NCBI RefSeq assembly: GCF_027579695.1
Contig: NC_083577.1
Location: 69,573,616 to 69,637,615 of the forward strand
DNA from: Neoarius graeffei
Lineage: Eukaryota > Chordata > Actinopteri > Siluriformes > Ariidae
Direction of reading: 5' to 3'
DNA length: 64,000 bases
Both the position numbers and the translations under genes were made by a program. Under the pieces are notes generated by a model. That model had not been told where the DNA came from. It ran no database searches and saw only the letters and a program-made list of their open reading frames with translations. Below are positions 1-64,000 of this stretch, in pieces. Position 1 is the stretch's first letter, and each line of letters begins with the position of its first letter.

Positions 1-429
1 CTTCCTACCTTGACTTTGTAAACATTGTCTTGGCAAATGTGGTGCTCTGGAAGTCTGAACAGTGTTCATGGTTGGATTTTGCAGACCACTGCTTATTTTA
101 AAAAAATAAATTGGGGGGAGATTTCAGATGAAATTTAAAATCATCCAAGAAATGAAAAGTGTCATGTAACAGTAGCAGAAAATAGAGGAATCTGATATCT
201 AGACCATGTATATTTAAGAGTTATTCCACAAAATTGAGTTGTATATAAACTGACGGGGTACGTAGCGCCGGGTCGGCTATAAGCCATGTACGAAGAGATT
301 GACTGGAATAACTGTTTTATTCTATCCACATTTCACTGGATTTTGAAAAACAGAGCATTTTTATTTTTTGCACATTCGATAAATAAAAACTTTACACAAA
401 ACGTCCGACAAAATAATTTCCACTTAGAA

Positions 430-1078
430 TGTAAGCAAACCTGGTGAAAATCTTTCAAGGATCTTCAAGGATCCGTAAAGTTCTTCGTGAGGGTCTTTGA
501 GGATCCTGTTGAGGATCTCAACAAAGATCCTCAAAAGAGCTTCAAGGATCTTTATAGTTCTTGTAAAGATCTTCAAGGATCTTAAAAAAAACAAAAAAAC
601 AAACAAAAAAAAACCACATTCAATTCCAAAGATCTTTTAAGATCTTTGAAGGATGCTTGTTAAATCTTTGCAAAGATCTTGAAGATTTTGACAAAGATCC
701 TGATCCTATCCTCAAAGATCTTAAGATCCTTAGAAGGATCCTTCTAAGATCTTTGAAAGATCCTTGAGGATCTTGCAGGATCCTTGCAAAGATATTGACA
801 AAGATCCTGATCAAATCCTCAAGGATCCTAGCAAAGATCTTAACAGGATCCTTCGAAGGATCCTTGTAATATCTTTGAAAGGTCCTTGTTGAATCCTTGA
901 GGATCTTAAAGGATCCTTGCAAAGTTCTTTGCAGGGATCATTATGAGGATCTCCGTAGGATCCTTGTCAAATCCTTGAGGATCTTTACAAATTATTTTGC
1001 ACAGAAAGATCTTTGAAGATCTATTGAAGAGCCTTATCTTTAAGGATCTGTGGCAGGTCTTTGACAATCCCCATGGAT
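430..1078. repeat. GATC-rich degenerate minisatellite
   Basis: About 650 bases of a degenerate unit of roughly 11-13 bases around AAGGATCTT / AAGGATCCTT. GATC recurs dozens of times on a near-regular period. The long minus-strand reading frames here are products of the repeat, not genes. Confidence 0.85.
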
Positions 1079-1195
1079 CCTTAAAGTGGAAACCAGGAAA
1101 ACCAGCAAAATGACAGTAGCAATTTGGGGGTGGGGGTGGGGAGCTATAATAATTCTTGAGGGGGGAAACCCACCCGTTCTTACCATCAAATACTT

Positions 1196-1287
1196 TTATT
1201 CCATTTTTTTTTTTGTATTTTGGGGGGTTTTGTTTTTGAGTAGAGTTTTTATTTCATCCTCGGTTGGTTCAGCAACATGCTCTGCCA
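1196..1287 (-). pseudogene. N-terminal remnant of DUF3504/Crypton-like protein
   Basis: A 30-codon reading frame starts MAEHVAEPTEDEIKTLLKNK and continues TPQNTKKK before a TAA. The pattern (acidic lead, EEI-x2-L, then K-x-NTK) resembles the start of the Crypton-derived DUF3504 domain found in KIAA1958, ZMYM and QRICH1 proteins. Two similar remnants occur at 15130 and 56938. Assignment is by motif only. Confidence 0.4.
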
Positions 1288-1652
1288 TTTTGTTTTTCTC
1301 TACTCACGGTATATGAGCTGATAGCCTAGTAGTAGCGTAGCCAATCAGAGCATGTGATTGCTCATATCCAGTGAATGTGGATGGAATAATAAACTACATT
1401 ACATTTAAAAACCCCTTAGTGTTTTGATAGTGGTTATGATATTCTCAATCATTACTGCTTCGGTCACTGAAAACTTGTCTTTTGACAAGGAGTTTTATTC
1501 TCATTTCATACTGCCCAATATTCAAATGTATCGAGTTAAAACAGCAAGCTATAATAATAGATATTTCTTACACGATTTTTTACTCTGTCATTTAATTGAG
1601 GATAAAGATGCATTCAAAGCACATTTCATGTTAAGGTCTAATACTGGACATG

Positions 1653-2058
1653 CACTACCGTTCAAAAGTTTGGGGTCACCCAGACAATTTTGTGTTTTCC
1701 ATGAAAAGTCACACTTTTATTTACCACCATAAGTTGTATAATGAATAGAAAATATAGTCAAGACATTTTTTGATTGTACAAGGGTTTTCTAATCATCCAT
1801 TAGCCTTCTGAGGCAATGAGCAAACACATTGTACCATTAGAACACTGGAGTGAGAGTTGCTGGAAATGGGCCTCTATACACCTATGGAGATATTGCACCA
1901 AAAACCAGACATTTGCAGCTAGAATAGTCATTTAGCACATTAGCAATGTATAGAGTGGATTTCTGATTAGTTTAAAGTGATCTTCATTGAAAAGAACAGT
2001 GCTTTTCTTTCAAAAATAAGGAAATTTCAAAGTGACCCCAAACTTTTGAACGGTAGTG
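1653..2058. mobile_element. Tc1-type MITE, copy 1 (internally deleted)
   Basis: It begins CACTACCGTTCAAAAGTTTG and ends with the inverse, CAAACTTTTGAACGGTAGTG. It is about 406 bases against 521-528 in the copies at 6114 and 59110, because roughly 117 internal bases are missing after GACATTTTT. Confidence 0.85.
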
Positions 2059-2100
2059 TATGGGCATTAGTTTTCTTCATAAAAATAGAGTACTGTTTCT

Positions 2101-2154
2101 CTATTCCTCTCCAAAATTGCTGAGATAACTGAAGTGAGTCACAACCGGTGTGGA
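2101..2154 (-). CDS. ttll4: ttll4 proposed last coding exon with TAG stop
   Basis: An acceptor (TTTACTTTCCAG) is followed by 17 in-frame codons ([17 protein letters not shown]) and TAG at 2103-2101. Phase is correct and the MITE at 1653-2058 begins just beyond, so the tail is plausible. It is much shorter than the mammalian C-terminus, and an alternative last exon outside the window cannot be excluded. Confidence 0.62.
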   Translation of the reverse strand, partial: STPVVTHFSYLSNFGEE

Positions 2155-5100
2155 CTGGAAAGTAAACACAGACATGTGACCCTCTTATCCAGTGTCAAGT
2201 CTCAGGAAATTATATGGAGTTGAATACTCACATGATGTGCAGAATCAGCAAGGTTCCCCAAGTGTACTCTTTTCTGACACAGACTTCTCAGCAGTTCGAT
2301 GCCTAGACACAGAGCAGCATGCATCATTGACAGCTGAAGGTAACTATACCCTGTAACACAGCAGACGTCACAAAAGTGCGCACACGCACACCTTTGCTCC
2401 GGTTTTGACTGTATTTCTGTTCCCACTGATTAAGGAGCACGTTGAGGTAGCGAGGCTGCTCAAAGAAACGGAGGTAGCGGGAGGAGGCAGCGGAAGGGAA
2501 GATGCGTTCAAAGTCTCCCAGACGACTCAGCTCATCCTCGCTCTCAGCCAGAACGTGCACATCATCAGGAGTTAACACGTCCAAAATCGTGGAGTAGAAA
2601 TCCTGCAAACACAATGAAACAGAACATTTAATCATGCAAACATCTCACCATACAGTGGGACGCTGCTTAAAACAATACAGTGATGCCTATACTATGAAAA
2701 AAAAATGTCAAATTTAACAAACCCATGTACCTGGTCCCCAGTGTTCTGGGTGACATAGAAAGCTCTTTTCAGTTTCTCATCTGGGGACAGGTCTGATCTT
2801 GATCTCTCTCGTGCTCCTTCATACAAACTGAACACAACGGTTGCAAACACACTTGAGAATTATACAAATACTACCTGATTCATTTGTCCTAGCAACATCT
2901 GGCACTCTAACATGTAATGAAATAGCCTGAATATAAAGAAGATCGAATTAAAAAAAAAAAAAATCAGTACATATACTTGCATCTTTAAATTAATCTACAA
3001 TATCAGTTCTAACCTGCTGGTGGAGCTGCTGCCACTGCTGCTCGAGCTGCTGGAGAGGAGGTCTTCTTTCTTAGGCAGCACAAAACCAGCAAGGTTCAGG
3101 ACGTCACGGACCATTTGGCCCTTAATACGCACATCCAGCGCACTGTTGGAGTGTAAACTGTACAGGAAGACACAGGTGAATAAATTCTCCTGTTACTCAT
3201 TGCATGCCTGCCTCCTAACAGACCATGTAGCATAGATATTTTAGTTAAAACAGTATATCTAAAACATAACAAGGCACACAGATACATGAATTACACGAAA
3301 ATCAACGTAGCAGAAGTGAATACTGAACAGTCACTGCTTAATCAGTGTTTAGCTGCAATACTCAGTACCTGGGAGAGATGTTGACTTCAAGAACCCATGG
3401 CTTCAGGTTCTCATCCAGCATGATATCAAAACCAAACAGCTCATGACAGCTGTATGGGGAACGCACATGCATCTTCACCCGGGTGTTTATATATGGATCT
3501 GACCTAGTGAATATGAAACAGAAATACACTTTGTAAAAAAAAAATAATAATAAATTAAAAAAAAAAAAAAAAAAAACCACGCACGCACGCACACACGAGC
3601 GCTCTGAGAGCACAATATCCCCCACTGGCAACTACGCCATAATCAGATAAAATGCGACTGAATTGAATTAAATTGCAATATGCATATTACCGACATATAA
3701 CAACGAATCCTGTCAAGTTTCGTGAAATTCCTACAAAAATCGTGAGAGGAGTTTATTTCAGAAAGTGAGTACCCTTCCCGGGACAGACGGACATCGCCAT
3801 GACATAATCCCCCTTCAGGCCTTTCGGCCAGCGGGGAACAATAAAAATCGTGAGGGAAGTTGATTTCAGAAAGCAAAGACACCTTGATGAAATTGCCAAA
3901 GTACAAAGTTTGTTAATAATCAAGGGCATAACTCTGGTAAAATTTGCCCAAATTAAACGAAATTTCAATATGCGTATAACTGTCATATAACAAAGCCTTT
4001 AGCCAAGTTTGGTGAAATTCCTCCACAAATTCTGAGAAGAGTTGATTTCAGAAGAACATATACTTTGACAATTTCATGAGGGTGCAAGTTATTTAAATCA
4101 AGGGTCAAAACTCTGGTAAAAATGTTCACAAACAAAATTAAATCGCAATATGTGTATTACCGTCATATAACAAGGCCTTTGGGCAAGCTTCAAGAAATTC
4201 ATCCAAAAATTGTGAGAGGAGTTGATGTCAGAAGGCGAGCACACCTTCATGAAATTGTGAAAGTAAAAGGTTGTTAAATCAAGGGCTGTAACGCTGGTAG
4301 AAATGTGACCGAATTGAACAAAATAATATGCGTACTACCGACATGTAACAATGCCTTCTGCCAAGTTTGGTGAAATTCCTCCAAAAACTGTGAGAGGAGT
4401 TGATTTCAGAAGGAAAACACTCATGAAATTGTCAAATTATATTTTGTTAATCAAGGGCTGTAACTCTGGTAAAATGTGACCGAATTGAATGAAATTACAA
4501 TATGCGTATTACCGACATATAACAAAGAATCCGGCCAAGTTTTGTAAAATTCCTCCAAAAATTGTGAGAGGAGTTGATTTCAGAAGGTGAGCACCCTTCC
4601 CGGGATGGACGGATAGAAAGACATTGCCACGACAATCCCCCTTTGGGCATTTTTGGCCAGCGAGGGATAAAAAAAAATAACTGTACAATACGGTGTCATT
4701 AAACAATCATTAAAGCCCTTTAATTAAAATAACTTCCTTGAAGTAATCCTGCGCTGTGACCCAAGCTTCCTCACAAGCTGGGATGCATAGAAAATTTCAC
4801 TGTACGCCAACGTACACAATACCAATCTAAGGTTTGGACACACCTACTCATTCATAGGTTTTTTTGTAAATTTGGACTATTTTCTACATTGTAGAATGAT
4901 ACTGAAGACAACAAAACTATGAAACAACATATCGAAAATTATAAATAAATGTTTACATTTATTGTAACATATTGCTACCTGTGGCGGCACGGTGGTGTAG
5001 TGGTTAGCACTGTCGCCTCACAGCAAGAAGGTCCGGGTTCGAGCCCCGTGGCCGGCGAGGGCCTTTCTGTGCGTAGTTTGCATGTTCTCCCCGTGTCCGC

Positions 5101-8100
5101 GTGGGTTTCCTCCGGGTGCTCCGGTTTCCCCCACAGTCCAAAAACATGCAGGTTAGGTTAACTGGTGACTCTAAATTGACCGTAGGTGTGAATGTGAGTG
5201 TGAATGGTTGTCTGTGTGTCAGCCCTGTGATGACCTGGCGACTTGTCCAGGGTGTACCCCGCCTTTCACCCATAGTCAGCTGGGATAGGCTCCAGCTTGC
5301 CTGCGACCCTGTAGAACAGGATAAAGCGGCTACAGATAATGAGATGAGATGAGATATTGCTACCTCAAAATGCACAACCAAATTTTCTGTGCATTATCAG
5401 TGACCGGTACTGGGTGGCACTGTACTGTCCGTTTGTGCAAATTGTCTTTTTTTTTGCATGGTCATTGATATTTACACTTCACTGTTGTTTGTGTAGTTGT
5501 CGGCAATGTTTGCACTCAATGTTGTTACATGTAGATTTGTAGTCCTACGATGTTTTACTGTATGTAGCACCATGGTCCTGAAGAAATGCCATTTTAACTG
5601 TGTACTGTACCAAATGTATATGGTTGAAATGACAATAAAAAGCCTTGGCCTTGACCTTCTACGGAATTGTGGTTTTTAATTAAAAAAAAAAAAAAAAAAA
5701 AAAAAAACACCCCAGCACACACCCAAAACATCCATCAATTATCTGTAGCCACTTATCCTGTGCAGGGTCGCGGGCAAGCTGAAGCCTATCCCAGCTGACT
5801 ATGGGCGAGAGGCAGGGTACACCCTGGACAAGTTGCCAGATCATCGCAGGGTTGACACAAATCATGTTTCATATTTTAGATTCTTCAAAGTAGCCACCGT
5901 TTACCTTGATGATGCTTTGTACACTATTATCATTATCTTAACCAGCTTCATGAGCCTGGAATGCTTTTCAATTAACAGGTGTGCCTCATCAAAAATTTAG
6001 TGCAATTTCTTGCCTTTTTAATGCGTTTGAGATCAAATAATAAATACAAAGTAAACAGCCCTATTCCACAACTATAGTAAGCCATATTATGTCAAGAACA
6101 GCTCAACTAAGTACACTACCGTTCAAAAGTTTGGGGTCACTTTGAAATGTCCTTATTTTTTAAAGAAAAGCACTGTTCTTTTCAATGAAGATCACTTTAA
6201 ACTAATCAGAAATACACTCTATCCATTGCTAATGTGGTAAATGACTATTCTAGCTGCAAATGTCTGGTGCAATATCTCCATAGGTGTATAGAGGCCCATT
6301 TCCAGCAACTCTCACTCCAGTGTTCTAATGGTACAATGTGTTTGCTCATTGCCTCAGAAGGCTAATGGATGATTAGAAAACCCTTGTACAATCATGTTAG
6401 CACAGCTGAAAACAGTTGAGCTTTTTAGAGAAGCTATAAAACTGACCTTCCTTTGAGCAGATTGAGTTTCTGGAGCATCACATTTGTGGGGTCGATTAAA
6501 TGCTCAAAATGGCCAGAAAAATGTCTTGACTATATTTTCTATTCATTTTACAACTTATGGTGGTAAATAAAAGTGTGACTTTTCACGGAAAACACAAAAT
6601 TGTCTGGGTGACCCCAAACTTTTGAACAGTACTGTAAAGAAAAACATCCAATCTTAATTAACAAAAAAAAAAAAAAACCAACTGAATTAGATGATGTGTC
6701 CAAACTTTTGTCTTGTACCGTATACGATAAAGTCGACTTCTTCTTCAAAAGGATATTATAGTTTGTATGAAGACCCTTTTCAGTGCAGTTAAGAATGAAT
6801 ATCAGGGTCTAAAAAAGGTAGCAGGACTTTGCAATTACTGCTGAATCCCAATTTTGCAAGTTTAATCATGCAAACTGTGCAGTTAAATAATAATAATAAA
6901 GCAACTGCTACTGTGTGTCTTTACATAAGGGTTAGAAAAATAGCAGTGGACAAAAAAAAAAAAAAGTGTATGCACCGTCACAACAGGCATTATGGTCACT
7001 TGGTCCTCTGGCAGTCATAAAAAAACAGAGGCTGGAAATTTCAGCATGACACTAGGTCACAGGTAGTCTGGTTAACACCAGACCATATCATAAGTGCAAT
7101 ATTGTCTTTTCAGATCGGAACAATTGTGCAAAGCAGCATGGGATTTCCCAGGCTAGGTCACAGGTTGAGTCAAAGATACACAAGGAAGTGTATGATGCCA
7201 CACACACTTACACAATGATGGTTTTAATGACCATGTCCTGAATCTTCTCCCAGATAAGAGTGGTGTTAATCCCTCTGGAGTCCAAATACTGCCATAACGC
7301 CTTCAGTGCCCTGTAGGCAACAAAGCTCATTTAAACAGAACATTTTCGTTGTGACCATCACTGTTAAGAGCTAATGTCAAACTGGTATTTGCACACAAAG
7401 TCTGAAAATAAAAACACCAGTCTGACTTAAAATTCTCTACCATTTATGACCCTGGCAGGCCTTGTCATCACTGTTGGTCTGATATTCAGAGTTCTTCTTG
7501 TTTACACTGTAGTTTGTCAAGTGCATGAATTTGTTGCCAAGGCTTTTCATTGAAGAGGAATACCTGCATTGAAAACATTAAAAAGCAATAACAAAATCAG
7601 ATAAAACATTGGATATGCTACAAAGCAGGATATTTATTAACTGAAAAATGTATGGTGCTTTCTGCTGGACATAATTTTCTTTAATTGGCTCACTTGCAGC
7701 TTGCAAAGCGGACGAGTCCATCGTTGAAGATGTAAACACGGAGTGGATCATAAGAGGTCACGTACACATAGATACGCAGATCAAATTTATTCCCACTAAT
7801 GAGGTAGGGCTTATGAAGGTATCTGTGAAAATCAGAGAGGTGACAAACTTGGTGTAGTGCAAATCTACAGAACTCAAAAAAACAAAATAGATTTTTTTTT
7901 TAAATAATGATTCACATTCTGAACCCATTTTTCAACCCCAAAAGCCCTCCAAGTACAGTCTAAAATTCAAAAGGACAAAGTTTAAAACCTGTAATATTCC
8001 TTCTTATTTTTGTAACCCCAAATCAGACAAAGTTGGGACGGTATGTTGAAATTAAAACTGAAAACAATGATTTGTAAATAATCTTTGACCTGTATTGCAC

Positions 8101-11100
8101 TCAAAAGAATGCAGCAGCACATTATTTGATGTTTTACCTCATGAATTTAAATTTTTTTTAAATTAAAAAAAAAAAAAAAGGGAGGACGGTAAAGCATTTA
8201 CCACTTTATAATGTTGCCATTCCTTCTCACAACACTGAGATGATGTTTATGGACTGAAAACACCAAGTGATGAAGTGTTTCAGGTGTTATTTTGTCCCAT
8301 TACTCCTGCACACAGGTCTTAAGATGTGCAACAGTATGGGGTCATCATTGTTGCATATCAAATTTCGCCACACATTCTCTGTTGGGCACGGAGGGAATAG
8401 GCGCCCTCTTCTTCCGCAGCCATGCCTTTGTAACGTGCAGAATGTGGTTTTGCACTGCCTTGCTGAAATATCCCTGGAAAAGATGTCGTCTTGAAGGTAG
8501 TGTATGCTGCTCCAAAATCTCAATGTACTTTTCCGCATTAATGCTGCCATCACAGGAGTGTAAGTTACCTTAGCCGAGGGCCATGACAGACCCTGGCTTT
8601 TGGACTTGTGGCTGGTAACAGTCAGGATGGTCCTTTTCTTCTCTGGTCTGAATCACGTGGCGTCCATTTCTTCAAAAAAAGGCCTGGAATACTGATTCAT
8701 CAGACCACGATTCATGGTTCCACAGTGCAATGGTCCCAGATGCCTCTGATGCCAGAGAAATCAATGGCGCTTCTGGACACAGTTAGCATAAGGCTTCCTT
8801 TTTGCACAGTAAAGTTTTAACTGGCATGACCAACACAGAGTAGCACATAATTGTGAAGTGAAATGAAAATGATAAATGGTCTTCAAATTTTTAAACAAAT
8901 AAAAATCTGAAAAATGTAATGTGCATTAGTATTCAGCCCCTCTGCGTCAATACCTTGTAGAGCCACCTTTTGCTGCAATTACAGCTGCAAGTCTTTTGTG
9001 GTATGTCTCTACCAGCTTTGCACATCTAGACACTGAAATGTTTGCCCATTCTTCTTTGCAAAATAGCTCAAGCTCAGCCAGATTGGATGGAGAGCGTCTG
9101 TGAACAGCAAGTCTTGCCACAGATGCTCAATGGGATTTAGGTCTGGACTTTGACTGGGCCATTCTAACACATGAATATTCTTTGATCTAAACCATTCCAT
9201 TGTAGCTCTGGCTGTATTTTTAGGGTCATTGTCTTGCTGGAAGGTGAATCTCCTTCCCAGTCTCAAATCTTTTGCAGCCTCCAACAGGTTTTCTTCCAGG
9301 ATTGCCCTGTATTTAGCTCCATCCCTCTTCCCATCAACTCTGACCAGCTTCCCTGTCCCTGCTGAAGAAAAGCATCACCATAGCATGATGCTGCCACCAC
9401 CATGTTTCACAGTGGGGATGGTGTGTGCAGGGTGATGAGCAGTGTTAGTTTTCCGCCACACACAGCGCTTTGCATTTAGGCCAAAAAGTTCAACTTTGGT
9501 CTCATCTGACCAAAGCACCTTCTTCCACATGTTTGCTGTGTCCCCTACATGGCTTCTTATGCCTGTCTTTCAACAACGGCTTTCTTCTTGCCACTCTTCC
9601 AAAAAGGCCAGATTTGTGGAGTGTACGACTTATAGTTGTCCTGTGCACAGATTCTCCCACCTGAGCTGTGGATTTCTGCAGCTCCTCCAGAGTGATCATG
9701 GGCCTCTTGGCTGCTTCTCTGACCAGTGCTCTCCTTGCTCGCTCTGTCAATTTAGGTGGACGGCCATGTCTTGGTAGGTTTGCAGTTGTGCCATATTTTT
9801 CCATTTTTGAATGATGGATTGAACAGTGCTTCTTGAGATGTTCAGAGCTTGGGATATTTTTTTTTTAATCACCTAACCCTAATTTAAACTTCTCCAGAAC
9901 TTTATCCCTGACCTGTCTGGTGAGTTCTTTGGTCTTCATGATGCTGTTTGTTCTTCAGTGTTCTCTAACTCTGAGGCCTTCACAGAACAAGTGTATTTAT
10001 GCTGAGAGTAAATTACACACAGTAGGACTCTATTAACTAATTAGATGACTTCTGAAGGCAATTGATTGCACTGGATTGTATTTAGAGGTATCAGAGGACA
10101 GGGGGCTGAATACTAATGCACACCACATTTTTCAGATTTTTATTTGTTTAAAATTTTGAAGACCATTTATCATTTTCGTTTCACTTCACAATTATGTGCT
10201 ACTCTGTGTTGGTCTATCACATAAATCTCAATAAAAAAGCGTTTAAGTTCGTGGTTGTACGGTGGAAAAATGTGAAAAAGTTCAAGGGGTATGAATACTT
10301 TTGCAAGGCACTGTAACTCTGTATTGTAGAGTTTAACAAAGGTTTACCAAAGTAACCCTGAGCCCATGTGGTTATATCAGCTGTAGATGAATGACGGTTC
10401 TTGACGCAATACCATCTGAAGGATCAGAGATCCCGGGTGTTCAGCTTAGGCTTGTGCCCTTGGCCCTTTATGCAACAAAACTCCTCAAGATTCCTTGAAT
10501 CGTTTCATGATATTATGCACAGTAGAGGGTGAAATATCAATCCCTTCCCATCTTTCTTTGAGGGACATGTTAAATGTTTCTAAATATTTACATTTTTCCC
10601 CCTCACGCACTTGGTTATAAACTAAAGATCCATGGCCCATCTTCGCTCCTCAAAGACTAGACCTTTTCTGGATACTAATTTTGTACCAAATCATGATTAC
10701 AATCACCTGCTGACATCATCTGTTTCAAATCACATCATTGTTTAATTGCTTTACCTCATTACTAGCCCTAAATTGCCCACATCCCAACTTTTTTTGGACT
10801 GTGTTGCAGGCCTGAAACGCAGAAATGGATGTATATTAACAAAATGAAGAGAAGTTGAACAGGCAAAACATTAAATATTTTTTGTTCAGCGTCTGCAATG
10901 AAATACAAGTCAAAGTAAATTTCGGTCTCTCTTTTTTTTTTTTTTTTAAATGTGCATTTTCCATACCGTCTCAATTTTTTCTGATTTAAAGGTTGTAGAT
11001 TAAATCTAAGCTAAAAAGTAAAAGAATAAAGGTCAAGCGCTTGACGAAAATCAATATAGAGAAGCTAATGAATGAAGAATACAGAGGAAGATATGCTATG

Positions 11101-14100
11101 GAAATAAGCAACCGCTTCAATGTCTTGGAGAATGAAGACGCGGACCTACTGGATTGGCAAAACCTTAGTACAGTAATGGTGGACGCAGCTAAAGATGTTC
11201 TAGGTGAGGAAGGACGAAGGAGAAGAAGAAATGTGTGGTTCGATCAGGAACGTGCAAACGCAGCAGAGAGAAGATGATCAGCTAGAAAGCAGTGGTTAGA
11301 AGATAGAAATAACAACAAGAGAAAAGAGGACTACCGTGCGGCGAGAACGGAAGCGTGCAGGGTAAACAAGAGGAAGAAGAAAGAAGCCATACAGAATCAG
11401 TTGAGAGAGATCGAAGAAGACAGAAGGAGTGGAAGAACAAGAAAGCAATTCCAAGGCATCAAGAATCAGAGATCAGGATAGCAACCAAGGTGCGAACTAG
11501 TTAAGAACTCTTATGGTAAAACGCTTGTTGGGAAAAAAGGCATCCAAAATAGATGGCTCGAGCATTTTAAAACTCTATTAAATAGACTCCCCCCCCCCCA
11601 GAACCCGTAACGTACGATGGTGATCCGGAAATGATTAGGGCCAATGATAGAGTTGAGATACAATCAGAAGCTGAGATCAGGTTAGCTATAAAGTGGCTTA
11701 AAAATAACAAAGCTGCAGGTATAGATGGCGTGTACTCTGAGATGATTAAGTTTGGAGGAGAACGGTTACACCAAAGATTGATAGCTTTAATTAGAAAAAT
11801 ATGGGAAGAGGAAACTATGCCTATGGAATGGGAGATGGGAGTGATTGTTTCACTGCACAAGAAAGGCGACCAAATGGATTGTAGCAACTACAGAGGAATC
11901 TGTATTCTATCCATCGGATACAAAGTTCAATATTTTATATCAAAGATTGCAGCCTTACACAGAAAGACTTATAGGAAACTATCAGACGGGTTTTAGGCCT
12001 ATGAAAAGTACTATCGATCAGATATTTATTCTGCAACAAATCCTTGAAAAATACCACGAGTACAATAAATCATCCTATCATCTCTTTATTGACTTTCAAC
12101 AAGCCTATGACAGCGTTCATAGATCATCGCTGTGGGCCATTCTCAGGGAATTTAACATCCCTGATAAGATTATATCCCTCACAAAGATGTGTTATAATAA
12201 CACCCAATGCAGGCTCAAGATCAGTGGTGAAATCACAGACACCTTCTCGATTGAAAGCGGACTGAAGCAGGGCTGTCCGCTTTCAACCCTTCTGTTCAAC
12301 CCGGTATTGGAATGGGTTGTAAGACAAATGCCGCCTACTCGTCAGCTGATACAGCTGGGCAGCGCAAGCTTCGACAAGCTCGCCTTCGCTGATGACTTAG
12401 ATCTCGAAGACACGCATCTATATTTCAAGGAGAATGCAGAGAGAGTAGGCCCATCTGTCAACGATAAGAAGACAAAGCTTCTGGAGGGCACAAGTACCTC
12501 TGCTTGGTGAGATGGACTTCGGAGACTCCAAGCACGAGGTAGTATACTCCTTTAAATATCTTGGTTCGACTGTCAACCAAGCGGATCTCATATCGGAGGA
12601 AATCCAGCTGCGCATTGCAGCAGGAGCTCGATGCGCTTGGTCGTTGAACAAAACTCTAAGAGCACGAATATTATCAAACACAACGAAACACCTCCCTGGG
12701 GAGGTGTTCCAGGCATGTCCCCCCGGGAAGAGGCCCCGGGGAAGACCCAGGACATGCTGGAGGGACTATGTCTCTCGGCTGGCCTGGGAACGCCTCGGTG
12801 TTCTTCCCGAGGAGCTGGCCGAGGTGTCTGAGGAAAGGGAAGTTGGGGCTTCCATGCTTAGACTGCTGCCTCCGCGACCCGGTCCCGGATAAGCGGAAGA
12901 ATACGAGACGAAACTCCAGATTTATACCACTATCATAAGACCCATAGTGTTGTATGGGTGCGAGACTTGGAGAACTACAAAAGCACTTGAAGAATGACTG
13001 AACGTATTCGAACGAAGCATACTGCGCAGGATATGGGGCCCAATTCAAGACGAAGAAACCGGGGAACGGCGGATCTTGCATAACCAGGAGCTCATGGATC
13101 GCGCTCGCATACCGCCGATCGCAGCACGGTCGTATCAACTCAGATGGGCTGGGCATGTCGCGCGTATGGACGAAGATGCGCTCCCAAGAAGTGCCATGAT
13201 CGGTCAGCCCAGAGGCCGACGGCCCATTGGTCGGCCACGAAAACGGTGGGTCGATAATGTCAGAGAAGACGTTGCACAGCATGGAGTGCCACCCGATGCC
13301 TGGATGGAAGTGGCACAAGATCAACGGCGCTGGCGACATCTGGTCAGAGCGGCTAGGGGTCACCACAGTCCGAGGCCCCCGGAGTGAGTGAGTGAGTGAG
13401 AGAGATTAAATCAAACTTAAATTAAAAAATAAAAAACAAACAAAACACATGCTCTCAGATAACTGTGTGAGGATTAAAAGCTCACTTTTGCACAAGGAGA
13501 GGTCTCTTGCGTGGCATTTGACTCCACTTGTGAATAACCTGAATACCAATTCCTCGGGCTAAAGCAGGCTGTGAAAACAGGAAACATAAGGCCATAATGC
13601 ACCAGTAATTTATTTTAAAACAGCTTAATAATGACTAAAAACCCAAGCTGCACCGGTTTGATGATCCATTTTTGCCTGCTCCCTCCCTCCTCCCAGGCCT
13701 TCTTCAGCAGTTTCATGTCCTGCGGGAGCACAAAGGAACGTGGGAAGAAGCCAAACTCCTGCTTGCCAAACCGCGTCTGCATTTTGGACAGGTTCCGCCA
13801 CAGACGGTCTTTCCGTCCAATCTGAAAGGAACCTGGAAAATGATTCAGCTGCAGAACAGAAACAAAATATTTGCGAAACATGAATAACTGGAGTTATTAA
13901 AAGAACATGGCTGTACAGTAATGTGCAACTGGAAAGTAACATTTTTGTTGTTTTTACCATGTACTACAACACAACTGGTTTAAATATAAAATAAAAATAA
14001 TTATTATACATACGGGCCACTTTTTCCATGGAATAAAAACACGTATTCTATCCCCTTCTAGCGGGTTTATTGACGGCATGCAATATTATCATATCGCTTA

Positions 14101-17100
14101 TCCTCCATGTATTACGCCACTCTCCCCAATGGAAAATGAGCATGCAATATTGTTATAATATTGCACGTTGTCAGGACAACACAACGTCACACGTCAGAGC
14201 TTATGCGAAGATCCAATGACAAAACTTTGCTGTTGCGCATGCGCACAATCATTTCTTTGTCAGCTGGGAGAGAGAAGACGGGGTTAATGCAGTGCTCGGT
14301 TTAAGCACTAAATAAATACAGGTAGTCGTCAACTTACGATTGCGTTTGGTTACGACTGACCGGTCGTAAACCGATCTGGTCGTAAGTCGGCCTATGTTAA
14401 ATGAACGTAAGTATATTGTGATGTGTAATGATATTGTAATCATCTTAAAGTCTTATTTTATCAACATTTTCTTACTTCATTACCTTGGCTCATTATTTGG
14501 TTTAAGTCCAACACTGCATACTACACTGAGTACAGTACAATTTGTTTAATATGTGCAAAACAAAAAAATACGAAATACAGGTATGAAAAATAGAAAACAT
14601 TTTAGTTTGAAACATACCAAAATGCAAATGTAAAACATAGCAAAAAACAAAATTTAGTGACTGCTGGCATCACTGGTGCTTGGCTGTGGGTCGTCTACGT
14701 CATCATCAGCTGTTGCAGCGCTCGGGCTGGCGGGAGCATTTGCTTGTTTCATAAACCAGAAGCTGGGGCGGAAACTGTATGACGGAGCGCGCGAGGGAGC
14801 GTGAGAGAGACTGCGCATGTGCCTGGAGCGGAAACTGTTGTACACGGCGAGAGGCGCTGCCGGGAGCTGGGGCAGAAACTGCCGTATGCTCAGCTGGGAA
14901 ACATTTGCCAGTCATAAAGTCGATCAGTCGTAAGTCGCATAGGTCGTAAGTCGACGACTACCTGTACACTGAAACTATAAGACGCGCTGGACACCCGAAA
15001 GGCTACCAAATCTTCTTCACGCATATTTACAAGAGAAAAACATACCAACGGACATAGAAAAACTGGAAAAGAGACATGGAGATGTAAAACTTCCGCGCTA
15101 GTGAGTGACTGACAGTTTGTACACAAACATGGCCGCCAGGTTTGCTTCATTAAAAGCAGATTTAAAGAGAAAGACGCACTGGACACCCGAAAGGCTACCA
15201 AAACTTCACTGGATATTCTTCATGCATATTTACAAGAGAAAAACATACCAACGGACATCGAAAAACTGGAAAAGAGACCAATAGCGGAAAGATCGTCAAA
15301 GTTCTACTTGGAGGTGAGGAAAAGTGACAGAGGCTTTTACAAGAGGACGTCACTCGTGGACTTCACTCAGCAAAGCCCTTTTGTTTTGAACAACTGCAAT
15401 GTAACAATTAACTACCACCAAAAGTAACTGTGAACTTGAACTGTCTACTGTATATAGCTTGTATATACAGTAAGTTGGGTTGTTGTTCAGGTTTTTTGGA
15501 CTTGTACCGTACCATTTTTATTGTTAGAACTTTGACTTTGTACATGCACATTGGATTGACTGAACATTGAATTACATTCGATCAGAATCAGCACTCAATA
15601 TTGGTAAGTCCCGTCCCCTCCGTTCTGAACTTTTTGTAAAATCTATAATTGTTCCATCGAATGTGTGTGTATAAAAATATTGGCTGGCTTTTTTCGTGGT
15701 GCATCAGATATATTCCATTCAGCTAGCATGATACTGAACTTGTCGAAGAATGGAATATATCTGATGCACCACGAAAAAAGCCAGCCAATATTATTATTAT
15801 TATACATATTAGCCAAACTCATTACCTAGTTTTGTTTTTTAATGTGGAAGTTTGATTCCTATAGAACTCATCCAATATATTAAAAAAAATAATAATCTGA
15901 ATGAAGGCTGGCATAATGGTCATTTTTCAAGCATTGCCCCTTTATGTGTATTGCAACAAACATTTAAAACAGTTACAGTTGGATCTGCTTTACCACGTAT
16001 CCATTAATATAGCTTAGAAAAATCGTTAACAATGTTTGTCAGTTTCTAGTATACTGTATGTTGACCACTGACCTTTTGGTACTCTCGTATGGCCTTGAAC
16101 CCGGGTGACTTCATATGTTGACCCCAGCAGCCCAGCCAATCATGATTCTCTGGAACAAAAAGCCTTTTTGTAAAAATTCCCTGCAGACTCGAGACAAAGA
16201 CAGTAAAATGCAGTGACTGCAAGCAAATTGTGATTACATAGTTATACATGGGTACAAAGATGCAGATGCTGTCTCATATAAACTGATTTTTTTTTAAAAA
16301 AGCTGTGTCAATGAAAGAAACCAAATGCATGCTGACTCACTCTTGGTGACTTTGAAATGGGATCTAGTGATTGTGTGCTTGACTATTTTAGGGGTGACGG
16401 TACTCATTTTCCATTTTAGAAGACTCCTCTGCTCCAGAGGAAGCAGCTCCACTACAAAGCAAAACAAACATCGCAAGTACAGAAGAATTTACCAAATATT
16501 TCCAAAACACAAAGCACTTTTTAATTTGAATTTATAACCAGTTCAATGGTTTATCATAATCATTTTATTTTGTACAGGGATGTACTGCTATAACAAAAGG
16601 GGCCTTATTACTTAAATACAGTCATTAAAATTAACAAAAAGTGAGTGAATAGGAGTCTCATTGCTGACAATACTATGATTTAATATTGAAAAATGAAAAC
16701 CCCTGCATAATTTTAGTGTGTACTGACCACGTTCGTTGGCTGTACTGAAGTATAACGTAGGGGGCCTGAAGGGGAACAGGCTGGGCACCAATGCTGGCTT
16801 CACCTCCTGATATTCCTCCAACTCACAGCTCATGGGCTCCTCAATACTACAATACAGACAGAAGTCAATGAATATAAAGAAACAGTGGAATGTCAAACCT
16901 AAACAAAGACAAACCCAAATAGTTAAGGCACAAATTTGCAAATTATAGCTCCAGGCCATTTTTTCCAATCGAATAAACACGTATTCTTTTCCCTTCTAGC
17001 AGGTTTCATTAATTTGAGTCGACAGCATGCAATATTCTCATATTGCTTATCCTACATGTATTACGCCACTCTACCCAATGGAGAATGAGTGGGCAATATT

Positions 17101-20100
17101 GTAACAATATTGCACGTTGTCAAAACACAACACAACACATCGGAGATGTTCAACTTCCGCGCTAGTGAGCGACTGTGACAATTTGCAAACAAATATGGCC
17201 GCCAAGTTTGCTTTGCTAAAAACAGAAGACTTGGAGAGAATTTTGGCTGCCAGGTCATTCCGTTGCGTGTAGCTGTCGATGCGGATTATTAAAGTAAGTA
17301 AATTACATAAGGAAATGAATATTTAAAGTAGGAGTGAAAAATAATGTAGCGATAATGCATGGAAGAAGAGCCTGGAGGCAGAAATCTTAGATTCTCGGTC
17401 ATTAGCCTGTGCTTGTAGCTCTCGATAGCACTAGCTGCACCGCTTTATTAGCATTTGCTAACAATACTGATGAACACTACACCGGCTAGAAGGTGACTGC
17501 ACTGCCGTGCTAACAGCACTGTCACGGGTAAGCTAGCGCTGGCCTTCGAGAATGCTTATATGAAGAGAGTGTGTATAATAATAATTAAAAAATGGCTGAC
17601 GTTTTCTTGTGGAACCTCAGATATATTCCATTCAGCTAGCATGATACTGAACGAGTCTTCAACTGATATACCACTCAACACCAGCCAGTATTATTTAAAT
17701 ATCAGATTAGAAAATCAAAATGGTCGAAAAAAATTTTAATAAATAAAAAACCCAGACGGGCGGCACGGTGGTGTAGTGGTTAGCGCTGTCGCCTCACAGC
17801 AAGAAGGTCCTGGGTTCGAGCCCCGGGCCGGCGAGGGCCTTTCTGTGCGGAGTTTGCATGTTCTCCCCGTGTCCACGTGGGTTTCCTCCGGGTGCTCCGG
17901 TTTCCCCCACAGTCCAAAGACATGCAGGTTAGGTTAACTGGTGACTCTAAATTGACCGTAGGTGTGAATGGTTGTCTGTGTCTATGTGTTCAGCCCTGTG
18001 ATGACCTGGCGACTTGTCCAGGGTGTACCCCGCCTTTCGCCCGTAGTCAGCTGGGATAGGCTCCAGCTTGCCTGCGACCCTGTAGAAGGATAAAGCGGCT
18101 AGAGATAATGAGATGAGATGAAAAAACCCAGACATGAATTTCAAATAATAATCAAATTTCAGACTTTCAAACAATAATCCACTAACCAGCACTCAAAGAA
18201 AGGACAGTTTAGTCTCTTTTTGGATACTTCGAACATCAAATTAGGCAAGCGCACACAGACGGCTTCAAAATCCCAATCATTTCTCATAAAAGAACCTACT
18301 CGTTTACTTACAAGGGAAAATGCAACTCACATGTCCGTTATGTAGAAGGAGACCCTGCTTTGGTTCAGGTTCTAAAATGATGCTTAACATTAACAGAATA
18401 GCTTCAAGTTTCAGGTCTTTCACAACATGGGCCTTTATGTTCGGTAAAATTAAAAAAAGGTCTACCTATAAAAAAATAAGACCATCAGATGAGATGTAAC
18501 CTAATGAGAACGGTCTACTAGGTTCAACACAACCCACTGACACGCTCATTCACCATTACAGAGGGACTGTTCTAAAATTAGCACTGAGTCACAATTGGGA
18601 GATCTTTCTACTGACCCATGTGCTTTTCAGCTTTTCATGCACAGCAGCCACCAGAACACACACCAAAAAAAAAAAAAAAAACCCTCCTCTATGTTTACCA
18701 TCACCATGGTAAGGTCAGGTGAAAAAGCCATGCAGAGAAGGAATGTGACCTAGTATGCATTTGAAACTTGATTTTTTTTTTTTTTACCTTCAGTTAATGC
18801 AATGCTAGCGAGCCGTAGAGGGGACATGGTGAATAAAAAAATAAAGCGTGGGAACGACTTATAAGGCGTGTGCACGAGATATTAATGTGCGCGCACGAGT
18901 TATAACCCTCAATGCACTTGCATCCCAACATGGCTTTATTATAAGTCTGAGACACCTCCTGGCAAAGCCCATTCTCTCTCAGAACTCGCTTGAGGTGTCT
19001 CAGACTTATAATAAAGCCATGTTGGGATGCAAGTGCATCGAGGATTTCTGTGTATCCGAGTCCAATATTAAAATAGAATAAAATAGCGTCTAGCATTTCC
19101 GGAGCTACCATGGTGAGCTACAGCCTGTGTGTACGTGTGTGTGTAGGCAACGAGATCAACGAAAACAAGGATATTGTGGGAATATTTTAATAAGTCGAGG
19201 GAACGACATAGGATATCATTCCCACGCCTTGGATATAAACCAAGGGAACGCGTTTTAAGACGTTCCCTCACTTTTTAATAACCCGTGCGCACGCCTTTAT
19301 AACTCGAGCGCACATATTAATATCTCGTGCACATGCCTTAATGAAAGCGAGGGAACGATTTGTAACTCGTCCCCTCACTTTTAACTACCTGAGCGCACGC
19401 CTTAACGCAAAGCGTGCGCACGGGTTATAACTCGTGCGCGCGCATTAATATCTCGTGCACACACCTTATAAGTCGTTCCCACGCTTTGTTATTTTTTTTA
19501 TTCACCATGTCCCCTCTACGGCTCCGTACAATGCAACTCAAAAAGGAACTTATGGCAACCCACCACAAATTAAGACTAGCCAAAAGAACAGGGACAGAAA
19601 AAAGGTGCCTGAAAAAAAATATGATAAATAAAACCCGTGTCCAATCTAACACCATGTATCTCTGCAGTTAAAAATCACGAATGGCATTTAGCACAATGGA
19701 GCATAACACAAAGAAAACATGACAGGTACATTAGGGTGCATCAGTTGCCCTCACTTTCATAAAATCTGATGCATTCATGTTTGGATGTTCCTTTTCACCA
19801 ATAAAGACATCCTGTAAAATTTTTTGACCATGTTCAAAAGTCTGATGGTGGCACCTTGAGGTTCATTTTTTGCCAAAAAACGCTTATTTTATGTTTTTGC
19901 GTAAGGTTTGAATCACAATGTTGGGCTCCATTTATTGATTTCTTGTGACCCAGAGATCATGTTAAGAACCTTTGCAAGGGATCGAGAAGCATTAATGTGA
20001 TTCATAATACATTTGTATTGTTTAAAAGTAGTTGAACAATGATTCAATGAACAGCTAAAGCTCAAACTGTGCTTGATAATATATTTAGAATATGTACTAA

Positions 20101-23100
20101 AAATGTGTATCTAACACTACGTTCACACTGCAAGGCTTAATGCTCAATTCCGATTTTTTTGTGAAATCCGATTTTTTTTGTGAGGTCGTTCACATTAACA
20201 AATGTGGCAGATCACAGAATCCAGGGACACATGTCTGCCCGGGGGCATTTTGAGTTATTGACAGATTCAGAAAGTACAGTTTCTAAGCTTTCCAATGATG
20301 CCTTCCATGTGGAGATCTGACAATATTTGAAGAATGTGTGGCCTTTTGAAAGTGTATACTTCTTAAAACAGAAAAGGGAGAAAATCGCCCTCAAAGTTTT
20401 CCATCTCAGCTACTCTGGCTGCAGGGCGGGCACATAATGCTGCTCATTTGCATGACATTAGGCTGCTGGGCCATAGAAGGTTCACGCTGCACGCTGCATG
20501 CTGCACGCTACACGCGTGTAAAGAAAAGTGGACAAACATAGCATGACTTGCTCTGGGCCATAGAACGGCGTTCACGTTGCACGCTGCACACTTCACGCGT
20601 GAAGCGAGAAATGAACATGCACACTTTTTTCTAGGCGTGAAGACGGAAATTCCAGTCAATGCATGCGGTCACCGCCGCGCCAGCCAATCAGAACGGGTCT
20701 AGGGAGATAACTCTATGCTTTCAGGGGAAAACTTCAGAAAAAATATAATTGAATGGTATAATTGAAAAATAGTTCTTCATCGGGATTGTCAAGCAGATTA
20801 TAGAATGTTCGGTGAAATTCACCACGGGTTTCTCTCAGAAGGAAGTGTTCTCGGCTCCAAATTCTGTTCCTTTTTCTCTTCCTCTGTCTCAGTAAAAGCA
20901 GAATGAGGCAATCGTCGTCATCCGAAGAGTCCATATTGCGGTCAAAGTAGAACAGACGCAACACGTGAACATCCAAGCATGAAGTTTAATGGCCCAGGGT
21001 CCGGTTCTTCACGTGATCGTGTAGCGTGCAGCGTGCAGCATGCAGCGTGCAGCGTGAACCTTCTATGGCCCAGCTGCCTTAAGGAAAGCCCTACCCCCTA
21101 CGAGCTAGCACGATACTACTTTCATGTAAACAAAGATCACCACGTCAATTTTCCTTCCATGCAAAGTATGCCCAACACAATTATGAAGTACAAAAATAAG
21201 TCCTAAAGTATACGTTTTGTGGTTGAAAAATTACTCACACCGTAAGAAAGAAAGATAGCACGATGATGACACAACTAACACAACACTAGTTTCATGTAAA
21301 GCCTCGGTCACAACCGGCCGTACAGTACGCGCTCCTACAGCCGGTCTACACGCAAAAAACGCACGAGAGCGCGCGTGTGATGTGCTGATTTTCAAGCCGC
21401 AGACCGGCCACAGAGGTTCTTTGTCATGTCAAACAAACTCTACGGGCGCTTACGTTTTTTTCAGGTTGCAAGACAAACTTACGACCAACGCGCGTCTTTC
21501 TCCGTGAACAAAAAAAAACCGCAGCGATTTGGGAAACGCCAAAAATCACACGGCCAAAAAAATCGTACGTCCGGTTGTGACCTAGGCTTAACCAAACCAC
21601 AACACTCTCCGTTACATGCAAAAATAACCACACAGCCTTAGATTAATAAACTTACCCCATCAGAAAGAGAAACGGCGCCTTGCACACACCAATGCCTCCA
21701 ATGGAATGTAATCCTAGAACGGTCCGTTGATCATCCGATCATTCAAGTATTCCATTCAATCTGGAAAACGAGGTTGCGTTTTTTTTTTGCTAGAAATGGT
21801 GATCTCCGATGTAAATACCGTGTGTCTGTTTGCTTCGCGGTGTTTGCTCCTCTGCGCTCTGTTTAACTTGCTCATTCCATAGTGAAATCACACACCTGGA
21901 TGCAGGTTAAGTAGCCATGCGCTCAACTTGGATCATACAGCTGATTCGCGGAAAAAAAAACCCAAAAGACTTAAATCATCATGTGAATGGCCCATATGGT
22001 AATTTACCCACACCCCCCAGCAGGCTACAGTCCTGACAAAAACGAGACAATGTGCAACAAAAAATGTATGCTTTTCCAACAAAACAATCTATTATCTGAA
22101 ATACTGATTGCATTCTTCAAGATCTCAACTTGCACATGATGGAAAAAAACAAACATCACAAATTTCGAAAAAAAAATGCTTCTTTTGCGATTATCTCGGA
22201 TTCGTTTCGGTCGACATGTGTCCCTGGATTCGGTGAGGGGTCACAAATATATGCGACTTGTATGTGATCCTCAGTGTGAACGAAAAGCGACCCAAGTGTT
22301 CCGCATGCGCATTGCAGGATACGACGACGTCACACGCAGTGAGCATGGCCAGTGTTTACGGAAGTAACCTAAAGTTTCCTGTGTATGACAGTATCCAGCA
22401 TGGAGTACCTGGCGATGATGCAGTTGTTGTTGCGACGGAGCCAGAACATGCACAATAGCCTGATGTTAAGGAGGAGGTTGAGAAGGAAGAGGGCAAGGGT
22501 TTTGGCTCAGGCATTCTGCGGGGTAGTGACTGCAACCTCCGTTCAAAGGAACGTGTGGGTGCGGAGTCGCATTGATGTCATGCGCCATGTTGTTGTAACT
22601 TTTTTTGAGAGACCCGCCGCCTACTTCAGCGCAGAATAGTGACGTTTGTGGCTTGTTGATGACGTGCAAGTCGGATGAATGCGACCTGGCGGTTCAGACT
22701 GAAGTCGCATATGAAAAGATCGGATAGGAATCGGAATTAGGACCACATATCCAAACGGCCTGGGTCGGATTTGAAAAAAATCGGATCTGTGTCGTTCATA
22801 TTGTCAATAAAAGATCGGATACAGGTCACATATGGGCGAAAAAATCGGATTTGAGTCACTTCAGCCTGCAGTGTGAATGTAGTGTAAGATATTTGGTATA
22901 CTCTATAAGGTGCCATAATGTTTCATGAAAAGTGATCGAAATTTTGTCATAAAAGTCATAAAATAGCAGCTTTTTCCATAACTTTGAGCTCCTGGTGCCA
23001 CCATTAAACTTTTGAATTTTGTCAAGATATTTCACCCAGTGTGTTTTCTTACCAAAAGGTACATAAAAACAAAAATGCATCATGATCCGAGGAACTTTTC

Positions 23101-26100
23101 AATTTTAGGGGGCAACTGATGCACCCTAAGGTACATGCAGCATCATTGCAAACACAATACCTCCTGTATGCACTAGAATTTTACGTAGTAAACATGGGCA
23201 AATTACTTTGATGACACCGCCATAGAAGGTGCTGAAGAGGCATCGGATCCTGATCCGTCTGCAGGAAAAACATATCTCTCGGTCAGGTTACAGAGCAAAA
23301 ACAGTGCCATTAGCAAACAAAGTCAAATGCAGCTACGATAATGAATGGCAAATAAATGTGAACTTGTACTACAGGTTCTGGTTTGGGGAAAAGGGAAGGT
23401 GAACAAGAGGACAGTCACCATCATTATTGTCACTGCAGACATTCTCCAACTCATCTGGAAGCTCCTCTTCCTCCTCACCATCCCGTAACACAGCAACATT
23501 CACCTTACTGAGAGACAATACGACATTCATTTATTTTAAAAAGCCCATCATATCAGTCAATTCATGTTTAGTGGCATGACAAAGCTCAGAGAAACAGAAT
23601 GTTTTAAAGAAGTGTACGAGTTATATTACAAAAACTTAAATCTTCGCACAGCTTTGTAAAAAGTGATCTGTGAACGCAAGCCGGAGTCAAAATTCCAGGA
23701 TGACTGACGCAGGACTCGCACGTTTTCCAGTAAATTAGAGTATTCCAGACATCCATAGTCTCAGCACAAACCAAATGTTGACACACTGATCATGTTCTCA
23801 ATATACACTATATGGCCAAAAGTTTGCGGGCATCTGACCATCACACCCACATGTGCTTTCTGAACATCCCATTCCAGAATTAGTCCCCATTTGGGCAGGC
23901 TCTCTAATCGATTTTGGAACGTAGCTGTGGGGATGTGTTCCCCACAAAAGCATCAGTAAGGTCAGGCACTGATTCCAAGGAGCCCTCGGGTGAAGTCTCA
24001 GTTCCAATTTATCGCAAAGGTGTTCAGGCCACTTGAGTTCATCCACTCCAATGGGGCGCTGGAACAGGAAAAGATTTAGGCCTCATATGGCCCTTTTCCA
24101 CTACCCTTTTTCGGCTCACTTCAGCCCGACACGGCTCGCGTTTCGACTACCTCAGAGCAGCACGACTCAGCTCGCTTCAGCCCTACTCAGCACCCAAAAC
24201 TCGCACGGTTTTGGAGTGGGGCTGAAGCGAGCCAAACCGAGCCGAGTGGGGCTAGGGGCGTGAGCAGACACTCCCCTGTGCACTGATTGGTGAGGAGGAG
24301 TGTCCTCACATGCCCACACACGCCCCACAAGCACGCTGGGATCTGTAAACACCGTAAACCCGGAAGAAGAATAATTATGAATTACGAGAATTTCTGAAGC
24401 CTTATGCGCCTCGCCTCATCTATACGCTCTTGCCAGTATCTGCTGGCGTTGTCAGTGACAACAAGCCACAGCACCAAGACCAGCAACACTAACGACTCCA
24501 TGTCCTCCATGTTTATTGTTTACTATCCGGGTCGTGAGACTACCGCTTAAAAGGTCACTGATGTCACTGTTTGCGCCGCCTAACGACATCACGTGACGTC
24601 CACCCACTTTCGCTAACTCCACCCAATGTGTCCGCCCACTTCCAGCCAGCACGGTTCAGCGCGGTTGTAGTCGAAATGCAACTCCAACAGCCCCACTCAG
24701 CTCGACTCAGCCCAACTCAGCACCGCACGGCTCAGCCCGACTCAGCCGCGTTGGTAGTGGAAAAGCGGCATTAGATCCAGTGAAAGGAAATTTTAATGCT
24801 TCGGCATACAAAAGATGTCTTATACATTTGTGTGCTTCTAACATTGTAGCAACAGTTTGAGGAAGACCTACATATGGATGTGACAGTCATGTGTCCACAT
24901 ACTTTTGGCCATATAGTGTAGCTCAATATTGTCTGCCATTTCCAGACCTAAAGGGGTGCACAAGCAGTGCTGTAGAGTCACTAAACCTCGAGTCTGAGTC
25001 AAGTCCAAGTCATTAAAGAAAATTTAGAGTAGAGTCCACTATTGATCCAAGTCGAGTCCGAGAACAAGACTCCAATGGCACCATTTGACGGTGGCTGTTG
25101 CAGCCTTTATGTGAAACCGTCTCTGCTACTGCGTTGGACTAACGTTACTGCTCGACTGCCCCGTTTTAGTTAATAGGCTCCAGATAAAAAGCTTGTTCAT
25201 TGCTCAGCAAGCCCCGCCCACTATCAACAGGGCAAATAACATGAGAGAGGATTAACACTAGCTAGTTCAACGCTCAGCAAGCCCCACCCATTATCAACAG
25301 GGCAATGAACATAGCGTGTCACTTTCTTCTCTGGGTGGAGTCTTGCCAAATGATGATTGAAGTTCGAGGTTGTCCCCGTCGCCTCCTTGATAGTTCTTCT
25401 ACATATGGAACACATAGCAGTGCTTTTTTTTCCGACTGCACGAGAACTCTGTAGAAGCAAAGTGGGCAATCCTAGGGGCTTCTCTCCAAGCATTTTAGCG
25501 CCATTAATGTTAGTTTGTTCCTGAACATGACGTATGAACAGGTGAATGTGCATTCTCTTGCACAAAATTAGTATAAAAATTAATGTAGATATAAATATCT
25601 TATGCCAAATTATTACGGCATGTTACATAAAAATAAAGAAAAAAAATCGGAATCCTCGTCTCCAATTTACGAGTCCGAGTCACCAGTGCTCAAGTCCAAG
25701 TCAAGTCACGAGTCCTTAAAATTAGGGCATGAGTCGGACTCGAGTACTTCAAGCCTGTGCACAAGTATATTAAAACAACTCAACCCAGCTATACTAGTCA
25801 AGTTCTCAGGAACATTTGAAGTTCACCCATTTCAAATGATGACAAATCGTAAATCTGGTACGTTATTTCATCCTGAATTTTTTTTTTTATTTTAAACGAT
25901 GAACAAAAAGCAGAGGCCTGAACAAGCTCGACTGTGGGCTACTGCTCATTTACATATACCCTCTGCTCCCACTTATATCAGAATGCAAGCAATCGATGGA
26001 ATAGGACCCTTATTATGAATGTTGACTTCAACAAATAATTAACCCTGAAACAAGTAAGTAAAGAGCAGTGCCTCTCCCCAGGGATTTCAAATAGCATCCT

Positions 26101-28736
26101 GGGAAACTGTTGTCATTTTGAAATAGCATTTTGCGTCTTGAAATAGCGTCAAAATCCACCCTATATGTTTCGTAAATACATTCAGTTGGTAAACAGGAAG
26201 TCGATGTGTGACAGACCTGAAAACAGTATACACGGTATAGAACCCCAAGCTGAAGTTTGGTACCAAATATCAAGCAGGTGTGATTTGTAGTTGTGGAGAA
26301 AAAAATGTTACAAAAATTTTGTACACCATGGTATACACCCTACAGATTTTGTAAATACATTCAGTCAGTAAACAGGAAGTTGATGTGCGACAGACCTGAA
26401 AATGTAGCCTGGCTAACGCGACTTCAAAGCTCTCCGAGCATTTGGTCTGGCCAAGCTATTAAGCCAAACCGTTTCCCAGAGCCCGTGGTTGACCCGCCTC
26501 CCTGAAATGCCTCAGTTTGCTACTGGTCGAAGCCAGAAAAGGCTGTGACGAAGCTTAAACCAATCACATCACTCTTTCCTCTGACGTATGTGACGCGACG
26601 GGGCTAACTGGTAGATTAAACTCTTACCGAAGCCGGTCGGGAGCAAGGCGAAAACGTCCTTCCTTTCAATAAATACCTCCAGGGCTGCTCTTTGCTCCGT
26701 TTTCAATGAGAACTTGCTCCATGTTCGTAATGTTTCTAGTGAATGAAGCGCTTCCGGCATAGATTCTGGAAACAATCTATGGCTTTCGGTCGCAGTTCTA
26801 CTACGTCACTGCCTTGAACACGCCTCTACCCAGGGCCGTTGGAGATGCTCAAAGTTGATTGGTTCCCGATTTTTCGGGAGCTTGGAAATGCTGTAGATAG
26901 CCTGCCTGGCCAGACTAAGCTCGGAACAGGCCCTCGTGTTGCATCACGCTTAGGATGGGCGGGCCCAGGCTACTGAAAATGGTCTACACGGTATAGAACC
27001 CCAAGCTGAAGCTCGGTACCAAATATCAAACAGTTGTGATTTGTAGTTGCTGAGAAAAACGTTATGAAAATTTTGCATACCATGGTATACACCCTACGTG
27101 TTTCGTAAATACATTCAGTCGGTAAACAGGAAGTTGATGTGTGACAGACCTGAAAATGGTCTACACAGTATAGAAACCCAAGCTGAAGTTTGATACCAAT
27201 TGGCTATAATTTGTGGTTGCTAAGAAAAAGGGTGTTTTGGATGGACAGAGGTAAACCAGTATACCCCCCTGTCCTTTGGAATGGGGGTATTTAAAAAATA
27301 AAAACACACACGCACACCATTTTAAGTTTTTAGTGTGAAAACACAGCAGGACAAGGAGCTCGTGCTCATACTCACCCCCTGACATCAGGCAGACTCCCCT
27401 CATCCAGAGTCATAGGGCATTCGGTTGGGTCCTTTTCTGAGGTGTGCTGACAGCAGTCCTTTGTAAGGTGTATGGCAGATATTTGGTTCATTACTGAGTA
27501 AACAGTGGGTGACTGAGGAGAGTCCGTTTTGCAACCGACGTCCTCTGGAATGGCACATACACTGTCCGGAGTCATTCCATCAGTAGGAGAATTTTCATCT
27601 TGGCAAAGGGAATTGGAGGGATGCGTGTCCATGTAAAACTCCTCACTCCCATTAATAAGGCAAAACGTTGAGGTTTGCGTTGCGGAATTGGCACCCGTCT
27701 TTACTTCTCTCCTGTTGTACTGAGGATCAAAGTTGGCTGTTAGCGGACCACTCAGACCATCTAGTGTCCCGTTGCCTCCGTGTGCCATGTTTTTAGTGAG
27801 CTTTCGTACAGCTGCCGTGAACTCTACCTCCGAGCTAACTTTCCTCATTCTCTGAGGCGTTTCACTGGTGCCATGGCCCACACAGCATTTCACTACATAC
27901 TCGTTCTCTTTAGCATCCACAGACACAACCTTGTCATAATCAGACAAGTCTGAAATATGGTTTAGAGGCACGTGTGCGTATTTATCCTCTAAAGGCACTG
28001 CTGTTTGGCTGTGTTTTATTATTTCTGCTTTGCATTCTGTCTTACCAGAAAGTTGAGCACTAGACTTCTCCAAATCTTTCGTCTCTAGCCTGGCAACTGG
28101 AGACACCTTGGCAGTGGAGGATGGTAGAACCCCGTTGCTGTTGCTTCGGAGCTTACTCCTCGACCATGGGTAAGACTGATTCACAGGCATGGTTTTCTCA
28201 ACTATCACAGACGCTTTGTGAGAGGATGTCTTGGGTGGGGAAGGACAAAGAGGATACACTGAGAGTGGAGGTGCAAAAGCTCTTTTTCCTAAAAGTCTTG
28301 ACCTTAACCTGAGCGGGTTCAGGTGTCTGTGTGACTGATATCCGTGAAGAACTGGCTCCAGATGACAAGTGCTTTGACACACAGTCGAGGGACCACTGAT
28401 GTGAATTAAGCTCTTCGTGACAGCACTGTGTGCTCTTATATCCCGACCACTGCTAGAAAGATGAGCACCTGTGCTTTGGGCACATACAACCCCTGCAGGC
28501 ACTGACGGAGAGGCACGCTGTGAGGAGATCCCTGAGAAATGATGGGTCCGCTCATACACCACTTTCACATTAGGCCGAGGCACAGAGCCACCAAAGGCTG
28601 AAGGATGATGCCATTTCCTTTCAACAAGAGCAGAAGACGCACGATTGTTGGACGAATGCACGATTGCAGATTTTGTTTGGACAAGGGTTGGCTGCGATGC
28701 CCCCTTTCTCAAGTCCTCAGCTCCAGTGGAAGCCAT
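2101..28736 (-). CDS. ttll4: Tubulin polyglutamylase TTLL4, 17 coding exons
   Basis: TTLL4 adds glutamate side chains to tubulin and to nucleosome assembly proteins, using ATP, in the cytoplasm and at cilia (family knowledge). Coding exons on the minus strand, in order: 28736-27376, 23507-23419, 23258-23207 (within 1 base), 16846-16728, 16451-16341, 16149-16073, 13848-13654, 13568-13486, 7822-7694, 7563-7441, 7310-7212, 3503-3369, 3157-3014, 2827-2731, 2602-2392, 2302-2232, 2154-2101. All junctions have AG acceptors and GT donors, and phases agree, giving about 1049 codons. Residues 1-454 are poorly conserved. The TTL domain covers about 520-880, with IIKP (Lys 667), FDLRIYV (Arg 712), LTNYSVNKK (754-762) and EVNISPS (852-858). 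[20 protein letters not shown] immediately precedes the last motif and is diagnostic for TTLL4. Human TTLL4 is about 1200 residues, the difference being mainly N-terminal. The ATG at 28736 is chosen because an in-frame TGA lies just upstream and the start MASTG resembles the mammalian one. Introns are full of transposons. Confidence 0.93.
2232..2302 (-). CDS. ttll4: ttll4 penultimate coding exon
   Basis: A 71-base exon (acceptor GTGTCTAG, donor GTGAGT) encoding [20 protein letters not shown], matching the mammalian VDLLRSWCYKGFHMG segment. It ends on a codon boundary. Confidence 0.88.
2392..2602 (-). CDS. ttll4: ttll4 exon, C-terminal conserved block
   Basis: A 211-base exon (acceptor GTTTGCAG, donor GTGTGC). 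It encodes [27 protein letters not shown] and [17 protein letters not shown], strongly conserved in TTLL4. Confidence 0.94.
2731..2827 (-). CDS. ttll4: ttll4 exon, linker after TTL domain
   Basis: A 97-base exon (acceptor GTGTTCAG, donor GTACAT) encoding [20 protein letters not shown], similar to the QKMKKAYYLTQ segment of mammals. It ends on a codon boundary. Confidence 0.88.
3014..3157 (-). CDS. ttll4: ttll4 exon, LNLAGFVLP and serine run
   Basis: A 144-base exon (acceptor CTGTACAG, donor GTTAGA). It encodes [20 protein letters not shown], then LNLAGFVLP, then a serine-rich run that closes the catalytic domain, as in mammalian TTLL4. Confidence 0.93.
3369..3503 (-). CDS. ttll4: ttll4 exon, catalytic EVNISP segment
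   Basis: A 135-base exon (acceptor TTCACTAG, donor GTACTG) encoding [20 protein letters not shown] and [10 protein letters not shown]. It carries the Mg-ATP coordinating Glu 852 and Asn 854 expected in the family. Confidence 0.95.
3640..4680. repeat. Element with about 176-base internal tandem repeats
   Basis: A unit containing GTGAAATTCCTCC and GTGAGAGGAGTTGATTTC recurs near 3720, 4012, 4190, 4366 and 4540. A terminal block (CCCTTCCCGGGA, a GACGGA motif, then a hairpin of CCCCCTT with a GGCCAGCG motif) occurs at about 3770-3840 and again at 4605-4670, so two overlapping copies may be present. It lies in a ttll4 intron. Confidence 0.7.
4983..5355 (+). mobile_element. tRNA-derived SINE, full length
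   Basis: It starts GGCGGCACGGTGGTGTAGTG with a pol III A-box-like TGGTGTAGTGG and a B box GGTTCGAGCCC. The tail is GATGAGATGAGAT. It is flanked by the direct repeat ATTGCTACCT. This family occurs about twenty times in the window. Confidence 0.9.
5380..5665 (+). mobile_element. 3' end of a LINE (UTR only)
   Basis: It is non-coding and ends with GACAATAAAAAGCCTTGGCC, a terminus typical of fish LINE 3' ends. No reverse transcriptase is present, so it is a 5'-truncated copy. Confidence 0.5.
5729..5860 (-). mobile_element. SINE fragment (3' half), GGAT-tail subtype
   Basis: It is the inverse of the SINE 3' half, running from the tail (TCCATCAATTATCTGTAGCC) to the GTGTCAACCCTGCGATGA region. The tRNA head is missing. 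Confidence 0.8.
6114..6634. mobile_element. Tc1-type MITE, copy 2
   Basis: It has the same family termini as at 1653, inverted orientation, flanked by TA on both sides. It keeps the central segment missing from copy 1. Confidence 0.88.
7212..7310 (-). CDS. ttll4: ttll4 exon, helical segment before active site
   Basis: A 99-base exon (acceptor GCCTACAG, donor GTAAGT) encoding [20 protein letters not shown] and [11 protein letters not shown]. It aligns with the mammalian ALKALWNYLSQKG region. Confidence 0.92.
7441..7563 (-). CDS. ttll4: ttll4 exon, LTNYSVNKK segment
   Basis: A 123-base exon (acceptor AATGCAG, donor GTAGAG) encoding [18 protein letters not shown] and [13 protein letters not shown] is a hallmark of TTL family members. 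Confidence 0.94.
7694..7822 (-). CDS. ttll4: ttll4 exon, FDLRIYV segment
   Basis: A 129-base exon (acceptor TTTTCACAG, donor GTGAGC) encoding [20 protein letters not shown] and [18 protein letters not shown]. Arg 712 in FDLRIYV is an invariant TTL-family residue. Confidence 0.94.
8826..10313 (-). mobile_element. Younger Tc1 transposon inside the older one
   Basis: The right end CAGTGCCTTGCAAAAGTATT (inverse at 10290-10313) is intact. The left terminal repeat starts internally at about 8826 and lacks roughly the outer 90 bases, so the element is truncated. Confidence 0.85.
9001..9938 (-). pseudogene. Tc1 transposase pseudogene
   Basis: The start [19 protein letters not shown] is near 9938. 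Two broken frames follow: one with [20 protein letters not shown] and VARRKPLL, another with [20 protein letters not shown] and [16 protein letters not shown], the second and third catalytic-Asp/Glu regions. Frameshifts near 9300-9500 and 9880 make it non-functional. Confidence 0.88.
11631..12510 (+). pseudogene. LINE reverse transcriptase remnant
   Basis: Two overlapping frames (11631-11996 and 11845-12510) together span RT motifs 1 to 5, so there is at least one frameshift between about 11930 and 11960. FADD at about residue 180 of the second frame is the catalytic site. It is not a host gene. Confidence 0.85.
12690..12900 (+). mobile_element. 3' fragment of a second LINE inserted in the first
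   Basis: It encodes [20 protein letters not shown] and [11 protein letters not shown], then stops and ends GGATAAGCGGAAGA. This is the C-terminus and 3' end of another fish LINE. ACGAAAC occurs on both sides (about 12683 and 12908), consistent with a target-site duplication. The frame of the host LINE resumes after it. Confidence 0.65.
13486..13568 (-). CDS. ttll4: ttll4 exon, ARGIGIQVI segment
   Basis: An 83-base exon (acceptor TTTTCACAG, donor GTGAGC) encoding [19 protein letters not shown] and RPLLVQ. This is the glycine-rich nucleotide-contact part of the ATP-grasp fold. Confidence 0.93.
13654..13848 (-). CDS. ttll4: ttll4 exon, [10 protein letters not shown] to KWIIKP
   Basis: A 195-base exon in phase 0 (acceptor TTCTGCAG, donor GTGCAG). 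It encodes [20 protein letters not shown] and the ATP-binding segment QKWIIKP. The Lys of IIKP (residue 667) is the expected nucleotide-binding lysine. Confidence 0.95.
14319..14964. mobile_element. Mariner/Tc1-type MITE flanked by TA
   Basis: It starts CAGGTAGTCGTCAACTTACG and ends CGTAAGTCGACGACTACCTG, with TA on both sides. Inner repeats of GGTCGTAAGTCG extend the inverted termini. No transposase frame is visible in its 646 bases. Confidence 0.85.
15130..15427 (+). pseudogene. DUF3504/Crypton-like N-terminal remnant
   Basis: It starts [15 protein letters not shown]; after a one-base shift the frame continues [38 protein letters not shown] and [20 protein letters not shown] before a stop. 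The pattern (NTK/RKATK, L-x2-YL-x2-KN, L-x-KFYLEVR) fits the DUF3504 domain of Crypton-derived proteins (KIAA1958, ZMYM2-4, QRICH1). It is broken by a frameshift and truncated. Confidence 0.6.
15676..15792. repeat. Perfect 45-base inverted repeat, 27-base loop
   Basis: The left arm 15676-15720 (AATATTGGCTGGC to ATTCCATTC) is the exact reverse complement of 15748-15792. The related copy near 17590-17690 keeps the left arm but not the perfect right arm. Confidence 0.95.
16073..16149 (-). CDS. ttll4: ttll4 exon, DWLGCWG segment
   Basis: A 77-base exon (acceptor TTGTTCCAG, donor GTCAGT) encoding [18 protein letters not shown], a strongly conserved TTLL4 segment. It ends on a codon boundary. Confidence 0.93.
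16341..16451 (-). CDS. ttll4: ttll4 exon, [11 protein letters not shown] segment
   Basis: A 111-base exon (acceptor TTTGTAG, donor GTGAGT). It encodes [18 protein letters not shown] and [11 protein letters not shown], close to the mammalian sequence at the N-terminal part of the TTL domain. Confidence 0.92.
16728..16846 (-). CDS. ttll4: ttll4 exon, start of TTL domain
   Basis: A 119-base exon (acceptor TTGTAG, donor GTCAGT) encoding [12 protein letters not shown] and [18 protein letters not shown]. The last piece parallels the SLFPNVPPTIYFGTRDER segment that opens the TTL region in mammalian TTLL4. Confidence 0.88.
16945..17695. mobile_element. Second copy of the 13985 element family
   Basis: It shares GGCCATTTTTTCCAATCGAA, ACACGTATTC, ATGTATTACGCCACTCT and GCAATATTG motifs with 13985 onward. 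A short frame [20 protein letters not shown] begins near 17194. It ends in a decayed version of the hairpin. Confidence 0.6.
17758..18120 (+). mobile_element. tRNA-derived SINE, full length
   Basis: Complete from GGGCGGCACGG to the GAGATGAGATG tail, with the B box at GGTTCGAGCCCCG. It lies in a ttll4 intron. Positions 18121-18809 hold no recognised feature apart from a poly-A run at 18664 and a poly-T run at 18771. Confidence 0.9.
18810..19524. mobile_element. Long-inverted-repeat element with inner perfect hairpin
   Basis: About 100 bases at each end are inverted copies (GAGCCGTAGAGGGGACATGG outermost). On the minus strand a frame reads [19 protein letters not shown] and [18 protein letters not shown], resembling the helix-turn-helix start of a fish transposase or integrase-like protein. 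It then runs into an inverted copy of its own coding sequence. Confidence 0.75.
18912..19038. repeat. Perfect 47-base inverted repeat, 33-base loop
   Basis: 18912-18958 (ATGCACTTGCATCCC to GACACCTC) is the exact reverse complement of 18992-19038. Confidence 0.95.
20461..21078. mobile_element. PIF/Harbinger-type element with transposase fragment
   Basis: The inverted termini GGCTGCTGGGCCATAGAAGG and CCTTCTATGGCCCAGCTGCC are flanked by TTA on both sides. Adjacent GCACGCTGC repeats extend them. The minus-strand frame 20734-20976 encodes [36 protein letters not shown] and [16 protein letters not shown], matching the N-terminus of Harbinger (HARBI1-like) transposases. The catalytic part is absent. 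Confidence 0.8.
21300..21588. mobile_element. PIF/Harbinger-type MITE, TAA target duplication
   Basis: The 289-base element starts AGCCTCGGTCACAACCGG and ends CCGGTTGTGACCTAGGCT, flanked by TAA at 21297-21299 and 21589-21591. It has no coding capacity. Confidence 0.8.
23207..23258 (-). CDS. ttll4: ttll4 small serine-rich exon
   Basis: A short exon between TTCCTGCAG and GTAATT that encodes [14 protein letters not shown]. Fifty-two bases keep the frame; limits are given within 1 base. It is the least conserved internal exon, supported mainly by phase and splice sites. Confidence 0.7.
23419..23507 (-). CDS. ttll4: ttll4 acidic exon
   Basis: An 89-base exon between TCTCTCAG and GTGACT. It encodes an acidic stretch ([17 protein letters not shown]) that matches the position of the EEE/DGLEDCCS segment in mammalian TTLL4. 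Phase fits both neighbours. Confidence 0.8.
23806..24918. mobile_element. Tc1-type MITE flanked by TA, with insertion
   Basis: It starts CACTATATGGCCAAAAGTTT and ends ACTTTTGGCCATATAGTG between TA dinucleotides. A second element occupies about 24090-24775. Confidence 0.82.
24090..24775. mobile_element. Non-autonomous inverted-repeat element in the MITE
   Basis: It begins GGCCCTTTTCCACTACCC and ends GGTAGTGGAAAAGCGGCA. Subterminal arrays of GGCTCAGC/GCTGAGCC-type motifs occur on both sides. Superfamily and exact target duplication are unclear. Confidence 0.65.
24965..25757 (-). mobile_element. hAT element with 8-bp target duplication
   Basis: It starts CAGTGCTGTAG and ends AAGCCTG, flanked by perfect TGCACAAG repeats at 24957-24964 and 25758-25765, as expected for hAT. 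Ends are rich in GAGTCCAAGTC motifs. Confidence 0.88.
25224..25565 (-). pseudogene. BED zinc-finger fragment of hAT transposase
   Basis: The frame holds [20 protein letters not shown] followed by [11 protein letters not shown], a Cys-x2-Cys ... His-x4-His BED-type finger. The dimerisation and catalytic regions are missing, so this is an internally deleted copy. Confidence 0.78.
25990..27285. repeat. Tandem-repeat element interrupted by a helicase-bearing insertion
   Basis: Units of about 180-190 bases containing CCCAAGCTGAAG, GTATACACCCTA and AACAGGAAGTTGATGTG recur near 26150-26290, 26290-26400, 26975-27060 and 27060-27230. The end has GATGGACAGAGG and a hairpin of CCCCCCTGTCC with GGAATGGGGG. 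It lies in the first ttll4 coding intron. Confidence 0.7.
26404..26973. mobile_element. Insertion carrying a RecQ-like helicase fragment
   Basis: The short termini GTAGCCTGG and CCAGGCTAC are flanked by TGAAAAT, which is present once in the undisturbed repeat. The minus-strand frame 26569-26775 encodes [19 protein letters not shown] followed by [17 protein letters not shown], a Walker A (TGFGKS) of a RecQ-type SF2 helicase. Only the first helicase motif remains. Confidence 0.7.
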
Positions 28737-28799
28737 GAACTGCCATCGTATCCACTCCCAGCATGGATTTTGATACTTATAAATGGAGAATCACCATAC
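27376..28799 (-). CDS. ttll4: ttll4 exon with start codon (residues 1-454)
   Basis: This is the largest exon. The acceptor CTTTTAG precedes 28799, the ATG is at 28736, and donor GTGAGT follows 27376. The product is Ser/Thr-rich and low in recognisable domains. One short piece ([13 protein letters not shown], near residue 310) resembles the conserved FTEAVRKL segment of mammalian TTLL4. The exon ends with two bases of a split codon. Confidence 0.9.
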
Positions 28800-29067
28800 C
28801 TAAAAGTGAGGAAGAGAGAGAAAGTTAAATCCTGAAGCACTGAGTATATGAAGTGTCTATACACCATTTTTGAGAAAGCCTGAAACCTCAGTTGGAAAAT
28901 TTTGAGCAAAGTGCAATTAGGACCATTACCTTCTTTCTTTTTCTAAAATTTCTGCCATATCTCGGGTTGTGGTGGCGTCACAGTGTATGATCTAACAAGT
29001 TACCTCAATGCCAGCTCTTTCAAAATACCAATTAAAATACTTTTTTGTCAGTACACCTCTCTTATGC

Positions 29068-30290
29068 CATGTACACACGTAGCCGGGTATTTTTAAAACC
29101 GAACATTTTTCCCCCCTCCGTTTATAAAAATGTTTTATCCACACCACCTCGTCTTCGAAAAAAATCCCTTCCACACATAACCGAACATCTGCGTTTTCAA
29201 TCACATTCATAAGCATTCCAAACCTGTAGATGGTTATTTCCCCAAATCCTACCCCCTAATCACATCGCCTGTGCTCTTGGAGCAGTAGTTGGGCTTCTAA
29301 AATTAAACATGTAAATAGCACCTGCACAATAATTAACGCTTTCAAGGCACTACTCCGATCCATTACTCTTTAGCTAGCCGCACACTACGCCGATTTTCAG
29401 CGTACCGAGCCAACTGAAGTCGCGAGACAGGCGTAAAGACTAGTTTTCGATGGTACCGACTCATCTCACAGCCGATTCGAAAAACTAATCGGGAGCCAGA
29501 CTGATCGGCGAGAGTCGCTAGCAATAGCCAATCATATCTTTCGCATATAACACGTGACATCATTAAACACAATTTCTAGCACGAGAAATACGTGTTGGTA
29601 GCACCTAATGCAGGTATATACTGTAATTCCATAGACTGAAGCTTTATCCATAGACACAGTGGGCTGGAAAGCCACTCTGCTCAAGTTGTGTGGCTGAATT
29701 CCAAATCGCTTTAACTCCCCTATACAAGTGCACTATTTAAGGTTGGGAATAATAGCTCATGCAGCCTAGATAGTGCGCTACATATTCCGTGTTGTGTCAT
29801 TTGTAATTCAGCCTGCAGCATCTTCAAGTGTTGGATTTAACAGTAACTATATCCAATAGCCAAACACAAAGCTATTAAGTTGTCACATGTCGCTTCAATC
29901 GCGACTGCACTCGTCAGCAGTCGGGGGATATGTGCGTGCCCTGTCGGGAGTCGGCTCTGAAATGGGTCGGTTCGGTACCGCGTGGATCGCCGTGGTGTGC
30001 GGCTAGCTTAAGTCCATGCTTAATCTGGCTTCTGCAGTAAACAAAGGTCGCACGTTTGACGTCAGGGCAGAGTTGTTGTCATTTTTTTGGCGCAGATTGT
30101 GACGTTCTAAAACGCAAAACTCCAGTTATCTCTGTCTACACGAAAAGGCATACACGGAGTTTTCAAAAATCTTCACTTTGCCCGGAGTTTTTTTAAATAT
30201 TCGTTTTTGATGTGTTTTCATGTGGATGACAGGCCAAAACGTAGAAAAATATCTTCGATTTAGCAGATACCCGGCTACGTGTGGACGGGG
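29068..30290. mobile_element. Inverted-repeat element (possibly hAT)
   Basis: The left end has CACACGTAGCCGGGTAT and the right end the inverse, ATACCCGGCTACGTGTG. It is non-coding apart from an insertion at 29373-30007. The superfamily is a guess. Confidence 0.65.
29373..30007. mobile_element. PIF/Harbinger-type MITE, TTA target duplication
   Basis: It starts GCTAGCCGCACACTACGCCG and ends CGTGGTGTGCGGCTAGC, flanked by TTA at 29370-29372 and 30008-30010. There is no transposase frame in 635 bases. Confidence 0.75.
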
Positions 30291-30393
30291 TCTAAGCAGC
30301 CTTCTCTCGATTAGATTAGATCAGATCCAACTTGGACACTGTGCAGAGTACAGATACAAAGTCAATGAAATTCAGTGCTTTGGCTTCTAAGGA

Positions 30394-30774
30394 GGGCGGC
30401 ACGGTGGTGTAGTGGTTAGCGCTGTCGCCTCACAGCAAGAAGGTCCGGGTTCGAGCCCCGTGGCCGGCGAGGGCCTTTCTGTGCGGAGTTTGCATGTTCT
30501 ACCCATGTCCGCGTGGGTTTCCTCCGGGTGCTCCGGTTTCCCCCACAGTCCAAAGACATGCAGGTTAGGTTAACTGGTGACTCTAAATTGACCGTAGGTG
30601 TGAATGTGAGTGTGAATGGTTGTCTGTGTCTATGTGTCAGCCCTGTGATGACCTGGCGACTTGTCCAGGGTGTACCCTGCCTTTCGCCCGTAGTCAGCTG
30701 GGATAGGCTCCAGCTTGCCTGCGACCCTGTAGAACAGGATAAAGCAGCTAGAGATAATGAGATAAGATGAGATG
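30394..30774 (+). mobile_element. tRNA-derived SINE, full length
   Basis: A complete copy flanked by a perfect 12-base repeat, GGCTTCTAAGGA, at 30382-30393 and 30775-30786. It is one of the clearest insertions of the family. Positions 30787-31690 hold nothing recognisable. Confidence 0.93.
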
Positions 30775-31692
30775 GGCTTCTAAGGACAATGTGATAAATA
30801 GCCTACTTACAACACAGATTTATTCTCAAAATCATAGTTCCAAAGGCCTATTTGGATTGGATTAGTTTTACATGGGGTAGTATATTTATTACTGAAGCAT
30901 CTCTGGGATTTTAGTTCTGTCTGAATTAAGTGTTTTGTGGACTGCGTGTGCATGTGTGGAAAGAATACATCATGCTTTATCTTCGATAAAATGACCATAA
31001 CATGAGATAACATGTATCCAGTCCAAAGACATTACGGTAAAGATATTATATCATGCGCTTTTTCTTTAGTAGAAAGATACATTTTTCCTATCATCTCTCG
31101 CCAAAAGCCAAAATGAAACCAAGTATTGTCTAGGTTTGAAACACAGAACGGTCAAATATAAAATAACTCATCAGAGAAGTGACGTGCAGCGCTAATGATT
31201 AAGTGCAACTTGTGTGGCCCATGTGCCCTACAGAACAAGCTTATAAACTTATAATAAACTACACTGATAATTTTGTCAAAAACTGAGGTGTGTGCATGGA
31301 ATTTTCATGCATAGAATCATGACACTCTCATCTCCAGGATTTATACAGAGATCTTATCCCATGTAAACTGATCGCAAATTTTACAAACATCCTCTGACAT
31401 CACATCACTGCTTTCTCCTGTCTGGAAAACAGGAGATTGTTTTTTTCCCCCTTCTTTTTTTAATATAATCAAGGATGTGCAAAGAGACGTTTGTACACAG
31501 ATTTTATAATAAATCCTTCCTTTAGTTATCGTCACAGACTTTTTTTTTTTTATACTCATCAAATACCGTGATGATTATTTTGGAGTCGGCTGTCACACGG
31601 TGAAAAGTTCAAACCGAACACCCCACTCTAACAAGAAGATTCAGAACAAATCATTGTTTCACTATACTTATTTATACTGTAAAAAACGCCTT

Positions 31693-32010
31693 GGGGCGGC
31701 ACAATGGTGAGCACCACCGCCTCATAGCAAGAAGGTTCCAGGTTCAAACCCCATAGCTGACGGGGGCCTTTCTGTGTGGAGTTTGAATGTTCTTCCCATG
31801 TCTGTGCGGGTTTCGTCTGGGTGCTCCAGTTTTCCCCACAGTCCAAAGACATACGGATTGGGTAAAATACCCAGCTATTGGGGTTGTACAAGCCAGTGCA
31901 TACTTAGTCCCAAACCCAGACAGATTGGGGAGGGCTGCGTCAGGAAGGGCATCCAGTGTAAAACCTATGCCAGATCAAATATGCAGGGGGAAAAAAAAAA
32001 AAAATCTGCT
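31693..32010 (+). mobile_element. Variant SINE with different 3' half
   Basis: The head is related (GGGGCGGCACAATGG, degenerate B box GGTTCAAACCCC). After the GTCCAAAGACAT region it switches to CCAGTGCATACTTAGTCCC and GGAAGGGCATCCAGTGTAAA, so it is a sister family. Confidence 0.72.
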
Positions 32011-32202
32011 GTGCCAACCCCTAATGGGAGCAGCCGAAAGAAAAAGACTATTAAAAACACCTTGATCAGCAAGTTTAGCAGTCAGGACATTGACATTATC
32101 CAAACGTTGATGAAAGTTTCCAGCTTCCAACAGCAACATTTTATACAAGTCATGTGTTTCGATCATATCAGCTTTTCTTTGGCTAGTCAGACACAAGGTA
32201 CG

Positions 32203-32340
32203 CCACCACTCTTACCAGAGCAGTTGGGGGTTCAGTGCCTTGCTCAAGGGTACTTCAGCCATTCCTCCTGGTCTAGGGAATCGAACCAGCGACCTTGTGG
32301 TCCCAAAGCTGCTTCTCTAACCATTATGCTTCCCCCAAGT
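32203..32340 (-). mobile_element. Another tRNA-derived SINE fragment
   Basis: On the minus strand GGGGGAAGCATAATGGTTAG (A box) is followed by GGTCGCTGGTTCGATTCCC (B box), then CTTGAGCAAGGCACTGAACC. It is distinct from the main SINE. Confidence 0.65.
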
Positions 32341-32388
32341 CACGTGTATAAGACAGAGCTCTTCTTCACGCTGCTATTTAACTGGATA

Positions 32389-32640
32389 CACTCTCAGAAA
32401 AACAGTATATTACTGTACTTTTAGAGGTACAACAGCTTGTCACTGGTACAGGACCCTCTAAGGTACTTAATTTGTATCCTTTATTACTGCTTGGGAAAAC
32501 GTGGACCTTTTTGGCCCTAAAAAGATACACATAGCAAACTTGAGGTCCAATAACAATCCCAAGGGGTACATTAGTGTAGACTGTACACGACAGAAATGGA
32601 CTCCTACTGTACCCCTATTACAGACAGTGTTTAAAGACAT
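32389..32640. repeat. Short dispersed repeat with GGTACA motifs
   Basis: Repeated GTAC-centred motifs (AGAGGTACAACAG, GGTACAGGACC, AAGATACAC, GGGGTACATTAG) are arranged symmetrically, like a small non-autonomous element. Identity is not certain. Positions 32641-32934 show nothing recognisable. Confidence 0.4.
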
Positions 32641-33383
32641 GACTATGCAACATATTTACCATTTCTGAAGAAGTTTAGGCTCGACACGTTGTTCATTCCA
32701 CTTGACTCAGCAGTTTTAATGGCCTTTGAACAATTTAACCAGAGCACACATGGTCCACAAACCCGGGACTGTTAACAGCAGCTCAGTATCCAGTGCCCGG
32801 CTTGACTTGACTTGAGCTTCTTTTAGGGACGCTCCCACTCGAAGTGATTTAGCGTCCTATAAAAGTGTTGGAACTGCTAGTTCTCATATTGTGACCAAGC
32901 ACACACATTAAATACGAGTTTCTTTTTTCCAAAATTAAATTTTTATTTCTTTTCCAATAATAAACCTATAAATGTCATCATAAAATTCTTTACGTAGCAG
33001 TAAGTTTTTAATATTAATTTCTAATTGTTTATATCTCATTTTTTGAATAATTTTATCATGCAAGTTTGGATATTTGATACAATCTAGAAGCAAGTGTTTG
33101 ACATTTTCTTTTACACCACAAGTTGTACATTGATTGGAGTTTTTTTTTTTAAAGAAATAGTGTATCATGAAGTAGACATTTTCCAACTCTAAGTCTTGTA
33201 ATTATCCTTTGTTTGTTTCTGTCAGAATATGTGGTATGTGTTGTAATATTTGGTTCTAGTTGGTAGAAGAATCTACCAGTTTGAGAGTTATCCCATCTGT
33301 CTTGCCATATTGTAAAAATAACATCTTTGATATGTTTTGTTATATCAGCAGTGGTAAAAGGGTAATGAATGTCAAATATATAT

Positions 33384-34060
33384 GTTATTTACCAGCTGGG
33401 AGGTCCGTATCATGAAATACCGTGACCGAGGTCTTGAAAGTACTGAGCAAGGCCCTCTGGGCTGAGGTATTTCACCATACGGACCGACCTTAAGCTGGTA
33501 AATAATATATTTATTTTTTTATTTACCAAATTTTAACAGAAAACAAGAGCGCCCGAAAGGGAAAACCGAGCCAAGCCACCATTTTGAATCCTCATTCACG
33601 GCTGTAATGCAAATTGCTTCCTCCTCGGTATACAAGTGCACTTCCATGGCAGGAAAAAAAAACATTTTGCCACCTATGCAGTCCCCTATTTATACAAAAT
33701 TGAGTCATTCAGGATTCAGCCAGGTTTTTGCTCAGCGTTAGCAAGTTACAGGTTTTTAGCTTTCTCCTGAAATACTTTCTTTTATTTTGTTTTCCTCAGG
33801 GTAGTAAAACTCGCTTTCGCTGTGAACACTTATCGCTATCCATGCTGTAAAATTAATGCTATTCTCCTGAGAAATACTGGCAAAAATTTATAAGATTTTT
33901 GATAATCTTAAAAACAAATCTTATATTAAAAAAAAGATAAATGTTGACCAAAAAAATGCTACTACGTTTGTTGTTTTGAATGAGCGAGTCGCCAGAGGTC
34001 CGTAACCAGGGTCCGTATCGTAGGATACGGACCTGCTCACCAGCCAATCAGAGCACGGGA
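33384..34060. mobile_element. Dispersed element, copy 1
   Basis: It contains GTTATTTACCAGCTGGGAGG, an inverted AAGCTGGTAAATAA nearby, and ends near GTCCGTATCGTAGGATACGG. A second, very similar copy starts at 63340 and runs off the window. Confidence 0.75.
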
Positions 34061-34116
34061 TTTGATGGAAACCGCATCGCGAAAAAAATAGGTTTTATTT
34101 ACTGATCTTTTGGCCA

Positions 34117-34491
34117 GGCGGCACGGTGGTGTAGTGGTTAACGCTGTCGCCTCACAGCAAAAAGGTCCTGGGTTCGAGCCCCGGGGCCGGCGAGGGCCTT
34201 TCTGTGTGGAGTTTGCATGTTCTCCCCGTGTCCGCGTGGGTTTCCTCCGGGTGCTCCGGTTTCCCCCACAGTCCAAAGACATGCAGGTTAGGTTAACTGG
34301 TGACTCTAAATTGACCGTAGGTGTGAATGTGAGTATGAATGGTTGTCTGTGTCTATGTGTCAGCCCTGTGATGACCTGGCGACTTGTCCAGGGTGTACCC
34401 CGCCTTTCGCCCGTAGTCAGCTGGGATAGGCTCCAGCTTGCCTGTGACCCTGTAGAAGGATAAAGCGGCTAAAGATAATGAGATGAGATGA
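34117..34491 (+). mobile_element. tRNA-derived SINE, full length
   Basis: A complete copy flanked by GATCTTTTGGCCA at 34104-34116 and 34492-34504. It lies inside the RNase H LINE. Confidence 0.93.
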
Positions 34492-34853
34492 GATCTTTTG
34501 GCCAATTTATCAGCCATTTAATTTCCTATAATACCCACATGAGCTGGAATCCAATAAAAAACAACCTCAGCACCCATAAGATTAAACTGATACATAAGAT
34601 ATCGGAAACCTCATAATTCTATATCATTACCTTCCTTTTGAGTTTTCTGAAGGACAGACAAGGAGTCAGAAAATATCACACTGAGGGAGAGATTCATCAA
34701 TGAGAAGTTCCAAAGCCTTTGTAATTGCTAGTAACTCAGCTCTAAAGATAGTACCGTTTGAGATTTTATAATCTTTTTGAATGTTTAGACCTGGAATTAC
34801 AATGCCAGATGCACAATCGAGATCTTTTTTTAAAGAATCATTAAATATGTCAG

Positions 34854-35211
34854 GGCGGCATGGTGGTGTATTGGTTAGCGCTGTCGCCTCACAGCGAGAA
34901 GGTCCGGGTTCGAGCCCCGTGACCAGCGAGGGCCTTTCTGTGCAGAGTTTGCATGTTCTCCCCGTGTCCGCGTGGGTTTCCTCCGGTTTCCCCCACAGTC
35001 CAAAGACATGCAGGTTAGGTTAACTGGTGACTCTAAATTGACCGTAGGTGTGAATGTGAATGGTTGTCTGTGTCTATGTGTCAGCCCTGTGATGACCTGG
35101 CGACTTGTCCAGGGTGTACCCCGCCTTTCGCCCGTAGTCAGCTGGGATAGGCTCCAGCTTGCCTGCAACCCTGTAGAACAGGATAAAACGGCTAGAGATG
35201 ATGAGATGAGA
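34854..35211 (+). mobile_element. tRNA-derived SINE, small deletion
   Basis: The copy is flanked by TTAAATATGTCAG at 34841-34853 and 35212-35224. It lacks GGGTGCTCC in the CCTCCGG region and a GAGTGT hexamer further on. Confidence 0.93.
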
Positions 35212-36054
35212 TTAAATATGTCAGTGTTGATTGTACTGGAGTTGAATGTGTTCTAATACTGATTGTAGCATGGAGCAATTATTATCTTCTTCTTTGGATA
35301 TTTTAGGGACTAAATCTAAGTCAACTTTTGGAGCTTGGGATTCCCGGAATGGAAAAGGATCAACCAAAGGATAACAAGCTGGAACCGGGAGACTGTTAGC
35401 CAAATGTACAACTTTAGAGAAAAAGTGAATATGCCCGGCTTGCATTGCGCATGCGCTGTATAAAGCTGATAGTGGCTTGATCCTAATCAGCTCACTACTC
35501 CATAACTAAGTGCACTACACGTAGTACGGAGTAAATTTCTAGACCCTGCGTCGATGACATTTTGGCATTCATCTAGATGAGCTTATATTTTATTACACTA
35601 AAGCTGCATCTCAAACCGCATACTAAAAAGAGTATGTCCAAAAATAAAAAAGCCAAGACGGTGTACTAATTTGACACTATTTAGTTCAGTCGTTTGCGGT
35701 TTGGGACGCGCCCTTGTGTTGGTGAAAGCAGTTAGCGGGCAGGCTAGCTCATGGCTCTGGATGGAAGATGGCCCTCTAAAGAACGAACAACAAACACTGA
35801 TAAAGCAAATATGGATTGTCACGAAAAGCTATTGAGCAAATAAATACATATATAAAAAGTACTAGTTTCTGGTATCGACAGCTAAGCTAACTAGGTAGCT
35901 ACCAGGCTAAGTGGCTAGGCCTCGTGTTGTTAAGGGAAGCTAGCTACAGTAGCCCAGGCGGGTTTAGCACTAATATTGTTGCTGAAGTTAAAGAGAAGTT
36001 ACAGTGCACACCGACCCGTATAAACTGTCAGACGCTTCACACGCCACTTCTTAC

Positions 36055-36300
36055 CTGAACAGAAGGTCAAGCGGCTTTCCTGTCTACATTTCAGAGCAGT
36101 TATTTGAGACACAAACCGCTCCGACCGTCCGGACAGAAGCGCTTCGGCTTCATTGTAAAAAAAAAAAAAAAAACCCGCGCGAGGTTTTTTTTTTTGGTCT
36201 GCACGAGCTTCTGTCTGTCTCTTAGCAACCACACACTGAACCTGCTGCACAGCGTAAGCGCGCGCGCACACACCGGCACGTGTGTGTAGCTTGGTGTGAA
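36055..36300 (-). promoter_or_regulatory. ttll4: Candidate ttll4 promoter and non-coding first exon
   Basis: On the minus strand CTTCTGTTCAG is followed by GTAAGAAG, a strong donor at 36055/36054. It sits at the edge of a CpG-rich stretch (GCGCGCGC at 36258, CCCGCGCGAGG at 36173). The first coding exon of ttll4 (28799) has an acceptor just upstream of its ATG, so an upstream non-coding exon is required. Linking the two is inference. Positions 35446-36054 hold no other recognisable feature. Confidence 0.4.
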
Positions 36301-36759
36301 ATGAAATAAACCACGAGGAGCTAAAAATACTCTGCTTTGTATAAAAAGACAATAAAATATATAAACTTCACTATCAGGGTATGGTGCATAGTCTAGACAT
36401 CATGTCAAATAGCTTATTTATAAAAGCAAAATACTGTTAAATTCTCAAATCTGACTGGTCACAAGGTGTTGATTCATTTTTAAGAACAGCATCAAGGCAA
36501 ATCACAGGTTTATATTAATACTCTCATACATAAACACTCATTCACAGGGACTTGTATAATGGACGGGCCACATAATCAAAAGCTAATAATAACCTCATTA
36601 AACACATGCTGTTTTATATAGATTATATAGCCTAATACATACATGAACTGTCCCTCTGAGTTACATGTCAATCCTGGGATCGAGGTGCTGACCTCTTCTG
36701 CTCCTCGGACCCGCCTGATCCATCCTGGTGCCCTGTGTCTGGTTGGAGTCTCATCATAT

Positions 36760-37164
36760 GGTCCCACGTGCACGGCTTTCCATGAAAGGGGACAGGGCCT
36801 TTAGTGTCTATGCCCCACGTCTCTGGAATAGTCTACCACAGAAACTGAGATCTGCATCTGTGGTGTCAGTGTTTAAAACCTCTCTCAAAACACACCTGTT
36901 TAGACTTGCCTTCAATGACCTTTGAAATTGTGGGATTCTGGGATGGAGACCCTATTACTGTATGTATTGTTGTATTGCTGTGCTGTTGTTTCTTTCCTGT
37001 CTTGTTTGCTCTGTCTCATCTGTCAGTACTGGTACCTGTATATTTCTGTATATTTTGTATTTATTTTTTTTAATTTATTTTATTCTATTTTATTTTTCTT
37101 ACTATTTTACTGTGAAGCACTTTGGTTTTAAATGTGCTATACAAATAAATTACTTACTTACTTA
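36760..37164 (+). mobile_element. L2-like LINE 3' end in unit A
   Basis: It encodes RAFSVYAPRLWNSLPQKLR and FKTSLKTHLFRLAF, the standard C-terminus of L2/CR1-type fish LINEs, then a UTR ending CTATACAAATAAATTACTTA with a TTAC tail. It is flanked by 128-base direct repeats (36632-36759 and 37165-37292). Confidence 0.85.
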
Positions 37165-37760
37165 CTAATACATACATGAACTGTCCCTCTGAGTTACATG
37201 TCAATCCTGAGATCGAGGTGCTGACCTCTTCTGCTCCTCGGACCCGCCTGATCCATCCTGGTGCCCTGTGTCTGGTTGGAGTCTCATCATATCGCTCCTG
37301 TAGAGGACGGCCCCATGAGGACAGTCGAAAGTCGCACTTGGAAGATGCTCTGGACGCTTACAGTAATGCTTTTATGGCTGAGGATTACAGTTGACTTGCT
37401 AACTTTGGGACTGCGGTTGTCATGAACAGTTTTGCACTCGAGTTTCCATTAATGAAGAGTTTTAACATCAGCGAAACTGACTTCATGTTAAAACTGTTAA
37501 TGTTATAGTCATGTTGTCTGTTGTGGTCCAGGTGAGGATGGGTTCCCTTTTGGGTCTGGTTCCTCTCGAGGTTTCTTCCTCGTGTCGTCTGAGGGAGTTT
37601 TTCCTTGCCACCGTTGCCACGGGCTTGCTCACTGGGGATAGATTAGGGATAAAATTGTCTCATGTCTTGGGTCATTCAGATTCTATAAAGCTGCTTTGGG
37701 ACAATGTCTATTGTTAAAAGCGCGATACAAACAAACTTGACATATATTTTATTGCCCTTT

Positions 37761-37819
<59 letters not shown>
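37761..37819. repeat. GATA microsatellite between units A and B
   Basis: About 14 GATA repeats flanked by inverted arms ATTTTATTGCCCTT and AAGGGCAATAAAAT. Confidence 0.95.
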
Positions 37820-38253
37820 GGGCAATAAAATTGTATAAAAAGACAATAAAATAAATAAACTTCACTATCAGGGTATGGTGCATAGTCTAGACATCATGTC
37901 AAATAGCTTATTTATAAAAGCAAAATACTGTTAAATTCTCAAATCTGACTGGTCACAAGGTGTTGATTCATTTTTAAGAACAGCATCAAGGCAAATCACA
38001 GGTTTATATTAATACTCTCATACATAAACACTCATTCACAGGGACTTGTATAATGGACGGGCCACATAATCAAAAGCTAATAATAACCTCATTAAACACA
38101 TGCTGTTTTATATAGATTATATAGCCTAATACATACATGAACTGTCCCTCTGAGTTACATGTCAATCCTGGGATCGAGGTGCTGACCTCTTCTGCTCCTC
38201 GGACCCGCCTGATCCATCCTGGTGCCCTGTGTCTGGTTGGAGTCTCATCATAT

Positions 38254-38658
38254 GGTCCCACGTGCACGGCTTTCCATGAAAGGGGACAGGGCCTTTAGTG
38301 TCTATGCCCCACGTCTCTGGAATAGTCTACCACAGAAACTGAGATCTGCATCTGTGGTGTCAGTGTTTAAAACCTCTCTCAAAACACACCTGTTTAGACT
38401 TGCCTTCAATGACCTTTGAAATTGTGGGATTCTGGGATGGAGACCCTATTACTGTATGTATTGTTGTATTGCTGTGCTGTTGTTTCTTTCCTGTCTTGTT
38501 TGCTCTGTCTCATCTGTCAGTACTGGTACCTGTATATTTCTGTATATTTTGTATTTATTTTTTTTAATTTATTTTATTCTATTTTATTTTTCTTACTATT
38601 TTACTGTGAAGCACTTTGGTTTTAAATGTGCTATACAAATAAATTACTTACTTACTTA
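38254..38658 (+). mobile_element. L2-like LINE 3' end in unit B
   Basis: The same insertion as in unit A, with the same 128-base flanking repeats at 38126 and 38659. It was copied with the unit, not independently inserted. Confidence 0.85.
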
Positions 38659-39254
38659 CTAATACATACATGAACTGTCCCTCTGAGTTACATGTCAATC
38701 CTGAGATCGAGGTGCTGACCTCTTCTGCTCCTCGGACCCGCCTGATCCATCCTGGTGCCCTGTGTCTGGTTGGAGTCTCATCATATCGCTCCTGTAGAGG
38801 ACGGCCCCATGAGGACAGTCGAAAGTCGCACTTGGAAGATGCTCTGGACGCTTACAGTAATGCTTTTATGGCTGAGGATTACAGTTGACTTGCTAACTTT
38901 GGGACTGCGGTTGTCATGAACAGTTTTGCACTCGAGTTTCCATTAATGAAGAGTTTTAACATCAGCGAAACTGACTTCATGTTAAAACTGTTAATGTTAT
39001 AGTCATGTTGTCTGTTGTGGTCCAGGTGAGGATGGGTTCCCTTTTGGGTCTGGTTCCTCTCGAGGTTTCTTCCTCGTGTCGTCTGAGGGAGTTTTTCCTT
39101 GCCACCGTTGCCACGGGCTTGCTCACTGGGGATAGATTAGGGATAAAATTGTCTCATGTCTTGGGTCATTCAGATTCTATAAAGCTGCTTTGGGACAATG
39201 TCTATTGTTAAAAGCGCGATACAAACAAACTTGACATATATTTTATTGCCCTTT

Positions 39255-39256
<2 letters not shown>

Positions 39257-39337
<81 letters not shown>

Positions 39338-39338
39338 G
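39257..39338. repeat. GATA microsatellite between units B and C
   Basis: About 20 GATA repeats with the same inverted flanks. It is about 24 bases longer than the A/B tract, which accounts for the longer B unit. Confidence 0.95.
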
Positions 39339-39952
39339 GGCAATAAAATTGTATAAAAAGACAATAAAATAAATAAACTTCACTATCAGGGTATGGTGCA
39401 TAGTCTAGACATCATGTCAAATAGCTTATTTATAAAAGCAAAATACTGTTAAATTCTCAAATCTGACTGGTCAAAAGGTGTTGATTCACTTTTAAGAACA
39501 GCATCAAGGCAAATCACAGGTTTATATTAAGACTCTCATACGTAAACACTCATTCACAGGGACTTGTATAATGGACGGGCCATATAATCAAAAGCTAATA
39601 ATAACCTCATTAAACACATGCTGTTTTATATAGATTATATAGCCTAATACATACATGAACTGTCCCTCTGAGTTACATGTCAATCCTGGGATCGAGGTGC
39701 TGACCTCTTCTGCTCCTCAGACCCGCCTGATCCATCCTGGTGCCCTGTGTCTGGTTGGAGTCTCATCACATCACTCCTGTAGAGGACGGCCCCATGAGGA
39801 CAGTCGAAAGTCGCACTTGGAAGACGCTCTGGACTCTTACAGTAATGCTTTTATGGCTGAGGACTACAGTTGACTTGCTAACTTTGGGACTGCAGTTGTC
39901 ATTAACAGTTTTGCACTCGAGTTTCCATTAATGAAGAGTTTTAACATCAGCG

Positions 39953-40301
39953 ATGACCGACTAGTGGCCTAGTGGTAGCTTGTCCGCCTCTCGATCGGGA
40001 GATCGTGAGTTCTATTCACGGTCGGGTCATACGAAAGACCATCATAAAAATGGTACCTACTGCCATCTGGCAAGGCACGCTGCAATACAGATGTGCATGG
40101 GGAGTTAAACTCTCGTGGTTACCAGAGGACTAGCTCCCCACTGTAACCCTAGCTATGTAATAGGCGAGAGGCCGAGGGCTATGGAAACGGAGATCGGCGC
40201 CGCCCGATGCGCCACATACAGGTTGGGCCTGGTTAGTACTTGAGTGGGAGACTGCCTAGGAATACCAGGTACTGTAAGGTGTGGGAAGGACTACTTTTTA
40301 C
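39953..40301 (+). mobile_element. Composite SINE: tRNA-like head, 5S rRNA-like tail
   Basis: The insertion is flanked by a 13-base repeat, TTTAACATCAGCG (39940-39952 and 40302-40314), and is absent from the other units. The head has a tRNA-like GGCCTAGTGGTAGCTTGTCC and a B-box-like GTGAGTTCTATTCACG. Near its end, 40222-40278 (GGGCCTGGTTAGTACTTG, GGGAGAC, AATACCAGGT) closely follows the 3' half of vertebrate 5S rRNA. It is not a functional tRNA or 5S gene. Confidence 0.85.
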
Positions 40302-40612
40302 TTTAACATCAGCGAAACTGACTTCATGTTAAAACTGTTAATGTTATAGTCATGTTGTCTGTTGTGGTCCAGGTGAGGATTGGTTCCCTTTTGGGTCTGG
40401 TTCCTCTCGAGGTTTCTTCCTCGTGTCGTCTGAGGGAGTTTTTCCTTGCCACCGTTGCCACGGGCTTGCTCACTGCGGATAGATTAGGGATAAAATTGTC
40501 TCATGTCTTGGGTCATTCAGATTCTATAAAGCTGCTTTGGGACAATGTCTATTGTTAAAAGCGCGATACAAACAAACTTGACTTGACATATATTTTATTG
40601 CCCTTTTATTTC

Positions 40613-40613
<1 letters not shown>

Positions 40614-40685
<72 letters not shown>
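40614..40685. repeat. GATA microsatellite between units C and D
   Basis: About 17 GATA repeats with the same right flank. The left flank has an extra TTTC. Confidence 0.95.
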
Positions 40686-40975
40686 GGGCAATAAAATTGT
40701 ATAAAAAGACAATAAAATATATAAACTTCACTATCAGGGTATGGTGCATAGTCTAGACATCATGTCAAATAGCTTATTTATAAAACCAAAATACTGTTAA
40801 ATTCTCAAATCTGACTGGTCACAAGGTGTTGATTCATTTTTAAGAACAGCATCAAGGCAAATCACAGGTTTATATTAATACTCTCATACATAAACACTCA
40901 TTCACAGGGACTTGTATAATGGATGGGCCATATAATCAAAAGCTAATAATAACCTCATTAAACACATGCTGTTTT

Positions 40976-41898
40976 ATATAGATTAGATTAGATTAGATTA
41001 GATTAGATTAGATTAGATTAGATTAGATAACTTTATTGGTACCCAAAGGTAGATTTGGTGTGCAGCCAAGTGATCTCCACTCATACAAAACATTTAAAAT
41101 AAAGGACACACTTAACATACACACATTTGAAATATTACAGAAATGTTTAAAAACAGTAAACATTAGACAGTACCAAAGTAGCGCATCCTAGTGACATAGT
41201 GTCACACTGTGTGCAAAACAAAACAGTGATATACAGCCATGATAGATTGATGAATATGTAATAAAATGAGACTGATAAGATCCTTAAATATATAAACAAA
41301 TTAAAAATTAATTATAAAACAAAACAAACAAAAAATTGTGCTATTACAGCCTATGTTTAGAAGTTATATTATTAATCTGTCTAATAGCAGAGGGGACAAA
41401 ACTTCCTCTGAAACGCTTTGTCTTGCAGACAGGTAGGTTGTATCTGTAACCAGATGGAAGGAGCTGAAATTCCTTATACAGTGGGTGAGAGCTATCTTCC
41501 AAGATGGAACCAGCTATCCTCTGCAACTGTCTGGTGTACAGGGTCTCAGGACCAAGTTGTGGCTCTCCAATCAGCCCGCCAGACCACTTAATTATTTGAA
41601 AAAGGGAATTCTTGTTTTTAAGAGACAGGTTGTTGAACCAGCACGCCAAGCAGAAAGATTAGATAGATTCAATAAAAGCATGATAAAAGAGGGTAAGCAA
41701 GGTTCAATCAATGTGAAAGTAAGACAGTTTCCTCAGACAGTGCAGATGCTGGTTGGCCTTTTTAAAAACAGCTTCACAGTTTACCTCAAATGTGAGCTTG
41801 TTGTCAATAATGGTGCCAAGGTATTTGTACTTGTCTACACTCTCGACTTTCTGACCATTAATTTCTGTGGCCATCTGGATCTGGTTGTGCTTATAGAT
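40976..41898 (-). mobile_element. 5'-truncated LINE in unit D
   Basis: On the minus strand it encodes INGQKVESVDKYKYLGTIID, HCLRKLSYFHID, SGGLIGEPQLG and RFRGSFVPSAIRQIN, the C-terminal part of a fish non-LTR element. The 3' end carries ATAAAGTTATC and a TAATC repeat tail (40976-41027). A frameshift lies between 41650 and 41704. Confidence 0.82.
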
Positions 41899-42484
41899 TA
41901 GATAGCCTAATACATACATGAACTGTCCCTCTGAGTTACATGTCAATCCTGAGATCGAGGTGCTGACCTCTTCTGCTCCTCAGACCTGCCTGATCCATCC
42001 TGGTGCCCTGTGTCTAGTTGGAGTCTCATCACATCGCTCCTGTAGAGGACGGCCCCATGAGGACAGTCGAAAGGCGCACTTGGAGAACGCTCTGGACTCT
42101 TACAATAATGCTTTTATGGCTGAAGACTACAGCTGACTTGCTAACTTTGGGACTGCGGTTGTCATGAACAGTTTTGCACTCGAGTTTCCATTAATGAAGA
42201 GTTTTAACATCAACGAAACATACTTCATGTTAAAACTGTTAATGTTATAGTCATGTTGTCCAGGTGAGGATGGGTTCCCTTTTGGGTCTGGTTCCTCTCG
42301 AGGTTTCTTCCTCGTGTCGTCTGAGGGAGTTTTTCCTTTCCACCGTTGCCACGGGCTTGCTCACTGGGGATAGATTAGGGATAAAATTGTCTCATGTCAT
42401 TCAGATTCTGTAAAGCTGCTTTGGGACAATGTCTACTGTTAAAAGCGTGATACAAACAGACTTGACATATATTTTATTGCCCTT

Positions 42485-42600
<116 letters not shown>

Positions 42601-43499
42601 GGGCAATAAACTTGTTTAAAAAGACAAAATATATAAACTTCACTATCAGGGTATGGTGCATAGTCTAGACATCATGTCAAATAGCTTATTTATAAAACCA
42701 AAATACTGTTAAATTCTCAAATCTGACTGGTCAAAAGGTGTTGATTCATTTTTAAGAACAGCATCAAGGCAAATCACAGGTTTATATTAATACTCTCATA
42801 CATAAACACTCATTCACAGGGACTTGTATAATGGATGGGCCACATAATCAAAAGCTAATAATAACCTCATTAAACACATGCTGTTTTATATAGATTAGAT
42901 AGCCTAATACATACATGAACTGTCCCTCTGAGTTACATGTCAATCCTGAGATCGAGGTGCTGACCTCTTCTGCGCCTCAGACCCGCCTGATCCATCCTGG
43001 TGCCCTGTGTCTGGTTGGAGTCTCATCACATCGCTCCTGTAGAGGACGGCCCCATGAGGACAGTCGAAAGTCGCACTTGGAGGACGCTCTGGATGTTTAC
43101 AGTAATGCTTTTATGGCTGAGGACTACAGTTGACTTGCTAACTTTGGGACTGCGGTTGTCATGAACAGTTTTGCACTCGAGTTTCCATTAATGAAGAGTT
43201 TTAACATCAGCGAAACTGACTTCATGTTAAAACTGTTAATGTTATAGTCATGTTGTCTGTTGTGGTCCAGGTGAGGATGGGTTTCCTTTTGGGTCTGGTT
43301 CCTCTTGAAGTTTCTTCCTCGTGTCGTCTGAGGGAGTTTTTCCTTGCTACCGTTGCCACGGGCTTGCTCACTGGGGATAGATTAGGGATAAAATTGTCTC
43401 ATGTCTTGGGTCATTCAGATTCTGTAAAGCTGTTTTGGGACAATGTCTATTGTTAAAAGCGCGATACAAACAGACTTGACTTGACATGATATATATATG

Positions 43500-43730
43500 A
43501 GGGCAGCACAATGGTGTAGTGGTTTGCCCTGTCGCCTCAGAGCAAGAAGGTTCTGGGTTCGAGCCCAGTGGCTGACGGGGGCCTTTCTGTGTGGAGTTTG
43601 CATGTTCTCCTCGTATCTGTGTGGGTTTCCTCTGGGTGCACCGGTTTCCCCCACAGTCCAAAGATATGCAGTTCGGTTAACTGTCTACTCTAAATTACCC
43701 ATAAGTTTGTGTGAGTGTGCAGAAAGGAAC
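43500..43730 (+). mobile_element. Diverged SINE, 3' truncated
   Basis: The head GGGCAGCACAATGGTGTAGT and B box GGTTCGAGCCC are present. Similarity fades after the CTAAATTACCC region. Confidence 0.8.
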
Positions 43731-43779
43731 TGGCTATCCTACTGCTGCAAATCTGATCACGACAACATACACACAAATA

Positions 43780-44150
43780 TCTCATCTCATCTCATTATCT
43801 CTAGCCGCTTTATCCTTCTACAGGGTCGCAGGCAAGCTGGAGCCTATCCCAGCTGAATACGGGCGAAAGGCGGGGTACACCCTGGACAAGTCGCCAGGTC
43901 ATCACAGGGCTGACACATAGACACAGACAACCATTCACACTCACACCTACGGTCAATTTAGAGTCACCAGTTAACCCAACCTGCATGTCTTTGGACTGTG
44001 GGGGAAACCGGAGCACCCGGAGGAAACCCACGCGGACACGGGGAGAACATGCAAACTCCACACAGAAAGGCCCTCGCCGGCTACAGGGCTCGAACCCGGA
44101 CCTTCTTGCCGTGAGGCGACAGCACTAACCACTACACCACTGTGCCGCCC
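43780..44150 (-). mobile_element. tRNA-derived SINE, full length
   Basis: Inverse orientation, from the ATCTCATCTCATCTC tail to GTGCCGCCC. It is complete. Confidence 0.9.
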
Positions 44151-44162
44151 GCATTGCATGTT

Positions 44163-44262
44163 ATCTCATCTTATCTCTCATCTCATTATCTCTAGCCGCT
44201 TTATCCTGTTCTACAGGGTCGCAGGCAAGCTGGAGCCTATCCCAGCTGACTACGGGCGAAAG
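44163..44262 (-). mobile_element. SINE 3' fragment
   Basis: About 100 bases of the SINE tail end, cut at GGGCGAAAGGC where the LINE tail begins. Confidence 0.8.
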
Positions 44263-44264
44263 GC

Positions 44265-45547
44265 CGTATATATATATATATCTTTATCTTTATTAATCCT
44301 GAGGAAAAATTTTGTGCCAGAAGTCACTCCATAACAATACAGTATAAGTTAAAATAAAACAATACAAGCTGGAGAGGGGAAAAACTGTACATAATAAGAA
44401 CTGTGCAAGAAATAAATGCCTAGTGCCTAAGAGAACAACCAGAGAAATACTGTAAGTTACATAAGGGGAATAGAAAATGCAAAACCCAGTGCCTCAATGG
44501 TTAACATTCTAACAGTAGAAATAAGGTAAGTTATGTAAGAGACTAACCTAATGGTGAAAGTAAATATTGCACATATGTTGTGGAAAACATTATTGCACAT
44601 GAAAACTCAGACTATTGCACATGATATAGGTCTTATTGTCATGCTTAATCAGCTGTCCGTCATGCTTGATCAGCTGTCCATCCTGCAGAAGGGGGAGGAG
44701 TTATACAGTTTGATGGCCACTGGTAGGAAAGACCTCCTGTGGCATTCTGTGTTGCTCCTCGGTGGCCTCAGTCTCCCACTGAAGGTGCTCTGAGGGGTGG
44801 GGGGGATTGTCCATAATACTGAGAAGTTTCCTCAGCATCCTCCTCTCTGATACCTCCACCAACGACTCCAGTTGCACCCCCAGAACAGACCCAGCTTTCC
44901 TGATGAGCTTATTGAGTCTGTTGGCATCAGCTGCTTTCACCCTGCTGCCCCAGCACACCACAGAGTGATAAAATATCTGCAGCATGGTTCTTCAGACACT
45001 GAAAGATCTGAGTCTCCTGAGGAAATACAGGCAGCTCTGACCTAGTGCATCTGTGTTTTTTGTCCAGTCAAATTTACTGTCCATATGGACACCCAGGTAC
45101 CTGTATTCCTCCACAATGTCCACCTCCGTTCCCTCGATGTTGATTGGGCTCAGACCTGTTATTTGCTTCCTAAAGTCCACCACCAACTCCTTAGTCTTTG
45201 CAACGTTGAGTTGCAGGTGGTTTAGTCTGCACCACTCAACAAACCTGTTCACCACACTCCTATACTCAGCCTCCTGTCCCCTGCTGATACAGCCCACAGT
45301 TACAGAGTCATCCGAAAACGTCTGCAGGTGGCAGAACTGTGAGCAGTATCTGAAGTCAGAAGTATAGTGTGTGAACAGGAAGGGAGACAGGAACGTCCCC
45401 TGAGGTACCCCCGTGCTGCTCACGATAAGGTCCAATATGTTGTTTTCCAGCCTTGCATACTGCGGCCTTCCTGTGAAGTAGTTGGTGATCCAGGCCACTA
45501 GACGCGCATCCACCTGTATCTTCAGTAGCTTATCACCAAGCAGGACA
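44265..45547 (-). mobile_element. 5'-truncated LINE with reverse transcriptase end
   Basis: On the minus strand the frame 45552-44992 encodes ARLVAWITNYFTGRPQYARL, STGVPQGTFLSPFLF, LQTFSDDSVTVG (catalytic Asp-Asp), LNVAKTKELVVDFRK and YRYLGVHMDSKFDW. A stop and shift near 44990 leads to FYHSVVCWGS and RLNKLIRKAGSVLGV. The 3' end is AT-rich (TCTTTATCTTTATTAATCC inverse). The 5' part of the element is absent. Confidence 0.88.
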
Positions 45548-45667
45548 TCCATCCATTATCTGTAGCCACTTATCCCGTATAGGGTCGCAGGCAAGCTGGA
45601 GCCTGTCCCAGCTGACTATGGGCGAGTGGTGGGGTACACCCTGGACAAGTCGCCAGGTCATCGCAGC
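45546..45667 (-). mobile_element. SINE 3' fragment, GGAT-tail subtype
   Basis: It runs from CATCCATTATCTGTAGCCAC to the GGTCATCGCAG region. It adjoins the truncated 5' end of the LINE. Confidence 0.8.
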
Positions 45668-45920
45668 TAAGCAGGACAGGTCACATATAATTTTTTTTTC
45701 TGTGTGTGTGTAGAGGATATTACAAGTTTATCTTCGACTGGTTAACATATTTCGCAAATGGATAAACTTCATATTTTCGCACCACCATGTAATGTTCTTT
45801 ATATTATATGGACACATCCACAAAAAATATATGCAAGTTAAGCAAAAAAAAAAAATTTTTTTTTCAAACCGGTTCACCATTTTTCAACACGTGTCTAATC
45901 TACAGGAAAACACTGGGAGT

Positions 45921-46475
45921 CAAGTCAAGTTTATTTGTATAGCACTTTTAAAAATAAACATTATCGCAAAGCAGCTTTACAGAATTTGAACGACTTAAAA
46001 CATGAGCTAATTTTATCCATAGTCTATCCCCAATGAGCAAGCCTGTGGCGATGGTGGCAAGGAAAAACTCCCTCAGATGACATGAGGAAGAAACCTCAAG
46101 AGGAACCAGACTCAAAAGGGAACCCACCCTCATTTGGGCAACAACAGTCAACATGACTATAACATTAACAGTTTTAACATGAAGTCAGTTTCGTTGATGT
46201 TAAAACTCTTCATTAATGGAAACTCGAGTGCAAAACTGTTCATGACAATCGCAGTCCCAAAGTTAGCAAGTCAACTGTAGTCTTCAGCCATAAAAGCATT
46301 ACTGTAAGCGTCCAGAGTGTCTTCCAAGTGTGACTTTTGACTGTCCATATGGGGCCGTCCTCCACAGGAGTGATGCGATGAGACTCCAACCAGACACAGG
46401 GCACCAGGATGGATCAGGCAGGTCTGAGGAGCAGAAGAAGTCAGCATCTTGGGATTGAAGATATTGGAAATTATG
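45921..46475 (-). repeat. Single dispersed copy of the array core
   Basis: The inverse of the unit core: AAGTCAAGTTTATTTGTATA at its end and GCCATAAAAGCATTACTGTA inside. It shows that the array core is a dispersed retroelement end rather than a locus-specific sequence. Confidence 0.82.
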
Positions 46476-46595
46476 TCCCTCGTCAAAAAATTCCCATGCA
46501 GAGAGTGCCCAAGGATGGCTCATGTGATATAAAATAGTTCCACCATTGATTAAGCGATGTATCTCTTGATGTAAAAAAAAAAATGGATATGGTGT

Positions 46596-46683
46596 GAGAT
46601 AGGCTCCAGCTTGCCTGCAACTCTGTAGAACAGGATAAGTGGCTACAGATAATGGATGGATGGATGGATGGATGGATGGATGG
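46596..46683 (+). mobile_element. SINE 3' fragment with GGAT tail
   Basis: GATAGGCTCCAGCTTGCCTG continues to AGTGGCTACAGATAATGGAT and six GGAT repeats. Confidence 0.75.
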
Positions 46684-47008
46684 ATATGGTGTGAGTCAGT
46701 CATGGTATATCCTGGATATACCATGAACTGATGTCACAATTTCAAGCTGTATGGTTGACTCGAGTTACAGCTGTAGCTTTGCAAGCATTTCTGTGTGTGT
46801 TGATCTACATATCATGATCATGCTACACACATGCGAGGCAGGTGATAGCATGGTAGGTAAGGTAGTAATTAATTAATTAATTAAGGGTTTTTTTAAGCGA
46901 TAACATGATACATTGCACATGCGCAAGTCGAAAGTCGCTCCGACAAGCAACAAACATGGCTGCCTTCAGTGAGTTTATGCTGAAATTCAATCTCATAGAC
47001 GAAAGTTA

Positions 47009-48613
47009 CAACCCCGATTCCAAAAAAGTTGGGACAAAGTACAAATTGTAAATAAAAACGGAATGCAATAATTTACAAATCTCAAAAACTGATATTGTAT
47101 TCACAATAGAACATAGACAACATATCAAATGTCGAAAGTGAGACATTTTGAAATTTCATGCCAAATATTGGCTCATTTGAAATTTCATGACAGCAACACA
47201 TCTCAAAAAAGTTGGGACAGGGGCAATAAGAGGCTGGAAAAGTTAAAGGTACCAAAAAGGAACAGCTGGAGGACCAAATTGCAACTCATTAGGTCAATTG
47301 GCAATAGGTCATTAACATGACTGGGTATAAAAAGAGCATCTTGGAGTGGCAGCGGCTCTCAGAAGTAAAGATGGGAAGAGGATCACCAATCCCCCTAATT
47401 CTGCACCGACAAATAGTGGAGCAATATCAGAAAGGAGTTCGACAGTGTAAAATTGCAAAGAGTTTGAACATATAATCATCTACAGTGCACAATATCATCA
47501 AAAGATTCAGAGAATCTGGAAGAATCTCTGTGCGTAAGGGTCAAGGCCGGAAAACCATACTGGGTGCCCGTGATCTTCGGGCCCTTAGACGGCACTGCAT
47601 CACATACAGGCATGCTTCTGTATTGGAAATCACAAAATGGGCTCAGGAATATTTCCAGAGAACATTATCTGTGAACACAATTCACCGTGCCATCCGCCGT
47701 TGCCAGCTAAAACTCTATAGTTCAAAGAAGAAGCCGTATCTAAACATGATCCAGAAGCGCAGACGTCTTCTCTGGGCCAAGGCTCATTTAAAATGGACTG
47801 TGGCAAAGTGGAAAACTGTTCTGTGGTCAGACGAATCAAAATTTGAAGTTCTTTATGGAAATCAGGGACACCGTGTCATTCGGACTAAAGAGGAGAAGGA
47901 CGACCCAAGTTGTTATCAGCGCTCAGTTCAGAAGCCTGCATCTCTGATGGTATGGGGTTGCATTAGTGCGTGTGGCATGGGCAGCTTACACATCTGGAAA
48001 GACTCCATCAATGCTGAAAGGTATATCCAGGTTCTAGAGCAACATATGCTCCCATCCAGACGACGTCTCTTTCAGGGAAGACCTTGCATTTTCCAACATG
48101 ACAATGCCAAACCACATACTGCATCAATTACAGCATCATGGCTGCGTAGAAGAAGGGTCCGGGTACTGAACTGGCCAGCCTGCAGTCCAGATCTTTCACC
48201 CATAGAAAACATTTGGCGCATCATAAAACGGAAGATACGACAAAAAAGACCTAAGACAGTTGAGCAACTAGAATCCTACATTAGACAAGAATGGGTTAAC
48301 ATTCCTATCCCTAAACTTGAGCAACTTGTCTCCTCAGTCCCCAGACATTTACAGACTGTTGTAAAGAGAAAAGGGGATGTCTCACAGTGGTAAACATGGC
48401 CTTGTCCCAACTTTTTTGAGATGTGTTGTTGTCATGAAATTTAAAATCACCTAATTTTTCTCTTTAAATGATATATTTTCTCAGTTTAAACATTTGATAT
48501 GTCATCTATGTTCTATTCTGAATAAAATATGGAATTTTGAAACTTCCACATCATTGCATTCCGTTTTTATTTACAATTTGTACTTTGTCTCAACTTTTTT
48601 GGAATCGGGGTTG
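47009..48613 (+). mobile_element. Tc1-like transposon, copy 1
   Basis: A 1605-base element flanked by TA. The inverted ends begin CAACCCCGATTCCAAAAAAG and continue for about 100 bases. It is nearly identical to the copy at 51936. The host sequence around it (46740-47008 and 48614-48830) has a short frame MAAFSEFMLKFNLIDES broken by the insertion. Confidence 0.93.
47371..48393 (+). pseudogene. Tc1 transposase, one nonsense codon
   Basis: 341 codons including stop, start [16 protein letters not shown] single in-frame TAA at 47473-47475 lies at the start of the helix-turn-helix segment [16 protein letters not shown]. The catalytic parts are intact: [12 protein letters not shown] (first Asp), [11 protein letters not shown] (second Asp) and [16 protein letters not shown] (Glu). 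Otherwise the frame is open to the end. Confidence 0.9.
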
Positions 48614-48662
48614 TAAAAGATAACAGTTTTAGTTTGGATTTTTCTTGATGAGGGATATAAAT

Positions 48663-48830
48663 CAAATATACCATGCACTGAGAGGCACCGGTAATTATGA
48701 ATTCTCTTCGGTGACTGGCATAGTGCTATTTTCTTCAGGACTGTGCCCCTTACAAAATAGTACTATACCAGTCACCTTAGAGAATCAATAATTTCAATCG
48801 GAGCCTCTCAGTGCATAGTATATTTACCTC
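48663..48830. repeat. Foldback sequence
   Basis: ATATACCATGCACTGAGAGGC at the left is the near-inverse of GCCTCTCAGTGCATAGTATAT at the right. The centre also pairs (GGTGACTGGCATAGTGCTAT with TAGTACTATACCAGTCACC), giving a hairpin of about 168 bases. Confidence 0.8.
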
Positions 48831-48832
48831 CG

Positions 48833-49190
48833 CCAAGGAAGTGATGTTTTCAGTAGCGTTTGTTTGTTTGTTTGTCTGTTAGCAACATTAAGGAAAAAGT
48901 TATGAACGGATTGCTCTGAAATTTTTTCCAGAGTTGTGACTGAGCACACGTAACAGTCCATTACATTTTGGCGGTGATCCGGATCACCTTCTGGATCCCG
49001 GAATTTTTTGAAGGATTTTTGGCAGAGGTCTGCGCTTTCCGAGTGCTTTTCTCGTTGATTCATATGTTAGATCCAGGATGTTGTTCGAATAAAAATGCGA
49101 GTTTTTCATCACGAGAAGATAAACTTCGTATTTTCAAGCCAACGTGTGATTTTATTATATAGACACATTCACAAACAAAGAGTACCCAAA
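48833..49190. repeat. Dispersed repeat of unknown class
   Basis: CCTCCGCCAAGGAAG at the left and TTTGGCAGAGGTCTGCG at 49020 mark a non-coding repeat. GTTTGTTTGTTTGT occurs near 48858. A piece resembling 45700-45830 (GATAAACTTC) follows. A CA repeat at 49313-49333 precedes the next transposon. Confidence 0.45.
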
Positions 49191-50046
49191 TTTATCAAAA
49201 CATTTCATTGATTTCCCCACAAGTGAAGATATTGGGAAATAAATTAGTTGATGTCCTGGATGTAGTTTGTTTGAAAAATATGAGTGGTGTATTTCCCAGT
49301 AAAACACTAGTGTCACACACACACACACACACATACAGTGGTGTGAAAAAGTGTTTGCCCCCTTCCTGATTTCTTATTTTTTTGCATGTTTGTCACACTT
49401 AAATGTTTCAGATCATCAAACAAATTTAAATATTAGACAAAGATAACACAAGTAAACACAAAATGCAGTTTTTAAATGAGGTTTTTATTATTAAGGGGAA
49501 AAAAAATCCAAACCTGCATGACCCTGTGTGAAAAAGTGATTGCGCCCCCCTGTTAAAACATAAATTAATTGTGGTTTATCACAGCTTTGGAAAGCTGAGT
49601 TCAATTTCTCGAGCCACACCCAGGCCTGATTACTGCCACACCTGCTCTCAATCAAGAAATCACTTAAATAGGACCTGCCTGACAAAGTGAAGTAGACCAA
49701 AAGATCCTCAAAAGCTAGACGTCATGCTGCGATCCAAAGAAATTCAGGAACAAATGAGAAACAAAGTAATTTTTATTTTATTTTATTGATTTATTTGATA
49801 GGGACATTACATCTTAATGAACATTAGGATAAATACATAGTGTAAAGATGTCAGAATTAGCATAACTGCTCATTTTCATCCGTTGTCCCTAGGCAGGTAA
49901 CAAAAAATAGACTATCTACAGACACACATTACAACTAAACATTTACTAAAACAAGACCAAAAAATAACAATACCACAATGTACAACATAAAAAACAAAAC
50001 AGGACAAAAACAACAATTAAAAAGAAAGGAAAAAAACTGTATCAGA

Positions 50047-51661
50047 TACACAGTGGTGCTTGAAAGTTTATGAACCCTTTAGAATTTTCTATATTTCTGC
50101 ATAAATATGACCTAAAACAACATCAGATTTTCACACAAGTCCTAAAAGTAGATAAAGAGAACCCAGTTAAACAAATGAGACAAATATATTATACCTGGTC
50201 ATTTATTTATTGAGGTAAATGATCCAATATTACATATCTGTGAGTGGCAAAGGTATGTGAACCTCTAGGATTAGCAGTTAATTTGAAGGTGAAATTAGAG
50301 TCCGGTGTTTTCAATCAGTGGGATGACAATCAGGTGTGAGTGGGCACCCTGTTTTATTTAAAGAACAGGGATCTATCAAAGTCTGAGCTTCACAGCACGT
50401 TTGTGGAAGTGTATCATGGCACGAACAAAGGAGATTTCTGAGGACCTCAGAAAAAGCGTTGTTGATGCTCATCAGGCTGGAAAAGGTTACAAAACCATCT
50501 CTAAAGAGTTTGGACTCCACCAATCCACACTCAGACAGATTGTGTACAAATGGAGGAAATTCAAGACCATCGTTACCCTCCCCAGGAGTGGTCGACCACC
50601 AAAGATCACTCCAAGAGCAAGGCGTGTAAGAGTCGGCAAAGTCACAAAGGACCCCAGGGTAACTTCTAAGCAACTGAAGGCCTCTCTCACATTGGCTAAT
50701 GTTAATGTTCATGAGTCCACCATCAGGAGAACACTGAACAACAGTGGTGTGCATGGCAGGGTTGCAAGGAGAAAGCCACTGCTCTCCAAAAAGAACATTG
50801 CTGCTCATCTGCAGTTTGCTAAAGATCATCTGGACAAGCCAGAAGGCTATTGGAAAAATGTTTGGTGGATGGATGAGACCAAAATAGAACTTTTTGGTTT
50901 AAATGAGAAGCGTTATGTTTGGAGAAAGGAAAACACTGCATTCCAGCATAAGAACCGTATCCCATCTGTGAAACATGGTGGTGGTAGTATCATGGTTTGG
51001 CCCTGTTTTGCTGCATCTGGGCCAGGACGGCTTGCCATCATTGATGGAGCAATGAATTCTGAATTATACCAGCGAATTCTAAATGAAAATGTCAGGACAT
51101 CTGTCCATGAACTGAATCTCAAGAGAAGGTGATTCATGCACCAAGACAACGAACCTAAGCACACAAGTCGTTCTACCAAAGAATGGTTAAAGAAGGGTAA
51201 AGTTAATGTTTTGGAATGGCCAAGTCAAAGTCCTGACCTTAATCCAATCAAAATGTTGTGGAAGGACCTGAAGTGAGCAGTTCATGTGAGGAAACCCACC
51301 AACATCCCAGAGTTGAAGCTGCTCTGTACGGAGGAATGGGCTAAAATTCCTCCAAGCCAATTTGCAGGACTGATCAACAGTTACCGCAAACGTTTAGTTG
51401 CAGTTATTGCTGCACAAGGAGATCACACCAGATACTGAAAGCAAAGGTTCACATACTTTTGCCCCTCACAGATATGTAATATTGGATCATTTTCCTCAAT
51501 AAATAAATGACCAAGTATAATATTTTTGTCTCATTTGTTTAACTGGGTTCTCTTTATCTATTTTTAGGACTTGTGTGAAAATCTGATGATGTTTTAGGTC
51601 ATATTTACGCAGGAATATAGAAAATTCTAAATGGTTCACAAACTTTCAAGCATCACTGTAT
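50047..51661 (+). mobile_element. Second Tc1-like transposon, inside the LINE
   Basis: Long inverted termini of about 220 bases start CAGTGGTGCTTGAAAG and contain AATTTTCTATATTTCTGC. It is inserted in the 3' untranslated part of the LINE. Confidence 0.9.
50416..51438 (+). pseudogene. Tc1 transposase with two TGA codons
   Basis: 341 codons, start MARTKEISEDLRKSVVDAHQ. Motifs: [42 protein letters not shown] (first Asp), [13 protein letters not shown] (second Asp) and [16 protein letters not shown], where the usual Glu is Lys. Both stops (51130, 51274) are TGA with no frameshift, so decay is by point mutation. Confidence 0.9.
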
Positions 51662-51935
51662 GACATATTAAAAATGAGTGCAATTCTGGTTTACCATCAG
51701 CCATAATTTGACATGGACTTTAACTTGGTGGTATGTAGGGTCCTCCCTTAATGTAAGTGGTAAGCTGTTCCAAAATTTGCAACCCTTTACAGATAGTACA
51801 GTTTGCCCAAAAGTAGTATGTCTGAATAGTATTATACAGTCACCTTTTTTTGAAGCCCTTGTAATGCCACCATCAACTCTTTTAAAAAATTAATTTAATG
51901 GAGGTGGAGCAAGCCCATATAAGGCTCTCTATATA

Positions 51936-53537
51936 CAACCCCGATTCCAAAAAAGTTGGGACAAAGTACAAATTGTAAATAAAAACGGAATGCAATAATT
52001 TACAAATCTCAAAAACTGATATTGTATTCACAATAGAACATAGACAACATATGAAATGTCAAAAGTGAGACATTTTGAAATTTCATGCCAAATATTGTCT
52101 TATTTGAAATTTCATGACAGCAACACATCTCAAAAAATTTGGGACAGGGGCAATAAGAGGCTGGAAAAGTTAAAGGTACAAAAAAGGAACAGCTCGAGGA
52201 CCAAATTGCAACTCATTAGGTCAATTGGCAATAGGTCATTAACATGACTGGGTATAAAAAGAGCATCTTGGAGTGGCAGCAGCTCTCAGAAGTAAAGATG
52301 GGAAGAGGATCACCAATCCCCCTAATTCTGCGCCGACAAATAGTGGAGCAATATCACAAAGGAGTTCAACAGTGTAAAATTGCAAAAAGTTTGAACATAT
52401 TATGCACTGTAGATGATGATATCATCAAAAGATTCAGAGAATCTGGAAGAATCTCTGTGCGTAAGGGTCAAAGCCAGAAAACCATACTGGGTGCCCGTGA
52501 TCTTCGGGCCCTTAGTCGGCACTGCATCACATACAGGCATGCTTCTGTATTGGAAATCACAAAATGGGCTCAGGAATATTTCCAGAGAACATTATCTGTG
52601 AACACAATTCACCGTGCCATCCGCCGTTGCCAGCTAAAACTCTATAGTTCAAAGAAGAAGCCGTATCTAAACATGATCCAGAAGTGCAGACATCTTCTCT
52701 GGGCCAAGGCTCATTTAAAATGGACTGTGGCAAAGTGGAAAACTGTTCTGTGGTCAGACGAATCAAAATTTGAAGTTCTTTATGGAAATCAGGGACGCCG
52801 TGTCATTCGGACTAAAGAGGAGAAGGATGACCCAAGTTGTTATCAGCGCTCAGTTCAGAAGCCTGCATCTCTGATGGTATGGGGTTGCATTAGTGCATGT
52901 GGCATGGGCAGCTTACACATCTGGAAAGACACCATCAATGCTGAAAGGTATATCCAGGTTCTAGAGCAACATATGCTCCCATGCAGACAACGTCTCTTTC
53001 AGGGAAGACCTTGCATTTTCCAACATGACAATGCCAAACCACATACTGCACCAATTACAGCATCATGGCTGCGTAGAAGAAGGGTCCGGGTACTGAACTG
53101 GCCAGCCTGCAGTCCAGATATTTCACCCATAGAAAACATTTGGCGCATCATAAAACGGAAGATACGACAAAAAAGACCGAAGACAGTTGAGCAACTAGAA
53201 TCCTACATTAGACAAGAATGGGTTAACATTCCTATCCCTAAACTTGAGCAACTTGTCTCCTCAGTCCCCAGACGTTTACAGACTGTTGTAAAGAGAAAAG
53301 GGGATGTCTCACAGTGGTAAACATGGCCTTGTCCCAACTTTTTTGAGATGTGTTGTCATGAAATTTAAAATCACCTAATTTTTCTCTTTAAATGATACAT
53401 TTTCTCAGTTTAAACATTTGATATGCCATCTATGTTCTATTCTGAATAAAATATGGAATTTTGAAACTTCCACATCATTGCATTCTGTTTTTATTTACAA
53501 TTTGTACTTTGTCCCAACTTTTTTGGAATCGGGGTTG
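51936..53537 (+). mobile_element. Tc1-like transposon, copy 2, inside the LINE
   Basis: The same family as 47009, flanked by TA, with complete inverted ends. It differs from copy 1 by scattered substitutions, a 3-base difference after TGTGTTGT and an 18-base inversion. Confidence 0.93.
52298..53320 (+). CDS. Tc1 transposase, open frame of 340 residues
   Basis: A cut-and-paste transposase of the Tc1 group that binds the element's inverted ends in the nucleus. Start [20 protein letters not shown]. The N-terminal helix-turn-helix region is altered: [17 protein letters not shown] replaces the family's [16 protein letters not shown] because of an 18-base inversion at 52401-52418. Catalytic residues remain: Asp in [10 protein letters not shown], Asp in [11 protein letters not shown], Glu in [11 protein letters not shown]. 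The frame is full length, but DNA binding is doubtful. It is an element gene, not a host gene; an in-frame ATG exists at 52244. Confidence 0.85.
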
Positions 53538-53543
53538 TAAAAA

Positions 53544-53919
53544 ATCTCATCTCATTATCTCTAGCTGCTTTATCCTGTTCTACAGGGTCGCAGGCAAGCT
53601 GGAGCCTATCCCAGCTGACTACGGGTGAAAGGCGGGGTACACCCTGGACAAGTCGCCAGGTCATCACAGGGCTGACACATAGACACAGACAACCATTCAC
53701 ACCCACATTCACACCTACGGTCAATTTAGAGTCACCAGTTAACCTAACCTGCATGTCTTTGGACTGTGGGGGAAACCGGAGCACCCGGAGGAAACCCACG
53801 CGGACATGGGGAGAACATGCAAACTCCGCACAGAAAGGCCCTCGCCGGCCACGGGGCTCGAACCCGGACCTTCTTGCTGTGAGGCGACACCACTAACCAC
53901 TACACCACCATGCCGCCCC
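53544..53919 (-). mobile_element. tRNA-derived SINE, full length
   Basis: It starts right after the end of the Tc1 copy 2 and interrupts the LINE reading frame (SLLSFENFKN resumes at 53925). Complete with head and tail. Confidence 0.9.
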
Positions 53920-54476
53920 TTATAATTCTTAAAATTCTCAAAACTCAAAAGACTGTGTTTTTTTTTAAAGATCACAATAATGAAATGATAATGCTTTCTT
54001 AATCAAATATTTTTATAGCTTTTTTAAAAAGCAATTCTATTGGTTTAAATGTTGCTGTACTAGTTAATGACCAATTTATGAAACAGTACTCAATATGTGA
54101 GAAAATCATAGAATGTAGAAACATCTTAGCAGCTTTCATGTTGAGAAATGGCCTAATTTGCCTGAAATTGTGAATGTTGAATTTTACTTTATTTGACACC
54201 CTTTTAACATGACTTTTGAAGGTTAATGTGGAGTCCAGGGTTACTCCCAAATACTTAAACTCATTAACAAGATCAAGCTCTTATCCTCTAAGGAACACAT
54301 TAGAATGTGTCAACTTAGTAGCCTGTTTAGAAAACATCATGCAGACTGTTTTTTTGGTGTTCAGATATAGGCATGATTCAGTTAGCCAGTCCTGAATATG
54401 AGTCATTACAGATGTTAAAGTCGATGTAACTTGTTGGATCTTTTTAGCATGCATATAAATTACTACTAAAGGAATT

Positions 54477-56135
54477 GAGATCTATCAGTCTGGAAAAGGT
54501 TATAAAGCCATTTCTAAAGCCTTGGGACTCCAACGAACCACAGTGAGAGCCATTATCCACAAATGGCGACAACATGGAACAGTGGTGAACCTTCCCAGGA
54601 GTGGCCGGCCGACCAAAATTACCCCAAAAGCGCAGCGACGACTCATCCAAGAGGTCACAAAAGACCCCACAACAACATCCAAAGAACTGCAGGCCTCACT
54701 TGCCTCAGTTAAGGTCAGTGTTCATGACTCCACCATAAGAAAGAGACTAGGCAAAAATGGCCTGCATGGCAGAGTTCCAAGACGAAAACCACTGCTGAGC
54801 AAAAAGAACATAAAGGTTTGTCTCAATTTTGCCAGAAAACATCTTGATGATCCCCAAGACTTTTAGGAAAATACTCTGTGGACTGACGAGACAAAAGTTG
54901 AACTTTTTGGAAGGTGTATGTCCCATTACATCTGGCGTAAAAGTAACACAGCATTTCAGAAAAGGAACATCATACCAACAGTAAACTAGATAGAACGCAA
55001 CGCCAACGGCGTCAATGGGGATGCTTCCGCCTGGTAGACTACACGCCTAATTAAGTTGTGATTTGGGGATGGACATTTGACCTCACAGTAATCTTGACCT
55101 GGTGAAATTACTTGTATCAGCCTTGGAGACATTGTGTTCACAAGGTTTTCGGACAGACATTTGACCTCACAGTGACCTTGACCTTAGCCCTTTTGATCTC
55201 AAAATCTACTCAGTTTATCTTTGTCCCCAAATGCACAAATGGTGAAAGTTTGGTGAAATTCCTTTCATTCGCCTTGGAGATAGTGTTCACAAGGTTTTTG
55301 AACAAACATTTGACCTCACAGTGATCTTGACCTTTGCCCTTTTGATCTCAAAATCTAATCAGTTTATCTGTGTCCCCAAATGCACAAATGGTGAAAGTTT
55401 GGTGAAATTCCTTTCATCTGCCTTGGAGAGATTGTGTTCACAAGGTTTGCGGACAGACATTTGACCTCACAGCGACCTTGACCTTAGACCTTTTGATCTC
55501 AAAATCTAATCAGTTCATGTTTGTCCCAAAGCACACAAATGGTGAAAGTTTGGTGAAATTCCTTTCATTAGCCTTTGAGATATCGCATTCACAAGGTTTC
55601 GGGATGCACACACGGACGGACAACCCGAAAACATAATGCCTCCTGCACCTTACGGTGGCGGAGGCATAAATATGGTGGTGGTAGTGTGATGGTCTGGGGA
55701 TGTTTTACTGCTTCAGGACCTGGAAGACTTGCTGTGGTAAATGGAACCATGAATTCCGCTGTCTACCAAAAACTCCTGAAGGAGAATGTCCGGCCATCTG
55801 TTCGTGACCTCAAGCTGAATCGCACTTGGGTTCTGCAGCAGGACAATGATCCAAAACACACCAGCAAGTCCATCTCTGAATGGATTAAGAAAAACAAAAT
55901 GAAGACTTTGGAGTGGCCTAGTCAAAGTCCTGACCTGAATCCAATTGAGATGCTGTGGCATGACCTTAAAAAGGCGGTTCGTGCTTGAAAACCCTCCAAT
56001 GTGGCTGAATTACAACAATTCTGCAAAGATGAGTGGGCCAAAATTCCTCCACAGCGCAGTAAAAGACTCATTGCCAGTTATCGCAAACGCTTGATTGCAG
56101 TTATTGCTGCTAAGGGTGGCCCAAGCAGTTATTAG
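54477..56135 (+). pseudogene. Transposase of the outer Tc1, split three ways
   Basis: The start MLRSKEIQEQMRNKVI is at 49724-49771. After the LINE it continues EIYQSGKGYKAISKALGLQR, VNLPRSGRPTKITPKAQRRL, HGRVPRRKPLLSKKN and [12 protein letters not shown] (first Asp). The tandem-repeat insertion at 54990 follows. It resumes YGGGSVMVWGCFTASGPGRL, VLQQDNDPKHTSKSI (second Asp) and [16 protein letters not shown] (Glu), ending at a TAG near 56135. At least two nonsense changes (54864, 55986) are also present. Confidence 0.88.
54990..55673. mobile_element. Tandem-repeat element inserted in transposase
   Basis: Non-coding. Units of about 155 bases with GACCTCACAGTGACCTTGAC, AAATGCACAAATGGTGAAAG and TGTTCACAAGGTTT recur about three times between 55070 and 55600. 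The right end has CACGGACGGACAACCCGAAA and a hairpin between GCCTCCTGCACC and GGTGGCGGAGGC. Confidence 0.75.
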
Positions 56136-56348
56136 GTTTAGGGGGCAATCACTTTTTCACACAGGGTCATGTAGGTTTGGATTTTTTCCCCTTAATAATA
56201 AAAACCTTCATTTAAAAACTGCATTTTGTGTTTACTTGTGTTATCTTTGTCTAATATTTAAATTTGTCTGATGATCTGAAACATTTAAGTGTGACAAACA
56301 TGCAAAGAAATCAGGAAGGGGGCAAACACTTTCACACCACTGTGTGTG

Positions 56349-56395
<47 letters not shown>

Positions 56396-56397
56396 CA

Positions 56398-56778
56398 GGG
56401 CGGCGCGGTGGTGTAGCGGTTAGCGCTGTCGCTTCACAGCAAGAAGGTCCGGGTTCGAGCCCCGTGGCCGGCGAGGGCCTTTCTGTGTGGAGTTTGCATG
56501 TTCTCCCTGTGTCCGCGTGGGTTTCCTCCGGGTGCTCCGGTTTCCCCCACAGTCCAAAGACATGCAGGTTAGGTTAACTGGTGACTCTAAATTGACCGTA
56601 GGTGTGAATGTGAGTGTGAATGGTTGTCTGTGTCTATGTGTCAGCCCTGTGATGACCTGGCGACTTGTCCAGGGTGTACCCCGCCTTTCACCCGTAGTCA
56701 GCTGGGATAGGCTCCAGCTTGCCTGTGACCCTGTAGAACAGGATAAAGCGGCTAGAGATAATGAGATGAGATGAGATA
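56398..56778 (+). mobile_element. tRNA-derived SINE, full length
   Basis: Complete copy after a TA repeat (56355-56390). B box GGTTCGAGCCCCG; tail GATGAGATGAGAT. Confidence 0.92.
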
Positions 56779-56937
56779 TTAAAAAACACTATCTCTGACT
56801 GTTAAAGTGCTGATGCCAGAGACATCAATGTTATAAATGTTAAATTTGCCTCACATAAGTTATTTAATTTCAAAATGGTCATTATACTGCATTTTAGTAT
56901 AAATACACAGGTGATTATAGAAAATCACGCATGCTGA

Positions 56938-57115
56938 TTGGTCGAGAAATTCAGACTGTTTCTCGATAACCACCTCGAGCGACTCGGCAAAACTGCGGCC
57001 AATCGCTTTGTCACCGTAAGTGAGGAAGAATTACAAATTATGAAAGAAAGTGCTGTTCCTAAAAGCACTAAAGATGCTATGAAGCTTGGTCTGAAACTAT
57101 TCAAAGGTAAGCTGG
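56938..57115 (+). pseudogene. DUF3504/Crypton-like N-terminal exon remnant
   Basis: The frame encodes NHLERLGKTAANRFVTVSEE, ELQIMKESAVPKSTKDAMKL and GLKLFKG, then GTAAGC, a possible splice donor. The EEEL-x2-M/L-x3-A-x-PKSTK pattern matches the start of DUF3504 proteins. Only the first part is present. Confidence 0.55.
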
Positions 57116-57131
57116 AATTGTGTTTTATTTT

Positions 57132-57512
57132 CATCTCATCTCATCTCATTATCTCTATCCGCTTTATCCTGTTCTACAGGGTCGCAGGCGAGCTGGAGCC
57201 TATCTCAGCTGACTACGGGCGAAAGGCGGGGTACACCCTGGACAAGTCGCCAGGTCATCACAGGGCTGACACATAGACACAGACAACCATTCACACTCAC
57301 ATTCACACCTACGGTCAATTTAGAGTCACCAGTTAACCTAACCTGCATGTCTTTGGACTGTGGGGGAAACCGGAGCACCCGGAGGAAACCCATGCGGACA
57401 CGGGGAGAACATGCAAACTCCGCACAGAAAGGCCCTCGTCGGCCACAGGGCTCGAACCCGGACCCTCTTGCTGTGAGGCGACAGCGCTAACCACTACACC
57501 ACCGTGCCGCCC
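57132..57512 (-). mobile_element. tRNA-derived SINE, full length
   Basis: A complete inverse copy flanked by GTGTTTTATTTT on both sides (57119 and 57514 onward). Confidence 0.93.
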
Positions 57513-58099
57513 TGTGTTTTATTTTATCTATTTCAAAACAAAGTATTTTATGTGAGTCGGCATAGATAAGTGACAAGTCTATGTGCATGCCGCTTTTGAA
57601 GACTGAAATAAATAATTTTTAAAAATACGATTTTATGGGTTTTTTATTTTTATTTTAAATAAATCACCTGTGTATTTATACTAAGACGATTACTCACCTC
57701 AGGCTCAGTGAATATCGGTGAATAATAACAGAGGCAAAGTCTTGGTTATTAACCACTGATATTCACTTTGCCTTCGGTCAATAATTGTTAATTAAACCTG
57801 TATTGCTTTATCATGGTTAAACTGTTGTTTTTAAGACACAATACTGTACATATCACTATAGACTAGACCTGCACTGTATGTAGTACAGCATCTGCAATCA
57901 ATAAATAAACGTTTCACTTGTTTAACACATTGCACCCACGGGACACTTTACCTGGTGTAAATTAAAGATCAATATTTGATCAATCTCCTTTTTGACTGAG
58001 TCCAGCACAGGTATACTATTATACTAAATCGTGCAACTATCACCATAAATGTGCTTCTTTAACATGATTCTATTGTATGATGATATTATTATTATTATT

Positions 58100-58459
58100 C
58101 CATCCATTATCTGTAGACGCTTATCCTGTTCTACAGAGTCGCAGGCAAGCTGGAGCCTATCCCAGCTGGCTACGGGTGAAAGGCGGGGTACACCCTGGAC
58201 AAGTCGCCAGGTCATCACAGAGCTGACACATAGATACAGACAACCATTCACACTCACATTCACACCTACAGTCAATTTAGAGCCACCAGTTAACCTAACC
58301 TGCATGTCTTTGGACTGTAGAGGAAACCGGAGCACCCGGAGGAAACCCAAGCAGACATGCAAACTCCACACAGAAAGGCCCTCGCCTACCGCTGGGCTCA
58401 AACCCAGGACCTTCGTGCTGTGAGGCGACGGTGCTAACCACTACACCACCATGCCGCCC
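58100..58459 (-). mobile_element. SINE, GGAT-tail subtype
   Basis: Inverse copy from CATCCATTATCTGTAGACGC to CATGCCGCCC, with a small deletion near 58353. Confidence 0.88.
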
Positions 58460-58606
58460 TTATTATCATTATTATTGATCCATGAATATTATTATTGCGC
58501 CTCCTTCTGGTTCCAGTTTGTAAAAGGTCTGCTATCATACAGGTCAGAAGGCTCGTCACTTCATCTGTTCGTTTGAAACAGCACACTATAAAATCAAGGT
58601 TCAAGG

Positions 58607-58868
58607 GGCAGACGTGCAACTTGTGAACAGACAAGGCAGGCAACTGCTTGGGGCGCCCCCCAAGAGTCGGGGCCCGAGGGCTTATTTATTTTGTTTTTTA
58701 TTGTTCTTTACCATTGTATTTTCACATTTGGAATTTAAAAAACTTTGGTTTCATACATTTTTCATTGGTGTCAGATTATTTATAACATATTGGTGATGAA
58801 CACTGGTCAGAAGGGCCCCCTGGAAATTTTTGCTTGGGGCCACAACAGACTCTAGAATCGCCTCTGTC
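58607..58868. repeat. Short dispersed repeat
   Basis: GGCAACTGCTTGGGGCGCCC at the left and TTGCTTGGGGCCACAACAGA at the right suggest a repeat, but I cannot assign it. Positions 58869-59109 show nothing recognisable. Confidence 0.35.
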
Positions 58869-59109
58869 AAGGGGTTCAAGGTAATTTTTATCCCACAGAC
58901 TGTTATGCAGTAGGGGTTCACATAGTGACAGTATGTACAACATTAACAATGACTCACTGAACTACTGCAGGAAAATGGAAATTAAGTACAAGGACAAATC
59001 TGCAAGAGTGCAACTGTGCCAGGGTTTAGTGCAAGGACAGTTTGATAGTTGCTGTTGGTTATAAATTTGCAATATACTGAATTTGAACAATCCTTTACAT
59101 GAAGACATA

Positions 59110-59637
59110 CACTACCGTTCAAAAGTTTGGGGTCACCCAGACAATTTTGTGTTTTCCATGAAAAGTCACACTTTTATTGACCACCATAAGTTGTAAAATG
59201 AATAGAAAATATAGTCAAGACATTTTTCTGGCCATTTTGAGCATTTAATCGACCCCACAAATGTGATGCTCCAGAAACTCAATCTGCTCAAAGGAAGGTC
59301 AGTTTTATAGCTTCTCTAAAGAGCTAAACTGTTTTCAGCTGTGCTAACATGATTGTACAAGGGTTTTCTAATCATCCATTAGCCTTCTGAGGCAATGAGC
59401 AAACACATTGTACCATTAGAACACTGGAGTGAGAGTTGCTGGAAATGGGCCTCTATACACCTATGGAGATATTGCACCAAAAACCAGACATTTGCAGCTA
59501 GAATAGTCATTTACCACATTAGCAATGGATAGAGTGGATTTCTGATTAGTTTAAAGTGATCTTTATTGAAAAGAACAGTGCTTTTCTTTCAAAAATAAGG
59601 ACATTTCAAAGTGACCCCAAACTTTTGAACGGTAGTG
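59110..59637. mobile_element. Tc1-type MITE, copy 3 (full)
   Basis: 528 bases with the CACTACCGTTCAAAAGTTTG termini, flanked by TA. It contains the segment deleted in copy 1. Confidence 0.9.
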
Positions 59638-60078
59638 TACTTTATTTATATATTCTTTAAACTCTATAAAGCTGAGCACTTTGTCAGTAGTTTCAAGGTG
59701 TCAGTGCACCTTAAAGCTACTGACCACTTGAAATGATGGCATGTGAGTGACAGGTGAAATGATCAGCCCCTTCCATGGTCCCCTCTTCACCCCTCCTCCT
59801 CCTCCTCCTCCGGCATGTTATACCGGCATGTCGGCGCCTGTGGGATGGAGTTACTCCTGCATTTACTCTCAGCCTGGATGCTGCTGCTCGGATCCATTTG
59901 GATGTCCCTTTTCATGAAGGAGAGTCACATCCTTCCCACTTGATTGCGCACTTATTTATGATGTTTCTTCTTCTTTTTTTGGTGATCAGAAACCAACTTT
60001 AAAGAGTTCATCCGCATTGTAATCGAAACCCCAGAGAGCCCAGAAAAGGTGATCCTTTTGCCTTGACCGGTGGAAAGC

Positions 60079-60544
60079 ATGAAGTTCCTGGAGGCTGCGC
60101 GCGTTTCGGTTCTGCTGCTGGTGCTGCTGGTGGGGGATCAGAGCAGAGCGCAGGGGAACGCGGCTCGGCTGGAGCGCTGGGTCAAGGCCGGACTGCAGTA
60201 CCTGAAGGTGCACCTGTGCCGCAGGGTGGCTTTACCGGAAAGCGAGTGCCGCAGGCTCGCTCATCTCCATCCCAGCGGAATAGCGGTGTATACTTCAGAG
60301 TCCGGCTCGGGGAAAGTGCTCGCCATCCTGCCCGATTCGCACCCCGCGTTAAAAGCGGGTGCGGGTGCGAGCGCAGGCGAGCGCGGGCTGGAACGTGAGC
60401 GCTTCCCCGACGTGAGCGCGCATGACGCCGTGCTCGTGCTGGACCCGAGTCCCGGAGAGAGTTTCGGCCACCCCGTGCTGCTCTTCTACGTGGACTTTAA
60501 CGTGGCCAAGAAAAGGTGTGCCCATAAGGACGGGGTTTATTTGG
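60079..60544 (+). CDS. First coding exon of an unrecognised secreted protein
   Basis: The ATG at 60079 opens about 155 codons, ending in GTTTATTTGG/GTGAGT, a clear donor at 60544. Residues 1-25 (MKFLEAARVSVLLLVLLVGD, then QSRAQG) form a signal peptide with a leucine/valine core, so the product should enter the secretory pathway. The mature part has three cysteines (in LCRRV, ECRRL and RCAHK), is basic at first, then reads GIAVYTSESGSGKVLAILPD and HPVLLFYVDFNVAKKRCAHK. The exon is GC- and CpG-rich, unlike its surroundings. I do not recognise the family. A CTC repeat (59788-59812) and no evident TATA box lie upstream. The intron begins with a SINE cluster. Confidence 0.75.
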
Positions 60545-60699
60545 GTGAGTGAGCTCTTTACTGTATTGGGGATACAGTTCAAGTTATTATTATTTTATTT
60601 TTTCTTTAAAGTTAGAAATTGAAACAATTTTAGAAATCGACGGAGATCAGAGCAGCTTCCTCTTAGGTGTAATCACTGATGATGATGATGATTATTATT

Positions 60700-61071
60700 G
60701 GGCGGCACGGTGGTGTAGTGGTTAGCGCTGTCGCCTCACAGCAAGAAGGTCCTGGGTTCGAGCCCCGTGGCCGGCGAGGGCCTTTCTGTGTGGAGTTTGC
60801 ATGTTCTCCCCGTGTCCGCGTGGGTTTCCTCCGGGTGCTCCGGTTTCCCCCACAGTCCAAAGACATGCAGGTTAGGTTAACTGGTGACTCTAAATTGACG
60901 GTAGGTGTGAATGTGAGTGTGAATGGTTGTGTGTCTATGTGTCAGCCCTGTGATGACCTGGCGACTTGTCCAGGGTGTACCCCGCCTTTCGCCCGTAGTC
61001 AGCTGGGATAGGCTCCAGCTTGCCTGCGACCCTGTAGAAGGATAAAGCGGTTAGAGATAATGAGATGAGAT
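60700..61071 (+). mobile_element. tRNA-derived SINE, full length
   Basis: GATGAGAT-tail subtype. Its right end falls inside another SINE (the TATCGCCTCATAGC sequence of the next copy). Confidence 0.9.
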
Positions 61072-61351
61072 TATCGCCTCATAGCAAGAAAGTCCTGGGT
61101 TCGAGCCATCTGGCGAGGGCCTTTCTGTGTGGAGTTTGCATGTTCTCCCTGTGTCTGCGTGGGTTTCCTCCACAGTCCAAATACATGCAGGTTAGGCTAA
61201 CTGGTGGCTCTAAATTGACCGTAGGTGTGAATGTGATGTACCCCAGGGTGTACCCCACCTCTCGCCCATAGTCAGTTGGGATAGGCTCCAGCTTGCCTGC
61301 GACCCTGTAGGACAGGATAAGCGGCGACAGATAATGGATGGATGGATGGAT
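61072..61351 (+). mobile_element. SINE, 5' truncated, GGAT tail
   Basis: It begins at the GCCTCATAGCAAG region, lacks part of the middle and ends in GGAT repeats. Confidence 0.82.
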
Positions 61352-61354
61352 AAT

Positions 61355-61648
61355 AGGGCAGTGGTTAGCACTGATACCTCACAGCAAGAAGGTCCTGGGT
61401 TCGAGCCTGGGGGCCTTTCTGTGTGGAGTTTGCATGTTCTCCATGTGTCTGTGTGGGTTTCCTCCGGGTGCTCCGGTTTCCCCCACAGTCCAAAGGCATG
61501 CAGGGTAGGTTCACTGGTGACTCTAACTTGACCGTAGGTGTGAATGTGATGTACCCCACCTCTCACCCATAGTCAGCTGGGATAGGCTCCAGCTCACCTG
61601 CGACCCTATAGGACAGGATAAGCGGCTACAGATAATGGATGGATGGAT
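61355..61648 (+). mobile_element. SINE, GGAT tail, internal deletion
   Basis: The head is reduced to AGGGCAGTGGTTAGCACTG and the region between GTGAATGTGA and GTACCCC is deleted. Confidence 0.82.
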
Positions 61649-61652
61649 AATA

Positions 61653-61994
61653 GGGCGGCATGGTGGTGTAGTGGTTAGCACTGACGCCTCAAAGCATGAA
61701 GGTCCTGGGTTCGAGGGCCTTTCTGTGTGGAGTTTGCATGTTCTCCCTGTGTCTGCATGGGTTTCCTCCACAGTCCAAAGACATGCAGGTTAGGCTAATT
61801 GGTGGCTCTAAATTGACCGTAGGTGTGAATGTGAGTGTGAATGGTTGTTTGTCTCTGTGTCAGCCCTGCGATGACCTGGTGACTTGTCCAGGGTGTACCC
61901 CTCCTCTCACCCATAGTCAGCTGGGATAGGGTCCAGCTTGCCTGCAACCCTGTAGGACAGGAGAAGCGGCTACAGATAATGGACAGATGGATGA
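61653..61994 (+). mobile_element. SINE, GGAT-type tail
   Basis: Head GGGCGGCATGGTGGTGTAGT; lacks the GAGCCCCGTGGCCGGC part after the B box; ends GGACAGATGGATG. Confidence 0.85.
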
Positions 61995-62142
61995 AGTTAG
62001 AAATTGAAACAATTTTAGAAATCGAGGAAGATTAGACCAGCTTCATCTCAGGTGTAATCACTATTATTATTAGGACTATAATAATCAAATCTTTTGGCTG
62101 GTGTTCTTTAACATCATCAATAATAATATTAATACTAATATT

Positions 62143-62503
62143 AGGGCAGCATGGTGGTGTAGTGGTTAGCACTGATGCCTCACAGCAAGAAGGTCCAGGG
62201 TTCGAGGGTCTTTCTGTGCGGCATTTGCATTTTCTCCCCGTGTCTGCGTGGGTTTCCTCCGGATGCTCCGGTTTCCCCCACAGTCCAAAGACATGCAGGT
62301 TAGGTTAACTGGTGACTCTAAATTGACCGTAGGTCTGAATGTGTGTGTGTGAATGGTTATTTGTCTATGTGTCAGCCCTGCGATAACCTGGCGACTTGTC
62401 CAGGGTGTACCCCGCCTCTAGCCCATAGTCAGCTGGGATAGGCTGCAGCTTGCCTGCGACCCTGTAGAACAGGATAAGTGGCTACAGATAATGGATGGAT
62501 GGA
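62143..62503 (+). mobile_element. SINE, GGAT tail
   Basis: Nearly complete, head AGGGCAGCATGGTGGTGTAG, tail ATGGATGGATGG. Confidence 0.87.
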
Positions 62504-63185
62504 ATAATAATAATAACAATAATATCGACAAGACCCAGGAGGATCCTTGTTGTAGAAGGTGTAGAAAGAATGACGAAACCGTGAAACATCTTCTCATGGC
62601 CTAAACTAGCTCAGCTGGAATATAAACGCCGCCATGACAATGTGGCTAAGGGTATCCATTGGGATCTCTGCAAGCATTTTGGAGTTGAGTGTGGTGATCA
62701 GTGATACGAACATAGCCCAGAGGCAGTTGTGGAAAACACAAATGCAAAGATACTCTAGGATGTCACCATCCAGACTGACAAGATGATGCCGGATATAGTT
62801 GTGGTAGATAAGACCAACACGACATGTCAACATCATTGACGTAGCATGCCCAGGGGACAGAAGAATCGCCCTCAAAGAAGAGGAAAAGGTCAACAAATAT
62901 CGTGACCTAGCATTGGAAATAAAAACCCTCTGGATGATGAAAAGAGTTGGCATCACCACAGTTATTATAGGAGTGCTGGGTAGCTAGACAGACAGGTTAG
63001 AGAGATATTTGGAAGATACCCATGTTGGACTTAAGGCAAATAGAATGCAGAAGACCGTACTGTTGGGCTCGGCAAGAATCTATAGAAGAGTACTAGAATG
63101 CTAAGGCAGCTTGTTGCTGCCAGCCCTAGTTTTTCCAGTATATTACTGAGAGTTTAAGCATAATAATAGTAGTAGTAGTATTGCA
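62504..63185 (+). mobile_element. LINE C-terminus with PD-(D/E)XK-like motif
   Basis: Decayed frames encode CRRCRKNDETVKHLLMA (Cys-Cys-His), LEYKRRHDNVAKGIHWDLCK, DKMMPDIVVVDK and, after a shift, IIDVACPGDRRIALKEEEKV and NKYRDLALEIKTLW. The PD ... D-V-A arrangement resembles the restriction-like endonuclease at the end of R2/R4/Dong-type LINEs. The 3' end is a TAG triplet run (63166-63180). Positions 63186-63339 are AT-rich and unassigned. Confidence 0.68.
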
Positions 63186-63339
63186 AATGCATTGCTATAG
63201 TCCATCATATACCTACTGTACATCTCTTCTGTTACCAGTGATACTGTTTGAATAAAGATGACTTTTTGATTTATTTATTCAATATTAAAATGTTTGTGCA
63301 AATAACAATAATATATGGATGCCACAAGAAAATACATAC

Positions 63340-64000
63340 ATGTTATTTACCAGCTGGGAGGTCTGTATGGTGAAATACCGTGACCGAGGTCTTGAAAGTA
63401 CTGAGTGAGGCCCTCTGGGCCGAGATCAGTATTCAAGGCCGAGGTCACGGTATTTCACCATACGGACCGACCTTAAGCTGGCAAATAATATATTTATTTT
63501 TTTCTTTACCAAATTCTAACAGAAAACGAGAGTGCCTGAAAGGGAAAACCGAGGCGAGATGCCATTTTGAATCCTCATTCATGGCTGTAATGCAAATTGC
63601 TTCCTCCTCAGTCTACAAGTGCACTTCCATGGCAGGAAAAAAAATTACATTTTGCCACCTATGTAGTCCCCTATTTATATAAAATTGAGTCATTCAGGAT
63701 TCAGCCAGGTTTTTGCTCGGCGTTAGCAAGTTAGAGGTTTTTAGCTTTCTCCTGAAATGTTTCGTTTCTTCTTCCTCAGGGTAGTAAAACTCGCTTTCGC
63801 TGTGAACACTGTCGTTATCGCTATCCATGATGTAAAATTAATGCTATTCTCCTGAGAAATGCTGGCAAAAATTTAAGATTTTTGATAATGTTATAAATAA
63901 ATCTTGTAAAAAAGATAAATGTTGGCAAAAAATGCTACATTTGTTGTTGTTGTGAACGAGCAAGTCGCCAGAGGTCCATAACTGGGGTCCATAACTCGCC
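63340..64000. mobile_element. Dispersed element, copy 2 (cut by window end)
   Basis: It matches 33384-34060 over its whole visible length, including GTTATTTACCAGCTGGGAGG and CTTCCATGGCAGGAAAAAAA. It has an extra inverted piece near 63425-63460 (GCCGAGATCAGTATTCAAGG). Confidence 0.8.

Follow-up and report, generated by a model that had tools for sequence, protein, structure and literature searches.

An exact 18 bp micro-inversion in the helix-turn-helix region of a Tc1-like transposon of Neoarius graeffei, present at ten loci

Two Tc1 copies in the window

The stretch of Neoarius graeffei DNA analysed here (64,000 nucleotides; hereafter the window) contains two full-length copies of a Tc1 element, both ending in terminal inverted repeats (TIRs) and flanked by TA on both sides (Table 1). 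The copies differ at 42 of 1,602 aligned positions; 11 of these mismatches fall within a single 18 bp block, and outside the block the copies are unlike at 31 of 1,576 positions. The TIRs are 217 bp long, with 83% identity between the two ends of copy 1, and a 15 bp motif (with one base altered in some instances) lies near both ends of each terminal repeat. Sleeping Beauty-like elements, too, have long terminal repeats that carry a repeated motif in an outer and an inner position. The transposase matches the Pfam model DDE_3 with 55 bits, and the catalytic triad of copy 2 consists of Asp154, Asp244 and Glu279, the last two separated by 34 residues (DD34E). Together with the TIRs, the TA target and a paired-type helix-turn-helix (HTH), these sequence features place the element among the Tc1-like DD34E members of Tc1/mariner. 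The coding differences between the copies comprise 15 nonsynonymous and four synonymous changes, which fits decay without constraint.

Table 1. Coordinates of the two Tc1 copies, their inverted repeats and the related relic (positions in the window)
Feature	Positions	Strand	Remarks
Relic, 3' part	8014..8829	-	A different Tc1-type element lies between it and the 5' part
Relic, 5' part	10319..10817	-	Outgroup; old relative of ~60% identity; direct block at 10531-10514
Copy 1, full-length Tc1 element	47009..48613	+	Direct block; TIR ends, TA on both sides
Site 3, third inverted repeat	47046..47078	+	8 bp perfect arms; spacer 47054-47070, direct here
Site 2, second inverted repeat	47149..47187	+	10 bp arms TGAAATTTCA; spacer 47159-47177, direct here
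Copy 1 transposase frame	47371..48393	+	TAA at codon 35 (47473-47475)
Left inverted-repeat arm, copy 1	47463..47473	+	
Block of copy 1	47474..47491	+	Direct; 47474 and 47490 deviate from the state of most other copies
Right inverted-repeat arm, copy 1	47492..47502	+	
Copy 2, full-length Tc1 element	51936..53537	+	Inverted block; TIR ends, TA on both sides
Copy 2 transposase frame	52298..53320	+	Open, 340 residues; residues 35-41 are LCTVDDD
Left arm of imperfect inverted repeat, copy 2	52390..52400	+	TTTGAACATAT; 9/11 matched with the right arm
Block of copy 2	52401..52418	+	Inverted; spacer between the two arms; reverse-complemented, identical to the majority block of 36 other copies
Right arm of imperfect inverted repeat, copy 2	52419..52429	+	ATATCATCAAA

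The stop codon of the frame is polymorphic in the family: of 55 direct copies, 24 have T at site 48391 and end there with TAA, whereas 31 have G and no stop at this point, so that many frames continue past residue 340. Searches of viral_contigs, genome_contigs and plasmids (DNA) and of phages (protein) gave no confirmed relative outside the genome; one stretch of viral_contigs that matched a pattern failed in tblastn and was dismissed. A phmmer search with a 26-residue piece of the HTH returned no match, and the letters of the terminal repeat or of the HTH were not found in published papers. Elsewhere in the window, a second Tc1-type element with internal stops (50416-51435) encodes a good HTH of the Sleeping Beauty type (HTH_SB, 65.3 bits), and a further Tc1-type fragment lies at 55629-56132. 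Near-identical stretches 1,494 bp apart occur within 37059-41028, with a third TAGA array further on in the tandem-repeat listing, which suggests a recent local tandem duplication.

The 18 bp block is inverted in copy 2

The block was first noticed in an initial annotation of the window, which interpreted it as an inversion, and its coordinates and letters proved correct on re-checking. The two blocks are identical at seven of 18 positions when compared directly and at 16 of 18 when that of copy 2 is reverse-complemented, which leaves the two differences that the annotation had counted; they lie at 47474 and 47490. Shuffling the copy 2 block 300,000 times gave an inverted identity of at most 15/18, reached once, and any 18 bp window clear of the block shows at most two mismatches between the copies, compared with 11 inside it. 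The majority block among 36 other copies is CATCATCTACAGTGCATA, and that of copy 2 is its exact reverse complement (18/18); these copies (29 collected with a direct-orientation pattern and seven by similarity to copy 1) inform on the letters of the block and not on the ratio of orientations. The exact agreement with this majority shows that the inversion in copy 2 was clean, and both residual differences lie on the side of copy 1. Copy 1 would thus have acquired its own changes in the block or inherited one of them; the C at 47490 is present in seven of the 36 other copies.

It is exceedingly improbable that the block arose by eleven separate substitutions or by an error of assembly. Given the mismatch rate outside the block (31/1,576), 11 independent changes are ~10^19.6 times less likely than an inversion plus two changes, so that separate substitutions are rejected. 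The inverted form is found at ten loci with different flanks, which makes an assembly slip very unlikely, and this reading too is rejected. We regard the micro-inversion in copy 2 as certain; the block agrees with the description of a microinversion as a segment of more than 15 bp that matches its ancestral form in reverse complement.

Polarity of the inversion

An old relative of the element is preserved on the reverse strand of the window as a relic in two parts, separated by a Tc1-type element at about 10318-8830, the 3' end of which we take to be truncated. The relic is ~60% identical to copy 1 (295/490 and 389/631 positions). Its block matches that of copy 2 at 15 of 18 positions when inverted and at seven of 18 when direct, and is therefore in the direct orientation; when the copy 2 block was shuffled 500,000 times, 15 matches against it were never attained. 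At both positions that separate copy 1 from the inverted copy 2, the relic sides with copy 2 (C and T states). Since both the relic and the genomic majority are direct, the inversion occurred in the lineage of copy 2, and copy 2 carries the derived form.

Orientation of the block in the genome

The orientation of the block was surveyed in the 2.34 Gb genome of which the window is a part. A 33-base pattern of the direct form, with up to two mismatches, occurs at 27,113 places genome-wide, and its inverted counterpart, allowing three mismatches, at 110 places (56 + 54). Among the 100 matches listed for the latter, ten are true in-place inversions, with zero to two mismatches; the listed places with three mismatches are direct copies that were read on the opposite strand and have one flank base altered, and they were not counted. 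With 58-mer patterns and up to three mismatches, 25,978 direct places contrast with nine inverted ones, copy 2 among them, so that the direct orientation prevails in the family and that of copy 2 is not the majority form. These nine are among the ten recovered with the shorter pattern, and the tenth carrier has a 3 bp deletion in its flank. Control patterns read backwards gave no place in either orientation search. When 68 copies were scanned for local inversions between 6 and 40 bp long, with the best per copy reported, this block alone was returned, and only in the ten known carriers.

Effect on the DNA-binding helix

The initial annotation had read the inverted block as LCTVDDD in a frame that stays open and had noted a stop at this point in copy 1; both readings hold. 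The HTH fragment of copy 1, with X at the stop, matches PAX with 34.3 bits and HTH_23 with 32.1 bits, both above the cut-off. That of copy 2 scores 30.3 bits with PAX (cut-off 22) and only 15.1 bits with HTH_23, below the cut-off of 24.6. When the block is masked by X, the HTH_23 scores are 16.4 bits for copy 2 and 15.0 bits for copy 1; with 15.1 bits unmasked against 16.4 bits masked, the copy 2 block contributes nothing to the HTH_23 domain. Residues 36, 37, 40 and 41 of copy 1 align with Arg36, Ser37, Gln40 and Thr41 of Sleeping Beauty, which PMC11754664 names as residues of helix H3 and for which its docking model shows interaction with the major groove. The flip thus appears to turn the turn and the first half of the recognition helix H3 into LCTVDDD.

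The transposase of copy 2 would not be expected to bind the terminal repeats properly and is probably disabled, although the passing PAX score of its fragment speaks against a loss of function; the element itself could still be mobilized in trans. The open frame was rejected as evidence of function, because 238 of 324 18-mers in the same phase stay open when inverted and eight of the ten carriers have an early stop (before residue 341). A coding frame can survive an inversion that rewrites a DNA-binding helix, so that the openness of a frame, taken by itself, says little about whether the transposase works.

Inverted repeats at the main site and elsewhere in the element

Two arms that together form an imperfect inverted repeat directly adjoin the block, which is their spacer; the four inner bases are perfect, and nine of 11 are matched overall. 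The palindromic ATAT motifs to which the initial annotation had drawn attention are present on both sides, but they are merely the inner perfect part of these 11-nucleotide arms. Both arm features around an 18 bp spacer are found at one of 1,565 positions in copy 1, one of 1,562 in copy 2, 26 of 63,960 in the window and five of 78,250 shuffled positions. DNA folding of the block region is weak (-1.8 kcal/mol in copy 1 and -5.2 kcal/mol in copy 2), and a ranking of inverted repeats in the family majority contains better ones than that of the main site. At the right junction of copy 2 (52415-52426), the inversion creates a perfect 12 bp palindrome, GATGATATCATC.

Two further inverted repeats of the element were searched (sites 2 and 3; Table 1). 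The spacer of site 2, for which inversion 'many times' had been predicted beforehand and which has longer perfect arms, is inverted at three other loci, fewer than at the main site; this shortfall slightly weakens the case for repeated inversion. Two of these carriers share three variants and may represent one event; the third has no variant in common with the first of this pair, and with the second it shares just one that is common in a subfamily. The spacer of site 3 is inverted at three other loci as well, with one, two and three mismatches, respectively; since this site lies in the terminal repeat, the other terminus is a possible template, and one base favours the local one. A single repeat-free control site in the frame, with none of 11 arm positions matched and a spacer starting at 47623, gave no inverted place. 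Inverted copies are thus found at three of three searched repeat sites and at none of one repeat-free control; sites 2 and 3 have longer arms than the main site but no greater number of inversions. At site 2, nearly the whole spacer between the TGAAATTTCA repeats is missing in nine of 68 aligned copies; such a loss is expected as a deletion between direct repeats, because each arm is itself a palindrome.

Origin of the ten carriers

The ten carriers occupy ten distinct TA sites and are all of full length with TA on both sides; their flanks share only repeat pieces of 121-278 bp. The inverted form is therefore present at more than one locus (at least ten), as the initial annotation had asked, but its corollary that the inverted form had then been transposed does not necessarily follow, because there is no clear excess of shared variants and other repeats of the element flip too. 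The inversion, its polarity, its exactness and its ten sites are observed, as are equivalent inversions at two other repeats. On the reading that we favour, this clean inversion of an 18 bp spacer at an imperfect inverted repeat in the HTH-coding region probably arose repeatedly and independently in different copies.

Variant sharing among the carriers was compared with that in random sets of ten, drawn from 35 direct copies having at least ten non-CpG differences; L018, L019 and L029, which are short or gappy, were omitted here and from the quick tree described below, as was L050 from the sharing comparison. The carriers share 0.62 non-CpG variants per pair, compared with 0.86 in random direct sets (a proportion of 0.90 of the draws equalled or exceeded the observed value), and six rare variants, compared with a mean of 3.75 (0.18 of the draws reached six). 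Median pairwise differences are 44 positions between carriers, 38 between carriers and direct copies and 30 between direct copies. The carrier haplotypes at 47747/47907/48391 are TAT in seven, TAG in two and TGG in one; none of the variants present in every carrier is rare among direct copies. The absence of a clear excess of sharing, together with the flips at two other repeats, means that repeated independent inversion fits the data at least as well as transposition.

A single inversion in a nearly unmutated source copy during a burst, with the ten carriers as its descendants transposed in trans, is a possible but rather unlikely origin. In its favour, the carriers look mobile, to judge by their full length and TA flanks, and all ten have T at 47747 (34 of 55 direct copies) and at 47561 (41 of 58 direct copies). 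They also agree in the majority T state at the flipped counterpart of 47490; since this aligned column lies inside the flipped block in inverted copies, the state was taken from the pattern matches instead. These T states in common agree with an older source from which all carriers descend, or just with a greater age of the carriers. A single clade of inverted copies is not rejected by the AU test (p-AU = 0.654), and the tree in which the ten carriers are held together has a log-likelihood 10.17 higher than that of the quick free tree, on which the orientation label requires nine changes (mean of 9.4 for shuffled labels). The family tree is star-like, with none of 62 inner branches starred, so that private changes shared by descendants of one source need not be expected. 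Taken alone, the tree data do not separate repeated inversion from a single clean source in a burst. A common source is opposed by the lack of a clear excess of shared variants, by the three haplotypes at the subfamily sites and by the similar flips at two other repeats, which show recurrence within the family.

All four allele combinations at 47907 and 48391 occur among the direct copies, and these mixed haplotypes indicate that repeated mutation or gene conversion is present. The same combinations could be cited for a spread of the inverted block to other copies by gene conversion after one inversion, an explanation that we consider very improbable: a rare donor (~10 in 26,000 copies) would have to be favoured, and neighbouring variants would often move along with the block, yet none is common to all carriers and rare elsewhere.

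Proposed mechanism and rate

For repeated independent inversion, strand switching, as suggested in the initial annotation, is a reasonable cause. A DNA end or a nascent strand would change strands and anneal to the opposite arm there, the spacer would then be copied backwards from that strand, and a return at the second arm would leave an exact inversion of the spacer. The setting could be template switching during replication or microhomology-mediated break-induced repair, starting at a fork or at a break. More broadly, and with somewhat less assurance, we favour the view that imperfect short repeats act as recurrent micro-inversion hotspots in this transposon of ~26,000 copies, one spacer having flipped independently about ten times and two others having flipped too.

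If the events are independent, the flip rate of the main site is ~3% of the per-site substitution rate (9/25,978, with a copy age of ~0.01 substitutions per site, a rough figure from 36 copies that were not randomly chosen). The rates given in PMC8755829 translate into a primate genome average of ~2x10^-5 microinversions per substitution, and the rate at this site would, again if the events are independent, be more than a thousandfold higher.

Microinversion cases are usually compared locus by locus, whereas ~26,000 near-identical copies provide both a numerator and a denominator. An inversion rate can be obtained for each of the element's inverted repeats, and such rates could distinguish models requiring long perfect arms from models for which microhomology is enough. 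With independent events, the family would be a ready-made assay of the effects of arm length, mismatch and spacer on that rate.

Comparison with known systems

Among Tc1 transposons, the element resembles those of the Sleeping Beauty-like kind described in PMC11754664 in its 34-residue DDE spacing, its paired-type N-terminal HTH and its TA target. It belongs to another family: the HTH fragment of copy 1, which passes with PAX and HTH_23, scores only 22.5 bits with HTH_SB (cut-off 43).

No title on microinversions in transposons, transposable elements or transposases appeared among the matches listed in the literature. Events of this kind are already known; the unusual feature here is a single transposon family with the same inversion at no fewer than ten loci and similar ones at two other repeats. 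The human-chimpanzee microinversions described in PMC8755829 are 17-33 bp long and mostly exact, and all of those treated there have flanking inverted repeats of 3-75 nucleotides; the 18 bp, the four perfect inner bases and the 9/11 arms seen here are within that range. According to the same source, the origin of microinversions is debated between replication template switching and break repair, and its authors argue that short or imperfect arms are more in keeping with microhomology-mediated break-induced replication than with template switching. The events in PMC8755829 are described as single loci on the human-chimpanzee path, whereas here the same event is seen in ten copies, with ~26,000 uninverted places as the denominator.

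In yeast, inversion of inverted-repeat spacers within genes by template switching is reported in PMC8604942, with SPO75 as an example that flips repeatedly. As in the yeast cases of that report, the spacer of a short inverted repeat flips in coding sequence here, amino acids change and the event recurs; compared with them, the Tc1 element has spacers of 17-19 bp and, at the main site, imperfect arms. The Tc1 case shares features with both the human-chimpanzee and the yeast ones, namely an exact spacer, a location in coding sequence, imperfect arms and recurrence.
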